DNA from: Bordetella genomosp. 13
GTDB lineage: Bacteria; Pseudomonadota; Gammaproteobacteria; Burkholderiales; Burkholderiaceae_B
Direction of reading: 5' to 3'
Assembly: GCF_002119665.1 (NCBI RefSeq)
Contig: NZ_CP021111.1
Span: forward strand, 5,208,001-5,272,000
DNA length: 64,000 nucleotides
Below are positions 1 through 64,000 of this stretch, in pieces. The position numbers and the translations under genes are program-made. Every line of letters begins with the position of its first letter. Position 1 is the first letter of the stretch. The notes below the pieces were generated by a model. That model was not told where the DNA came from and made no database searches. It saw only the letters and a list, made by a program, of their open reading frames with translations.

Positions 1-176
1 GGCTCGTTACACCGATAAGGCTGATGGAAGTAGGGAAAAACCAGGTTGGCGGGCTTGCGCCTGCCTTGCCATGCACAACCGCAAGGCCCGCCCCGCCGAA
101 AATGGCAGTAGCGGGCCGCGGCAGCGAGGCATGTCGTATCGGCGGCGGGTACACAGCCCCGCCGGCCGATGCGGAA
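1..176. other. Spacer downstream of rpsD
   Basis: This is a non-coding spacer between the end of rpsD and whatever follows on the minus strand off the window edge; in the usual alpha-operon order that would be rpoA. It holds GC-rich inverted repeats, for example CGGCGGG at 143-149 paired with CCCGCCG at 158-164, but no T-run follows on the minus strand. It therefore looks like a structured intercistronic region rather than a clear intrinsic terminator. Confidence 0.5.
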
Positions 177-800
177 TCAACGCGAGTACAGTTCGACGAC
201 CATCGACTCGTTGATGTCGCGGGCGACGTCAGCGCGGTCGGGGACCTGCTTGAACACGCCGGACATCTTGGTGGTGTCGACTTCGACCCACTGGGGCAGG
301 CCGATGCTGGTGGCCAGGTCGAGCGATTCCTTGATGCGGCCTTGCTTCTTGGCCTTCTCGCGAACCGTAATGACGTCGCCGGCCTTCACCAGCATCGAGG
401 CGATGTCGGCGGTGTGGCCGTTCAGCTCGATGGCGCGGTGGCTGACCAGCTGGCGCGCTTCGGCGCGGGTCGAGCCGAAGCCCATGCGGTAGACGACGTT
501 GTCCAGGCGCGACTCGAGCAGCTGGATCAGCTTCTCGCCGGTGTTGCCGCGGACGCGGTCGGCTTCAGTGAAGTACTTGCGGAACTGCTTTTCCAGAACG
601 CCGTACATGCGCTTGAGCTTCTGCTTCTCGCGCAGCTGCAGACCGTAGTCGGACGTACGGGCGCCCGAGATGCGGCCGTGCTGGCCGGGCTTGGAATCCA
701 GTTTGCACTTGGAATCCAGCGAGCGGCGGGCGCTCTTGAGGAACAGGTCAGTGCCTTCGCGGCGCGAAAGCTTGCACTTGGGTCCAATATAACGTGCCAT
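177..800 (-). CDS. rpsD: 30S ribosomal protein S4
   Basis: S4 is a primary 16S rRNA-binding assembly protein, and in E. coli it is the translational autoregulator of the alpha operon. The product is 207 aa, starts [16 protein letters not shown] and carries the S4 RNA-binding fold in its C-terminal half, all typical for the family. The frame stays open upstream to about 1073, but the conserved MARY start at 800, matching normal S4 length, marks the true start. It follows rpsK by 11 bp and is the last gene of the spc/alpha unit seen here. Confidence 0.97.
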
Positions 801-811
801 GTGGATTCCCT

Positions 812-1213
812 TTAGATACGACGACGCTTCGGCGGACGGCAGCCGTTGTGCGGAACGGGCGTGATGTCGGCAATGCTCGAGATCTTGATGCCCAGCGCAT
901 TCAGCGCGCGCACCGACGATTCGCGACCGGGGCCGGGGCCCTTGATGCGGACCTCGAGGGTCTTGATGCCGTACTCCATCGCGACGCGGCCAGCCGTTTC
1001 GGCAGCAACCTGAGCGGCGAACGGCGTGGACTTGCGCGAACCCTTGAAGCCCGCGCCGCCCGACGTCGCCCACGACAGGGCATTGCCCTGGCGGTCGGTG
1101 ATGGTGATGATCGTGTTGTTGAAGGACGCGTGGACGTGCGCGATGCCGTCCGAGACGTTCTTCTTGACCTTTTTGCGCACGCGCGAAGCGCCGCTGGTGG
1201 AAGCTTTCGCCAT
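812..1213 (-). CDS. rpsK: 30S ribosomal protein S11
   Basis: S11 lies on the 30S platform and contributes to the mRNA exit channel region. The 133 aa product has the family's basic N-terminus, the conserved [15 protein letters not shown] stretch near residues 26-40, and the C-terminal [12 protein letters not shown] signature. It sits 15 bp downstream of rpsM and 11 bp upstream of rpsD, as expected for the alpha operon. Confidence 0.97.
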
Positions 1214-1228
1214 TATCCTGTTCCTCGA

Positions 1229-1594
1229 TTATTTCTTCAGGGACGCAGCAGCACGACGCGGTCCCTTGCGGGTGCGGGCGTTGGTGCGAGTGCGCTGGCC
1301 GCGCACGGGCAGGCCGCGCTTGTGGCGCATGCCGCGGTAGGTTCCCAGGTCGATCAGACGCTTGATCGACAGCTGCACTTCACGACGCAGGTCGCCTTCC
1401 ACCGTGAACACGCCTACGTGTTCGCGGATGCGCTCCAGTTCGGCGTCGGTCAGATCCTTGACCTTCTTGGTAACGGGGACGCCGGCGGCTTCGCAAATCT
1501 TGCGAGCGCGCGTGCGGCCGATGCCAAAAATGGCGGTCAGGCCGATCTCGGCGTGCTGTTGCGGCGGAATGTTGATGCCAGCAATACGGGCCAT
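1229..1594 (-). CDS. rpsM: 30S ribosomal protein S13
   Basis: S13 sits in the 30S head, contacts the P-site tRNA and forms bridges to the large subunit. The 121 aa product starts [10 protein letters not shown] and has the helix-two-turn-helix core plus the C-terminal [15 protein letters not shown] basic tail. A 56 bp gap separates it from rpmJ. In E. coli this is the spc/alpha junction, but I see no convincing terminator or promoter here, so the two units are probably co-transcribed. Confidence 0.97.
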
Positions 1595-1650
1595 GACTGT
1601 TCCTTGATATTTCCGTTCGTAGCGTTGTGGTGTCCGGGCTTATCGCCGGC

Positions 1651-1764
1651 TCAGCCCTGGCGCTGCTTGTGACGCGGGTCGGTGCAGATGACGCGCACGA
1701 CGCCGTGACGTTTGATGACTTTGCAGTTGCGGCAGATCCGCTTGACCGATGCCATTACTTTCAT
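1651..1764 (-). CDS. rpmJ: 50S ribosomal protein L36
   Basis: This is a 37 aa basic protein starting [16 protein letters not shown]36 organises 23S rRNA near the peptidyl-transferase region. The zinc-ribbon ligands are present (Cys11, Cys14, Cys27, His32), so this is the zinc-binding (C+) form. It sits between infA and rpsM, its normal place at the end of the spc operon. I found it by direct translation. Confidence 0.95.
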
Positions 1765-1796
1765 GGTTGAACTCCTAATTTTCCGTAACCGGGCTC

Positions 1797-2015
1797 TTAC
1801 TTCGAGCGGAACACGATCCTGGCTCGCGTCAGGTCATAGGGCGTGAGCTCCACTGTGACCTTGTCGCCCGGCAGAATCCGGATGTAATGCATGCGCATCT
1901 TGCCGGAAATATGGCCCAGCACCACATGGCCGTTTTCAAGCTTGACGCGGAAAGTCGCGTTGGGGAGGTTCTCGAGAACCTCACCTTGCATCTGTATAAC
2001 GTCGTCCTTGGACAT
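1797..2015 (-). CDS. infA: Translation initiation factor IF-1
   Basis: IF-1 is a single OB-fold protein that occupies the ribosomal A site during initiation. The product is 72 aa with the typical [20 protein letters not shown] core and an IRILPGDKV segment. It lies 7 bp after secY and 32 bp before rpmJ. An infA between secY and rpmJ is the common arrangement in beta-proteobacteria, whereas E. coli carries infA elsewhere. Confidence 0.97.
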
Positions 2016-2022
2016 TGTTCTG

Positions 2023-3348
2023 TTACCGCATCGGCAGTCCCGCGCCCTTGAAGTTGGCCTTCTTGAGCAACGAGTCGTACTGGTGAGACATCATGTAGGC
2101 CTGGACCTGAGCCATGAAGTCCATCGTGACAACAACAATAATCAACAGGGACGTACCACCGAAGTAGAAGGGCACGTTCCAACGCATCACCAGGAACTCG
2201 GGCAGCAGGCACACCAACGTGATGTAGAGCGCACCGGCCAGAGTCAGGCGCATCAGGATCTTGTCGATGTAGCGAGCCGTCTGGTCACCGGGGCGAATGC
2301 CGGGAACGAACGCGCCGCTCTTCTTCAGGTTGTCTGCCGTCTCACGGCTGTTGAACACCAGAGCCGTGTAGAAGAAGCAGAAGAAAATAATGGCAGCCGA
2401 GTAAAGCGTGACGTACAGGGGCTGGCGCGGCTCGAGAGCCACGGCCAGGTCGCGCAGCCAGGACATGCCGCTGCTGCTGGAGAACCAGCTGCTGATCGTG
2501 GCCGGGAACAGGATGATCGACGATGCGAAGATCGGCGGAATCACCCCGGCCATGTTCAGCTTCAGCGGCAGGTGCGAGCTTTGACCGCCGTACACCTTGT
2601 TGCCCACCTGGCGCTTGGCGTAGTTCACGGTGATCTTGCGCTGGCCGCGCTCGACGAACACCACGAACGCCGTGACCAGTACCACCAGGGCCACGATGAA
2701 CAGCGCCGAGATGACCGACATCGAGTTCGTGCGCACCAGGTCGAGCAGTCCCGCCAGCGCCGAGGGCAGGCCCGCGACGATACCGGCGAAGATCAGGATC
2801 GAGATGCCGTTGCCCAGCCCACGTTCGGTGATCTGCTCGCCCAGCCACATGACGAACATGGTGCCGGTGACCAGCGTGATCACGGTGGTGAAGCGGAACA
2901 CCAGACCCGGGTCCATGACCAGGCCCTGCTGCGACTCGAGCGCGATCGAGATCCCGACCGCCTGCACCAGCGCCAGCACGACCGTGCCGTAGCGGGTGTA
3001 CTGGGTGATCTTGCGCCGGCCGGCCTCGCCCTCTTTCTTGAGGGCTTCGAGGGACGGCACCACCACCGACATCAACTGCATGATGATGGAGGCGGAGATG
3101 TACGGCATGATCCCCAGGGCGAAAATCGAGAAGCGCGACAGCGCCCCGCCCGAGAACATGTTGAACAGGCCCAGGATCCCGCCCTCGTTCTGGCGGAACA
3201 GGTCTGCCAGCGCATCCGGATTGATGCCCGGAACGGGGATGTGCGTGCCCAGACGGTATACGACCAGGGCGAGCACCAGGAACACGAGACGGCGCTTCAG
3301 ATCGCCGTACCGCGTTCCCGTCTTGCCCAGTGCCTGCGCTTTAGCCAC
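2023..3348 (-). CDS. secY: Protein translocase subunit SecY
   Basis: SecY is the membrane channel of the SecYEG translocon for export and membrane insertion. The 441 aa product has about ten hydrophobic segments. It shows the family's first-TM/plug region ([10 protein letters not shown], then [11 protein letters not shown], residues about 35-75) and the cytosolic loop EKQ-type basic segments that bind SecA and the ribosome. It follows rplO by 14 bp, as in the canonical spc operon. Confidence 0.97.
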
Positions 3349-3362
3349 ACGTCACCTCGAGT

Positions 3363-3803
3363 TCAAGCAAGCGAGCCGCCCGCAGCTTCGATGGCGGCGC
3401 GAGCGCCGGCCGTCGCGGTAATGCCGCGCAGGGTAACCTTGCGCGACAGTTCACCCGACTTGATGACCTTGGCGTAACGGACCTGCTGGCCGACCACGCC
3501 GGCAGCCTTCAGGGCCTGCACGTCGATCTCTTCGGCTTCAAGGCCTTGCAGCTCGGACAGGCGAACCTCGGCGTACAGGTGCTGGCCCAGCGGCGTGAAG
3601 CCGCGCTTGGGCAGGCGACGCTGCAGGGGCATCTGGCCGCCTTCGAAGCCGACCTTGTGGAAGCCGCCCGAACGCGACTTCTGGCCCTTGTGGCCACGGC
3701 CGGCGGTCTTGCCCAGGCCGGAGCCGATGCCACGGCCGACGCGGCGCTTGGCGTGCTTGCTGCCCTCGGCGGGCTTGAGCGAATTGAGTTGGATTTCCGA
3801 CAT
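3363..3803 (-). CDS. rplO: 50S ribosomal protein L15
   Basis: L15 is a late-assembly 50S protein with a long basic N-terminal extension threading into 23S rRNA. The 146 aa product starts [15 protein letters not shown], has the Gly/Arg/Lys-rich [20 protein letters not shown] segment at about residues 24-43, and ends in the conserved globular domain. It lies between rpmD (9 bp gap) and secY. Confidence 0.97.
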
Positions 3804-3812
3804 CGCGATTCC

Positions 3813-4001
3813 TTAGACTTCCGAGACGGCGACGAGATAGTCCACCTTGCGGATCATCCCACGCACCTCGGGGGTGTCGATCAGCACGCGGCTGCTGTTG
3901 ACCTTGCCCAAGCCCAGGCCGCGCACGGTGTCGCGGTGGGATTGCTTGGTGCCGATCACGGAGCGCACGAGCGTGACTTTGATCTGCTTTTGCTGAGCCA
4001 T
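3813..4001 (-). CDS. rpmD: 50S ribosomal protein L30
   Basis: A 62 aa L30 with the conserved [20 protein letters not shown] stretch followed by the [12 protein letters not shown] motif. L30 is a small 50S protein near the 5S rRNA region. It starts 3 bp after the rpsE stop, which suggests translational coupling. Confidence 0.96.
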
Positions 4002-4004
4002 GAT

Positions 4005-4526
4005 TTACCCCAGGATCTCTTCGACGGTCTTGCCGCGCTTGGCCGCGACTTCCGACGGGGTCAGCGAGGCGCGCAGGCCGTTCAGCGTAGCGCGGACCAT
4101 GTTGTAGGGATTGCTCGAGCCCAGGCTCTTTGCAACGACGTTACGCACGCCCATGACTTCGAAGATGGCGCGCATCGGACCGCCGGCGATCACGCCGGTA
4201 CCGTCCGGAGCGGGCGAGATCAGCACCGTCGAGGCGCCGTGCTTGCCCACCACGGTGTGATGCAGCGTGCCGTTCTTCAGGGCCACCTTGAACATGCCGC
4301 GGCGGGCCTGTTCCATCGCCTTCTGGACCGAGACCGGCACTTCGCGCGCCTTGCCCTTGCCCATGCCGATGCGGCCGTCGCCGTCGCCCACCACGGTCAG
4401 CGCGGCGAAGCTCATGGTGCGACCACCCTTCACGACCTTGCTGACGCGGTTGACCGCGATCATCTTTTCGCGAAGACCGTCGTCGTTCTCTTTTTCCGCG
4501 GCGTTCTTGCCTTGTACTTTAGCCAT
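4005..4526 (-). CDS. rpsE: 30S ribosomal protein S5
   Basis: S5 helps form the mRNA entry site and influences decoding fidelity; spectinomycin-resistance changes map in its N-terminal loop in E. coli. The 173 aa product has the double-stranded-RNA-binding-like N domain ([18 protein letters not shown], about residues 26-43) and the S5 C-terminal domain. The spectinomycin loop around VSKVVKGGR looks wild type. Confidence 0.97.
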
Positions 4527-4541
4527 TTGACAGATCCTCGC

Positions 4542-4907
4542 TTAGAACTTCAGGCCGGCTTCACGCGCGGCATCGGCCAGCGCCTTGACGCGGCCATGGT
4601 AACGAAAGCCCGAGCGATCGAAGGCAACCAGCTCGATGCCGGCGGCCTTGGCCTTTTCGGCAACGCGCTTGCCCACCAGCGCGGCGGCGGCGGCATTGCC
4701 GCCCGCGCCCGACTGGCCGGCCAGTTGCGCACGCACTTCGGCTTCCTGCGTGGAGGCGCTGACCAGCACGCGGTCGCCCTCGGGCGAAATGATGTTGGCG
4801 TAGATGTGCAGGTTCGAGCGGAAAACGGAGAGGCGATGAACGCGCAGCTCGGCAATCTTCCGGCGGGTCGGAACCGCACGACGCAAACGGGAAAGTTTCT
4901 TGTCCAT
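4542..4907 (-). CDS. rplR: 50S ribosomal protein L18
   Basis: L18 binds 5S rRNA together with L5 and L25. The 121 aa product starts [20 protein letters not shown] and ends [10 protein letters not shown], the typical C-terminus of the family. It lies 21 bp after rplF and 15 bp before rpsE. Confidence 0.97.
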
Positions 4908-4928
4908 GATTCGTCCTTGCGTGCGCCG

Positions 4929-5462
4929 TTACTTCTTCTTGGTTTCTTTGATGACCACGCGCTCGTCCGCATAGCGCACGCCCTTGCCCTTGTAGGGTTC
5001 GGGTTGGCGATAAGCGCGGATTTCAGCGGCCACCTGACCGACGACTTGCTTGTTGGAGCCCTTGATGACGATTTCCGTCTGGGTGGGGCATTCGGCCTTC
5101 ACGCCCGCGGGCAGATCGTGCACGACGTCGTGCGAGAAGCCCAGCTGCAGCTTGACGGCATTGCCTTGCACCGAGGCGCGGTAGCCCACGCCCACCAGGG
5201 TCAGCTTGCGCTCGAAGCCCTTGCTGACGCCGGTGACCATGTTCGCGACCAGCGCGCGCACGGTACCCGACATCGCCTTGGCCTGGCGCGAGTCGTTCAG
5301 CGCGGCGAAGCTCAGCTTGCCGTCTTCCTGGCGGATGCCCACTTCACCGGTCAACGATTGCGTCAGCGAACCCAGCGGGCCCTTGACGACGATTTCGCCG
5401 GCGCTGATGGTGGCTTCGACGCCCTTGGGCAGTTCGACGGGATATTTAGCGATACGTGACAT
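4929..5462 (-). CDS. rplF: 50S ribosomal protein L6
   Basis: L6 lies near the factor-binding site and the sarcin-ricin loop. The 177 aa product is built of two repeated L6 folds. It starts [20 protein letters not shown] and has the C-terminal signature [15 protein letters not shown] at about residues 154-168. It sits between rpsH and rplR, as in the canonical spc operon. Confidence 0.97.
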
Positions 5463-5474
5463 GAGAATTTCTCC

Positions 5475-5870
5475 TTAGGCCACGTAGCACAGCACTTCGC
5501 CGCCGACGCCGTTGGCGCGGGCCTTGCGATCGGTCATCACGCCGCGCGAGGTCGACACGATGGCCACGCCCAGGCCGTTCATGACCTGAGGAATGTTGCT
5601 GCGGCCCTTGTAGATACGCAGACCGGGGCGCGAGACGCGTTCGATGCGCTCGATGACCGGGCGGCCGGCGTAGTACTTCAGGGTGATCTCGAGCTCAGGC
5701 TTGGCCTGGTCGCCCTTGATCTGGAAGCCGTCGATGTAGCCTTCGTCCTTCAGCACGGTGGCGATGGCCACTTTCAGCTTGGAGGAAGGCATGGCCACCG
5801 TGGCCTTGTCCACTTGCTGCGCATTGCGAATGCGGGTCAGCATATCGGCGATGGGATCGCTCATGCTCAT
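5475..5870 (-). CDS. rpsH: 30S ribosomal protein S8
   Basis: S8 is a central-domain 16S rRNA-binding protein and the translational repressor of the spc operon in E. coli, where it binds a site at the start of rplE. The 131 aa product has the [13 protein letters not shown] motif near its C-terminus. Two in-frame ATGs are possible (5870 and 5864). The GGAG about 7 nt upstream of 5870 favours the longer MSMSDP start. Confidence 0.96.
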
Positions 5871-5880
5871 ATTTTTTCTC

Positions 5881-6186
5881 CTACCAGCTGGCCTTGGTCA
5901 TGCCGGGGATTTCACCCTTCATGGCCATTTCACGCAGTTTGTGGCGGGTCAGGCCGAACTTGCGGAACACACCACGCGGACGACCCGTGACCACGCAGCG
6001 GTTGCGCTGGCGGGTCGGGTTGGCGTTGCGCGGCAGTTGCTGCAGCTTCAGGCGAGCCTGGTAACGTTCTTCGTCGGTCTTCGACTGGTCATCGATGATC
6101 GACTTCAGTTCGGCGCGCTTGGCGGCGAACTTGTCGGCCATCTTGGCGCGCTTGATGTCGCGATTGATGAGGGAGAGTTTAGCCAC
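5881..6186 (-). CDS. rpsN: 30S ribosomal protein S14, zinc-independent form
   Basis: S14 is a 30S head protein. The 101 aa product is the long form without the four-Cys zinc site; only one Cys is visible, in [12 protein letters not shown]. It ends PGMTKASW, the family's hallmark C-terminus. It lies between rplE and rpsH with short gaps of 10-12 bp. Confidence 0.97.
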
Positions 6187-6198
6187 GTCATCAGCCCC

Positions 6199-6738
6199 TT
6201 AGTTGCGGAACGGGAAGCTGAAGGCGGTCAGCAGCGCCTTGGCTTCTTCGTCAGTCTTGGCGGTGGTGGTGATGCTGATGTTCAGCCCACGCAGCGCGTC
6301 GATCTTGTCGTATTCGATTTCGGGGAAAATGATCTGCTCTTTCACCCCGATGTTGTAGTTGCCGCGGCCGTCGAACGCACGACCCGAGATACCGCGGAAG
6401 TCGCGCACGCGAGGCAGCGCAACCGCCACCAGGCGATCCAGGAATTCGTACATGCGCTGACCACGCAGCGTGACCATGCAACCGATCGGGTAGTTTTCGC
6501 GGATCTTGAAACCGGCGATAGCCTTCTTGGTCTTGGTCACGACCGGCTTCTGGCCGGCGATCTTGGTCAGGTCGGAAACGGCGTGCTCGATGACCTTCTT
6601 GTCGGCCACGGCTTCCGAGACACCCATGTTCAGGGTGATCTTGGTGATGCGCGGCACTTCCATCGGGCTCTTGTAGCCGAACTTGGCGGTCAGGTCGCCG
6701 ACGACCTTTTCTTTGTAGAACGTTTGCAAACGAGACAT
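6199..6738 (-). CDS. rplE: 50S ribosomal protein L5
   Basis: L5 binds 5S rRNA and contacts the P-site tRNA elbow and S13 across the subunit bridge. The 179 aa product starts [13 protein letters not shown] and contains the conserved [14 protein letters not shown] segment around residues 91-104. In E. coli the S8 repressor target overlaps the start of this gene; whether the RNA fold is kept here was not assessed. Confidence 0.97.
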
Positions 6739-6749
6739 GGTTTCGCTCC

Positions 6750-7082
6750 TTAAGCCTTGGCGGCCTTGGCGCCGACCACGGCGCCATTGGAACGGAACAC
6801 GCGAACCTTGCGGCCGTCCTCTTCCACCTTGATACCCACGCGGTCGCCCTTGCCCGTGGCAGGATTGAACAGCGCCACGTTGGAGATGTGGATGGGCAGC
6901 GTCTTTTCGACGATGCCGCCGGGGTTGCCGGCCATGGGATTGGGCTTGGCGTGCTTCTTCACGACGTTGATGCCTTCGACCAGGACGTGGTCGGCATCGA
7001 CGCGGGCCAGCACGGTGCCGCGACGGGTCTTGTCGCGGCCGGTGAGGACGATGACTTCGTCGCCTTTACGGATTTTTTCCAT
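6750..7082 (-). CDS. rplX: 50S ribosomal protein L24
   Basis: L24 initiates 50S assembly by binding the 5' domain of 23S rRNA. The 110 aa product has an N-terminal KOW motif ([20 protein letters not shown], residues 6-25) and the conserved [15 protein letters not shown] stretch. It sits 10 bp after rplN. Confidence 0.97.
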
Positions 7083-7092
7083 GGCGGGCTCC

Positions 7093-7461
7093 TTACAGCA
7101 CTTCGGGGGCCAGCGACACGATCTTCATGAACTTCTCGGTACGCAGTTCACGCGTAACGGGTCCGAAGATGCGGGTGCCGATGGGCTCCAGCTTGGCGTT
7201 GAGCAGCACGGCGGCATTGCCACCGAAGCGGATCAGCGAGCCGTCCTTGCGGCGCACGCCCTTGGCGGTACGCACCACCACGGCGTTGTAGATTTCGCCT
7301 TTCTTGACGCGGCCGCGCGGGGCCGCATCCTTGACGCTCACTTTGATGACGTCGCCGATGCCGGCATAACGGCGCTTGGAACCGCCGAGCACTTTGATGC
7401 ACATGACGGCACGCGCACCAGTATTGTCGGCCACGTCCAGCGTGGTCTGCATTTGGATCAT
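7093..7461 (-). CDS. rplN: 50S ribosomal protein L14
   Basis: L14 is a beta-barrel protein of the 50S interface. The 122 aa product starts [17 protein letters not shown] and ends SLAPEVL, both characteristic. A good AGGAAA ribosome-binding site lies 6 nt before the ATG. It is the first gene of the spc-type unit: the next gene upstream on this strand belongs to accessory block C, and a strong promoter candidate lies at 7826-7854. Confidence 0.97.
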
Positions 7462-7825
7462 GATTTTTCCTGTTCCAACTTAACTGGAAACCCCCGCCCA
7501 GCCTTTCCGGAGAGCGCGCATTTCCTGCCAGTTTTGGTCCCGTCAGGTCCGCCACGCGGACGCGGCGACCCTGGGTTGAAATCCTGCGGGCCCTGCTATC
7601 TGGCAAACCGGCGCAATGGCGATTGCGGGCTTGGCCTGACGGAAGGACTCCGGTGTTACTGCTTGGGTCTTGCTGGGTCTAGCTTTGCCTTGCTGGTACT
7701 ACTACCGGGTATTGCGGATATGCCTGGCTAGGCCTTACCTGCTACGCCCGCTTTTTTATCCCACCGCTTGCCCCGCGCCCCATAGCGATGCGCCATAGGC
7801 CCGAGACAATTCGGGAAAGCTGGTA
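7462..7825 (-). promoter_or_regulatory. Long untranslated leader of the rplN (spc) unit
   Basis: About 360 nt separate the predicted start of transcription (near 7819) from the rplN ATG and contain no convincing ORF. The stretch 7630-7735 is unlike the flanking DNA, being rich in near-repeats of CCAGCAAG and CTAGCC on the minus strand. The leader is long enough for attenuation or ribosomal-protein feedback, but I could not identify a known leader family in it. Confidence 0.45.
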
Positions 7826-7854
7826 ATTCTAGCGTGATCGCGACGGACGTGCAA
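7826..7854 (-). promoter_or_regulatory. Sigma70-type promoter for the spc/alpha unit
   Basis: On the minus strand the -35 is TTGCAC (7849-7854), the spacer is 17 nt, and the -10 is TAGAAT (7826-7831). It points at rplN, and no closer promoter is obvious. It explains how the spc/alpha genes are expressed after being separated from the S10 unit by block C. Confidence 0.75.
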
Positions 7855-8003
7855 GCGCCGTGTGCGAAAAGAAGCGAAGTGTGGTTTTTCGCCTGGTCGG
7901 AGGCCGTGCGCCGGCATGGGCCCCCCGGGAGCGGGTGCGAACGATCGCCAGCGTGGCGCGACGGTCGGCGCGGCCCGGAGGGCCGGTCGCCGCCGAAGAC
8001 AGA

Positions 8004-8777
8004 TTATTTCTTCTGCTGCGCGTCGTAGTAGTTCTTTTCCCAGGCCTCGTGGTTGGCCTTGCCGCGGCGCAGCTCGTCCGTGAACGGCGCGACCGCCAGG
8101 ATGGCCCGGTTCAGCCAGCGCATCGGCGCCCGGCACGGACGCTCGAAGTCGACGAACAGCACGGCCCGCACGCCATCGGTGTCGTTGTGCACCTGGTGCG
8201 GATACAGGTCGTCGAACACTACGGCGCGGCCTTCCTGCCAGACGTAGCGCTGGCCATCGACCTCGATCCAGCAGCGCTCGCGCGGCTCAGGCACGACCAG
8301 GGCCAGATGCAGCCGCAGCACGCCGTTGTACGGCCCGCGGTGCAGCGGAATGCGCTTGCCCGGCTCGAGGATGGAGAAGAATGCGGTGCGCAGGCCCGGG
8401 ATGCCGGTCAAGGCCCGGGCCGTCTCGGGGCAACGGTCGAGATTGCGCTGGGAGCGCATGCCGTAGCCCATGAAGACGAAGGTCTTCCATTGGTCGTCGC
8501 GGGTGATGGTGCCCACCTCGGGCGACAGTTCGTGGAAGGCCGGCAGGCGCTTGCGGTCTTCGAGCAGGCTGAGCAGTTCGGCGCGGATGCCCGGGGCGCG
8601 CGATTCGAGGTCCGCCACCCAGGGAAACTGGGCATTGTCGAAGATGGGGTGATCGCCCACTTCCGACGCGGCGGCGATCCGGCGCTGCAGCCAATCGACC
8701 AGACGGAAGAGGGTCCGGGACAGTATGCCCGGCCGCGGGTGCGCGCCGGGAGCGGGGGGAGTGGTGGCGGCTTGCAT
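8004..8777 (-). CDS. Aspartyl/asparaginyl beta-hydroxylase family (LpxO-like) dioxygenase
   Basis: This is a 257 aa Fe(II)/2-oxoglutarate-dependent hydroxylase. The metal and co-substrate residues are visible: HRGPYNGVLRLHL (about residues 153-165) gives the first His and Arg, and DDLYPHQVHNDT (about 196-207) gives the distal His. The family includes LpxO, which hydroxylates acyl chains of lipid A at the cytoplasmic membrane. That role is plausible here but unproven, and peptide hydroxylation is the alternative. The frame is open further upstream, but MQAATTPP at 8777 fits the family's N-terminus. A promoter-like element lies immediately before it. Confidence 0.85.
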   Translation of the reverse strand: MQAATTPPAPGAHPRPGILSRTLFRLVDWLQRRIAAASEVGDHPIFDNAQFPWVADLESRAPGIRAELLSLLEDRKRLPAFHELSPEVGTITRDDQWKTFVFMGYGMRSQRNLDRCPETARALTGIPGLRTAFFSILEPGKRIPLHRGPYNGVLRLHLALVVPEPRERCWIEVDGQRYVWQEGRAVVFDDLYPHQVHNDTDGVRAVLFVDFERPCRAPMRWLNRAILAVAPFTDELRRGKANHEAWEKNYYDAQQKK

Positions 8778-8783
8778 GTAACA

Positions 8784-8812
8784 AGGGTACGAAGTCCGTC
8801 CCGGATTGGCAA
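8784..8812 (-). promoter_or_regulatory. Possible promoter of the hydroxylase gene
   Basis: On the minus strand, TTGCCA (8807-8812), a 17 nt spacer and TACCCT (8784-8789) form a plausible sigma70 site. The -10 ends only 6 nt before the ATG at 8777, so the transcript could be leaderless or nearly so. No Shine-Dalgarno-like sequence is visible there. Confidence 0.35.
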
Positions 8813-9028
8813 GATTGGCTCCTGCGCCCGGAGGGGCTGCACAAGACAATTTCGTGACAGACTGAAACCGCTCCGGCAGATCATGCCCTGCCCCATCGTT
8901 GGAAAGACTTCGCAAGTGGCCCCTCGCCGGGCTGGTGAAGTGGTCCCGCAGCCCTCGGGGCAGCTGGTTTAGACTGATACGGTTAATGGCTTTTTTTACC
9001 CATCCCCATTTCTTTGCAAGGAAACGGC

Positions 9029-10456
9029 ATGTACGAACAGTTGGCTTTGTATATAGACGGCGAATTCGTGGGCGGCGACGGCCGCAAGTCGCAGGACGTC
9101 ATCAATCCGGCCACCCAGGAAGTGCTGGGCCAGCTGCCCCATGCCACCGAGGCCGACCTGGACCGCGCGCTGGCCGCCGCCCAGCGCGCCTTCGAAACGT
9201 GGAAGCGCACCTCGCCGATGGAGCGCGCCGCCATCCTGCGCAAGGTGGCTGACCTGTCCCGCCAGAACGCCAAGGAAATCGGCCGCAACATGACCATGGA
9301 CCAGGGCAAGCCCCTGGCCGAGGCGGTGGGCGAGATCATGGCGTGCTCCGAGCACGTCGACTGGCACGCCGAGGAATGCCGCCGCATCTACGGCCGCGTC
9401 ATTCCGCCCCGCAACCCCGACGTGCGCCAGTTCGTCGTGCGCGAACCCGTGGGCGTGTGCGCCGCCTTCACTCCCTGGAACTTCCCCTACAACCAGGCCA
9501 TCCGCAAGATCGCGGCCGCGGTCGGCGCGGGCTGCACCATCGTGCTCAAGGGCCCGGAAGATTCGCCCAGCGCCGTCATGGCGATCGCCCGCATGTTCCA
9601 CGACGCCGGCCTGCCCAAGGGCGTGCTGAACATCGTGTGGGGCGAGCCCGCCAAGATCTCCGACTACCTGATCCGCTCGCCCATCGTGCGCAAGGTCTCG
9701 TTCACGGGGTCGGTGCCGGTGGGCAAGCAGCTGGCCGCGCTGGCCGGCGCCCACATGAAGCGCGTCACGATGGAACTGGGCGGCCATTCGCCGGTGCTGG
9801 TGTTCGACGACGCCGACGTCGACCGCGCCGCGCAGATGCTGGCCAAGTTCAAGATCCGCAACGCCGGCCAGGTGTGCGTGTCCCCCACCCGCTTCTACGT
9901 GCAGAAGGGCGCGTACGAACAGTTCCTGGCCAAGTTCACCGAAGTGCTCAAGGGCATCAGAGTGGGCGACGGCCTGGAAGCCGGCGTGGAAATGGGTCCG
10001 CTGGCGCACGAGCGCCGCGTGCCCGCCATGGCCAAGTTCGTGGAAGACGCGCGCAAGCACGGCGGCAAGATCGTGCTGGGCGGCGACGCGCCGTCGGGCA
10101 AGGGCTTCTTCTTCAGCCCCACCGTGGTCACCGACATTCCCGATGACTCGATGCTGATGACCGAAGAGCCCTTCGGCCCGGTGGCCCCCGTGGTGCGCTT
10201 CGACGATACCGACGAGGTGCTCAAGCGCGCCAACAGCCTGCCGTTCGGCCTGTCCTCGTACGTATTCACGAACTCGCTGCAGACCGCCACCAAGGTGTCC
10301 AACGCGCTGGAGGCCGGCATGGTCAACATCAACCACTTCGGCAGCGCCCTGGCCGAGACGCCCTTCGGCGGCATCAAGGACAGCGGCATCGGCAGCGAAG
10401 GCGGCCAGGAAACGTTCGACGGCTACCTGGTGACCAAGTTCATCACGCACGTCTGA
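9029..10456 (+). CDS. NAD(P)-dependent aldehyde dehydrogenase, succinate-semialdehyde type
   Basis: This 475 aa enzyme of the ALDH superfamily oxidises an aldehyde to its acid. The general-base Glu lies in MELGGHSP (about residue 250) and the nucleophilic Cys in NAGQVCVSP (about 285). The nucleotide-binding stretch [14 protein letters not shown] and FTGSVPVGK (about 230) are intact. Overall it resembles the GabD-like NAD-dependent succinate-semialdehyde dehydrogenases, but the substrate cannot be fixed from sequence. AAGGAA about 6 nt before the ATG at 9029 supports this start. It is monocistronic, with an intrinsic terminator right after the stop. Confidence 0.9.
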
Positions 10457-10478
10457 TAGCGGCCCACGACGACGCGAC

Positions 10479-10508
10479 GGCGGGCACGGAAGTGCCCGCC
10501 TTTTTTTT
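10479..10508 (+). terminator. Intrinsic terminator after the aldehyde dehydrogenase
   Basis: The stem GGCGGGCAC / GTGCCCGCC with a GGAA tetraloop is followed by eight T residues. The stem is perfect and the position, 22 bp after the stop codon, is ideal. Confidence 0.93.
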
Positions 10509-10510
10509 CG

Positions 10511-11476
10511 TCAGGCGCGGCCGCCGGCGCGGAAGTCGCGCGCGGACATGCCGAAGCGGCGCTTGAACGAGCGGCTGAAATGCGCGGGATGCGAGAAGCC
10601 CGCCTGGTACGCCAGCTCGGCGATGCTGCGATGCGCGTGCTGCGGGTTGGACAGCAGCTCGCGGCAGCGCAGCAGGCGCTGTTCGATGATGAACGGCTCC
10701 ACGCCCATGCCGGTGCCGCGGAAGATGCGGTGCAGGTAGCTGAGCGAAATGCCACAGGCCTGCGCCACCTGTGCGGCGGCCAGCGAGGGATCGGCCAGGT
10801 GGCTGCGAATGTAGGCGGTGATGCGCTCGCGGTGCGCGACGGTGACGCTGCTGTCGGATTCCGACAGCGCCCCCTGCCCCGGCTGCACCAGGAACAGCAC
10901 GATCAGGTCGATCAGGCGTTCGCCCAGTTCGGCGACCTCGGCGTCCGACCAGGCATTCATGCCCTTGAACAGGTGGTCCATGTAGCCGGCCAGCAGCGCG
11001 CCGCGAGGCGAACCGTCATCGATGCGCAGCTTGTAGAACGGGCCCACGCGCGGATCCCGCAGCGACAGCGCCTCGCGCGGAAAGGACACGCTGAGGCTGC
11101 GATAGCCCGCGCTGCCCTGCGCGCTCGCCTGGTACGGCGCGCTCTGGTTCATCAGGTACACGCAGCCGGGTTCGACCTGGAATTGCCGCCCGGACTGGCT
11201 GACGGCCAAGGGGCCGGCCAAGGGCAGGCCGAAGGTGTAGAACTCGCGCGCCAGGTGCGACACGTTGCCGGAGGTGCGCTCGATGCGCTGGCCCTGGTAG
11301 TGCAGGTCGTTGAACTGCAGGCTGGCGCGGCGCACGTAGCGCACGTGGCCGGCGAAGGCGGCATCGCGTCCGCAATGCACTTCGAACGGCCCGAAGGCCT
11401 CGCTGAGCGCGGCGCGCCATTGTTCGTAGCCTTTGCTGCCGGTGCTGGCCGGGATGGCGAATTCCATGTCGGGCAT
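10511..11476 (-). CDS. AraC-family transcriptional regulator
   Basis: The 321 aa protein has an N-terminal AraC-binding-like sensor domain (residues about 20-190) and a C-terminal pair of helix-turn-helix motifs (about 215-315). The second HTH carries the family signature IAELAYQAGFSHPAHFSRSF. I chose ATG 11476 because GGAGAGAG lies about 8 nt upstream; the frame is open further upstream. It is divergent from the hydrolase/ABC operon that starts at 11701 and is therefore its likely regulator (inference from position). Confidence 0.88.
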   Translation of the reverse strand: MPDMEFAIPASTGSKGYEQWRAALSEAFGPFEVHCGRDAAFAGHVRYVRRASLQFNDLHYQGQRIERTSGNVSHLAREFYTFGLPLAGPLAVSQSGRQFQVEPGCVYLMNQSAPYQASAQGSAGYRSLSVSFPREALSLRDPRVGPFYKLRIDDGSPRGALLAGYMDHLFKGMNAWSDAEVAELGERLIDLIVLFLVQPGQGALSESDSSVTVAHRERITAYIRSHLADPSLAAAQVAQACGISLSYLHRIFRGTGMGVEPFIIEQRLLRCRELLSNPQHAHRSIAELAYQAGFSHPAHFSRSFKRRFGMSARDFRAGGRA

Positions 11477-11580
11477 GGCGCGGTCTCTCTCCGGGACGGC
11501 ATCGGCAAGGGGCCGGACGGCCCGCATTGACCCTGCGTCCACATTCTGTTGATCCACCATGCACACGGTCGGCGCGCGCG

Positions 11581-11610
11581 TTGTGGAAGCTGCGCTGCCA
11601 AGTCTATAGT
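11581..11610 (+). promoter_or_regulatory. Promoter of the hydrolase-Liv transporter operon
   Basis: TTGTGG, an 18 nt spacer and TATAGT form a good sigma70-like site, with transcription expected near 11617. An imperfect palindrome around TATAGTCGGCCGGATATA (11605-11622) covers the -10 and start region. It could be an operator for the divergent AraC-type regulator. Confidence 0.6.
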
Positions 11611-11700
11611 CGGCCGGATATACAGACAACCCGTACAGCCGCGCCCCTGCGCGTACTGCCCGGCGGCGGCCGGGCCCCGCACGGGCGCACGGAGGAGACC

Positions 11701-12561
11701 ATGCGCAGCGTCCTGCCCACCTCGCATTACGCCGAATGCGCCGGCCGCGAGATCCATTATGTGCAGTGGGGAGATCCCTTGGCCCCGGCCGTGGTGATGT
11801 GGCACGGGCTGGCGCGCACCGGCCGCGACTTCGACGACCTGGCCGCCGCGCTGGCCGACCGCTACCGCGTGATCTGCCCCGACGCGCCCGGCCGCGGGCT
11901 TTCGCAATGGAGCGCGGCGCCCGTGGACGAGTACCGGCTGGAGCACTACGTGCGCGTCGCCACCGAACTGATCGACGGCCTGGGCCTGCGCCAGCTGCAC
12001 TGGGTGGGCACGTCGATGGGCGGGGCGACCGGCATGCTGGCTGCCGCCACGTCGCTGCGCGGACGCATCGCGCGGCTGGTGGTCAACGACATCGGACCCG
12101 AGCTGCCGGCTGCGGCCGTGGAGCGCATCGTCACCTATGCCGGCAATCCGCCGGCCTTCGACACCATGGTCGCGCTCGAGCAGTGGGTGCGCACGGCCTA
12201 CCAGCCTTACGGCTGGCAGAGCGACGCGCAGTGGCGCCGCATGGCCGAGACCTCGGCGCGCCGCCTGCCCGACGGGCGCCTGACCCTGCACTACGATCCG
12301 GCCATCGTCGGGCAGTTTCGCCATCATCCGCGCGACTATGACCGCTGGGACGAGTACGACACGCTGCGGCTGCCCGTGCTGCTGCTGCGCGGCAGCGAGT
12401 CGGACCTGCTGCCCGACGCCGTTGCCGACGCCATGACGCAGCGCGGCCCGCGGGCGCGCCGCATCGATTTCGCCGGCTGCGGCCACGCGCCGGCGCTGAA
12501 CGTCCCGCAACAGATCGACGCCGTGGCGGCCTTCCTGGCCGAGTCCGGCGCAGCCACCTGA
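11701..12561 (+). CDS. Alpha/beta-fold hydrolase
   Basis: The 286 aa cytosolic hydrolase has the oxyanion HG motif MWHGLARTG (about residue 34), the nucleophile elbow GTSMGG (Ser about 102), an acidic residue in LRGSESDLL and the catalytic His in GCGHAP near the C-terminus. A GGAGGAGA ribosome-binding site precedes ATG 11701. It is the first gene of an operon with a full Liv-type ABC transporter, so it probably cleaves an ester, lactone or similar bond in an imported compound. The substrate is unknown. Confidence 0.87.
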   Translation: MRSVLPTSHYAECAGREIHYVQWGDPLAPAVVMWHGLARTGRDFDDLAAALADRYRVICPDAPGRGLSQWSAAPVDEYRLEHYVRVATELIDGLGLRQLHWVGTSMGGATGMLAAATSLRGRIARLVVNDIGPELPAAAVERIVTYAGNPPAFDTMVALEQWVRTAYQPYGWQSDAQWRRMAETSARRLPDGRLTLHYDPAIVGQFRHHPRDYDRWDEYDTLRLPVLLLRGSESDLLPDAVADAMTQRGPRARRIDFAGCGHAPALNVPQQIDAVAAFLAESGAAT

Positions 12562-12571
12562 GGAGACACGC

Positions 12572-13753
12572 ATGATTCGCATGAAACGCATGTTGCTGGG
12601 CGCGCTGGCCGGCCTGATGGTGGGCGGATCCGCCGGCGCGGCCGAGCTCGTCGTCGCCCACGTCTACGACAAGACCGGTCCCCTGGAGGCCTATGCCAAG
12701 CAGACCCAGGCCGGCCTGATGATGGGCCTGGAATACGCCACGCAGGGCACGATGGAAGTGGCGGGCCGCAAGATACGCGTGATCGAAAAGGACAACCAGG
12801 GCAAGCCCGACGTGGCGCGCGCGCAGCTGGCGGCCGCGTATGCGGACGACAACGCCGACCTGGCGGTGGGCCCCACGTCGTCGGGCGTGGCGCTGGCGAT
12901 GCTGCCCATCGCGGAGGAGTACGAAAAGATCCTGCTGGTAGAGCCTGCGGTAGCCGACTCCATCACCGGCGACAAGTGGAACAAGTACATCTTCCGCACG
13001 GGCCGCAATTCGTCGCAGGACGCCATCGCCAACGCGGTGGCCTTCGACCAGGACGGCACGTCGATCGGCATGCTGGCGCAGGACTATGCCTTCGGCCGCG
13101 ACGGCGTGAAGGCGTTCAAGGGGGCGCTGAAGCGGGCGAAGATCGTGCACGAAGAGTACCTGCCGGCCAACGCCACCGACTTCACCGCGGGCGCGCAGCG
13201 CCTGTTCGACGCGCTGAAGGACAAGCCGGGCCGCAAGATCATATTCATCCTGTGGGCGGGTGCGGGCAATCCCTTCAAGATCGCCGACCTGGACCCCAAG
13301 CGCTACGGCATCGAGATCGCCACGGGCGGCAACATCCTGCCCGCGACCGCGCCGCTGAAGGCGCTGGCCGGCATGGAAGGCGCAACCTATTACTACTACG
13401 GCATACCCAGGAATCCCATCAACGACTGGCTGGTGGCCGAGCACCAGAAGCGCTATGGCCAGCCGCCCGACTTCTTCACGGCGGGCGGGATGTCGGCGGG
13501 CATCGCCATCGTCGAGGCGCTGAAGAAGACGCAGGGCAAGTCAGAGACCGAGACGCTCATCAAGGCCATGGAAGGCATGAGCTTCGACACGCCCAAGGGC
13601 CGCATGACCTTCCGCCCGCAGGACCACCAGGCCATGCAGTCGATGTATCACTTCCGCATCAAGAACGATCCGTCGGTGCCTTGGGCGGTGCAGGAACTGG
13701 TCAGGGAGATCACGCCGGACCAGATGGACGTGCCCGTACTCAACAAGCGCTGA
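12572..13753 (+). CDS. Branched-chain-amino-acid-type ABC transporter, periplasmic binding protein
   Basis: The 393 aa protein has a signal peptide (basic MIRMKR start, hydrophobic stretch, cleavage about AGA-AELVV near residue 23) followed by a type I periplasmic binding fold of the Leu/Ile/Val family. Ligands of this family include amino acids, amides, urea and aromatic acids, so the substrate is open. AGGAGA lies just before ATG 12572, and the gene starts 10 bp after the hydrolase stop. The other transporter subunits follow directly. Confidence 0.9.
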   Translation: MIRMKRMLLGALAGLMVGGSAGAAELVVAHVYDKTGPLEAYAKQTQAGLMMGLEYATQGTMEVAGRKIRVIEKDNQGKPDVARAQLAAAYADDNADLAVGPTSSGVALAMLPIAEEYEKILLVEPAVADSITGDKWNKYIFRTGRNSSQDAIANAVAFDQDGTSIGMLAQDYAFGRDGVKAFKGALKRAKIVHEEYLPANATDFTAGAQRLFDALKDKPGRKIIFILWAGAGNPFKIADLDPKRYGIEIATGGNILPATAPLKALAGMEGATYYYYGIPRNPINDWLVAEHQKRYGQPPDFFTAGGMSAGIAIVEALKKTQGKSETETLIKAMEGMSFDTPKGRMTFRPQDHQAMQSMYHFRIKNDPSVPWAVQELVREITPDQMDVPVLNKR

Positions 13754-13763
13754 TCGCGGCCGC

Positions 13764-14534
13764 ATGCTGGAAACGCGCAACCTGACCGTACGCTTCGGCG
13801 GGCACACGGCCGTCGATGACGTCAGCGCCCGCTACGAGCCGGGCACGCTCACCGCCATCGTGGGCCCTAACGGCGCCGGCAAGACCACGTACTTCAACCT
13901 GGTGTCCGGCCAGCTGCGCGCGTCGGCCGGCACGGTGCACCTGGACGGGCAGGATCTCAGCCGGCTGGCGGCCCCCGCGCGCATGCACGCCGGCCTGGGA
14001 CGCGCGTTCCAGCTGACGCAGCTGTTCCCGCGCCTGACCGTGCACGAGAACGTGCGCCTGGCCTTGCAGTCGCGCGCGCAGGGCAGCAGCTGGCGGCAGA
14101 TACGCCTGTGGCGCACATGGGACGCCGACCGGGCGCTGCTGGAACGCGCCGACGAGCTGCTGGTCCGCACCCGTCTCGCGCCGCGCCGCGACCACCCCGC
14201 CGCCGAGCTGCCGCACGGCGACCAGCGCAAGCTCGAGATCGCGATGCTGATGGCGCTGGCGCCGCGCGTGTACATGTTCGACGAGCCCACGGCGGGCATG
14301 AGCGTGGACGACGTGCCGGTGGTGCTGGACCTGATCCGCGAGCTGAAGCAGGACCGCGACAAGATCATTCTTCTGGTGGAGCACAAGATGGACGTGGTGC
14401 GCGAACTGGCAGACCGCATCGTCGTGCTGCACAACGGCCGGTTGGTGGCCGATGGCGACCCCGCGCAGGTGATCGCCTCGGACGTGGTGCAGCAGGCCTA
14501 CCTGGGCACGGCGCCGGCGGGAGCCCCGGCATGA
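13764..14534 (+). CDS. livG: ABC transporter ATP-binding protein, LivG type
   Basis: The 256 aa ATPase has Walker A GPNGAGKTT (about residues 33-41), an LPHGDQRKLEIA signature segment in place of classical LSGGQ, and Walker B VYMFDEPTAG followed by the H-loop in LLVEHKMD. The Asp/Gln-type signature is normal in LivG. It overlaps livF by 4 bp (ATGA). The symbol reflects family, not proven substrate. Confidence 0.9.
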   Translation: MLETRNLTVRFGGHTAVDDVSARYEPGTLTAIVGPNGAGKTTYFNLVSGQLRASAGTVHLDGQDLSRLAAPARMHAGLGRAFQLTQLFPRLTVHENVRLALQSRAQGSSWRQIRLWRTWDADRALLERADELLVRTRLAPRRDHPAAELPHGDQRKLEIAMLMALAPRVYMFDEPTAGMSVDDVPVVLDLIRELKQDRDKIILLVEHKMDVVRELADRIVVLHNGRLVADGDPAQVIASDVVQQAYLGTAPAGAPA

Positions 14535-15349
14535 ACCGGCCGGCGCATCCCGAAGGCGGGTACCGGCTCGCCGGCCAGGAAGGCGTGCCGCAGGCCGGCG
14601 GGACCGCGCCCCTGCTGCAGCTCGACGGCGTGCATACGCACATCGGCGCGTATCACATCCTGCATGGCGTGGACCTGTCGGTGCCGGCCAGCCGGGTGAC
14701 CATGCTGCTGGGACGCAACGGCGCCGGCAAGACCACCACCTTGCGCACGATCATGGGCCTGTGGCGGGCCTCGCAAGGCAGCATCCGCTTCGAGGGCCGC
14801 GAGGTGGGCGGCGCCGACACACGCGTCACGCCGCCGGACATGGTGGCGCTGGGCATTGCCTACGTGCCGGAGAACATGGGCATCTTCGCCGACCTGAGCG
14901 TAAAAGAGAACATGCTGCTTGCGGCCCGGCGCGCTCGCCGCGCGTCGGAGCTCGATACGGCCCGGCTGGAATGGATCTTCGGATTCTTCCCGGCGCTGCG
15001 CAAGTTCTGGCTGTATCCGGCCGGCAAGCTGTCGGGCGGCCAGAAGCAGATGCTGGCGGTGGCGCGCGCCATCGTCGAGCCGCGCCGGCTGCTGCTGGTG
15101 GACGAGCCCAGCAAGGGCCTGGCGCCGGCCATCGTGCAGAACATGATCGCGGCCTTCGAGGAACTGAAGCGCGGCGACACGACCATCCTGCTGGTCGAGC
15201 AGAACTTCAACTTCGCCCGCCGCGTGGGCGACCACGTCGCCGTAATGGACAACGGCCGGGTCGTGCACAGCGGCAGCATGCAGGCGCTGGCGCAGGACGA
15301 CGAACTGCAGACGCGCCTGCTGGGCCTGTCGCTGGGAAGCCACCAATGA
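14531..15349 (+). CDS. livF: ABC transporter ATP-binding protein, LivF type
   Basis: The 272 aa ATPase has Walker A GRNGAGKTT (about residues 65-73), signature LSGGQKQML and Walker B LLLVDEPSKGL. It starts at ATG 14531 inside the livG stop and overlaps the following permease by ATGA at 15346-15349, so translational coupling is likely. An N-terminal extension of about 35 residues precedes the ATPase fold and is longer than usual for LivF. Confidence 0.9.
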   Translation: MNRPAHPEGGYRLAGQEGVPQAGGTAPLLQLDGVHTHIGAYHILHGVDLSVPASRVTMLLGRNGAGKTTTLRTIMGLWRASQGSIRFEGREVGGADTRVTPPDMVALGIAYVPENMGIFADLSVKENMLLAARRARRASELDTARLEWIFGFFPALRKFWLYPAGKLSGGQKQMLAVARAIVEPRRLLLVDEPSKGLAPAIVQNMIAAFEELKRGDTTILLVEQNFNFARRVGDHVAVMDNGRVVHSGSMQALAQDDELQTRLLGLSLGSHQ

Positions 15350-16356
15350 GCGCCATCGATCACGCTGCCGCCCTGCCCGGCTCGCGGCTCGACCCCCTGC
15401 CCATCCTGCTGGTGCTGGCGCTGGCCGTCATCGCGCTGCCGCTGGTGGGCTCGTTCTCCACCTGGATGACGCTGACCATCGCCGGACTGGCCATGGGCAT
15501 GATCATCTTCATCGTGGCATCGGGCATGACGCTGGTCTTCGGGCTGATGGACGTGCTGAACTTCGGGCATGGCCTGTTCATCGCGATCGGCGCCTATGTG
15601 GCGGTAAGCGTGCTGGGCGCGATGTCCGACTGGACGCAGTCCGGCAGCCTGGCGGCCAACCTGCTGGCGGTGGCGCCCGCGGCGATCGTGGGCATGCTGG
15701 TGGCCGGCGCGGTGGGCGCCGCATTCGAGCGCGTGATCGTGCGACCCGTGTACGGGCAGCACCTGAAGCAGATCCTCATCACCATGGGCGGCATGATCGT
15801 CGGCGAAGAACTGATCAAGATGATCTGGGGTCCGCAGACGCTGCCCCTGCCTTTGCCGCAGGCCTTGCGTGGCGCGCTGCTGGTGGGCGACGCCGCCATC
15901 GAGAAGTTCCGCCTGCTGGCGCTGGCCGCCGGCGTGGGCGTGCTGGCGCTGATGCTGTGGCTGTTGAACAGCACGAAACTGGGACTGCTGATACGCGCCG
16001 GCGTGGAAGACCGCGAGATGGTGGAAAGCCTGGGCTATCGCATCCGCCATCTTTTCGTGGGCGTGTTCGTGGCGGGCTCGATGCTGGCCGGCCTGGGCGG
16101 CGTGCTGTGGGGCATGTATCAGCAGGCCGTGATTCCGCAGCTGGGCGCACAGGTGAATGTGCTGATCTTCATCGTCATCATGATAGGCGGGCTGGGTTCG
16201 ACGCTGGGCTGCCTGATCGGCGCGCTGCTGGTGGGGCTGATGGCCAACTACACCGGCTTCCTGGTGCCCAAGGCGGCCCTGTTCTCGAACATCGCGCTGC
16301 TGGTGGCGGTGCTGCTGTGGCGTCCGCAAGGCGTGTACCCCGTCACCAACCGCTGA
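15346..16356 (+). CDS. livH: ABC transporter permease, LivH type
   Basis: The 336 aa integral membrane protein has multiple hydrophobic helices and the LivH hallmark near residues 65-80 (TLVFGLMDVLNFGHG), plus a C-terminal IVIMIGGLGSTLG motif that contacts the ATPase. ATG 15346 overlaps livF. It pairs with LivM to form the channel. Confidence 0.9.
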   Translation: MSAIDHAAALPGSRLDPLPILLVLALAVIALPLVGSFSTWMTLTIAGLAMGMIIFIVASGMTLVFGLMDVLNFGHGLFIAIGAYVAVSVLGAMSDWTQSGSLAANLLAVAPAAIVGMLVAGAVGAAFERVIVRPVYGQHLKQILITMGGMIVGEELIKMIWGPQTLPLPLPQALRGALLVGDAAIEKFRLLALAAGVGVLALMLWLLNSTKLGLLIRAGVEDREMVESLGYRIRHLFVGVFVAGSMLAGLGGVLWGMYQQAVIPQLGAQVNVLIFIVIMIGGLGSTLGCLIGALLVGLMANYTGFLVPKAALFSNIALLVAVLLWRPQGVYPVTNR

Positions 16357-16377
16357 ACTTACCGCACAGGTCCTGGC

Positions 16378-17448
16378 ATGGCGCTACGCATTCTTTCCGG
16401 CGATCTTCCGCGCAGCCGCGTGCTGGCGGCGCTGTTGCTGCTGGCCGTGATCGGCCTGGCGCTGGCGCCGTTCCTGTTCCCCGGTCCGCGCGCGCTGGCG
16501 GTGGCAGGCAAGATCCTGATCTTCATCGTGCTGGTGGCCAGCTACGATCTGCTGCTGGGGTACACCGGCATCGTCAGCTTCGCGCACACCATGTTCTTCG
16601 GCATAGGGGCCTATGGGGTGGCCATCGCGACCGTGCGGCTCGAGCCCAGCTGGAGCGCGATCGGCATCGGCGCCGCGGCCGCGCTGGCGGTGTCTCTGGT
16701 GCTCGCGTTGCTGATCGGCCTGGCCAGCCTGCGCGTGCGCGCCATCTTCTACGCCATGATCACGCTGGCCATCGCGGCGGCCTTCCAGACCCTGGTGTCG
16801 CAGTTGTCGGATCTGACGGGCGGCGAGGACGGACTGAGCTTCAACGTGCCGCGCATGCTGCGCCCGGCGTTCCGGCCGTTGTCGGAGCCGCTGTTCGGCG
16901 TGAATGTGGACGGCCGCATCATCGCCTATTACCTGGTATTCGCGGCGTGCGTGGTGCTCTTTCTGGTGCTGCTGCGCATCGTCAACTCGCCGTTCGGGCG
17001 CGTGCTGCAGGCGATACGCGAGAACGCCTTTCGCGCCGAGGCCATCGGCTTTCGCACCGTGGTGTACCGCAGCTGGTCGAATGTGCTGGCGGCGCTGTTC
17101 GCCACGCTGGCCGGCGTGATGTATGCGATATGGCTGCGCTACAACGGACCGGACGCCACGCTGTCCTTCGAGATCATGCTGAACATTCTGCTGATGGTGG
17201 TGATCGGCGGCATGGGCACGATGTATGGCGCCGTGCTGGGAGCAGCCTTGTTCGTGCTGGCGCAGAGCTATCTGCAGGACGGGCTGCACGTCGTGCACGA
17301 GGCACTGGGCGGTTCGGGGCCGGTAGCGGCGTTCTTCGAGCCGGACCGCTGGCTGCTGTGGCTCGGCGTGCTGTTCGTGCTGTCGGTGTACTACTTCCCG
17401 ACGGGCGTCGCGGGGCGGCTGCGCGAGGCGGCGCGGCGGCGGACATAG
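16378..17448 (+). CDS. livM: ABC transporter permease, LivM type
   Basis: The 356 aa multi-pass membrane protein has the LivM signature GYTGIVSFAHTMFFGIGAYG (about residues 61-80) and VVIGGMGTMYG near the C-terminus. It is 21 bp after livH and completes a five-gene transporter set. No terminator with a T-run is visible in the 48 bp before the convergent hydrolase gene. Confidence 0.9.
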   Translation: MALRILSGDLPRSRVLAALLLLAVIGLALAPFLFPGPRALAVAGKILIFIVLVASYDLLLGYTGIVSFAHTMFFGIGAYGVAIATVRLEPSWSAIGIGAAAALAVSLVLALLIGLASLRVRAIFYAMITLAIAAAFQTLVSQLSDLTGGEDGLSFNVPRMLRPAFRPLSEPLFGVNVDGRIIAYYLVFAACVVLFLVLLRIVNSPFGRVLQAIRENAFRAEAIGFRTVVYRSWSNVLAALFATLAGVMYAIWLRYNGPDATLSFEIMLNILLMVVIGGMGTMYGAVLGAALFVLAQSYLQDGLHVVHEALGGSGPVAAFFEPDRWLLWLGVLFVLSVYYFPTGVAGRLREAARRRT

Positions 17449-17496
17449 CGGCGCCCGGGGGCGGCCGGTACGCCCGGTTTCCGCCTCGCGGCAGGG

Positions 17497-19272
17497 CTAG
17501 CGAGGTCCGGCAATCCACCCCGGCGGCAAGCGGCGCGCCGGATCGCCCGTTTCCGTCGACTCGGTGGGCGTCGCCTGCCGGCTGCGCAACTGCGGCCCCG
17601 CGGCATCGGACGGAAAACGCGGACGGCCCGCGCATTCGGCATAGCGCGGCGCCGGCGCGCGGTCGCCCAGGAAGTAGTCGATCATGGGTCCGTCGACGCA
17701 ATCCTCGCCATACGGAAAAAGCCCGTGCTGGTAATCGCCCTTGATCAGCACGAGGCTGGCCCCAGGCAAAGACTTGAAAGTGCTGAGCGCGCCGTCCAGC
17801 GGCGTCAGGGGATCGAATTCGGAATGCAGCATCATCACCGGGCCGGGCAGCGTCAACGGCGGCATGGTCGCCACGGGACCGCCCCAGAATTCGCAGGGCT
17901 GGTAAGTCCGGTCGGGCCCCATGACGGGATAGCGGCTGGCATCTGCCCGTAGGCCGTCGGTCCAGTACTGCAGCCCGGGCATCGCGCTGGTGTTGCACTT
18001 GATCGCCCAGTACGCGGAATCCTCGCTGCCTATCACCTCGATCTCTTGCCGCGTCTCTTGCACCTTACGTTGCACGGCGGAGCCGGCCAACTGCGCGATG
18101 GCCTGGTTGCGCTGCGGATCCGTCGCGAAGACGCGGGCTTCGATGAGCGCGGGCCAGCCGTCATCGGACAGGCCCGGATGGGCCCGCGCAATGGCCGTGA
18201 TGCCGCGCAGCGCCGCGAGCACGTTGACGACGCCGTCGGCATAGCCCGGGTGGCCCAGGTCCGCATACAGGGCGGCCGACAAGGCCTCGCGCGCCCACAA
18301 CGGCGCATCGGGATAGATGGCCTGCACTTCGGCCACGTCGGCGCCCACGTCGACGGTATCGGCCTGCGCCGCCGCCCACGGCGCGATGATGCGATCGACC
18401 ACGTGCTGGGTCGCCGGCGCCGCGGCGTCGTCGAACAGGGGGCGCGGGAGGTTCATGTCCAATGCGCCGTCGAGCAGCATCTTGCCCACGCGCCCGGGGA
18501 ACAGGGCGGCGTACCAGGCGCCCAGCTGCGTGCCGTACGAGTATCCGACATAGTTCAGGCGCTCCTGGCCCAGCAGTTCACGGATCAGGTCCATGTCGCG
18601 TGCCGTGGCGTCGGTGTGGATCACGCGTGCGTGAGGGGCGGCGAGGCAGCCTTCGGCAAAGACGCGCGCGCTCTGGTGGACCAACGCGATGGCCGCGTCG
18701 TCGAGGGGATCGTGCAACGGGTCGCGGGCCGGGCCTGCCGGCACGGGCAGGCACTCGAACTGCGTGCTGCGGCCGACGCCGCGCGGCGAGAACCCCACCA
18801 TGTCGTAGCGCGCGGCCATCTCCTTGAAGCGGGCCGACACCGGATTGGCCGCGTCCGCCCGGCTAGCCAGGCGCGCAATCGATGCGCCGATGGCATAGCC
18901 GTCGCCGCCGGGACCGCCGGGGTTGAAGAGAATCGCGCCCAAGTGGCGCGCGCGGTCCGTACCCATTGCCTTCATCACGCCGACCTGCAGATCGCCGCCC
19001 GCGGGATCGGCATAGTCTGCAGGAACACGTATCGTCGTACAGCGCAGGGCGTCCGCGCCAAGCGCGGCGGTGGCGTCGGCGATCCTGTAGTCGGACGTGT
19101 CGCACCCGGTCCATTCCACATGCTGGCTGCGGTAGGCCGCCAGCGGATCGGCGGGCTCGCCCGCGTCATCACCAGCGGAGGAACGATCGTGGTCGTCGCC
19201 GCAGGCGGCGAGCAGCGCAAGCGCCAGCGCTCCGGCGGCCAGCGTCCATTGCCGGCGATGGGTCATCGACAT
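17497..19272 (-). CDS. TAP-like alpha/beta hydrolase lipoprotein
   Basis: The 591 aa secreted hydrolase begins with a lipoprotein-type signal, LALALLAAC (lipobox Cys about residue 24), then an alpha/beta hydrolase core with oxyanion NPGGPGGDG (about 117-125) and nucleophile elbow GYSYGT (Ser about 230). A TAP-like C-terminal domain contains the catalytic Asp in HSEFDPLTP and His in DYQHGLF. The Streptomyces relatives are tripeptidyl aminopeptidases and proline iminopeptidases. A role in periplasmic peptide breakdown is plausible, perhaps feeding the neighbouring transporter (inference). It is a single minus-strand gene convergent with livM. Confidence 0.85.
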   Translation of the reverse strand: MSMTHRRQWTLAAGALALALLAACGDDHDRSSAGDDAGEPADPLAAYRSQHVEWTGCDTSDYRIADATAALGADALRCTTIRVPADYADPAGGDLQVGVMKAMGTDRARHLGAILFNPGGPGGDGYAIGASIARLASRADAANPVSARFKEMAARYDMVGFSPRGVGRSTQFECLPVPAGPARDPLHDPLDDAAIALVHQSARVFAEGCLAAPHARVIHTDATARDMDLIRELLGQERLNYVGYSYGTQLGAWYAALFPGRVGKMLLDGALDMNLPRPLFDDAAAPATQHVVDRIIAPWAAAQADTVDVGADVAEVQAIYPDAPLWAREALSAALYADLGHPGYADGVVNVLAALRGITAIARAHPGLSDDGWPALIEARVFATDPQRNQAIAQLAGSAVQRKVQETRQEIEVIGSEDSAYWAIKCNTSAMPGLQYWTDGLRADASRYPVMGPDRTYQPCEFWGGPVATMPPLTLPGPVMMLHSEFDPLTPLDGALSTFKSLPGASLVLIKGDYQHGLFPYGEDCVDGPMIDYFLGDRAPAPRYAECAGRPRFPSDAAGPQLRSRQATPTESTETGDPARRLPPGWIAGPR

Positions 19273-19363
19273 GCCTCTCCTTCGGCCGACGGGAATGGCG
19301 GCACGGCGCGCAGTATAGGGCGCCGCCGCGACGCCATCAGGCGCGACGCGTTGCGGCAGTCAA

Positions 19364-19392
19364 TAAAAAAGCCGGAAGCTTGCGCTTCCGGC
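19364..19392 (-). terminator. Intrinsic terminator of the S10-type unit after rpsQ
   Basis: On the minus strand the stem GCCGGAAGC / GCTTCCGGC with a GCAA tetraloop is followed by six T residues. It lies about 57 bp after the rpsQ stop, so transcription of the S10-type unit ends here rather than running into rplN. Confidence 0.93.
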
Positions 19393-19448
19393 CCTTTGGT
19401 GCGGTGGCCGGGCGCGACGCCGTGCAGCGCCGCCCGCGCCAGCCTGCA

Positions 19449-19733
19449 TCAGATGATGCGGGCGGCTTCCACCAGGCGCACCACCGACCACGCCTTGGAG
19501 CGCGAGATGGGGCGGCCTTCGGCGATTTCGACCGTATCGCCTTCGTTGTACTGATTGGTCTCGTCGTGTGCCTTGTACTTGGCCGAGCGCATGACGATCT
19601 TGCCGTAGATGGGGTGCTTGACGCGGCGTTCGACCAGAACGACGACAGTCTTGTCCATCTTGTTGCTGACGACCTTGCCGACCAGCGTACGCTGGCGCTT
19701 GGCGACCTGGGTGGTTTGTTGGGTTTCGCTCAT
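19449..19733 (-). CDS. rpsQ: 30S ribosomal protein S17
   Basis: S17 is an OB-fold 16S rRNA-binding assembly protein. The 94 aa product starts MSETQQTTQ and contains [16 protein letters not shown]. An in-frame GTG 6 nt further upstream overlaps the rpmC stop, but the GGGAAG motif spaced for ATG 19733 favours that start. It is the last gene of the S10-type unit and is followed by a terminator. Confidence 0.96.
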
Positions 19734-19735
19734 TA

Positions 19736-19927
19736 TCACTTCCCTGCCTTCTCGGTCAGCAGAGTACGCACGCGCGCGATGTCGCGGCGGACGTTACGGA
19801 TCTGACTGGTGTTGGCAAGCTGCTGCGTGGCCTTCTGCATGCGCAGGCCGAATTGGGCCTTCAGCAGGCTTTCGAGCTCTTTGCCGAGCTCGGCGGCATC
19901 CTTCGAACGGAGTTCGCTGGCTTTCAT
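19736..19927 (-). CDS. rpmC: 50S ribosomal protein L29
   Basis: L29 is a helical-hairpin protein at the peptide exit tunnel, next to L23. The 63 aa product starts [20 protein letters not shown] and ends [10 protein letters not shown]. It lies 9 bp after rplP and abuts rpsQ. Confidence 0.96.
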
Positions 19928-19936
19928 GTGGACTCC

Positions 19937-20353
<417 letters not shown>

Positions 20354-20355
20354 GG

Positions 20356-21159
20356 TTATTCTCCTTCGGGAGCCGGAGCCGCGTCCGCCTTGCGGGGACC
20401 ACCACGGCCACGACCACCGCCGCCACCAGGACGACCCGGGCGGTTGCCATCGGGACGGTCGCCACGGGGCGCACGACGCGGACGACGCTCTTCTTCACGC
20501 GGAGCGGCGGTTTCAGGGGGCAGCTCGCCATTGGCCAGCATGTCGCCCTTGTAGACCCACACCTTGATGCCGATCACACCGTAGGTGGTGTGGGCTTCGG
20601 AGGTGCCGTAGTCGATGTTCGCCTTCAGCGTGTGCAGCGGCACACGGCCTTCGCGGTACCACTCGGTACGCGCGATTTCGATGCCGTTCAGACGGCCCGA
20701 GCTCATGATCTTGATGCCCTGGGCGCCCAGGCGCATCGCGTTCTGCATGGCGCGCTTCATGGCGCGGCGGAACATGATGCGCTTTTCGAGCTGCTGCGAG
20801 ATCGAGTCGGCGATCAGCTGAGCGTCGGTTTCCGGCTTGCGGATTTCCTCGATGTTGACGTGCACGGGCACGCCCATCAGACGCTGCAGATCGCTCTTCA
20901 GGCCTTCGATGTCTTCGCCGCGCTTGCCGATCACCACACCCGGACGAGCCGAGTAGACGGTGATGCGGGCGTTCTTGGCGGGACGCTCGATGACCACGCG
21001 ACCGACGGAGGCGCTCTTGAGCTTCTTCTTCAGGTACTCGCGCACGCGGATGTCTTCGGCGAGCATGCCGCCGAAGGCCTTGTCGTCCGCATACCAACGC
21101 GAGGACCAGTTACGGGTGACCGCGAGACGGAACCCAGTGGGGTGAATTTTCTGACCCAT
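20356..21159 (-). CDS. rpsC: 30S ribosomal protein S3 with long C-terminal tail
   Basis: S3 forms the mRNA entry helicase site with S4 and S5. The 267 aa product has the KH domain ([14 protein letters not shown], about residues 73-86) and the S3 C-domain. It ends in an extra tail of about 50 residues rich in Arg, Pro and Gly ([15 protein letters not shown] and [10 protein letters not shown]). E. coli S3 is 233 aa; such tails are common in beta-proteobacteria and probably contact rRNA or mRNA. Confidence 0.97.
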
Positions 21160-21168
21160 CGTGACTCC

Positions 21169-21498
21169 TTAGGCTCCGACCTTGACCGTGATGTGGCAGG
21201 TCTGCTTCTCGATACGATTCCCGCGGCCCTTGGCGCGAGCCGAGAAGCGCTTCATCGACTGGGCCTTGTCCACGTAGATCGTGGTGACCTTCAGCTCGTC
21301 GATGTCGGCGCCGTCGTTGTGTTCGGCGTTGGCGATGGCGGACTCGACAGCCTTCTTCAGGATGCCGGCGGCCTTCTTCGGGGAGAACGTGAGGATGTTC
21401 AGCGCTTGAGCGACCGACTTGCCGCGGATCAGATCCGCGACCAGGCGCGTCTTCTGAGCGGAGATGTGAACCCCACGGATAATGGCAGTAGTTTCCAT
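21169..21498 (-). CDS. rplV: 50S ribosomal protein L22
   Basis: L22 lines the exit tunnel with its beta-hairpin. The 109 aa product contains [20 protein letters not shown] (about residues 14-33) and the C-terminal hairpin segment [15 protein letters not shown]. The hairpin length looks normal, with no macrolide-resistance type duplication or deletion. It lies 3 bp after rpsS. Confidence 0.97.
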
Positions 21499-21501
21499 CG
21501 C

Positions 21502-21777
21502 TTACCTCTTCGACTTCTTGTCGGCGGCGTGACCCTTGAACGTACGGGTCAGCGCGAATTCGCCGAGCTTGTGGCCGACCATGTTCTCGTTGATGTACAC
21601 GGGAACGTGTTGCTTGCCGTTGTGCACGGCAATGGTCAGACCGATGAACTCGGGCAGGATCGTGGAACGGCGCGACCAGGTCTTGATCGGCTTCTTGTCT
21701 TTGCCCGCGACGGCGGTGTCCACCTTCTTGATGAGGTGGGCATCGACGAACGGGCCCTTCTTGATCGAACGTGACAT
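21502..21777 (-). CDS. rpsS: 30S ribosomal protein S19
   Basis: S19 is a 30S head protein that contacts S13 and the 50S bridge. The 91 aa product starts [15 protein letters not shown] and has the signature [19 protein letters not shown] in the middle. It lies between rplB (12 bp gap) and rplV. Confidence 0.97.
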
Positions 21778-21789
21778 AGTGTTCGCCTC

Positions 21790-22617
21790 TTACTTGCGCT
21801 TGCGCCGTTGGACGATCATGTTGTTCGTCCGCTTGTTGCGACGGGTCTTGAAGCCCTTCGCCGGGGTACCCCACGGGCTGACCGGCTCGCGAGCTTCGCC
21901 GGTACGACCCTCGCCGCCACCGTGCGGGTGGTCGATCGGGTTCATGGCCACGCCGCGAACCGTCGGGCGGACACCGCGCCAACGCATCGCACCGGCCTTG
22001 CCGATCTGGCGCAGGCTGTGTTCTTCATTGCCCACTTCGCCGATGGTGGCGCGGCACTCGATGTGCACGCGGCGCACTTCACCGGAGCGCAGGCGGACCT
22101 GGGCGTACGTGCCTTCGCGAGCCAGCAGCACCGCGGACGCACCGGCCGAACGCGCCATCTGGGCGCCCTTGCCGGGGATCATCTCGATGCAGTGGATCGT
22201 GGTACCGACCGGGATGTTGCGGATCGGCAGCGTGTTGCCGGCGCGGATCGGGGCTTCGATGCCCGAGATCAGCGTGGCGCCCACTTCCAGGCCGCGCGGA
22301 GCGATGATGTAGCGACGCTCGCCGTCGGCGTAGCACAGCAGAGCGATGTGCGCCGTACGGTTGGGGTCGTACTCGAGACGCTCGACCTTGGCGGGGATGC
22401 CGTCCTTGTTGCGACGGAAGTCCACGATGCGGTAGTGCTGCTTGTGACCGCCGCCCTTGTGGCGAACCGTGATGTGGCCGTTGTTGTTACGGCCCGAGCC
22501 ACGGGTCTGCTTCTCGATCAGCGAGGCGACCGGCGCGCCCTTGTGCAGGGACGCGTTGACCACCTTGACCATGCCGCGACGGCCGGCCGAGGTCGGTTTT
22601 ACTTTAACGAGGGCCAT
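21790..22617 (-). CDS. rplB: 50S ribosomal protein L2
   Basis: L2 is essential for subunit association and peptidyl-transferase assembly. The 275 aa product has the OB and SH3-like domains and the C-terminal signature [14 protein letters not shown] (about residues 225-238), including the conserved His. It starts immediately at the end of rplW, with no intergenic base. Confidence 0.97.
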
Positions 22618-22914
22618 TTACTTCACCTCCGCAAAGTCGATTTCCTGGCCTTCCACGAGGGAGACGTAGGCCTTGCGCTCGCTGCGGCGGCGGCCGACGA
22701 AACGGCCGAAGCGCTTGACTTTGCCCTTACGGTTGAGCACCTGCACGGACTCGACCTGCACCTTGAACAGCAGTTCGACGGCAGCCTTGATTTCCGGCTT
22801 GGTAGCGTCAGCCACGACACGGAAAGCGACTTGCTGATATTTCTCGGCGACGAAAGTGGCCTTTTCGGTCACTACCGGAGCCAGAATGACTTGCATCAAG
22901 CGTTCGGCGTTCAT
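22618..22914 (-). CDS. rplW: 50S ribosomal protein L23
   Basis: L23 sits at the tunnel exit and docks trigger factor and SRP. The 98 aa product contains [20 protein letters not shown] (about residues 14-33) and the [16 protein letters not shown] tail motif. It overlaps the rplD stop by 4 bp (ATGA), showing translational coupling. Confidence 0.97.
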
Positions 22915-23531
22915 CCCAGCATCTCCTCGAGTTGAGCGATGGCCGGCTTGGTGATCAGCACTTTCTTGTAGTGGATCAGCGACAACGGATCGGCATAACG
23001 GGGCTCGACCACGGCAACGTGCGGCAGGTTGCGGGTGGCGAGGTAAACATTTTCATCGACGGCGTCGGTGATGATCAGCACCGACTCCAGGCCCAGGCTC
23101 TTCAGCTTGGCGGCAGCCAGCTTGGTCTTGGGCGATTCGAGCGCGAACGAGTCGACGACGGCGATGCGGTCTTCGCGAGCCAGCTGCGACAGGATCGAGC
23201 GGATCCCGGCGCGGTACATCTTCTTGTTGACCTTCTGGCTGAAGTTCTCTTCGGGCGAATTCGGGAAAATCCGGCCACCCCCACGCCACAGCGGCGACGA
23301 GGTCATACCGGCGCGAGCGCGGCCGGTACCCTTCTGGCGCCAGGGCTTCTTGGTGGTGTGCTTGACTTCGGCGCGGTCCTTCTGGGCGCGGTTGCCGCTG
23401 CGGGCGTTGGCCTGATAGGCCACCACGACCTGGTGAACCAGGGCTTCGTTGAAGTCGCGACCGAAGATGGTGTCGGGTGCGCTGAACGTTTCAGCGGCCT
23501 GACCTTGGTCGTTCAGGAGCTTGAGATCCAT
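22911..23531 (-). CDS. rplD: 50S ribosomal protein L4
   Basis: L4 extends into the exit tunnel and, in E. coli, represses the S10 operon by acting on the leader upstream of rpsJ. The 206 aa product contains [25 protein letters not shown] loop residues (about 65-85). Here the S10-type unit starts at rplC, not rpsJ, so the E. coli-type leader control would have to sit upstream of rplC. Confidence 0.97.
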
Positions 23532-23536
23532 GTTGC

Positions 23537-24232
23537 TTACGCCCCCTTCTTGGCCGTCGTGATGTTCTTCACGGCCGGACGCACGATGACATCGCCACCG
23601 GCGTGGCCGGGAACGGCGCCCTTGACGAGCAGCAGGCCGCGCTCGGCGTCGACGCGCACCACGTCCAGGTTCTGGACGGTGCGGGTGACGTCACCGAGGT
23701 GACCCGACATGCGCTTGCCGGGGAAGATGCGGCCGGGATCCTGCGCCTGGCCGATCGAGCCGGGCACGCGGTGCGAACGCGAGTTACCGTGCGACGCGCG
23801 CTGCGAACCGAAGTGGTGGCGCTTGATCGTACCGGCGAAACCCTTACCGATGGTGGTGCCCGTGACGTCGACCTGCTGGCCGGCTTCGAACACGGATTCC
23901 ACGGCAACCACGGCGCCGGCCGAGAACTCGGCGGCACGGGCGGGATCCAGGCGGAATTCTTTGAGGATGCTGCCGGCTTCGATACCGGCTTTTGCATAGT
24001 GGCCGGTCTGGGCCTTCGCAACGCGCGAAGCGCGGCGAGTGCCGTAGGCCAGCTGGACGGCGGCGTAGCCGTCGACTTCAGGCGACTTGACCTGAGCCAC
24101 GCGGTTGTTGGACACGTCCAGCACGGTCACGGGGATGGATTCGCCATCTTCCGTGAAAATGCGGGTCATGCCGACCTTGCGGCCCACCAGGCCCAGCCGA
24201 TGGGCGGCCGGCGTGGGTGTCGGATTCGACAT
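23537..24232 (-). CDS. rplC: 50S ribosomal protein L3
   Basis: L3 is an early 50S assembly protein that reaches the peptidyl-transferase centre. The 231 aa product has [14 protein letters not shown] at its N-terminus and the loop [20 protein letters not shown] (about residues 147-166). Its central Gln is the usual site of PrmB methylation (family knowledge). An upstream in-frame ATG exists at 24244, but a GGAG 7 nt before 24232 favours MSNPTP. It is the first gene of the S10-type unit. Confidence 0.96.
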
Positions 24233-24435
24233 CGTTTTCTCCATTCCCGACTGCGATTGGTCGGGGCTAATCGGACAAGGGTAAAGGCTCTTGCCCTACA
24301 AAGTTACGTTTCCGGCGGATCCGAAGACCGGAGCCTGCCGGCCGATCCGCCTAGTCCGCCGAGGATTGCGGGCGATGCGGAAAGGGCCCGTGGTGTTACC
24401 CACGCATAGGCCATGCCAAAAATGGCAAGCTTCGG
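24233..24435 (-). promoter_or_regulatory. Leader of the rplC (S10-type) unit
   Basis: About 195 nt of untranslated RNA are predicted between the promoter at 24436-24464 and rplC. It includes a hairpin directly before the ribosome-binding site (CCCGAC 24246-24251 paired with GTCGGG 24260-24265). A second short inverted repeat (TGCCA / TGGCA, near 24414-24427) lies near the transcription start. It could host L4-type feedback, but I cannot show the fold. Confidence 0.4.
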
Positions 24436-24464
24436 ATAGTAGCATGGGGTAGAGGCGGTTGCAA
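24436..24464 (-). promoter_or_regulatory. Sigma70-type promoter for the rplC (S10-type) unit
   Basis: On the minus strand TTGCAA (24459-24464), a 17 nt spacer and TACTAT (24436-24441) make a strong promoter candidate pointing to rplC. It supplies transcription downstream of accessory block B. Confidence 0.75.
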
Positions 24465-24843
24465 GCTGCGGGCAACTATGGCAAGGCCGGGCTGCAGTTT
24501 GCGGACAACAGGGGCCTGGCGGATGGTCGATGGAGCAAGCCCGCGCCATGGGAAAGGATGGAAACCGACGCCGCGGCGCCCCTTTCGAGGCGCCGTCATG
24601 CGCGTGCGCGGCCAGAAGGGCGCGACCGCCCGACCACGCCACGCCGGCCCTCTTCGAATAACCGCCGCCCGCTATATACCCATCTGCCGCGATCGGCAGA
24701 AACATATCCGGAGCGTTTGAAACAAACAATAAATAGCGCCGTATCGCCGCGTCATGCGTTGGTAACATGCGCTCGGCAACTCTGCCGCTTAATTGAATAT
24801 CAAGAATATACGGGGTGGGTGCTGCGGGCCCCGTCGGGCCAAT
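24465..24843 (+). other. Upstream region of vgrG
   Basis: This 379 bp non-coding stretch includes an AT-rich island (about 24700-24815) in otherwise GC-rich DNA, with several TATA-like hexamers and a CTGCCG / CGGCAG inverted repeat near 24690-24706. No -35/-10 pair with acceptable spacing and no sigma54-type GG-GC element convinced me. The vgrG promoter probably lies here but remains unassigned. Confidence 0.4.
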
Positions 24844-26997
24844 ATGTCTTTGAATGCAGAACTATCGGGTGTATTGAACCGGGACCGACAGATCTCGGTC
24901 TCGGTCGGAGCGGAGCGCACGGCGTTCCTGTTCGATGCCATGCAGGGCTCGGACGGCATTTCCACCTTGTCCGAATACCGGGTGCGCCTTCTGCATCGTT
25001 CCATGCAGGTGGACGTGGGCGGCCTGCTGGGCAAGCCGCTGACCATGACCATACAGACGGCCGCCACGCCCCGATATATCAATGGCGTGATCGCCAGCTT
25101 TGCATTGGTGGGTCAGCAAGGCGACGTGGATCGCTATGTCGTATACGAAGCCGTGGTAGTGCCCTGGCTGTGGCTGGCCACTCATAAAAGAGAATTCCGG
25201 ATCTACCAGAACCAGTCGGTGCCGGACACCATCAAACAGGTGCTCACGCCTTACGGCTATACGTTCGAGTTCGATCTGGCGGAGAGTTACGAGCCGCGCG
25301 TCTACTGCGTGCAGTACGACGAGACCGATTTCCAGTTCGTCAGCAGACTGCTCGAAGCGGAAGGCATTCACTACTACTTCCGGCACGACGAAGACAAGCA
25401 CACCCTGGTGATGAGCGACGAGGTGCAGAGCCACAAGGCAGTGGCCGGGTACGAGCAGGTGCCCTATTTCACCGAGGACAAACTGACAGTGCCCCGGCAG
25501 GACCATATGACGCGGGTGGCGGTGTACCAGGACTTGCGGCCTGGGCGGTATACGACGAACGACTATAACTTCGTCACCCCGAACGCGGACCTGAAGGCGC
25601 GGCAGCAGATCAAGCTCGAGCACGAACACAGCGAGGCAGAGGTGTATGAGTGGCCGGGCAACTACGGCGAGGGCCCGTTGGGCGAGCGCTATGCTCGCCA
25701 ACGCATGCAGGAGCAGCATCACGTGCGCGACACGCGCACCTTGCTCGGCACGGCTAGAGGCGTGGCCACCGGCTCGCTGTTCAGCCTGATCGGCTGCCCG
25801 CGCGCGGAAGAAGATCGGGAATACCTGGTGCTGGCCACGCGCTACGACCTGAAGGGAAACAACTACCACTCCGTGAACGGCGAGGCTGGATCCAGCGGCC
25901 ACAGATGCCAGTTCACCTGGACCGTGCAGGATGCGAAGCTGCCATTCCGGCCGCCCAGGATCACGGAGAAGCCTCGCACCAAAGGCCCGCAGACCGCGGT
26001 AGTGGTCGGCCCGCAGGGCAAGGAAATCTGGACTGACGAGTACGGCCGGGTGAAAGTGCATTTCCACTGGGACCGCTACGACAACCGGGACGAGAACAGC
26101 TCGTGCTGGATCCGCGTGTCGAGCAGCTGGGCAAGCGGCAACTTCGGCGCAATCCAGGTGCCCCGGATCGGCGACGAGGTGATCGTGGATTTCCTGAATG
26201 GAGATCCGGATTATCCGATCATCACCGGCCGGGTATACAACGCGGCGAAAATGCCGCCCTGGAAGCTGCCCGAGAACGAAACGCAGATGGGCATCTACTC
26301 GCGCTCCAGTCCGGGCGGCAACTATCACACGGCCAATGCGCTCCGATTCGAGGACAAGGCCGGGCATGAGGAGATCTACATCCTCGCGCAGAAGGATCGC
26401 AACGAGAAGACCAAGAACAACCACACCGAACGGATCGACAACAACTGGGTCCAGTCCGTGGGGCATCACAAGGCCATCGAGGTAGATGGCAATCACAGCG
26501 AGTCGGTGCATGGAAACATGACCCTGCACGTGGGCCCCAGCGGCGTGGGCAGGGTGCTGACCGACTCGTTCCGCAAGCTGGTGGAAGGCATCGCCGACGT
26601 GGCCAAGTCGCTGCCCATACCGGGCATCAATCAACTGGGACGCGGCGTCTATTCGCTATTTGCGGACCAGGCCATCAACGAGGCCACCGCCGGCGTGAAG
26701 ACCCAGTTCGTCGGGTTGACGAAGACGGTCACGGTAGGCGGCACCATCGTCGAAAGCGCGGGCCACTCCATACAGTTCACGTCAGGCTCGCATTTCTCGG
26801 CGGATGCCGCGAACACCGTTTCCCTGACCTCGAATGGCGAGTTCCATGTGCAGGTCGGCAAATCGGAACTGCGGTTGACCGCCGACGGTTTCATCAGGCT
26901 GAGCGGAGATACGCTCTTCCTAAATTTCGAGAACGGCATCGAAATGCAGGCCACGAACGAGATTGCACTGTCTTCCAAGAAGATCAATCTGAACTGA
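24844..26997 (+). CDS. vgrG: Type VI secretion spike protein VgrG
   Basis: This 717 aa VgrG forms the trimeric tip of the T6SS tube. The N-terminal gp27-like part covers about residues 1-360, with the typical ETDFQFVSRLLEAEGIHYYF at about 156-175. The gp5-like OB domain spans about 380-480 (GRVKVHFHWDRYD, then SSWASGNFGAIQVPRIGDEV). Residues about 555-620 hold a predominantly helical insertion (TDSFRKLVEGIADVAKSL) within the beta-rich tail before the final repeats. I see no enzymatic C-terminal domain, so it probably carries separate cargo. ATG 24844 (MSLNAEL) fits the family; the frame is open about 50 bp upstream. No T6SS structural genes are in the window, so this is an orphan vgrG island. 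Confidence 0.93.
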   Translation: MSLNAELSGVLNRDRQISVSVGAERTAFLFDAMQGSDGISTLSEYRVRLLHRSMQVDVGGLLGKPLTMTIQTAATPRYINGVIASFALVGQQGDVDRYVVYEAVVVPWLWLATHKREFRIYQNQSVPDTIKQVLTPYGYTFEFDLAESYEPRVYCVQYDETDFQFVSRLLEAEGIHYYFRHDEDKHTLVMSDEVQSHKAVAGYEQVPYFTEDKLTVPRQDHMTRVAVYQDLRPGRYTTNDYNFVTPNADLKARQQIKLEHEHSEAEVYEWPGNYGEGPLGERYARQRMQEQHHVRDTRTLLGTARGVATGSLFSLIGCPRAEEDREYLVLATRYDLKGNNYHSVNGEAGSSGHRCQFTWTVQDAKLPFRPPRITEKPRTKGPQTAVVVGPQGKEIWTDEYGRVKVHFHWDRYDNRDENSSCWIRVSSSWASGNFGAIQVPRIGDEVIVDFLNGDPDYPIITGRVYNAAKMPPWKLPENETQMGIYSRSSPGGNYHTANALRFEDKAGHEEIYILAQKDRNEKTKNNHTERIDNNWVQSVGHHKAIEVDGNHSESVHGNMTLHVGPSGVGRVLTDSFRKLVEGIADVAKSLPIPGINQLGRGVYSLFADQAINEATAGVKTQFVGLTKTVTVGGTIVESAGHSIQFTSGSHFSADAANTVSLTSNGEFHVQVGKSELRLTADGFIRLSGDTLFLNFENGIEMQATNEIALSSKKINLN

Positions 26998-27003
26998 TTT
27001 TTT

Positions 27004-27477
27004 ATGATTCTCAATAAAAGACAGTTTGTCTTGTCCGGGGCAACACTATTGATCGTGTTGGCCGCGCTGGCCGTGGCATCGATCCTGTTCGGCGAGAGAC
27101 GCAAGCCGCCGCTCGCTTCTGCTGACGGCCACCTTTCCTGCGACAGCACGCAGTACCTGGAATACAACAAGATCATGGCGGCCGCCGGAGAGATGACGGT
27201 TGGCAGACAGGTGGGCTCGGGCACTCGCGAGCAGCAGCAACGGATGCTCGACGCCTTCCAGGCGCTGGCGCTACCGAAGGAGAAGAGCGTGATTGCCGCA
27301 GGTCACTTCCCGACGGGCAAGCTGTACGTGACCACATGCGAGAACGAGAGATGCACGTTCGACGAAATGGGAACACCGAGGCGGACCTGCGGAAGGGAGA
27401 ATTGGGACGATTGTCCATATCTCGCGATGCAGTTCAGGGAAAAGAGATATTGCCTTCTGCAACCAGCGGATCAATGA
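27004..27477 (+). CDS. Membrane-anchored Cys-rich protein, paralogue 1 (candidate T6SS immunity)
   Basis: The 157 aa protein of unknown family has an N-terminal hydrophobic segment (about residues 10-30) that looks like a signal anchor and a periplasmic domain with six Cys (46, 112, 117, 129, 137, 150). By hand alignment without gaps it is identical to the second copy at 27576 at about 99 of 157 positions, including all six Cys. Starting 6 bp after vgrG, it is in the vgrG transcription unit. Tandem duplicated, small, anchored proteins in a vgrG island suggest immunity proteins against a periplasm-acting effector (inference). An adaptor role is possible. Confidence 0.7.
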   Translation: MILNKRQFVLSGATLLIVLAALAVASILFGERRKPPLASADGHLSCDSTQYLEYNKIMAAAGEMTVGRQVGSGTREQQQRMLDAFQALALPKEKSVIAAGHFPTGKLYVTTCENERCTFDEMGTPRRTCGRENWDDCPYLAMQFREKRYCLLQPADQ

Positions 27478-27478
27478 C

Positions 27479-27589
27479 ATGAGCAATACCACATACCCGT
27501 TCGGCGACGCAGCGGGCGAACCCGTAAGGCGCCTGTCCGGCACCCTCTTCCAAGACTCAACCACGACCGATTTCCATGATTCTGAATAA
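27479..27589 (+). pseudogene. Vestigial start of a gene related to the one at 28051
   Basis: Directly after paralogue 1 a 36-codon frame begins MSNTTYPFGDA and stops at 27587. The corresponding position after paralogue 2 is the start of the 275 aa gene, MSSSDFPFGND, with the same TGAC-ATGAGCA junction. Only about the first 11 codons match; the rest has diverged or been deleted. It reads as a remnant from tandem duplication of a two-gene unit, and it overlaps the start of paralogue 2. Confidence 0.55.
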
Positions 27590-28049
27590 AAGGCAGTTTC
27601 TTATTTCCGGGGGAATCCTGCTGCTGGCGGTGATCGGACTGCTGGTGGCGTCGCTGCTGTACGGCGAAAAAAACAGCCCCCTGCTTTCGTCCGCAAACGG
27701 GCAGCTTACGTGCGACAGCGCGCAATACGAGGAATACAACAAGAACATGGTGCTGGCGGGCGAGATGACGGTGGGCAGGATGCCAGCGTCGGGCACCCGC
27801 CAGCAGCAGCAGAAGATGCTCGACGCCTTCGAGGCGCTCGATCTGCCCCGTGACAAGACCATCGTCGCCGCAGGCCACCTTCCCACGGGAAAGGTGTACA
27901 CGACGGTGTGTGAGAACGAAAAATGCACGATGGAGGAAATGGCCAAACCCGAACAAGCCTGCATGACGGACGACTGGAACGGCTGCTCGTACCTGGCGAT
28001 GCAGTTCAGGGAAAAACGCTACTGCTTCCTGACGCCTGCGGACCAATGA
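27576..28049 (+). CDS. Membrane-anchored Cys-rich protein, paralogue 2 (candidate T6SS immunity)
   Basis: The 157 aa product has the same length as the copy at 27004, with the identical MILNKRQF start, the AGEMTVGR and AMQFREKRYC blocks, and all six Cys kept; divergence is concentrated in the membrane segment and residues about 121-137. The TGA is followed 1 bp later by the start of the 275 aa gene, so the two are probably co-translated as a pair. Diverged tandem copies are a pattern seen for immunity proteins. The function is otherwise unknown. Confidence 0.7.
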   Translation: MILNKRQFLISGGILLLAVIGLLVASLLYGEKNSPLLSSANGQLTCDSAQYEEYNKNMVLAGEMTVGRMPASGTRQQQQKMLDAFEALDLPRDKTIVAAGHLPTGKVYTTVCENEKCTMEEMAKPEQACMTDDWNGCSYLAMQFREKRYCFLTPADQ

Positions 28050-28050
28050 C

Positions 28051-28878
28051 ATGAGCAGTTCAGATTTTCCGTTCGGCAATGACCTGATGAAGCCCGAGGA
28101 CTGGGTGGGCAGCATGGGTGCCAAATCCAAGCGATGGCTGATCTCGTACGAAGGCAGCCTGGCCGTCGTATGTGGCTACCACAGCTTCATCTTCCTTGGC
28201 CTGGACAGCATGGCCATCAGCGTCGTGAATATCCTGAACTGCGGCGTCACCGTCAGCGCCCCCATCGGCAAGATATTCAAGGCCGCGGGTGGCGCGGCGA
28301 GGGATGCCTTGGCATTCGAGAAGATCAACGATCACGCGGGAAACGCCAAGAAAGTCGACGATGCCGTCACGATGGAGAGGGAGCAAGGCGAAGCGAGCAG
28401 CGGCATGGCGCTCTACGAACGCATGAAGAAGGCCATCCCTCAGTTGGTCTACGCGACCAAACCGTTTTCTTTCGATGATCTGGCGGGCATGCCAGGAGGG
28501 ATAGCCGGCGCCGAGATAGAAGCTGTCGGCGCCGCGGGGATATATCGGATCGAGGGCTATGAAGGCGTAACGGGTGGTTTGACGAGTGATTTTTACTTTC
28601 GGGCCACGATCGCCAATGCCGGAACGGGGCTGGTGGCGGGCGGCGTGGGCGTATCCGCGGGCGTCTGGAGCGTAGAAGGGCCGCGCAATCTCTACTGGGA
28701 ACTGGCCGCCCGGTCTCGCGCGCGCTGTCTTGTGGAGAACAGCGCGCCGGGCTATGACCAGCCTTACAGACAGATTCCCAACCTTCATCCGTATCTGCAG
28801 TCGCTGCCTCCGGCGGGTTGCTCATTGGAGGAGGCGAACTTCAATCCCATGCGCATCATGCAGCAGCCGGTCCTGTAA
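28051..28878 (+). CDS. Unknown protein, candidate T6SS cargo effector
   Basis: The 275 aa protein has no family I recognise. It has no signal peptide, as expected for T6SS cargo. A hydrophobic region spans about residues 34-75 (LAVVCGYHSFIFLGLDSMAI and the following stretch), a charged helical middle about 90-125, and a Gly-rich hydrophobic stretch about 190-215 (GTGLVAGGVGVSAGVW). The amphipathic and hydrophobic content could fit a pore-forming or membrane-acting toxin, but no catalytic motif is visible. Its position between the anchored paralogues and PAAR, and the duplicated remnant of its start at 27479, support an effector-immunity relationship (inference). Confidence 0.55.
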   Translation: MSSSDFPFGNDLMKPEDWVGSMGAKSKRWLISYEGSLAVVCGYHSFIFLGLDSMAISVVNILNCGVTVSAPIGKIFKAAGGAARDALAFEKINDHAGNAKKVDDAVTMEREQGEASSGMALYERMKKAIPQLVYATKPFSFDDLAGMPGGIAGAEIEAVGAAGIYRIEGYEGVTGGLTSDFYFRATIANAGTGLVAGGVGVSAGVWSVEGPRNLYWELAARSRARCLVENSAPGYDQPYRQIPNLHPYLQSLPPAGCSLEEANFNPMRIMQQPVL

Positions 28879-28880
28879 CC

Positions 28881-29483
28881 ATGAACTCTCAGAACGGATT
28901 CGAACCCAGCAAGCCGGCATTGAGCGGTGCGATACTGTCCAAGGCCGGCCAGAGCATGCCTGACCTATGGCGCATCCAGCACTCGAATGCCAACCTGGTT
29001 GCCCGATTCGTGCGAACCGGGCAACCGCAACGGGCAGCGGGCATTTCCGCGTTGGTCGGCGAAGCAGAGACAACGATTCGGCGCGAATTGCAATCCATCC
29101 CGGCAACGTCATGGGAACGCCTGTGCGAGGCTGCGGGCTGGACGCAGGTAGGCGCGGCATCACTCTCGTGGTGCGACGGCGCGAGCGACGAACAGGTATG
29201 GCGCGCTTGGGAAAATGCCACGCCCTCGACGCCCGGCGGGGATGCATTCTTCATCGCCGCCAAATCGATGAACGCAAAGTTCCTGTTGGAAGACGACACG
29301 CTCTCCGCATTTGTGCCCCATCTCCTGACGGACAAGATGAAGGTATACGTCTCCCTGGCAGCACGCTCCGAGCAAGTCTTGATGGACTGCTCGCCTGCGG
29401 CTTTGCTTGCGTTTCCCAAGGACTTCCAGGATTTCCTGTCCCATCGAGACATCAAGCTCGTCCATCCGGACGCCAAGCGCTAA
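28881..29483 (+). CDS. Unknown protein of the vgrG island
   Basis: The 200 aa soluble protein starts at ATG 28881, 2 bp after the preceding stop. It looks mainly helical, has a Trp-rich middle (SWERLCEAAGW, LSWCDGASDEQVWRAWENA at about residues 74-115), and has no signal peptide or membrane segment. I do not recognise the family. In comparable islands a small gene next to the effector often encodes a chaperone/adaptor that loads cargo on VgrG or PAAR, so that is the leading guess. It could equally be a second effector or immunity protein. Confidence 0.55.
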   Translation: MNSQNGFEPSKPALSGAILSKAGQSMPDLWRIQHSNANLVARFVRTGQPQRAAGISALVGEAETTIRRELQSIPATSWERLCEAAGWTQVGAASLSWCDGASDEQVWRAWENATPSTPGGDAFFIAAKSMNAKFLLEDDTLSAFVPHLLTDKMKVYVSLAARSEQVLMDCSPAALLAFPKDFQDFLSHRDIKLVHPDAKR

Positions 29484-29537
29484 AGCCACGCTCACGATCC
29501 GCACAAGCGGCCTTTGACCCAGGATATCCATACGGCC

Positions 29538-29828
29538 ATGCCATCCGCAGCACGACTCGACGATCTGGCTTCCGACCATGACGGCGCGCCGCCGACGCCG
29601 TGCATCGGCGCATCGCCCGACGTCAGCATCGACGGCCGGCCTGCGGTGCGCCAGGGCGACCCGTTCGGCTCCCATGCCCGCCCGGACGAATCCGACCATG
29701 CACGCAGCCTTGCGGGCGGCTCCGGCTCCGTCTTCATCAACGGCAAGCCGGCCGGCAGGATAGGCGACCCGATCTCATGCGGCGGACAGGTCGCCGAAGG
29801 CTCGGACACCGTGTCCATCGGGGATTGA
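29538..29828 (+). CDS. PAAR-domain T6SS spike-tip protein
   Basis: The 96 aa PAAR protein caps the VgrG trimer and helps attach effectors. It begins MPSAARLDDLASDHDG and has the repeated beta-hairpin pattern SPDVSIDGRPAVRQGD and SGSVFINGKPAGRIGD, with His and Cys residues (HDG, PC, SHARPDE, SCGG) that can form the zinc site at the tip. It is essentially PAAR-only, with no toxin extension. An upstream TTG would add eight residues, but ATG 29538 fits the family. It ends the vgrG island. Confidence 0.88.
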   Translation: MPSAARLDDLASDHDGAPPTPCIGASPDVSIDGRPAVRQGDPFGSHARPDESDHARSLAGGSGSVFINGKPAGRIGDPISCGGQVAEGSDTVSIGD

Positions 29829-29850
29829 GCAAGCCGCCGGCTTGACCGCC

Positions 29851-32800
29851 CTACCGTCCACCCCTCTGCGCGGCGGCATCCAGCCTGGCCTGCTGCGCGG
29901 GCGGCAATTCGCCGTCGCCCAGCACCTGGATGGCGCTTTCGGGGCGGTAGCTGACGGGCTGGCCTGTCGGCGCAGGGCCGCGCGTCGGGGCGGAGGGCGG
30001 CGCGGCAGCGCCATCCGTTCCGAACCCGAGGATCTGCACCGTCACGATGGACGGCAGCGCCTGCCGCGACTTGTCGCGGGCCCGCGACACCGACTCCTGC
30101 GCCGCCGTCGCCGCATTGCTCGCCGCCGCGCTGGCGCTGGTGAGCGCGCCGGTGTTCACCGAGGCCGCCACCGGAACGCCCTTGGACTCGCCTTCCACCT
30201 GGATGTTGGAGGCGTTCAACACGCGCAGCGCCGCCACGTTGAAGTTGCCCGCCACGCGTATGCCCGCATCGCCGGCGTTCACGGTGCCGCCAGGGGCCAC
30301 CAGGTCGACGTCGCCCTCGCCCACGGTGCCGATCCCGGCCCCGCTCATGTCGCGCTTTTCCCGCACGGTGATGTTGCCGTCTTGGTCCGCGGTGACTTCC
30401 GGCGCCTGCGGCACGCGCACCGTCTTGGCGCCGCGGCCGGCGTCGATGTCGCCGCGGGTGGACCACAGCACCTGGTCGCTGCCCAGCGGCTCGGCCTGCG
30501 AGACGAAGGACAGGATGCGCGAACGGTTGACGACGATGTCACGGTCCGCGAACACGTTGATCTGCCCCGGCGAAGCCAGGGTCACCAGGCCGTAGCCGTT
30601 GGGCACCGCCGCGCCCAGCGCCGCCGCCTGCAGGCCGCCCCCGGGGGTAAAGACGTTGACGTCGCCCCCCTGGTGCGTGCGCGCCGCCAGCCGGGTGAAC
30701 GCGATATCGCCCGCGCCCGTCCAAGCGCTGCGCCAATCGTCCGGCAGATCCTGCGCGTAGCGCACGGGCTGGTCCGCGGCCGCCGTGCCCCGGAACAGCG
30801 TGTCGATGGCCGCGTAGCCGCGCCGATAGCCGCCGTTGCTGGACTGGCCCTGCGCATTCACGTCGTTCTGGTCGCGGCCGCCCTCGCGTAGTTCGTACAT
30901 GAATATCTGGCGCAGGAATTGCTGGCGCGCCAACGCCGGCAATTGCTGGTATTGATCCCAGGCCTGCTGCGGGGTGAGCTTGCCGTCCTCGGAGCCGGTC
31001 AGGCTGGCGACCCTTCCGGCGCCCAGCATTCCCTCCACGAAGGACACCAGGCCGCGGCGCGCCAGCTTGTTCAAATCGCCACGGGCTTCCACGCCGTCGA
31101 CCAGGTACAGCGGCACCGTCGTGCCATCGGTCAGCGTGGTCTTCAGATAGCCCGGCATGGCCGCCACGTTCGCGGGGTTCAGGTAGGCCTGCTCGAAGGC
31201 GCCGTAGCTGGGCGCCGCGTTCATGCCCGCCATGAGCGTGATGTCGGCGCCTTCGTCGGGCAGCGCCTTGATGACGTTCGGCTCGAAAACGCGCGGCAGT
31301 GCGGGGACGTAATCCCAATACCGGTTGGCATTGGAGTACAGCGACAGGTTGTTCCCCTGGATGTCGCGCCCGGCCAGCAGCAGCAGTTCCCCCGGCCCTT
31401 GCAGGGCGGCGCGGCTGCCCCGGTCGTAGTAGTACGACTCCGCGCTTCCACCGTATGTCGCATAGACGTGCGACAGGGGTCGGTTCTCCACCGCCAGGAT
31501 GTCGTTGCCCGCCGCCAGCAAAGTGGTGTCGGTGGCGCGCAGGTTGCGCCCGCTCAGCTCGAAGTTGCGAATGTCGGTGCCGGCCTGCACGCGCACCGAT
31601 TCCGACGCGATGAGGTTCAGGTCGGTGATGGAGCCACTGGCCGCGTACAGGCGGCTGGGCGCGAAGTCATGCGCCTGCATGGGCAGCGCATCGGGATTGT
31701 CGTAGATCCCCCCGTTCAGCATGTTCGTGAGGAACGTATTGGACACATGGGCGCCCTTCAGGGGAGTTCCGAACGCCGACCCGCCACTGAGCATCGTCGT
31801 GAGACCCGTCCACGACGTGAGTATCGACGGCCATTTGTCCAGCGTGGTCTGGACCATGACGATGGCGCCGGTATTCAGAAGGCTGCCGCCCCGCAGGAAA
31901 TGCAGGTCCTGGGCGGCCAGCAGCGACAGGTCGCTGGTAGCCGCCGGCGCCATCGCCAGCAGGCCGCCGACGTCGATGCTGCCGCCCAGGGCGGACACGC
32001 TCACCTTGGCCGGGTACAGCCCCAGCCTGTCCGTCTGCAGCTTGGTATCGGTCACGCCGCTGACCAATTGAGTGGTATTGGCCGTGTCGTTGCCCGCCAC
32101 GTATTCCGACTGGTTTTCCAGGCGCACATTGCCGCCGGTGGACACCAGCTTGAGCGCGCTGCGCTCGGTGAAGCTGCTCATGAAGAGCCCGTGGCTGGAG
32201 GCACCCGACACGTCCCTGTCGGCCTGGTCGAAGTAGGCGCGGCGTATTTCCATGGGGTCGATCACGGTCTGCAGGACCAGATCCCCGTACGTCTTCAGCG
32301 TAAGCGTGGCATCGGACAACGCCAGCACAGGCGCGATGTCGTAGCGGTAGGCGGAGAAGGGCCACGTGCTCGACGTGCCGGTCAGGGCATAGCCGACGGC
32401 GCTTGCGCCTGCCTCGATCTGACCCGCGCCACGGCCCACGTAGTACTGGCCGGCCTTCAGGGTGCCGCCCGCCTTCACCTGCAGCTGCCCGCCATTGCGG
32501 ATGACGATGGCCGGCGCCGCATCGTCGGCCGAACGCCCGCCCGTCACCCGCATGGTGCTGGGCAGCGCAACCACGAGATTGACCAGATCGCCGCCAGCGG
32601 AGAGCCGCACGTTGCCGCCGCCCAGCGCGCCCAGCCCCTGCTGGAAGGTCGCGTAGTTGACCCACCAGCTGGGCTGCTGGCCTCTTGCGGACATGTTCGG
32701 AGGAACATCCCAGGAATTGCCGACGTTGTACGCATCGTAATAGCCGGTGGGATTCTCAAGGTCGCCGCCATAACGCCCCTGGCGGAACAGCCATTCGGTC

Positions 32801-35800
32801 AGTATGTGATCCGATCGCGAACCCTGCGCGGTGGGCGCCTGCACGCTGCCTTGTGCCGCGATGTCGACGTGGCCGCCGTCGGCGCCGTACTGGGCATCCA
32901 CGCTCGCGGTGCTGAAACCACCGCCCAGCGTCGGGTTGGCCTCGGCACTGCCCGCGGTGTACAGGACGGACTCTTTGTGCGCCAGCACCACGTCGCGCCC
33001 TGCTCGCACCGTCAGGTCGCCGGTGCCGGTACGCACCAGCTTGCCCGCGCCGCCGCTGCCGGGCGTGACGTTGGCCGTGCCCACGCGGATCGTGCCGGCA
33101 TCGGCCGCCAGCGCGCCCGTTGCCTGCACGGCCAGCGCGTCGACCGAGGCCAGGTCCGCGCCCGACACCAGGCGCAGATTCCACGACGGGGCGGCGGCCA
33201 GCCTGCCGCCGCGGTCGACCGCGTCGAAGCCATCGCTCAGGTGGCCGTCGATATTCAGGTTGCGCGCCGCGCGCAGGGTCAGCGTGCCTTCGCGGTGGGT
33301 CGCGCCGAAGTCGGCATTCAGGTTCCAGTCGCTGCCCAGCGTCAGGTTCCCGGCGCTGGTGATCTCGATGCCGGCGGCCAGCGTGTAGGCGGCCGCATTG
33401 CCGCCCAGACCGGCCAGGATGCCGGTGTTGCCCGCAAAGGCATTCGCTTCGCCGATGGCCGCGGCCTTGACGGATTCCACCGTGCCATCCGCGCTGGCGT
33501 AACTGCGCGCGCCTTCCAGTACGGTGGACCGCGCGCCCTGCACGACGGCGTCCAGCGCGGTGACGTTCAGGCCGTCGTTGCCCGCATTGCGCTGCGCTCG
33601 CACCCGCAGCCTGCCGCCTTCCCCACCGCTCAGATCCAGCGTGCCGCCTGCCAGGTGCAGGTTGCCGTCGACCGCTTCCAGGGTGATGCGGCTGCTGCCC
33701 AGGCCGTCGATGGCGTCGGTGGCATGGGCGGCCAGCACAGCGCCGCTTTGCATCACCAGGCCTCCGCCCCCCACCAGGCGGATGCTGCCGCCATAGACGG
33801 CGCTGGCCTCGACGTGCGCCGTGCCGTCGACGGTGATCACGCCCCGGTCGGTAATGACTTCGAAGTCGGAAACACGCGTGGCGCCCGCGATGGTCAGGTC
33901 GCCCTGGCGGATGCGCAGCTGCCACGATTGGTTGAAGCCGGCCTCGTTGAGCGTCTGCGCCAGCCCGCCGAAGTCGGCCAGTCGGTCGATGGCCAGCGCG
34001 AAGCGGCCGCCGTCCGTGCCGGCGCCGGCCCGCGCCTGCAACGCGCCGCCGAATTGCACGCGTCCGCCGGCCGAGGCATCCACCGTCAGGCTGCCGGCAT
34101 TGCCGCCGTCTTTGTGGGCGGACAGGTCCAACACGCTGCCCGGGGCCAGGTCGATCAATCCGCCCCGGGTGGCCAGGCTGATCTGGCCCGCATCCACGTA
34201 TTGCGGCACGTCGAAGAACACTTTCTCCAGGCCGCCCGCGAGCAGGCTGCCTTGGTCAGTGACCGTCAGGTCACCCGTGCCGGCATCCACCGTGATGCTG
34301 CCGCCCAGCGCCAGCACCGGCAGACCGACCGTCACGCCCTGGCCGGCCAGGCTCAGGCGCGCGCCCAGCGCAAGCTTGCCCAGTTCGGCCAGCGCCGCGG
34401 CGTCCATGTCCGCCGTCTTCTGCAACACGAGCCCGTCCTGCGTGCGCACGGCCTGATCGGCGCCGGCGCGGCCCTGCAGCACCGGCGCGCTCAGCGTCAG
34501 CGCCGCCGTGCCGGCATCCAGGGCGCCACTGCCTTCGCCCACGATGCGCTGGCTGGCCGACAGCAGCACCTGGCCGAAGCCGGAAATGGACTTGTCGCCC
34601 GCGCCCAGCACCAGTTCGTCGGCCATCAGTTCCAGACGGCCGCTGCCCGTGCCGACGCCGACGGCCTGCGCACCGGTGTTCTGCAGGGTCAGGCGTGCGG
34701 CCCGCACCTGTACCGCATCGGCGCCAGCGCCCTGCAAGGCCGCGGCGTCGAACACCACCTGCGCCAGGCCGCGCATATCGAGCGCGCGATGAAAGTCCAG
34801 GCTGCTGTAGCTGTGCAATGTCAGCGCCTGCGTGCGCGACAACTGTGCCAGCGCGGCGGCGTCCAGCGCCAGGCCCGCGCTACCGCCGCCGATGCCGATG
34901 CGGCCCGCCGCCACCGACAAGGCGGTGCCCGACAACTGTGCGCCCGCTGCCATCTCGGTCGTGTTGGTGGCATCGATCAGCAGCGCCGCGCCGCCTTCCA
35001 GCAGGGCGCCCGCGCCGATGCGTACCTGGCCGCCCGTCGTGGTATCCACGTTCTCGCGCAGCGCGCTCACCGCCCGGCCGCTGCCCACGCGCACCAGCGC
35101 GCCCCAGTCCCTGGAAGGCGTGGTGATGCTGTCGTCGCTGGTGTCGTTCGGGGTGTTGTTGTCGTTCCATTCGGCCGCGACCTGCGGCTTGAGCACGAGA
35201 TCCGCGTCCTCGCCGGAAGCCTGGCCATGGGCGCGCAGCACGCTGCCCGATTCGATCGACACCAGGTTGGTCGCGGCCAGGATCACTTCCGGTCCGCTCA
35301 AGACGGAGTCGGCCGTGTTGCGCAGCACGACGTCGCTGGCGGCCACGTCGACCTGCAGGCCCCGCGCGTCGCCCGTGCGTGTGCCGCCCACCAGCAGGCT
35401 GCCCGCGCCGAAGCGCGTCAGGCTGCCGGCATCCACGATCAGGTAGCCGTCGGCGTGCAGGTCGCTGCCGTCCTGGCCGGCGCCGACGATGGCGATTCTG
35501 TCGGCGGAAATGTCCACCAGGCTGCCGCGGCCGCCCTGGTCGGGATGCGAGCGCAGCTGCCCGTCCAGGGCCAGGGTGTTCGTGGCCTTGAACACGACCG
35601 CGCCGCCGTCGCGTGGCAGCCGAGGGGTGACGACGTCTTGCCCCGTCAGGCGGTACTGCGTCAGCTTGAAGGCGTCCGAGCCGAAGAAGGCGTTGGCCTG
35701 GGCTTCGTTGTATTCGCTGACCTTGCGCACCAGGTCGCCCGACGACACGCGCCATGCCGAGGCGGTGGCCTCCCGCGCGCCGCTGATCGTGTCCTGCACC

Positions 35801-38800
35801 CGACCGGCCACGATCACCGAGCCATCGCGCAGGGTGGCCACCTGGCCGCGCGACGCGGCCCCAGCCGGCAAGACCCGCCCCGTCGCCTGCACCGCGAAGG
35901 CGCCGGGCAGCAACGCATAGTGCGCCGGCAGCAGCGTATACCAGCCGGCATCCAGGCCGCCCCCGGCCAGCCACACCTCGCGGCCGGCGGCATCGCCCGC
36001 GCCGCGCATATCGGGCGACAGGCCGTGGTAGCGCGGCAGCACCGCGTACATGCCCGGCAGCGTCAGCACGTCGTGCGAGCCGCCCGATCCGGGTACGTGC
36101 TCCCACGCGTACAGATCTCCCCCGCCCGCGATGTCCACCACCGCGCCTGCGGCCATGCTCACGTCCGGCGCCTGCAGGGATACGCGCTTTTCCGGCAGCG
36201 ACGACAGATAGCGGTTCTCGTCGAGGACGCTGCCGTCGTTAAGATTCGCGCGATTGCGGCCCTGTGGGTTGGCTGGGTCCAGCCAGTACTCGGCGTTGCG
36301 CAACGTGCCGTAGAGCACGCCCAGGCCCGCTCCGGACACCGAGGTCAGGCTGGCGTCGCCCAGCAACAGGCGCTCGCTGGCGTCCAGCACGATCTGTCCG
36401 AAGGGCGCTCGCAGTACGCCGGCTTGCTCGATGATGGGCGCGGTCAGCGTCAGGCTGCCACCGGCCGACAGCGGCGTCGCGGCGCTGCCGTTGCCTCGCA
36501 CGGTGATGGACTGGTCCGACCGGATGCGCGCCGTGACGGCCGTGGCCGGATAGACCTGCGCCGCCTTGATTTCCACCGCCCCGTCCACGTCCAGCGTGGC
36601 ACGCAGGTTGGCGTCGTCGTAGTCGGCATTACCTTCGCCGTATGCCTCCGCCACGAAGCGCAGGTCGCCGGTTTCCAGCAAGGTGCGCTCGAAGCCGCGC
36701 ACGCTGACGTTCAAGGCTTGCGAAGCGTCGCCCTTCACACTGCTGCCCGCGATGTCGAGGACCTGGCTGGCCGAAAGAATCAGTTCGCCGACATTGCCGG
36801 CGGCGCTGCCGACCGTGCCGGGCAACGGCTTCAGTTGCAGCGCATTGGCGTGCAGGCGCGCCACCCCGCCCTTGCCATCGCTCCTGATGACCGGAGCCGT
36901 GATGCGCAGGCGGCCGTCGACATTGAGATCCACCCCGCTGGACACCTGTATGCCCACTTTCGCGGAATGCAGCTCCAGCGTCGATATGCCCGTGTTCTGC
37001 AGCGTCGCCGACGCGACGTGCAACGTGCTGTCCGCGGTAGCGATGTTGCCGATGCTGATCTTGTGGCTCAATGCCGTCCCGGTGCCGCTCCAGAAGTGCT
37101 TGTTGAGCAGGTCGACGACCCGTTGATCGATCGCCGTGTTGTATTCCCACGGCGCGATGCCCGCACCCGCGCCCGGGGCGAGCGCCGCGCCCGCGTCGAT
37201 GACCAGCCCGCTGCTGCCGGACACCAAGGTGGGCAGGGAGCTGTTGATCGCGGTGCGCATGGCGCTGGCCATCCTGACGTCACCGGCGTATTCGTCGAAT
37301 ACGTCGAGGTTGGCGCTGGTGCCTATGACGCGCGTGTACTGTATTCCGTCGAACGTATGCGTTCCGGTCATTCCGGCGGGCGTCCGGTAAAACAGGAAGG
37401 ACCCGACGTCGGGGTTCACAAGATCCCCGGACGGGCTGCCGGCCGAGCTGGTGTCCATGATGGACAGCGAGCCGCCTGCCGCCTGCGCATTGCCGCCGTG
37501 GGCTCGCAGCGTGGCGTTGATGGCGCCGCCCCCTTCCACCGTGATCGCCACGGCTCCGCCATCGCTGCCCACCTCCTGCGCCGTGCGCCGGGTCCGGTCG
37601 AGCGCGGTCGCGCCGCGGGCCCAGTGTTCCACCGTGCCCCGCGCGCCGGACACGTCGATCAGCGAGCCGGCCCTGGCATCCAGCGACCCGGCAGTCAGCG
37701 AAACCGTGCCGCCCGCGAGTACCTGGCCGCGATGCAGATTCGTTGCCGGGTCGTGAAAGATCTGCGCCACCCCGGGCAGCAGCAGCTCGGCCCCGTCCGC
37801 CAGCGTCAAGGCGGTCTTGGCACGGATGTCCAGCGTGCCCGCCGGCGCCAGGATGCGGCCGGCCACGGAAGCCGTCCCGGACCCATCGGCGTCCAGGGAG
37901 ACCGACCCGCCAGGATCCACTTGGATGAGAGAGCCCGCCTCGATGCGGATGCTTCCGCCGGATGCGCCAGTCGACAGCGACAGGCCGCCGGGGGCGCGTG
38001 CCGCGCGGGCGCGTCCGTCCAGTTCGTCCAGTGCCAGGGGCGTCAGCACGCGGCCCAGTGAATCGTCACTGGGAAGTGCCCGCAGCGCCTGCGGCGCCGA
38101 CATGTCCCATACCTTGGGCAGGATGCGAACCTGCGCCCCCTCCGCGACCACGATATCCCCGCCGAGCGAGCGGATGCCGATCGTGCCGAAGCCGCGGTCG
38201 CTGTACAGCGCTTCCGGCAGATGCAGCGTTTGCACCGCACCCGGCGCCGCCCCTGCCTCGGACGCGGCGCCGCCCACCTGCACGTCCCCGGTGGCCATGA
38301 GGCTGAGCCGGGACGCATCGCCCCCCGACCAGCCCCGCAGGTCCAGCGTACCGAGCGCGGCATTGTCGAACGCCATCAGGCTGATGATGCCGCCGTTGCC
38401 GGCCCGCACCCCGCGGGACCCACCGCCCGCCGACGCGGCATCAGGCAGCCAGCCGCCGCCGGATACGTCGAGCACCGCGCCGGCCGCCACGTCCACCTTG
38501 CCGTATACCGTGCCCAGGCCCTCTTTCACCGGCGTGCCCAGCATGATGCCTCCGCCATGGATGGCCCGGCCCAGCGTGACGCCGCCGCCTGCGGCGTCGT
38601 TGACCCACTGGCCCGCGGTGCTCAGCACACTGTTCGCCCCCAGGCGTAGGACGCTGTCCGCGACACCGCCCGCGCTCAGGACGATGTTGCCGCCTGGCGC
38701 GATGAGATGGCCCTGAATGTCGAAGTTCCCAGGGTTGCCCGCGCCTTCGTAGACCTGGGCCGCGAAGCGGCTCCCCGGCGCAAGGTTCAGCACCACGCCT

Positions 38801-41526
38801 TCTTCCAGCGTGAACCCGGCGGTCAGGTTCAGTTCGATGGAACCCAGGCCGGAATCGCCCAATGCCGAGGCGGACAGCCAGGTGGTCCGGCCCGCGCCCG
38901 CGGGGGTACCGGCGGATTGTCCTTCCGGTCCGGCCAGGAAGGCGTCCCGGCCCAGCGGGCTGTCGATAGTGAAGTCGCCAGGCAGCAGCGTCGGCGTATT
39001 GCTGATGATGACCTGGCCCAGCGTCCACAAGCCTTCCTGCGCCCGGTTGGAACCTATGGTCAGGCGGCCGGCTCGGGGCAGGTCGGACTGTTCCTGTGCG
39101 CGGTCGCCCGGCTGTACCGAACCCTTGATCTCGCCCTCCAGGATGTAGGCGCTGCCGGCGATGATTTCGAGCGAACCCGCTTCCCGCCCTTCGACGTACC
39201 CCTGCTCCCAGCGCCGCCGCGGCCACAACGGGTTCACATAGGTCCGCGTGACGTCCCAGCGCGCGTGCGTGTGCTGGTACTGGCCGGCGATGCCCACGTA
39301 GGTCATGTCCGCCGGCGCGGACGACATCGAATACACGCGCCCGTCCGCGCCGCGCAACTGAGTCTCGGTATTCCAGCCATCGCTGTAGCGAACCGACCCG
39401 CCGGAGACGTCCAGGATGGAGCCCGGCCGCGTGATCATCGAGCCGTTGGACTGGATGGTGATATTGCCGCCCCGCGCCGCCAGTTCGGACAGGGTCACCA
39501 GGCCATTGCCCACCCACCCGGTCACGTCCGCCAGCGGGGTGCCGACCCAGGCGCCCTTGACCACTTTGCCGGAATCGTCGGACACCCATTCCACGCCCGC
39601 CATCAGGCCGTCGAAAACGCCGGACTTGCGGCGGTCCACGATGACTTTCCTGCCGTACAGCCAGGTCCCCGCTTGCAGATGAGAGTCGCGCAGCTCGTTG
39701 ATGCGCAGTTCGGCCTCGACGAAGTTGGCAGCCATGTCCACCGGCATTTCCAGCAGGCCGGCGGTGCTGATGGTGGCGTCTGCCCCGATGAGGATGCGGC
39801 TGCCGTCGCCGAATTGCATGTGGCGAGGTTCGGCGGCGGGGTTGGCCTGGGCCTGGATGTCGATGTTGCCCGCCGCGGCGGTGACCTGGGCGCGGGCCTG
39901 CACGTCGATGGTTTTGCCGTAGAGCTCGATACGGCCGGGCTGGTAGCGGTTGGCCAGCGCGCCGCTTTCGATCTGGGTGGTGTCCCGCCAGTCGTTGACG
40001 ACCTGGGTGATGCTGTCCGGTCCCACGGTGAGCTTGCCGCCCGACCAGGACACCAGGTGCGTGGCAGAGGGGTCGACATTGTTGTCGATGTTGTAGACGC
40101 CCTGGCCCCAGGCGCGCAGGCGGATGGAGCCCGCCCGGTTGTTCAGCGCCGTGCTGGCTTGCAGCACGCCGTTCTGGTCGATCTCGCGCGACACCAGGGT
40201 GATGTCGCCATGATCGGCCTGGACGATGCCGGTGTTCTCCACGCTGTACCCGACCTCGGCCGCGCGGCGCTCCATCAGCGGCACGATGTCGGACACGATA
40301 CGTCCGATGAGATACTGGTCGAACCCGGGGCCTGTCCGCGGATTGAGCAGGAACCTGGCGGGGAAAGCCCAGGGCCTCACCGAGGAGGCGACGGCATCGA
40401 AACCGCGCACGGTCGGGCTGCTGCCCTTGGCTTCCAGCCAGACATTTTCGCCAGCGGCCAGCAGCGTCTGGCCCTCCGGGGTCCGGATGCTGCCGGCATT
40501 GCTGACCTTGGGCGCGAACATCAGCACGTGGCCGCCCTGGGCATCGATCCGCGCGCCGGCCAACACCTTGACGTCGCCGGGCGCGGTGCCAGGATCGAAT
40601 GCGGGACCCATGTCGTCGAACAGGACGGACGAATCGGCCGGCATGGTCGTGGGGTTTTCACCGAACGTGGGAATCCCCACGGCGATCTCCAGGCCGCTCC
40701 AGTAGCCCGGGTCACCCGTGTTCGCGCCCAGTCGCACGTTGAGGCCGGCCTTGAACTGCTCGTCCGTCAGCTTCAGGCTGGAAGCCACCAGGCTGCGAGT
40801 ATTGATCTGGCTGGAACCGGTGAAGACAACGCCATTGCGGTTGATGAGATACACCCCGCCTTCGGCCTTGATCTGGCCCGCGATCTCGCTGGGCCTGCCG
40901 CTGGGATCGGTGATGCGATTCAGCACCACCCATTCGTTGCGCCCGGTCTTGGCGTCGGTGCCCGCGCTCTGGTCGAAGCGCACGGTGGTGTTCTTGCCTA
41001 CGTTGAAGGTCTTCCAGTTCAGGATCGCCTTGTCTTCGTTCTGCTTGATGGCGACTTCGGTGCGGCCCTGCTCCTGCCTCGTGCGCAGCGTCTGGTCGGC
41101 GCCCTGCCAACCCGCGGCCAGGTCCTGCTGCAGCCCGCCCAGGGCCACGCCGTCCGGGATGGACGAGATGGCGGCCAGCTCCTTGTCGCGCTCCCGCTGC
41201 TGGCGCGCCATCTCGGCGGCGATCGCCTGCGCCGTGCGGCCGGCATTGGCCACCATCCGGCCGGTCTGCGCGGCGGCCTGGCGCTGGCTCGTCGACTGCA
41301 TGGACGCTGCCTGGGCGCGCTTGGCGCGGGCGGCGTTCAGGCCGGCAGCGCCGGAGACGCTTTCCCGTGCGGCGCCCTGCGCCGACCACCAGGCCCCGGC
41401 GGCACGGGCCTGCTGGGAAGAAGCCAGGCCGCCGGCCAGCAGCAGCGCCGCCAGGGCGGCATGCAACACCGTGGGCTTCGAAGGAAAGGCAGGAACGGCA
41501 GCGCGGGGCACACGACGAACGGGCAT
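29851..41526 (-). CDS. Giant filamentous-haemagglutinin-family exoprotein (TPS domain, DUF3739-type C-terminus)
   Basis: This is a protein of about 3,891 aa. A signal peptide of about 42 residues (VLHAALAALLLAGGL, cleavage about ARA-AGAWW) is followed by an Ala/Gln/Arg-rich helical stretch (about 45-125). A TPS-type secretion domain (about 130-350) carries INRNGVVFTGSSQINTRSLV. More than 3,000 residues of imperfect beta-helix repeats follow, rich in G-x-V/I-x-L/V and DVSGG-type turns. The last 600 residues include WSTRGDIDAGRGAKT, characteristic of DUF3739 members, then a Pro/Ala-rich end. Two-partner secretion to the surface is the family expectation, but no TpsB/FhaC partner is adjacent. 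The frame extends to 41619, but codon use before 41526 looks non-coding and ATG 41526 gives a clean signal peptide. It follows the FecR-type gene on the same strand. Confidence 0.88.
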   Translation of the reverse strand: MPVRRVPRAAVPAFPSKPTVLHAALAALLLAGGLASSQQARAAGAWWSAQGAARESVSGAAGLNAARAKRAQAASMQSTSQRQAAAQTGRMVANAGRTAQAIAAEMARQQRERDKELAAISSIPDGVALGGLQQDLAAGWQGADQTLRTRQEQGRTEVAIKQNEDKAILNWKTFNVGKNTTVRFDQSAGTDAKTGRNEWVVLNRITDPSGRPSEIAGQIKAEGGVYLINRNGVVFTGSSQINTRSLVASSLKLTDEQFKAGLNVRLGANTGDPGYWSGLEIAVGIPTFGENPTTMPADSSVLFDDMGPAFDPGTAPGDVKVLAGARIDAQGGHVLMFAPKVSNAGSIRTPEGQTLLAAGENVWLEAKGSSPTVRGFDAVASSVRPWAFPARFLLNPRTGPGFDQYLIGRIVSDIVPLMERRAAEVGYSVENTGIVQADHGDITLVSREIDQNGVLQASTALNNRAGSIRLRAWGQGVYNIDNNVDPSATHLVSWSGGKLTVGPDSITQVVNDWRDTTQIESGALANRYQPGRIELYGKTIDVQARAQVTAAAGNIDIQAQANPAAEPRHMQFGDGSRILIGADATISTAGLLEMPVDMAANFVEAELRINELRDSHLQAGTWLYGRKVIVDRRKSGVFDGLMAGVEWVSDDSGKVVKGAWVGTPLADVTGWVGNGLVTLSELAARGGNITIQSNGSMITRPGSILDVSGGSVRYSDGWNTETQLRGADGRVYSMSSAPADMTYVGIAGQYQHTHARWDVTRTYVNPLWPRRRWEQGYVEGREAGSLEIIAGSAYILEGEIKGSVQPGDRAQEQSDLPRAGRLTIGSNRAQEGLWTLGQVIISNTPTLLPGDFTIDSPLGRDAFLAGPEGQSAGTPAGAGRTTWLSASALGDSGLGSIELNLTAGFTLEEGVVLNLAPGSRFAAQVYEGAGNPGNFDIQGHLIAPGGNIVLSAGGVADSVLRLGANSVLSTAGQWVNDAAGGGVTLGRAIHGGGIMLGTPVKEGLGTVYGKVDVAAGAVLDVSGGGWLPDAASAGGGSRGVRAGNGGIISLMAFDNAALGTLDLRGWSGGDASRLSLMATGDVQVGGAASEAGAAPGAVQTLHLPEALYSDRGFGTIGIRSLGGDIVVAEGAQVRILPKVWDMSAPQALRALPSDDSLGRVLTPLALDELDGRARAARAPGGLSLSTGASGGSIRIEAGSLIQVDPGGSVSLDADGSGTASVAGRILAPAGTLDIRAKTALTLADGAELLLPGVAQIFHDPATNLHRGQVLAGGTVSLTAGSLDARAGSLIDVSGARGTVEHWARGATALDRTRRTAQEVGSDGGAVAITVEGGGAINATLRAHGGNAQAAGGSLSIMDTSSAGSPSGDLVNPDVGSFLFYRTPAGMTGTHTFDGIQYTRVIGTSANLDVFDEYAGDVRMASAMRTAINSSLPTLVSGSSGLVIDAGAALAPGAGAGIAPWEYNTAIDQRVVDLLNKHFWSGTGTALSHKISIGNIATADSTLHVASATLQNTGISTLELHSAKVGIQVSSGVDLNVDGRLRITAPVIRSDGKGGVARLHANALQLKPLPGTVGSAAGNVGELILSASQVLDIAGSSVKGDASQALNVSVRGFERTLLETGDLRFVAEAYGEGNADYDDANLRATLDVDGAVEIKAAQVYPATAVTARIRSDQSITVRGNGSAATPLSAGGSLTLTAPIIEQAGVLRAPFGQIVLDASERLLLGDASLTSVSGAGLGVLYGTLRNAEYWLDPANPQGRNRANLNDGSVLDENRYLSSLPEKRVSLQAPDVSMAAGAVVDIAGGGDLYAWEHVPGSGGSHDVLTLPGMYAVLPRYHGLSPDMRGAGDAAGREVWLAGGGLDAGWYTLLPAHYALLPGAFAVQATGRVLPAGAASRGQVATLRDGSVIVAGRVQDTISGAREATASAWRVSSGDLVRKVSEYNEAQANAFFGSDAFKLTQYRLTGQDVVTPRLPRDGGAVVFKATNTLALDGQLRSHPDQGGRGSLVDISADRIAIVGAGQDGSDLHADGYLIVDAGSLTRFGAGSLLVGGTRTGDARGLQVDVAASDVVLRNTADSVLSGPEVILAATNLVSIESGSVLRAHGQASGEDADLVLKPQVAAEWNDNNTPNDTSDDSITTPSRDWGALVRVGSGRAVSALRENVDTTTGGQVRIGAGALLEGGAALLIDATNTTEMAAGAQLSGTALSVAAGRIGIGGGSAGLALDAAALAQLSRTQALTLHSYSSLDFHRALDMRGLAQVVFDAAALQGAGADAVQVRAARLTLQNTGAQAVGVGTGSGRLELMADELVLGAGDKSISGFGQVLLSASQRIVGEGSGALDAGTAALTLSAPVLQGRAGADQAVRTQDGLVLQKTADMDAAALAELGKLALGARLSLAGQGVTVGLPVLALGGSITVDAGTGDLTVTDQGSLLAGGLEKVFFDVPQYVDAGQISLATRGGLIDLAPGSVLDLSAHKDGGNAGSLTVDASAGGRVQFGGALQARAGAGTDGGRFALAIDRLADFGGLAQTLNEAGFNQSWQLRIRQGDLTIAGATRVSDFEVITDRGVITVDGTAHVEASAVYGGSIRLVGGGGLVMQSGAVLAAHATDAIDGLGSSRITLEAVDGNLHLAGGTLDLSGGEGGRLRVRAQRNAGNDGLNVTALDAVVQGARSTVLEGARSYASADGTVESVKAAAIGEANAFAGNTGILAGLGGNAAAYTLAAGIEITSAGNLTLGSDWNLNADFGATHREGTLTLRAARNLNIDGHLSDGFDAVDRGGRLAAAPSWNLRLVSGADLASVDALAVQATGALAADAGTIRVGTANVTPGSGGAGKLVRTGTGDLTVRAGRDVVLAHKESVLYTAGSAEANPTLGGGFSTASVDAQYGADGGHVDIAAQGSVQAPTAQGSRSDHILTEWLFRQGRYGGDLENPTGYYDAYNVGNSWDVPPNMSARGQQPSWWVNYATFQQGLGALGGGNVRLSAGGDLVNLVVALPSTMRVTGGRSADDAAPAIVIRNGGQLQVKAGGTLKAGQYYVGRGAGQIEAGASAVGYALTGTSSTWPFSAYRYDIAPVLALSDATLTLKTYGDLVLQTVIDPMEIRRAYFDQADRDVSGASSHGLFMSSFTERSALKLVSTGGNVRLENQSEYVAGNDTANTTQLVSGVTDTKLQTDRLGLYPAKVSVSALGGSIDVGGLLAMAPAATSDLSLLAAQDLHFLRGGSLLNTGAIVMVQTTLDKWPSILTSWTGLTTMLSGGSAFGTPLKGAHVSNTFLTNMLNGGIYDNPDALPMQAHDFAPSRLYAASGSITDLNLIASESVRVQAGTDIRNFELSGRNLRATDTTLLAAGNDILAVENRPLSHVYATYGGSAESYYYDRGSRAALQGPGELLLLAGRDIQGNNLSLYSNANRYWDYVPALPRVFEPNVIKALPDEGADITLMAGMNAAPSYGAFEQAYLNPANVAAMPGYLKTTLTDGTTVPLYLVDGVEARGDLNKLARRGLVSFVEGMLGAGRVASLTGSEDGKLTPQQAWDQYQQLPALARQQFLRQIFMYELREGGRDQNDVNAQGQSSNGGYRRGYAAIDTLFRGTAAADQPVRYAQDLPDDWRSAWTGAGDIAFTRLAARTHQGGDVNVFTPGGGLQAAALGAAVPNGYGLVTLASPGQINVFADRDIVVNRSRILSFVSQAEPLGSDQVLWSTRGDIDAGRGAKTVRVPQAPEVTADQDGNITVREKRDMSGAGIGTVGEGDVDLVAPGGTVNAGDAGIRVAGNFNVAALRVLNASNIQVEGESKGVPVAASVNTGALTSASAAASNAATAAQESVSRARDKSRQALPSIVTVQILGFGTDGAAAPPSAPTRGPAPTGQPVSYRPESAIQVLGDGELPPAQQARLDAAAQRGGR

Positions 41527-41682
41527 GGGAAGGATTCCGGAAAACTTGAACCAGCGGTGTGCCGGCGGATTCTTCCGCACGGAACCGTTACCCCGCATAG
41601 ACGCGTGGGCGCCATGCAACCAGAAGCTCGTCCCTGATTAAATTTTTATGTCTGGATACATCAGTAGGGCAGCGCGCGCCAT

Positions 41683-42627
41683 TCAGGCGATGAACACCAG
41701 CCCGCCGGGCCCGTGCCGCAGCGTCGCGCCCAGCAGACGTTCTATCTGGACCAGCGCGACGTCGATGTCGCCGATGGGGAACCGCCCGCTCAGCCGGCGC
41801 TCGGACAGTGCGTCATTGACCAGCACCACCCGGCCGGGGCGGTAGCGGTTGATCTCATCGACGGCCTGGGGCAACGGCAGGTCATCGATCACCACGACGC
41901 CGTCGCGCCACGAAGCGGCCGCCAGCGGGTCGGCGACCGTCACGACGTCTTGCAGGCCCTGGTCGTCGTAGGCCACTTGCTGTCCTGTCCGCAGCGCGAC
42001 CCGTTGACTGCCATGCAGGACGTCGGCCTGTCCGTCCAGGCAGGTGATCAGGACGCTTCCGCCCAGCCGCCGCACGCCCAGGCTGGCCACTCCGGCCCGG
42101 ACGCTGCCGGCGCCCGCCTGGATCTGCAGCTGCCGATCCACGTGCGTGCACTCGAACGTTGCCTCGCCTTCGAGCAATTCAACGCGCTGCTGGCCTGCCT
42201 CGAGCCAGGCCGACAGGCTGGTGCGCGTGTTCATGACGACGCGCACGTCGCCGGCCAGTGCCACGCGGCGCTGCTCGCCCACGGCAGTGCGGTAGTCCGC
42301 GCCCCATTCGCGCATCGACGGCCACAGCGCGAGCGGCGGAAACGCCGCCAGCGCGGCCGCCGAGGCGGCGCCGGCCGCCAATCCCGCGCCCAGGATCATC
42401 CGGCGCCGCGAACGAACCGGTTGGCCGGCGGGCCGCCGCTCGCGCCAGGTGCGCCCCAGATCGCCCAGGTCGCGCCAAGTGCGGCGCGCCTGGTTCCAGG
42501 CTGCCCGATGCTCGGCGCTGGCATCGCGCCATTGTTCGAACTTCCTGACGTCGCGGCCAGTGGCCTGGCCGGAAGTCAGGTGGCGCAGCCATTCGCGCGC
42601 CTGCCGCTCGAGAATGGGATCGGACAT
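41683..42627 (-). CDS. FecR-type anti-sigma factor / signal transducer
   Basis: The 314 aa membrane protein has an N-terminal cytosolic anti-sigma domain (DUF4880-like, about residues 5-50, with FEQWRDASAEHRAAWNQ). One TM segment (about 77-100) is preceded by RSRRRMILG, a twin-arginine-like motif. The periplasmic FecR domain (about 110-215) is followed by a C-terminal STN-like fold (about 235-314, LPLPQAVDEINRYRPGRV). FecR proteins hold or activate an ECF sigma factor on receiving a periplasmic signal. ATG 42627 overlaps the sigma-gene stop (TGATG); a GTG 3 nt upstream is possible. Confidence 0.9.
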   Translation of the reverse strand: MSDPILERQAREWLRHLTSGQATGRDVRKFEQWRDASAEHRAAWNQARRTWRDLGDLGRTWRERRPAGQPVRSRRRMILGAGLAAGAASAAALAAFPPLALWPSMREWGADYRTAVGEQRRVALAGDVRVVMNTRTSLSAWLEAGQQRVELLEGEATFECTHVDRQLQIQAGAGSVRAGVASLGVRRLGGSVLITCLDGQADVLHGSQRVALRTGQQVAYDDQGLQDVVTVADPLAAASWRDGVVVIDDLPLPQAVDEINRYRPGRVVLVNDALSERRLSGRFPIGDIDVALVQIERLLGATLRHGPGGLVFIA

Positions 42628-43139
42628 CACGCACCGCTCCTGTCCAGCCGTTCGGCGCAGTAGTCGTGGGCGCGGCGCAATTCGGCTTCGATGGCGCGTT
42701 GTGAAATGCCGTACTGCCTGGACAACTCTTTGCGCGTAACGCCGTCGATACGGATGGCGAGGAATATCTGCCGCCGGCGCTCAGGCAACTCGTCGAGGAC
42801 GCGCAGCAGCTGCTGCAGTTCGATCTGCGACTCGAGACTATGGCGCGGCCCGAGATCGGGATCGTCGAGTTGCAGCAGGTCGTCGATTTCCGACGCAGAA
42901 ACCAGCCGCGTGTCCTTGCGCCAGCGGTCGACCGCCACGTTGACAGCCATACGCAACACGAAGGCCTGCGGATTCTCGACGGGCTGGAATTCGTCGCGCC
43001 CGTTCAGCCGCAGCCAGGTATCGTGCAGCGCGTCGCCGGCACGCTCTTCGCTGCCCAGCTGATAGGCAAGGCGGCGCTTGAGAGAGTCATAGCGATCGAT
43101 CAGGAAATTGCGCAGGTCGGCCAGCGTGTACGTGCTCAT
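42627..43139 (-). CDS. ECF (FecI-like) RNA polymerase sigma factor
   Basis: The 170 aa sigma70-family factor has region 2 at about residues 10-75 (DALHDTWLRL, AFVLRMAVNVAVDRWRKD) and region 4 at about 105-165, with the HTH GVTRKELSRQYGISQRAIEAEL. It resembles the FecI iron-transport subgroup. It overlaps the FecR-type gene and follows the STN protein gene by 13 bp, so the three form one unit. The natural prediction is that it drives the downstream exoprotein gene and/or its own unit. Confidence 0.92.
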   Translation of the reverse strand: MSTYTLADLRNFLIDRYDSLKRRLAYQLGSEERAGDALHDTWLRLNGRDEFQPVENPQAFVLRMAVNVAVDRWRKDTRLVSASEIDDLLQLDDPDLGPRHSLESQIELQQLLRVLDELPERRRQIFLAIRIDGVTRKELSRQYGISQRAIEAELRRAHDYCAERLDRSGA

Positions 43140-43152
43140 CGTTCTTGCCTGG

Positions 43153-43845
43153 TCAGTCCAGCCGCGCCACGCAGTCGCCCGTGGCGGCGCGATCCCGGGG
43201 CTCGACCAGGACCGTCATGGGCTGCCGCAAGCCGGATGGCGGCCGTGCCCCCACGCTGAAACCACGCAGCCGGGCGACGATCTTCTGGTCGCGGCCCTGG
43301 TCGCCGGTAGAGCCGACCAGCTCGAACTGCTGCATCACGCCGGCGCCGTCCAGCCAGAAACGCATGCCGACGCGATACGCACCGGGCACGGTGGCGGGGT
43401 CGCCGCACAACGCCTGCTCTATCCCGGCTTGCAGCAGACCGTAGTACCGCTCTTTCGCCGATGGAAGCCGATCGGCCTTGCGTGATGGCGCGCCCACCAC
43501 CGACAGCACGAACGCGTGCGCATTGACGTAGTCCGCACGCACACCTGTGCCTTCGATCAGGCGATGCAGCGCGGCGTCCGGCGTGTACCGGCCGACGACC
43601 GGCGATGACAGGCGCCCGGCCAGGGCGCGGGTTTCGTACAGCAAGGCCCGCCCGGTGTGAATGCCATACTGCTCCAGGGCCGCCTGCAGCGATTGCCGGG
43701 GTATGTCGAAGTCCAGCGGGGCTGAGGCTTGCGTGTCCGCATGAGCATCGGAGGCCATAGCGACGCAGAGCATGGCGCACGACATGACGGCCACCATGAA
43801 CCCAGCCACGATGCGCGGCTGGTGTCGGTACCATGTGCGGTTCAT
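43153..43845 (-). CDS. Periplasmic STN-domain protein with TonB C-terminal-like domain
   Basis: The 230 aa exported protein has a signal peptide (cleavage about AHA-DTQ, residue 36). An STN (secretin/TonB short N-terminal) domain spans about 44-115 (FDIPRQSLQAALEQYG, then PDAALHRLIEGTGV). A C-terminal region at about 130-220 reads like a TonB C-terminal domain (MRFWLDGAGVMQQFELVGST, then QKIVARLRGF). STN domains normally sit at the N-terminus of TonB-dependent transducers and touch the FecR C-terminus. Here the domain is detached from any beta-barrel and paired with a TonB-like one. Being first in the unit before fecI, fecR and the exoprotein, it is probably the periplasmic signal relay (inference). 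Confidence 0.75.
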   Translation of the reverse strand: MNRTWYRHQPRIVAGFMVAVMSCAMLCVAMASDAHADTQASAPLDFDIPRQSLQAALEQYGIHTGRALLYETRALAGRLSSPVVGRYTPDAALHRLIEGTGVRADYVNAHAFVLSVVGAPSRKADRLPSAKERYYGLLQAGIEQALCGDPATVPGAYRVGMRFWLDGAGVMQQFELVGSTGDQGRDQKIVARLRGFSVGARPPSGLRQPMTVLVEPRDRAATGDCVARLD

Positions 43846-43983
43846 CGGGTCGAAAGACGGGTCCCGGTCAGGGGGCGCAGCGCGGTGCGCGCAGCCCCAA
43901 GAGCGTGGAAAGGAAGCCAGTCTAGGCAGGCAATTTGACCGAGTCGTGACACATCACTGAAACAGGATGGCCGGCTCGGCTGC

Positions 43984-44023
43984 AAAGAAAAACGGCGGCC
44001 CCACCTCTCGGTAGGGCCGCCGT
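43984..44023 (-). terminator. Intrinsic terminator of the str unit after rpsJ
   Basis: On the minus strand the perfect 10 bp stem ACGGCGGCCC / GGGCCGCCGT is followed by TTTTTCTTT. It lies 45 bp past the rpsJ stop and separates the str unit from the STN-sigma-FecR unit. Confidence 0.92.
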
Positions 44024-44067
44024 CCGGGAGACGCGCGACGCGCGTCCCCGTGCATCAGGCGAATGCC

Positions 44068-44379
44068 TTATTGCAGCGCGATTTCCACGTCCACGCCGGC
44101 CGGCAGGTCCAGGCGCATCAGCGCGTCGACCGTCTTGTCGGTGGGATCGACGATGTCCATCAGGCGCTGGTGAGTGCGGATCTCGAACTGGTCGCGCGAG
44201 GTCTTGTTCACGTGCGGCGAACGCAGAACGTCGTAGCGGCGGATGCGGGTGGGCAGCGGCACGGGGCCACGGACCACGGCGCCGGTGCGCTTGGCGGTGT
44301 CGACGATCTCGGCGGCGGATTGATCGATCAGCTTGTAATCGAAAGCCTTCAAGCGGATACGGATCTTCTGGTTTTTCAT
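44068..44379 (-). CDS. rpsJ: 30S ribosomal protein S10 (NusE)
   Basis: S10 is a 30S head protein and, with NusB, part of antitermination complexes. The 103 aa product has [16 protein letters not shown] at the N-terminus and the conserved [12 protein letters not shown] loop (about residues 38-49). In E. coli it leads the S10 operon. Here it is the last gene of the str unit, 64 bp after tuf, and is followed by a terminator, so it is transcriptionally separated from rplC. Confidence 0.97.
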
Positions 44380-44401
44380 TGCATTTCCTAAAGAACGAGA
44401 G

Positions 44402-44426
44402 GCGAAGGCGGATCAGCCGCCTTCGC
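44402..44426 (-). other. Hairpin in the tuf-rpsJ spacer
   Basis: A perfect 10 bp stem (GCGAAGGCGG / CCGCCTTCGC, loop of 5) lies between tuf and rpsJ. The minus-strand sequence beyond it is CTCTCGTTCTTT, too weak for full termination. Partial attenuation or RNA processing, setting the tuf:rpsJ ratio, is plausible. Confidence 0.5.
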
Positions 44427-44443
44427 GACGAGGCATCGCTGGA

Positions 44444-45634
<1,191 letters not shown>

Positions 45635-45681
45635 GATCTATATCCTTCTGGATTGCAAGGAGACTTTGGATATTTGGGGGT

Positions 45682-45709
45682 GCCGCGTCCTTCGCATGAA
45701 GAACGCGGC
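45682..45709 (-). other. Hairpin in the fusA-tuf spacer
   Basis: The inverted repeat GCCGCGTCCTTC / GAAGAACGCGGC with a 4 nt loop and one mismatch lies a few bases after the fusA stop. No T-run follows, so it is more likely a processing or mRNA-stability element than a terminator. Confidence 0.5.
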
Positions 45710-45715
45710 GGTTTC

Positions 45716-47818
<2,103 letters not shown>

Positions 47819-47838
47819 GGTGGGTTAATCCAGTTAAA

Positions 47839-48309
47839 TTACCAGCGGAAATGGCTGAAGGCCTTGTTGGCCTCTGCCATCTTGTGCGTGTCTTCGCGCT
47901 TCTTCATCGCGGCGCCACGCCCTTCGGATGCGTCGATCAGTTCACCGGCCAGACGCAGATCCATCGACTTCTCGCCGCGCTTCTTCGCGGCTTCGCGCAG
48001 CCAGCGCATGGCCAGGGCCAGGCGGCGCACGGGGCGCACTTCGACCGGCACCTGGTAGTTTGCCCCGCCCACGCGACGGCTCTTGACCTCGACGATGGGC
48101 TTGATGTTGTTGATTGCCAGAGAGAAGACTTCCAGTGGCTCTTTGCCAGTCTTGCTCTGGATCTGGTCGAGGGCACCGTAGACGATGCGCTCGGCGACGG
48201 CCTTCTTGCCGTCCAACATGACGACGTTCATGAACTTGGCGAGTTCGACGCTGCCGAACTTGGGATCGGGCAGGATCTCGCGCTTGGGGACTTCGCGACG
48301 ACGGGGCAT
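47839..48309 (-). CDS. rpsG: 30S ribosomal protein S7
   Basis: S7 nucleates assembly of the 30S head and is the str-operon repressor in E. coli. The 156 aa product starts [20 protein letters not shown] and ends [14 protein letters not shown] 171 bp spacer separates it from rpsL, somewhat longer than the coupled spacing expected for the E. coli-type S7 control site. I saw no open frame in that spacer. Confidence 0.97.
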
Positions 48310-48480
48310 TTCTTGCTTCCTTGTGTCTGTTCAGTTGAACCGTGTTTCATTACACGGCCATGGCCGCCCATTTGGACGACCCCTTACATTCCGCACCGCC
48401 CGGCATCGGGCCGGTACGTCTGCACTTGCTTCGGACAACGGCGAACCGCTGCCTGGGGTACTGCTTGCCTGCTACGGCTA

Positions 48481-48858
48481 TCAGGCCTTCTTCGGACGCT
48501 TGGCGCCGTACTTCGAACGGGCCTGCTTACGGTCCTTGACGCCTTGCAGGTCGAGGGAGCCGCGCACGATGTGATAACGCACACCCGGCAGGTCCTTCAC
48601 ACGGCCGCCGCGCACCAGCACCACCGAGTGTTCCTGCAGGTTGTGGCCTTCACCGCCGATGTACGAAATGACTTCGTACCCGTTGGTCAGGCGCACCTTG
48701 GCGACCTTGCGCAGAGCCGAGTTCGGCTTCTTGGGAGTGGTGGTGTAGACGCGCGTGCAGACGCCACGGCGCTGCGGGCAGTTTTCGAGCGCGGGGCTCT
48801 TGCTCTTGATGATGCTGACTTCGCGCGGCTTGCGCACGAGCTGGCTGATGGTAGGCAT
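48481..48858 (-). CDS. rpsL: 30S ribosomal protein S12
   Basis: S12 controls decoding accuracy. The 125 aa product starts [13 protein letters not shown]; the frame stays open upstream but lacks similarity there. The streptomycin-relevant positions look wild type: Lys in [15 protein letters not shown] (Lys43) and in [12 protein letters not shown] (Lys88). Asp89, the usual methylthiolation site, is present. It is the first gene of the str unit. Confidence 0.97.
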
Positions 48859-49208
48859 GACCTTTGAAATCCCTTTTACGTACCACTGGAAGTACTTTGA
48901 GTACTGGCGACCCCCCGACGCCGGATGCCGTGGCGCCTGGCGGAGGCAGTTCACGCTACGCGCATAAAACCGCCTCGAACGTCGCATACGTAAAAGAGCG
49001 GGCCTTGCGGGTTTTGCATGAACTATCTTGCACAACAAGCATGACTATCATCTGCGCGCCTGCCGTCGATTCCCGTCCCGGTTGTGCGGCCGGGGAGTTC
49101 TTCGGGGCAGGTGTGGTGCGCGAGAGACTGGAAAGTCTCGTCGCAGGCCGGGTATCGCGGAGGGCCCGCGCCATAGCCTTTTCGCGCAGATGAAGTAGCG
49201 AGCCCGAG
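48859..49208 (-). promoter_or_regulatory. Long leader of the rpsL (str) unit
   Basis: About 340 nt lie between the predicted start near 49202 and rpsL. The leader includes a hairpin CGAGACT / AGTCTC at about 49121-49140. No ORF with coding character is visible. The predicted start is preceded by a GC-rich discriminator (CTCGGGC), as seen at stringently controlled promoters. Confidence 0.45.
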
Positions 49209-49237
49209 AGGTTAGCCCAAAAGCGCCGGATTGTCAA
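49209..49237 (-). promoter_or_regulatory. Sigma70 promoter of the str unit
   Basis: On the minus strand a consensus -35 TTGACA (49232-49237), a 17 nt spacer and TAACCT (49209-49214) point to rpsL. The -35 match is perfect, and there is no other strong candidate in the interval. Confidence 0.8.
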
Positions 49238-49328
49238 AGTTGCTATGCAGCAACGCGACGGGCGCACGCCTTGGGAGATGTGCGAATGAGATACGCGGAT
49301 GAAATACGCGGACGAGATGCCCGGACGA

Positions 49329-50036
49329 TCAGGGATTGGCGAACAGGTATCCGCTGCCGTACACCGTTCGGATCGGCAGGGCCACGCCGGCCAGTTCGGC
49401 CTTGCGGCGCAGGCGGCTGATGATGACGTCGATGCTGCGCGCGCCCGTGGTGCGCCCGGCGTCGCCGTCGCTGGCCAGTTGCGCAGCCAGTTCGGTGCGG
49501 CCGATGGAACGCCCGGACAGGTCCAGCAGGGCGCGGACGATCAGGCGTTCATTGGCCGACAGCGACAGTTGCACGCCGGACGGCGCGGCGAGCGTCCAGT
49601 CCTGGTCGCGCAGTTCCCAGCGTCCGGTATCGGTGGGCACCCCCGGACCGACCACGTCGCTGACCGCGGGCAGCAGCCGGCGCGCCAGGGCGATCGCCAG
49701 GCAGGCAAGCTCGCGTTCGTCCACCGGATCGGGCAGACAGGCGTCCGCGCCGCTCTGCAGGCAGCGCAGGCGAGCTTCCAGGTTCAACTGGGGCCCCACG
49801 ACGATGACGCCCAGGTCCGCGGCGCTGCGCAGGCGGGCGATCACGGCGTAGCCCAGCTCGCCGAGTTCGCTCAGGTCCAGCGCCACGATGTGGCAGTCCG
49901 TCTCGTCCAGCAGGCCGAACAGCTCGAGCGGCGTGGCGCAGCCTCGCGCGACGACGCCGGCACGGCCCAGGGCGGCAAGCGAGCGCTGCCGATAGTCGCC
50001 GTCGGGCGACATGATCAGAATGGTGAGGTGCTTCAT
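49329..50036 (-). CDS. Response-regulator-like transcription factor with degenerate receiver
   Basis: The 235 aa protein has an N-terminal receiver-like domain (about 1-115) and an OmpR/PhoB-type winged helix (about 140-235, RSIDVIISRLRRKAEL, then IRTVYGSGYLF). The receiver keeps the phospho-acceptor position (VALDLSELG), but the usual acidic pair after strand 1 is replaced by MSPDGD, and the conserved Lys of the KP motif is missing (CLPDPVDE). It may act without canonical phosphorylation. I chose ATG 50036 (MKHLTILIMSP), which matches a receiver start; the frame extends ten codons further. It is divergent from the two-component pair at 50284. Confidence 0.82.
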   Translation of the reverse strand: MKHLTILIMSPDGDYRQRSLAALGRAGVVARGCATPLELFGLLDETDCHIVALDLSELGELGYAVIARLRSAADLGVIVVGPQLNLEARLRCLQSGADACLPDPVDERELACLAIALARRLLPAVSDVVGPGVPTDTGRWELRDQDWTLAAPSGVQLSLSANERLIVRALLDLSGRSIGRTELAAQLASDGDAGRTTGARSIDVIISRLRRKAELAGVALPIRTVYGSGYLFANP

Positions 50037-50283
50037 TTTGATCTCGCTGTGCCCGCTCGATGCCACGGAGGGGCAACGCGGGTCCGATACAACGCAAGTG
50101 ATACAGTGTGGCGGGTCATTGCGTGATACATCCAGTCAAGATCCGTCAATTTTGCAATGATTGACAGTTGTATCGGATGCGCCGCTTTGTAACGGGGAGC
50201 CTGCGGTATCATCGTCCGGACAAACGGTCGGACCCTCTTTTCGGGCCCGCGCCTCCTTCGTCCACAACGAAAGCCAAGAACCG
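50037..50283. promoter_or_regulatory. Divergent regulatory region with repeated GATACA motif
   Basis: Between the two regulators there are four GATACA/TGTATC motifs: TCCGATACAAC (50083-50093), GTGATACA (50098-50105 and 50123-50130, 25 bp apart) and GTTGTATCGGA (50167-50177). The first and last are an exact 11 bp inverted repeat. A consensus -35 TTGACA at 50161-50166 faces the plus-strand regulator but lacks a good -10, as expected for an activated promoter. These look like response-regulator binding sites. Confidence 0.5.
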
Positions 50284-51000
50284 ATGAAGATCGCGTCGCT
50301 AGAGGACGATCTCGACCAGGCCCGCCACATCCGGCAGACCCTCACGGGCGCCGGGTACGAGTGCGACAGTTTCCAGCTCAGCGTCGATCTGCTGGCTGCC
50401 ATGCGCGCCAACGAATACGACCTCGTCCTGCTGGACTGGCAGTTGCCCGACATGGACGGCGACGAAGTGCTGCGCCAGCTGCGCGCCAATTTCGGCTACG
50501 CGGTGCCCGTGATCTTCGTCACCAGCCGCAATCAAGAGGAAGACCTGGTGCGCGGCCTGCAGGCCGGCGCCGATGACTATATCGCCAAGCCGCTGCGCCA
50601 GGCCGAACTGCTGGCGCGGGTCGCCGCGCTGCTCAGACGAGCCCAGCCCGCGCCTTCCGCGCACGCCCCCTTCACCGTGGCGGCTTACCGCATCGAGCCC
50701 GGCGAGCGCAGCATCCTGCTGCAGGGCCATAAGGCGCCGCTGGCGCCCAAGGAATTCGAGCTGGCGCTGCTGTTCTTTCGCAACGTGGGGCGCCTGCTGT
50801 CGCGCGACCTGCTCGCCGAAAGCGTCTGGAATCGCGAGATCCCCGCCACCTCGCGCACGCTGGATACGCACTTGTCCAACATCCGCCAGAAGCTGCAGCT
50901 CAGGCCGCAGCACGGCGTACGCCTGACTTCCTCATACGCATTGGGGTACCGCCTCGACCTGGTCCCTCCGGAAGAAGCGGGCACCGCTCACGGCGCATAA
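50284..51000 (+). CDS. OmpR/PhoB-family response regulator
   Basis: The 238 aa protein has a complete receiver: acidic pair in SLEDDL, phospho-acceptor Asp in LVLLDWQLPD (about residue 51), and Lys in YIAKPL (about 101). It is followed by a winged-helix domain (about 130-230, RTLDTHLSNIRQKL, then SYALGYRL). ATG 50284 is supported by the receiver start; an upstream frame to 50161 has no similarity. The CHASE2 kinase starts 4 bp downstream and is its likely partner. Confidence 0.92.
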   Translation: MKIASLEDDLDQARHIRQTLTGAGYECDSFQLSVDLLAAMRANEYDLVLLDWQLPDMDGDEVLRQLRANFGYAVPVIFVTSRNQEEDLVRGLQAGADDYIAKPLRQAELLARVAALLRRAQPAPSAHAPFTVAAYRIEPGERSILLQGHKAPLAPKEFELALLFFRNVGRLLSRDLLAESVWNREIPATSRTLDTHLSNIRQKLQLRPQHGVRLTSSYALGYRLDLVPPEEAGTAHGA

Positions 51001-51004
51001 GCCC

Positions 51005-53314
51005 GTGCGCCGGACCGGTTCCTATTCGGCCATCCTTCTCGTAGGGTTGTTGACGCTCATCGCGGCCCTGCTGGGCTCGATGAACGGCATGGGGCGCTTC
51101 GACCAGGCCTTCTACGACCGCGCCGTCGTGGCGGCCGAAAGGCCCGCTTCCCAGGACATCCTGCTGGTCACGATCGACGCGCCCACGATCGAATCGCTGG
51201 GCCGCGGCCCCTTGAACCCCGCCGTCCATGCCGCACTGCTCGAGCGGCTGGGCGGTGCCCGCGCCGTGGCACTGGATTTCGACTTCAGCGCCCCCGACGG
51301 CGCCGCGCCGGACAGCGATGCGGTCCTGGCGCGGGCGATCCGTCAGCACGGCCGGGTGGTCCTGCCCGCGATGCTGAGTCCCCTGCCCCGGCCCACCTCG
51401 GTCCAGCCGCCGGTCGCGCGGTTGGGCGAAGCCGCGGCGGCGCTGGGGTTCGCCAACGTCGTACCGGATGCCGATGGCGTCGTGCGCCATGCGACCTGGC
51501 GCGCCGCCTTGCGCGATGGTGTGTGGCCGCACATGGCGCTGGCCATGCTCGAGGCGGGAGGCGAAGGCGACCGGGCGCGGCGGCTGGTGTCGCGCCTGGA
51601 TGCGTCGGGCGTCGGCGGCATACCGTACGCGGGGCCGCCCGGCCATCTGCGCACCGTCTCTTATCTGCAGTTGCTGCAGGGCCGCGTGCCGGCCGACTGG
51701 ATACAGGACAGGTACGCGCTGGTGGGCAACGGCAGCGAAGTCGGGGAGGCATACCGCACCCCGGGCGCGCTGCCCGCGCGCGGCATGTCGGGGGTGGAGA
51801 TACTGGGCAACATGATCCAGGCCGCGCGCGACGACATCGTGATCCGCCCGGCGCCCAACTGGCTGAACGCGCTGGCCTGTGCGCTGCCGGTGCTGCTGCT
51901 GTGCCTGGCCTTGCGCTACCTGCCGCCGCGCGGCGCACTGCTGCTCACGGGCGTGATGTTCGTCGCCGTACTGGCCGGCGCATTCCTCGCGCTGCGCTAC
52001 GTGCAGCTGTGGTTCGCGCCGTCCGCGGCATTGCTGGGGCTGGCCCTGAGCTATCCGCTATGGAGCTGGCGCGGCCAGGAGACCGTGCTGCGCTACATGG
52101 ATCATGAACTGAAGCGGCTGCGACGCGAGTATCCCCCCATCCTGGGCGAGGCCCGCTCGCCGGCGCTGGGTACCAACTGGTCGGTGGAAGACCGCCTCGA
52201 TCAGCTGCGCCAGGCGCTGACGCGCGTGCGCAACCTGCGCCGCTTTCTCGCCGACAGCCTGGACGGCATTCCCGACGTCACGCTGGTATTCGACGCCGGC
52301 GGACGATTGCAGTTCTGCAACCGCGCGGCGTTGGACTACTTCCGGGGCCTGGGCGTGCGCGCGCCGCGCAACGGCCAGCCGGCCGCGTGGCTGATGGAGA
52401 AGATCGTCGCCGACGCGGACGCCCGCGCCGACATCAACCGCGCGCTGCACGAACTGCGGCCCGACGAGCGCGAGGCGCCGTGGAGCCTGGACCTGGAAGT
52501 GCTGGACTACACCGGCCGCAACTTCATCGTGAAGTGCGCGCCCATCCGCACCGACGAAGGCACCTACGCCGGCAGCGTGGTGACGCTGAACGACATCACC
52601 GCCATCCGCCAGGCCGAGCGCAAGCGCGAGGAGACCCTGCGCTTCGTGTCGCACGACATGCGGGCGCCGCAGAATTCCATCCTGGCGCTGGTCGATCTGA
52701 ATCGCGGTCGGCAGCAGGACGCCGGCGCCCAGCACGAGGCCTGGACGCGCATCGGCCAGCTGGCGAACCGCACCCTGCGGCTGGTGGACGATTTCGTGCA
52801 GCTGACCCGCGCCGAGTCGCTGCACATCGGCCAGGCCCGGGTAGACCTGACGGCGCTGCTGCTAGATGCCATGGACGACGTATGGGCGCTGGCCCAGGCG
52901 CGCGGCATCACGCTGGAGGCTCCCCGGGAATTGCCCCAGGCCTTCGTGCGCGGCGACCATGCGCTGCTGCGGCGGGCGCTGACCAACCTGTTGGACAACG
53001 CGATCAAGTACACGGCGGCGGGCGGCCACGTGCGCGCAACGCTGGAGGAGGAAGCCGGCAGCTGGTCCGTGTCCATCGTCGACGACGGCGTGGGCATCGC
53101 GGCCGCCGACCTGCCGCATCTCTTCCAGGCGTTTTCACGCGTGGGCCCCACGGCCCGAGCGGACAGCGGCGCGGGCCTGGGCCTGGCGTTCGTGCACACG
53201 GTGGCCTCGCGCCACGGCGGCGCCGTCCGGGTGGACAGCCGGCCCGGCAGGGGATCGACCTTCACCCTCGGTCTGCCCGCGGATCTGGCGGAAGACGACG
53301 AGACCGGCGACTGA
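51005..53314 (+). CDS. CHASE2-domain sensor histidine kinase
   Basis: The 769 aa membrane kinase has an N-terminal TM (about 8-26), a periplasmic CHASE2 domain (about 30-275, PASQDILLVTIDAPTIESLG) and three clustered TMs (about 280-350). A PAS-like region (about 405-515) leads into the HisKA box RFVSHDMRAPQNSI (His about 552) and a HATPase with N-box NLLDNAIKYT, G1 DDGVGI and G2 GAGLGLAF. The start is GTG 51005, 4 bp after the regulator stop. CHASE2 senses an unknown extracytoplasmic signal. Confidence 0.9.
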   Translation: MRRTGSYSAILLVGLLTLIAALLGSMNGMGRFDQAFYDRAVVAAERPASQDILLVTIDAPTIESLGRGPLNPAVHAALLERLGGARAVALDFDFSAPDGAAPDSDAVLARAIRQHGRVVLPAMLSPLPRPTSVQPPVARLGEAAAALGFANVVPDADGVVRHATWRAALRDGVWPHMALAMLEAGGEGDRARRLVSRLDASGVGGIPYAGPPGHLRTVSYLQLLQGRVPADWIQDRYALVGNGSEVGEAYRTPGALPARGMSGVEILGNMIQAARDDIVIRPAPNWLNALACALPVLLLCLALRYLPPRGALLLTGVMFVAVLAGAFLALRYVQLWFAPSAALLGLALSYPLWSWRGQETVLRYMDHELKRLRREYPPILGEARSPALGTNWSVEDRLDQLRQALTRVRNLRRFLADSLDGIPDVTLVFDAGGRLQFCNRAALDYFRGLGVRAPRNGQPAAWLMEKIVADADARADINRALHELRPDEREAPWSLDLEVLDYTGRNFIVKCAPIRTDEGTYAGSVVTLNDITAIRQAERKREETLRFVSHDMRAPQNSILALVDLNRGRQQDAGAQHEAWTRIGQLANRTLRLVDDFVQLTRAESLHIGQARVDLTALLLDAMDDVWALAQARGITLEAPRELPQAFVRGDHALLRRALTNLLDNAIKYTAAGGHVRATLEEEAGSWSVSIVDDGVGIAAADLPHLFQAFSRVGPTARADSGAGLGLAFVHTVASRHGGAVRVDSRPGRGSTFTLGLPADLAEDDETGD

Positions 53315-53343
53315 CGCCGATTCGCCACGTCGGTCGGCCGCGT

Positions 53344-54615
53344 TCAGTCGAAGCTGTGCGACAGCACGGTCGGGCGCCCTTCGCGCACCGTCAGGGTGCC
53401 GCGGTACGGCGGCAGGTTGGCGTTGCGCACCACCACGCTGTACTGGCCCGGCGGCAGGCGGATTTCCTTCAGCGGCGGACTGACGCCGCGGCGCACGCCG
53501 TTGATCCATACCTCGCCCCACGGCTGCACATTGACGCGCACGCGCACCCACGGGACGGGCGAGGTGATGGGCGGCGGCGTCTCGGCCTCGGGTTTTTCCT
53601 CGGCGGCGTCGGGCTGCGTCCCCGCCGGCGCGGGCTCGGTGGGCGCGGCCTCGGCGGCTGCGGGCGCGGTCTCGACGGCCAGTGCGCGAGCCGACAAGGT
53701 AGCCAGGCCCGGCGGTTCTGGCGGTTCGGCCGGGTCTTCGTCGTAGTCCGGCTCCGAGCCCACCGGAGCGACCGAGCCATTGCGTGCCGCGCGGGATCCT
53801 TCGCCCGCCTGCGGACTGCCCGGCGGCGCCACCTCGGACCGCGTGATGACGCTGCTGCTGGGCGGCGCGGCCAGGCGGTTCCACCAGTAGGCGCCCACCC
53901 CCGCGCCCACCGCGATCAGCAACAGGGCCAGCAGCAGGGTGCGCAGCCCCGGGCGGGCCGGTTCGGAATGCACCATGGGCGGCTGGACGGGCGGCGGCGG
54001 AGGCGGCAAGGGTTCGGCTGCCGCGGCCACCATCGCGACGGGGATCTCGAGCTGCTGGGTGAATTCTTCGAGCGTCTGCGGGCGATTGCGCGGATCCACT
54101 GACAAGCCGACGTCGAGTCCGCGCAGGAAGGCCGGGTCGTACTTGGACAGATCGCGGTCGGCCAGCGGCCGGTAGGCATCTTCACCGACGCGTTCGGAGG
54201 CCGGCGGCGGCCGCATGCCGGTGACCAGCGAGTGCGCCACGGCGCTCAGCGCATAGATGTCGGTCCAGGGTCCGCGCGGCCACTGCGGGCCGGTGTGGTA
54301 CAGCTCCGGCGGCGCATAGCCGGGCTCCGGCATGCCGGCGAGCGGCTCTCCTCCATAAGGAGGGCCACCGAGATTCATCAGGTGCGCGCGGCCGGTCTCG
54401 TCCAGCCCGACCGAATGCACGCTGATGTCGGCACGGATCAGCCCCTGGTCGTGCAGCGCCTGCAGCGGCGACACTAGTTCGGCCAGCACGCGCTTGATGC
54501 GCGCCTGCGGCACCCCGCCGGCCGTGGTGGCCGCGATGGCGCTGAGCGGACGATAGGCCAGCGGTGCGGCACCCGCGAAAGGATTACGCTGCGTGGAGTA
54601 ACCAGAAGCGGACAT
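53344..54615 (-). CDS. Truncated pseudokinase with TM and PEGA-like domain
   Basis: The 423 aa protein resembles the C-lobe of Ser/Thr kinases (about residues 35-180). The ATP-binding N-lobe is missing, HRD-K is changed to IRADIS, and DFG reads NLG, although the APPE and WTDIYAL motifs persist. A TM segment (about 215-235) and a Pro/Glu/Ala-rich linker follow, ending in a PEGA-like beta domain (about 345-423, VRVNVQPWGEVWINGVRRGV). It is probably a non-catalytic scaffold. I chose ATG 54615 (MSASGYSTQ) because upstream sequence lacks coding character; no strong ribosome-binding site is visible. It lies between the CHASE2 kinase and the TssQ-like gene. Confidence 0.7.
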   Translation of the reverse strand: MSASGYSTQRNPFAGAAPLAYRPLSAIAATTAGGVPQARIKRVLAELVSPLQALHDQGLIRADISVHSVGLDETGRAHLMNLGGPPYGGEPLAGMPEPGYAPPELYHTGPQWPRGPWTDIYALSAVAHSLVTGMRPPPASERVGEDAYRPLADRDLSKYDPAFLRGLDVGLSVDPRNRPQTLEEFTQQLEIPVAMVAAAAEPLPPPPPPVQPPMVHSEPARPGLRTLLLALLLIAVGAGVGAYWWNRLAAPPSSSVITRSEVAPPGSPQAGEGSRAARNGSVAPVGSEPDYDEDPAEPPEPPGLATLSARALAVETAPAAAEAAPTEPAPAGTQPDAAEEKPEAETPPPITSPVPWVRVRVNVQPWGEVWINGVRRGVSPPLKEIRLPPGQYSVVVRNANLPPYRGTLTVREGRPTVLSHSFD

Positions 54616-54786
54616 GGAGGTGGATATCTGGCGACAGGGACCGCGCCGGCCGCTGTACGGCGCGCCGCGGGCAGGCATAACGGATATTATCCATGCGGGC
54701 ATCCGAGCCGACTGGATGCACCACGAGCCGGCAAGGATATACCAACCTCGTCCCACCCTTCCACTCGCGCAAGCAACACCGAAAAC

Positions 54787-55188
54787 ATGAAGATACGTAT
54801 ATTGCTGTTGTATCTGGTTGTGGTGGGCCTGGCGGGCTGCGCCGGCCCGACCACGTCCGTCCCGCCTGAATCGCCGCCCACGCCCGCCGCGCTCGAGGCC
54901 CTGCAGAAAGTCCGCGCGCAATACGCCGAGGGCAGCTACGGCGAGGTCATCCGGCGCGTTGCCACCTCGGATGAACTGGCGGCGTCATCGCGCGCCGTGC
55001 GCATCGAGGCCTACAAGCTGCAGGCCTTCAGCTACTGCGTCAGCAACTACGCCCAGTTGTGCGAGGACGCCTTCGTGCGCATCCTGCGCATCGATCCCGC
55101 CTACACGCTCGCGCCCAACGAGGCGGGCCATCCCACCTGGGGTCCGGTGTTTCGCAACGCCCAACGCAAGGCGGCCGCGAATCCCTGA
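54787..55188 (+). CDS. TssQ-like small lipoprotein
   Basis: The 133 aa protein has a lipoprotein signal ending LAGC (Cys about residue 18) followed by a TPR-like helical domain (about 40-130, PAALEALQKVRAQYAEGSYG, then FVRILRIDPAYTLAPNEAGH). It resembles the TssQ family of T6SS-associated lipoproteins found in Burkholderiales. That match is from memory of the family pattern, so it is moderate. It is divergent from the pseudokinase gene (171 bp apart) and is followed by a strong bidirectional terminator. Confidence 0.62.
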   Translation: MKIRILLLYLVVVGLAGCAGPTTSVPPESPPTPAALEALQKVRAQYAEGSYGEVIRRVATSDELAASSRAVRIEAYKLQAFSYCVSNYAQLCEDAFVRILRIDPAYTLAPNEAGHPTWGPVFRNAQRKAAANP

Positions 55189-55238
55189 AGCCGTCCCGCG
55201 GTACGCCGCGGCTTGCGCGCGTGCCGGACCAGAAAGTG

Positions 55239-55273
55239 AAAAGGCCGCCGATGCATGCATCGGCGGCCTTTTT
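55239..55273. terminator. Bidirectional terminator between the TssQ-like gene and rpoC
   Basis: A perfect 26 bp palindrome (55243-55268) is flanked by AAAA on the left and TTTTT on the right, so it works in both directions. It lies between two convergent genes, the lipoprotein gene and rpoC. A second GC stem, ACGGCCC / GGGCCGT, at about 55278-55296 lies closer to rpoC. Confidence 0.93.
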
Positions 55274-55325
55274 GCGTACGGCCCGAAAAGGGCCGTAAAC
55301 GGGCGGGACGGGCCCGCCGGAAGGT

Positions 55326-63679
<8,354 letters not shown>

Positions 63680-63736
63680 GAGCACTCCGACTCGAGGTTG
63701 CATGGGCCGTCAACCACGGCCCGGGGTGATACGACT

Positions 63737-63824
63737 CCAGGAAGCCCCTCTGAAACCCTGACCTCAGCAGGGGCTTCCTGGAAACGCAAAAGCCCGGGGA
63801 CTGCAAACTTCGCTGTCCCCGGGC
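63737..63824 (-). promoter_or_regulatory. Double hairpin (attenuator/processing site) between rplL and rpoB
   Basis: Two perfect inverted repeats lie in the rplL-rpoB spacer. The first (63792-63801 with 63815-63824; GCCCGGGGAC / GTCCCCGGGC) is followed on the minus strand by TTTTG. The second is a 13 bp stem (63737-63749 with 63769-63781; CCAGGAAGCCCCT / AGGGGCTTCCTGG). In E. coli this spacer holds a partial terminator and an RNase III site that lower rpoBC expression relative to rplL. The same role is likely here. Confidence 0.75.
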
Positions 63825-63840
63825 AGGTACGACAAGGTCT

Positions 63841-64000
63841 TACTTGACTTCGACCTTGGCGCCAGCTTCTTCCAGCTTCTTCTTGGCGGCTTCGGCATCA
63901 GCCTTGGCCACGCCTTCCTTGACGGGCTTCGGAGCGCCGTCGACCAGATCCTTCGCTTCCTTCAGGCCCAGGCCCGTCAGTTCGCGAACGGCCTTGATGA
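63841..64000 (-). CDS. rplL: 50S ribosomal protein L7/L12 (C-terminal part)
   Basis: This is the 3' end only, running off the window edge. The last 52 residues read [20 protein letters not shown], then [20 protein letters not shown], ending KVEVK. This is the C-terminal domain that recruits translation factors. It precedes rpoB in the usual rplJL-rpoBC order. Confidence 0.95.

Follow-up and report, generated by a model that had tools for sequence, protein, structure and literature searches.

A PUMA3-type surface-signalling cassette with a predicted PhoB gate beside a giant DUF3739 TPS exoprotein gene in Bordetella genomosp. 13

FecIR-TonB receptor signalling involves an outer-membrane TonB-dependent receptor that carries an STN extension. 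In the 64,000-nucleotide stretch of Bordetella genomosp. 13 DNA analysed here (the window), an ECF sigma factor and a FecR-type regulator are found with a small STN protein and a giant TPS exoprotein instead, which raises the question of what such a unit controls, what switches it on and what its periplasmic protein senses.

Results

Layout of the cassette

All four cassette genes lie on the minus strand (Table 1), and coordinates and domain searches confirmed the set given in the initial annotation: genes on the same strand for an ECF sigma factor and a FecR-type regulator, together with those for an STN/TonB-C-like protein and a giant exoprotein. The gaps it had described, 13 bp from the STN gene to the sigma gene (43153 / 43139) and 156 bp from FecR to the exoprotein gene, were found again, and the exoprotein given as about 3,890 aa has 3,891 aa. 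Its 1-bp overlap of sigma and fecR holds if FecR starts at ATG 42627; with a start at GTG 42630 the overlap is 4 bp. The reported lack of a receptor gene agrees with the 230-aa length of the sensor and with the absence of any unassigned ORF of at least 600 aa from the window: ORFs of this size are the exoprotein, VgrG, EF-G, RpoB, RpoC and a CHASE2 kinase, and the remainder overlap such genes or ribosomal genes on the opposite strand (the receptor-family search covered some of these ORFs). No TpsB, ExbBD-TonB or T2SS genes were found beside the cassette in the window. The cassette interrupts the ribosomal S10 operon.

Table 1. Positions in the window of the cassette genes, their domains and predicted control elements
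Feature	Coordinates	Strand	Basis or remark
Giant TPS exoprotein (TpsA, PdtA-like), 3,891 aa	29851..41526 (ATG 41526)	-	TPS domain and DUF3739
DUF3739 of exoprotein, within conserved C-terminal part	30169..30483	-	Domain search and conservation
TPS secretion domain of exoprotein	40741..41100	-	PF05860 4.9e-22; also TIGR01901 1.5e-19
CGTCTA, candidate ECF-type -10	41598..41603	-	Upstream of exoprotein gene
PhoB-box-like A/T-rich element	41637..41654	-	Upstream of exoprotein gene; weak alone, box score p 0.22
FecR/VreR-like anti-sigma, 315 aa from GTG	41683..42630	-	DUF4880 and FecR domains
ECF sigma factor, FecI-like/VreI-like, 170 aa	42627..43139	-	Sigma70 r2 and r4
VreA-like periplasmic protein (sensor), 230 aa	43153..43845	-	Domain searches, alignment, model
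-10-like TAGACT	43919..43924	-	10 bp past PhoB box; PhoB-type sigma-70 promoter layout
PhoB-box-like direct repeat GTGTCAC-GACT-CGGTCAA	43935..43952	-	Upstream of STN gene
Terminator-like hairpin and T tract	43990..44025	-	3' of rpsJ, separates ribosomal operon from cassette; 16 pairs (11 GC) against a shuffle mean of 0.5, sd 0.7

In CDI-type toxic TpsA proteins, a C-terminal toxin domain varies among relatives. Here the best conserved block of the exoprotein is its last 141 aa (0.53 vs 0.08-0.38 elsewhere, in 15 aligned exoproteins), and a reading as a polymorphic toxin or CDI-type TpsA was rejected for this reason. Our literature search found no papers on DUF3739.

Domains of the sensor and of FecR

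The sensor has a signal peptide (assigned by eye), an STN domain at about residues 41-121 and a TolA/TonB-like C-domain at about 127-217, without a beta-barrel. Its STN scored below the Pfam cut-off (22.2 vs 28.4 bits), and the assignment is backed by matches to the signalling domains of FpvA, PupB and FecA. FecR residues 107-306 match the C-terminal signalling domain of PupR, solved with PupB (6OVK, E 2.4e-20); the cassette STN and FecR each match one partner of that complex. The cassette thus shares with FecI-FecR-FecA, FpvI-FpvR-FpvA and PupI-PupR-PupB an ECF sigma factor, an anti-sigma factor with a PupR-like C-domain and an STN, but it differs in lacking a TonB-dependent receptor barrel, in having a putative exoprotein target and in its control, for which a PhoB box rather than an iron-type element is suggested. 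With sigma factor and FecR in the FecI/FecR superfamily and an STN closest to the FpvA, PupB and FecA domains, the genes could also be an ordinary FecIR iron-signalling unit with its TonB receptor elsewhere and the exoprotein an unrelated neighbour, a reading on which the promoter and the distribution of the genes bear.

Promoter elements and distribution in relatives

Because the PhoB box and CGWCTA were both first spotted by eye, the tests of these motifs are partly circular, and in them the box, 10 bp and a -10 occurred together in 11 of 18 Bordetella sensor promoters (shuffle mean 0.00, max 1) and at 3 of 7 loci outside Bordetella, while CGWCTA occurred in 8 of 18 regions before exoprotein genes (shuffle mean 0.70). 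The joint pattern is thus absent from 7 of the 18 Bordetella and 4 of the 7 other loci; it was found neither on the reverse strands nor in any of 15 fecR-tpsA gaps. The sensor-promoter set was without orthologues L028, L045, L050, L051, L052, L056 and L059 and the N-interrupted L039; the CGWCTA set was without L028, L045, L050, L052 and L056, and its input already lacked L032 and L033. In the fecR-tpsA gaps, unbiased dyad enumeration gave nothing above shuffles and the PhoB-box score alone was mostly at shuffle level; no -35 was defined for the exoprotein promoter. Since the first promoter carries a predicted PhoB box, phosphate starvation, rather than iron, is likely the first gate of the cassette.

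Conservation of the gene order, which the initial annotation had proposed to check by co-occurrence, was borne out: in four Bordetella genomes the trio of sensor, sigma factor and FecR adjoins or lies near 25 of the 27 DUF3739 exoproteins, 12 times in B. ansorpii. Because gene order and strand recur in this way, a chance cluster was rejected. At the thresholds used, the other 11 of 15 genomes had no DUF3739, full-length sensor or relative of the module TpsB. Order-level surveys, which scored at most 7 or at most 11 candidates per genome and so give lower bounds per genome, found a DUF3739 exoprotein in all 5 genomes with a full-length sensor; a class-level search (at most 8 candidates per genome, again lower bounds) turned up such sensors in 2 of its 369 genomes, B. 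ansorpii being one. The association with the exoproteins at both levels and the PhoB-type look of the operon promoter argue against the iron-signalling unit, which was rejected on this promoter and the missing receptor and which we consider very improbable.

In each of the four Bordetella genomes that encode DUF3739 exoproteins there is one close TpsB, which in B. ansorpii belongs to a module of the order TpsB-ExbB-ExbD-TonB-porin-x-YbjN. Export of all exoproteins through this one TpsB is only a candidate, because B. ansorpii encodes four ShlB-type transporters besides it (5 in total). T2SS genes were found in L059, L065 and L092. Elsewhere in the Burkholderiales, DUF3739 TPS loci free of these regulators have the order TpsB-TpsA-ExbB-ExbD-TonB-Porin_5 (8/8); their exoproteins are of the same family, their TonB-like protein is a relative of the sensor C-domain, and searches of the 8 loci (18-20 kb each) gave no match to STN sensor, ECF sigma or FecR.

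Comparison with PUMA3

PUMA3 of Pseudomonas aeruginosa is described as vreA-vreI-vreR with pdtA/pdtB (PMC2729926, PMC4971064, PMC7035377). Set against the published descriptions in order, domains and promoter, the cassette is a new member of this known kind. It shares the A (STN sensor)-I (ECF sigma)-R (FecR-type) order, a small receptor-less sensor of STN and TolA/TonB-like C-domain, a promoter before the A gene that is predicted from its box and -10 to be of the PhoB type, and a TPS exoprotein gene in the locus, the PUMA3 target being a TPS exoprotein too. In relatives, the B. ansorpii module matches the described order pdtB-exbB2-exbD2-tonB4-PA0696-PA0697-PA0698 (PMC7035377), and in L059 and L092 the trio is separated from the exoprotein by T2SS genes. 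In the window, by contrast, the exoprotein directly follows FecR, and the Hxc T2SS genes of the P. aeruginosa arrangement are missing. PUMA3 further has a PhoB box and a dedicated -35/-10 ahead of its exoprotein gene; CGTCTA and the box-like element are candidates for such control in the window. A 2009 paper reports PUMA3 homologues in other bacteria including P. fluorescens and, in its homologue passage, counts clusters directly followed by tpsA among them (PMC2729926); the Hxc T2SS is therefore not counted as part of the signalling unit itself, and the cassette is called "PUMA3-type". Two of those bacteria are described there with four PUMA3 clusters, three followed by tpsA and one by tpsB-exbBD, and given these fourfold repeats we dropped multiplied trios with one TpsB module as a new feature. 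Bordetella does not appear in that passage, which is also silent on a relation of sensor C-domain and module TonB, on PhoB boxes in these species and on co-divergence; in B. ansorpii there are 12 trios and a single separate TpsB module. The earlier interpretation as a receptor-less FecIR-type unit tied to a TPS exoprotein stands, with the order conserved in relatives, but its kind, vreAIR followed by tpsA, was already known (PMC2729926). The PhoB-type gate and the PUMA3 kinship had been overlooked. In the literature searched we did not find the larger expansion of trio and DUF3739 in Bordetella with one close TpsB per genome, the co-divergence of the trio without the exoprotein secretion domain, or the apparent kinship of the sensor C-domain to the TonB-like protein of DUF3739 loci.

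Co-divergence and the sensor C-domain

In mirror-tree analysis, sensor, sigma factor and FecR co-diverge (r 0.68-0.87; none of 2000 permutations gave values this high), while the exoprotein secretion domain compared with the trio gave r about 0; this final run was without L032 and L033 (split reading frames) and L051. A first run on 13 divergent cassettes, with the split-frame exoproteins L032 and L033 included, showed the middle and C-terminal exoprotein parts tracking the regulators moderately (r 0.29-0.54). Joint duplication alone may explain the co-divergence.

Published assays found VreA of P. aeruginosa dispensable for sigma-VreI activity in vitro and for zebrafish virulence (PMC7035377), which would fit a vestigial sensor, with regulation left to PhoB and anti-sigma turnover and no signalling role for the STN/TonB-C protein. 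L054 has a sensor gene without sigma, FecR or exoprotein nearby, and sensor and circuit can therefore separate; the recorded sequence of the L039 copy is broken by a stretch of N, which makes the state of this copy ambiguous. A vestigial sensor is nevertheless unlikely in our estimate: the gene accompanies every one of the 25 DUF3739 exoproteins that have a sigma-FecR pair next to them or nearby, it co-diverges with FecR, and Cys147 and Cys225 are invariant in 21 aligned proteins (an alignment without L039, L045, L050, L051, L052 and L056). Searches for sensor homologues reached just 8-9 proteins, and the named Pseudomonas VreA was not among them.

The structure model of the sensor is of moderate quality (pLDDT 72.7), and the C-domain fold it predicts is nearer TolA than TonB. 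At 10 DUF3739 module loci, the TonB-like proteins scored 42-66 bits with a profile of this domain; with E<=10 as the limit, the profile found nothing in the loci of the three B. ansorpii proteins above the Pfam TonB_C cut-off. By sequence, the C-terminal half of the sensor has a relative in the TonB-like protein of DUF3739 secretion loci and shows no detectable kinship to the ordinary TonBs that the same genome encodes. This result, from a comparison that covered TonB-like proteins and ordinary TonBs, speaks against a C-domain that senses the envelope by way of Tol-Pal or general TonB instead of the secretion machine; we rate such envelope reading as improbable.

Discussion

The results point to a PUMA3-type, PhoB-gated VreA-VreI-VreR surface-signalling unit that serves a single giant DUF3739 TPS exoprotein, and we hold this reading to be very probable. 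Judging from the PhoB-box promoter, phosphate starvation would let PhoB start the STN-sigma-FecR operon, and the sigma factor would be held at the inner membrane by FecR. By homology to the PupB-PupR complex, the periplasmic STN may bind the C-domain of FecR, and the sensor C-domain probably touches the outer-membrane secretion machine or an ExbBD-TonB partner. The state of this machine could then alter the STN-FecR contact and release the sigma factor, which, probably with PhoB help, would transcribe the exoprotein gene; in a relative, where a similar promoter element is present, it probably also transcribes the separate TpsB-ExbB-ExbD-TonB module. Sensing of the secretion state, inferred as it is, we advance only tentatively; the idea, still unproven, gains an indirect argument because the sensor C-domain is related to a TPS-linked TonB. 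Equally speculative is the wider picture, in which the sensor is an STN fused to a secretion-dedicated TonB C-domain and reports the state of an ExbBD-TonB-coupled exporter, with one exporter serving about a dozen giant exoproteins, each with its own insulated PhoB-gated circuit, so that the cell would pick its surface coats through parallel switches.

In P. aeruginosa, what VreA does and which signal induces the system have been called unknown, and exbB2-exbD2-tonB4 uncharacterised (PMC7035377). The apparent kinship of the sensor C-domain to the TonB-like protein of DUF3739 loci offers a specific hypothesis that can be tested for each of these three points. The multiplied cassettes of B. ansorpii raise the question of why a TPS exporter retains its own ExbBD-TonB genes, though TpsB transporters are said to need no external energy (PMC9355242). 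They are also a natural panel of co-diverging sensor, anti-sigma and sigma sets for specificity studies.

A PUMA3-type unit in the window

The initial annotation described four same-strand genes encoding an STN/TonB-C-like protein (the sensor), an ECF sigma factor, a FecR-type regulator and an exoprotein, and all four were present as claimed, on the minus strand. Re-measurement also returned the stated gaps of 13 bp (sensor-sigma) and 156 bp (FecR-exoprotein), while the sigma and FecR genes overlap by 4 bp; the 1 bp noted earlier holds if FecR starts at ATG. Pfam assigned TPS and DUF3739 domains to the exoprotein, FecR and DUF4880 to the regulator, and sigma regions 2 and 4 to the sigma factor. 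STN fell below the Pfam threshold on the sensor, and its assignment is backed because the signalling domains of FpvA, PupB and FecA match in the PDB.

Genes of the cassette in the window
Feature	Position	Strand	Basis
Sensor gene	43845-43153	minus	ORF
Sigma gene	43139-42627	minus	ORF
FecR gene	42630-41683	minus	ORF
Exoprotein gene	41526-29851	minus	ORF

PUMA3 of Pseudomonas aeruginosa has a trio of the same make-up as that of the window. There, VreA was modelled as an STN plus a TolA-like C-domain without a barrel, and a TPS pair is under VreI control (PMC2729926); the discussion of the same paper names PUMA3 homologues in P. fluorescens and others. According to a TPS review, pdtB-pdtA is regulated by PhoBR and PUMA3 (PMC5422565). 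In PMC7035377, the function of VreA is called unknown, its loss having changed nothing in the assays performed, and exbB2-exbD2-tonB4 is described as uncharacterised. The cassette of the window is thus a new unit of the PUMA3 type, with the arrangement "trio followed by tpsA". A Bordetella comparison noted that the hemagglutinin genes of B. ansorpii are similar to genes of other Beta- and Gammaproteobacteria, e.g., Pseudomonas, and "FecR" is absent from its main text (PMC5045587). The literature searched (few subscription papers, no supplementary figures) contained no report of such units in Bordetella, and it links the sensor to TonB no more closely than the 2009 paper did by assigning it to the general TolA/TonB superfamily.

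Cassettes in relatives

Among 15 genomes of B. ansorpii's genus, DUF3739 exoproteins occurred in four (G001, which contains the B. ansorpii SMC-8986T contig, 13; G002, 11; G004, 1; G012, 2). Of these 27 exoproteins, 25 have a trio next to them or in the vicinity. G001 accounts for 12 of its 13 (11 collinear, one divergent, L037); in this record a run of N cuts one sensor gene (L039) and two exoprotein frames are split (L032 and L033). G002 has nine contiguous cassettes, one with trio and exoprotein about 30 kb apart, an exoprotein without a trio (L057) and a sensor standing alone (L054). The single G004 exoprotein has a trio, and G012 has one contiguous cassette and one separated by about 30 kb, with T2SS and two PBP_like_2 genes between. 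The other 11 genomes gave no DUF3739, no full-length sensor at E 1e-10 and no relative of TpsB at E 1e-20; the sensor match in G003 covers residues 23-124 only, inside an 873-aa frame.

In 12 loci (L029, L032, L034, L035, L036, L037, L049, L051, L052, L053, L062 and L064), another ECF-sigma-like gene, with a called length of about 125-230 aa and no FecR match beside it, lies directly 3' of the exoprotein. Most of those compared cluster separately from trio sigmas, and the L034 copy matches Pfam sigma region 2 only. No sigma match was found 3' of the window exoprotein.

The S10 ribosomal operon of the window is interrupted, as the cassette and a VgrG island (about 20 kb, 24244-44379) separate rpsJ from rplC; the rpsJ-rplC distance is 0.3-0.5 kb in 11 of the 14 Bordetella genomes with a match. 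The order is rpsJ-cassette-VgrG island-rplC in the window (24793-43845), whereas the inserts are swapped in B. ansorpii (L001/L028: rpsJ-VgrG island-cassette-rplC). Before rplC lies an exoprotein end in G001 and G002 and VgrG in G012. Two plus-strand ORFs of 157 and 263 aa adjoin VgrG (27576-28878); they have no Pfam match, are kept in B. ansorpii, where the 263-aa ORF has two copies, and are possibly T6SS-associated. Between rpsL and rpoC (50161-53314) lies a gene pair for a response regulator and a histidine kinase with CHASE2 and PAS domains.

Regulators co-diverge and the exporter is probably shared

Identity matrices of 14 representatives were compared with 2000 permutations. The correlations were 0.76 for sensor-sigma, 0.68 for sensor-FecR and 0.87 for sigma-FecR, values reached by none of the permutations, and r was -0.06 to 0.03 for the N-terminal 650 aa of the exoprotein against the trio. 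This N-terminal part is better conserved (median 0.57 versus 0.32-0.39 for trio proteins). In a first run including split frames (13 divergent cassettes), the middle and C-terminal exoprotein parts tracked the regulators moderately (r 0.29-0.54). The pattern agrees with private circuits that share one exporter; for the co-divergence of the trio, joint duplication would be a sufficient cause as well.

Each of the four DUF3739-bearing genomes has one close TpsB (74-100% identity); G002 has an additional remote one (26%), and the ShlB-type transporters of G001 number five in total. The B. ansorpii TpsB lies away from the cassettes, in TpsB-ExbB-ExbD-TonB-Porin_5-x-YbjN, the order published for P. 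aeruginosa as pdtB-exbB2-exbD2-tonB4-PA0696-PA0697-PA0698 (PMC7035377). This placement suggests that one module probably exports many exoproteins. Elsewhere, TpsB-ExbB follows the exoprotein in G004 (L058), G153 (L069) and one G365 cassette (L063), and the module is upstream of the trio in G173 (L068). At L043:4724-6589, the export-module ExbB is fused to DUF2341 and a lectin-like Laminin_G_3 domain.

The sensor C-domain resembles that of a secretion-linked TonB

At the order level, DUF3739 was found in 45 of 399 genomes, and the five with full-length sensors are all among them. The sensor C-domain alone was matched in 26 genomes, including one (G173) that carries a full-length sensor too; by our own count, 25 of the 26 matches are in genomes with a DUF3739 match and 19 lie within 5 kb of one on the same contig. 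Eight of these 19 loci were fetched, and every one of them has the order TpsB-TpsA-ExbB-ExbD-TonB-Porin_5 and gives no match to STN, sigma or FecR. With the C-domain profile, TonB-like proteins from 10 module loci (these eight, L043 and L068) scored 42-66 bits, and there was no match at E<=10 at the loci of the three B. ansorpii proteins that pass the Pfam cut-off for TonB_C. In its make-up the sensor thus resembles an STN domain to which a secretion-linked type of TonB C-domain has been attached. The C-domain also matches two more small proteins, L043:9205-9897 and L062:717-1385, at 40-41 bits. At the class level, full-length sensors were found in 2 of 369 genomes; in the second (L092), T2SS and PBP_like_2 genes separate the trio from the exoprotein.

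Promoter elements and proposed mechanism

In P. aeruginosa, the vreA and pdtA promoters contain PhoB boxes and are both PhoB-dependent (PMC4971064). Upstream of the sensor, 11 of 18 cassettes have a PhoB-type direct repeat and, 10 bp further on, a -10-like hexamer, a pattern first spotted by eye and then counted. As controls, the reverse strand gave 0/18, fecR-tpsA gaps 0/15 and 300 shuffles a mean of 0.00 (max 1). The pattern was found in 3/7 outside Bordetella (shuffle mean 0.003), and 1/8 of the regulator-free loci have it before TpsB (shuffle mean 0.023). CGWCTA occurred in 8 of 18 regions before exoprotein genes and the separate B. ansorpii TpsB (reverse strand 2; shuffle mean 0.70, max 4); in seven of the eight, a box-like element rich in A/T precedes it by 28-32 bp, a distance taken by eye. 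An unbiased dyad search of the fecR-tpsA gaps was negative.

Sequence comparison establishes the parts, their order, their conservation and the promoter elements. In iron systems, the signalling domain is reported to shield the anti-sigma factor from proteolysis when the signal is absent (2024; PMC11637429). By homology, PhoB would gate the circuit, the STN domain would dock on FecR and the sigma factor would be released; we propose that what the sensor reads may be the export machine itself.
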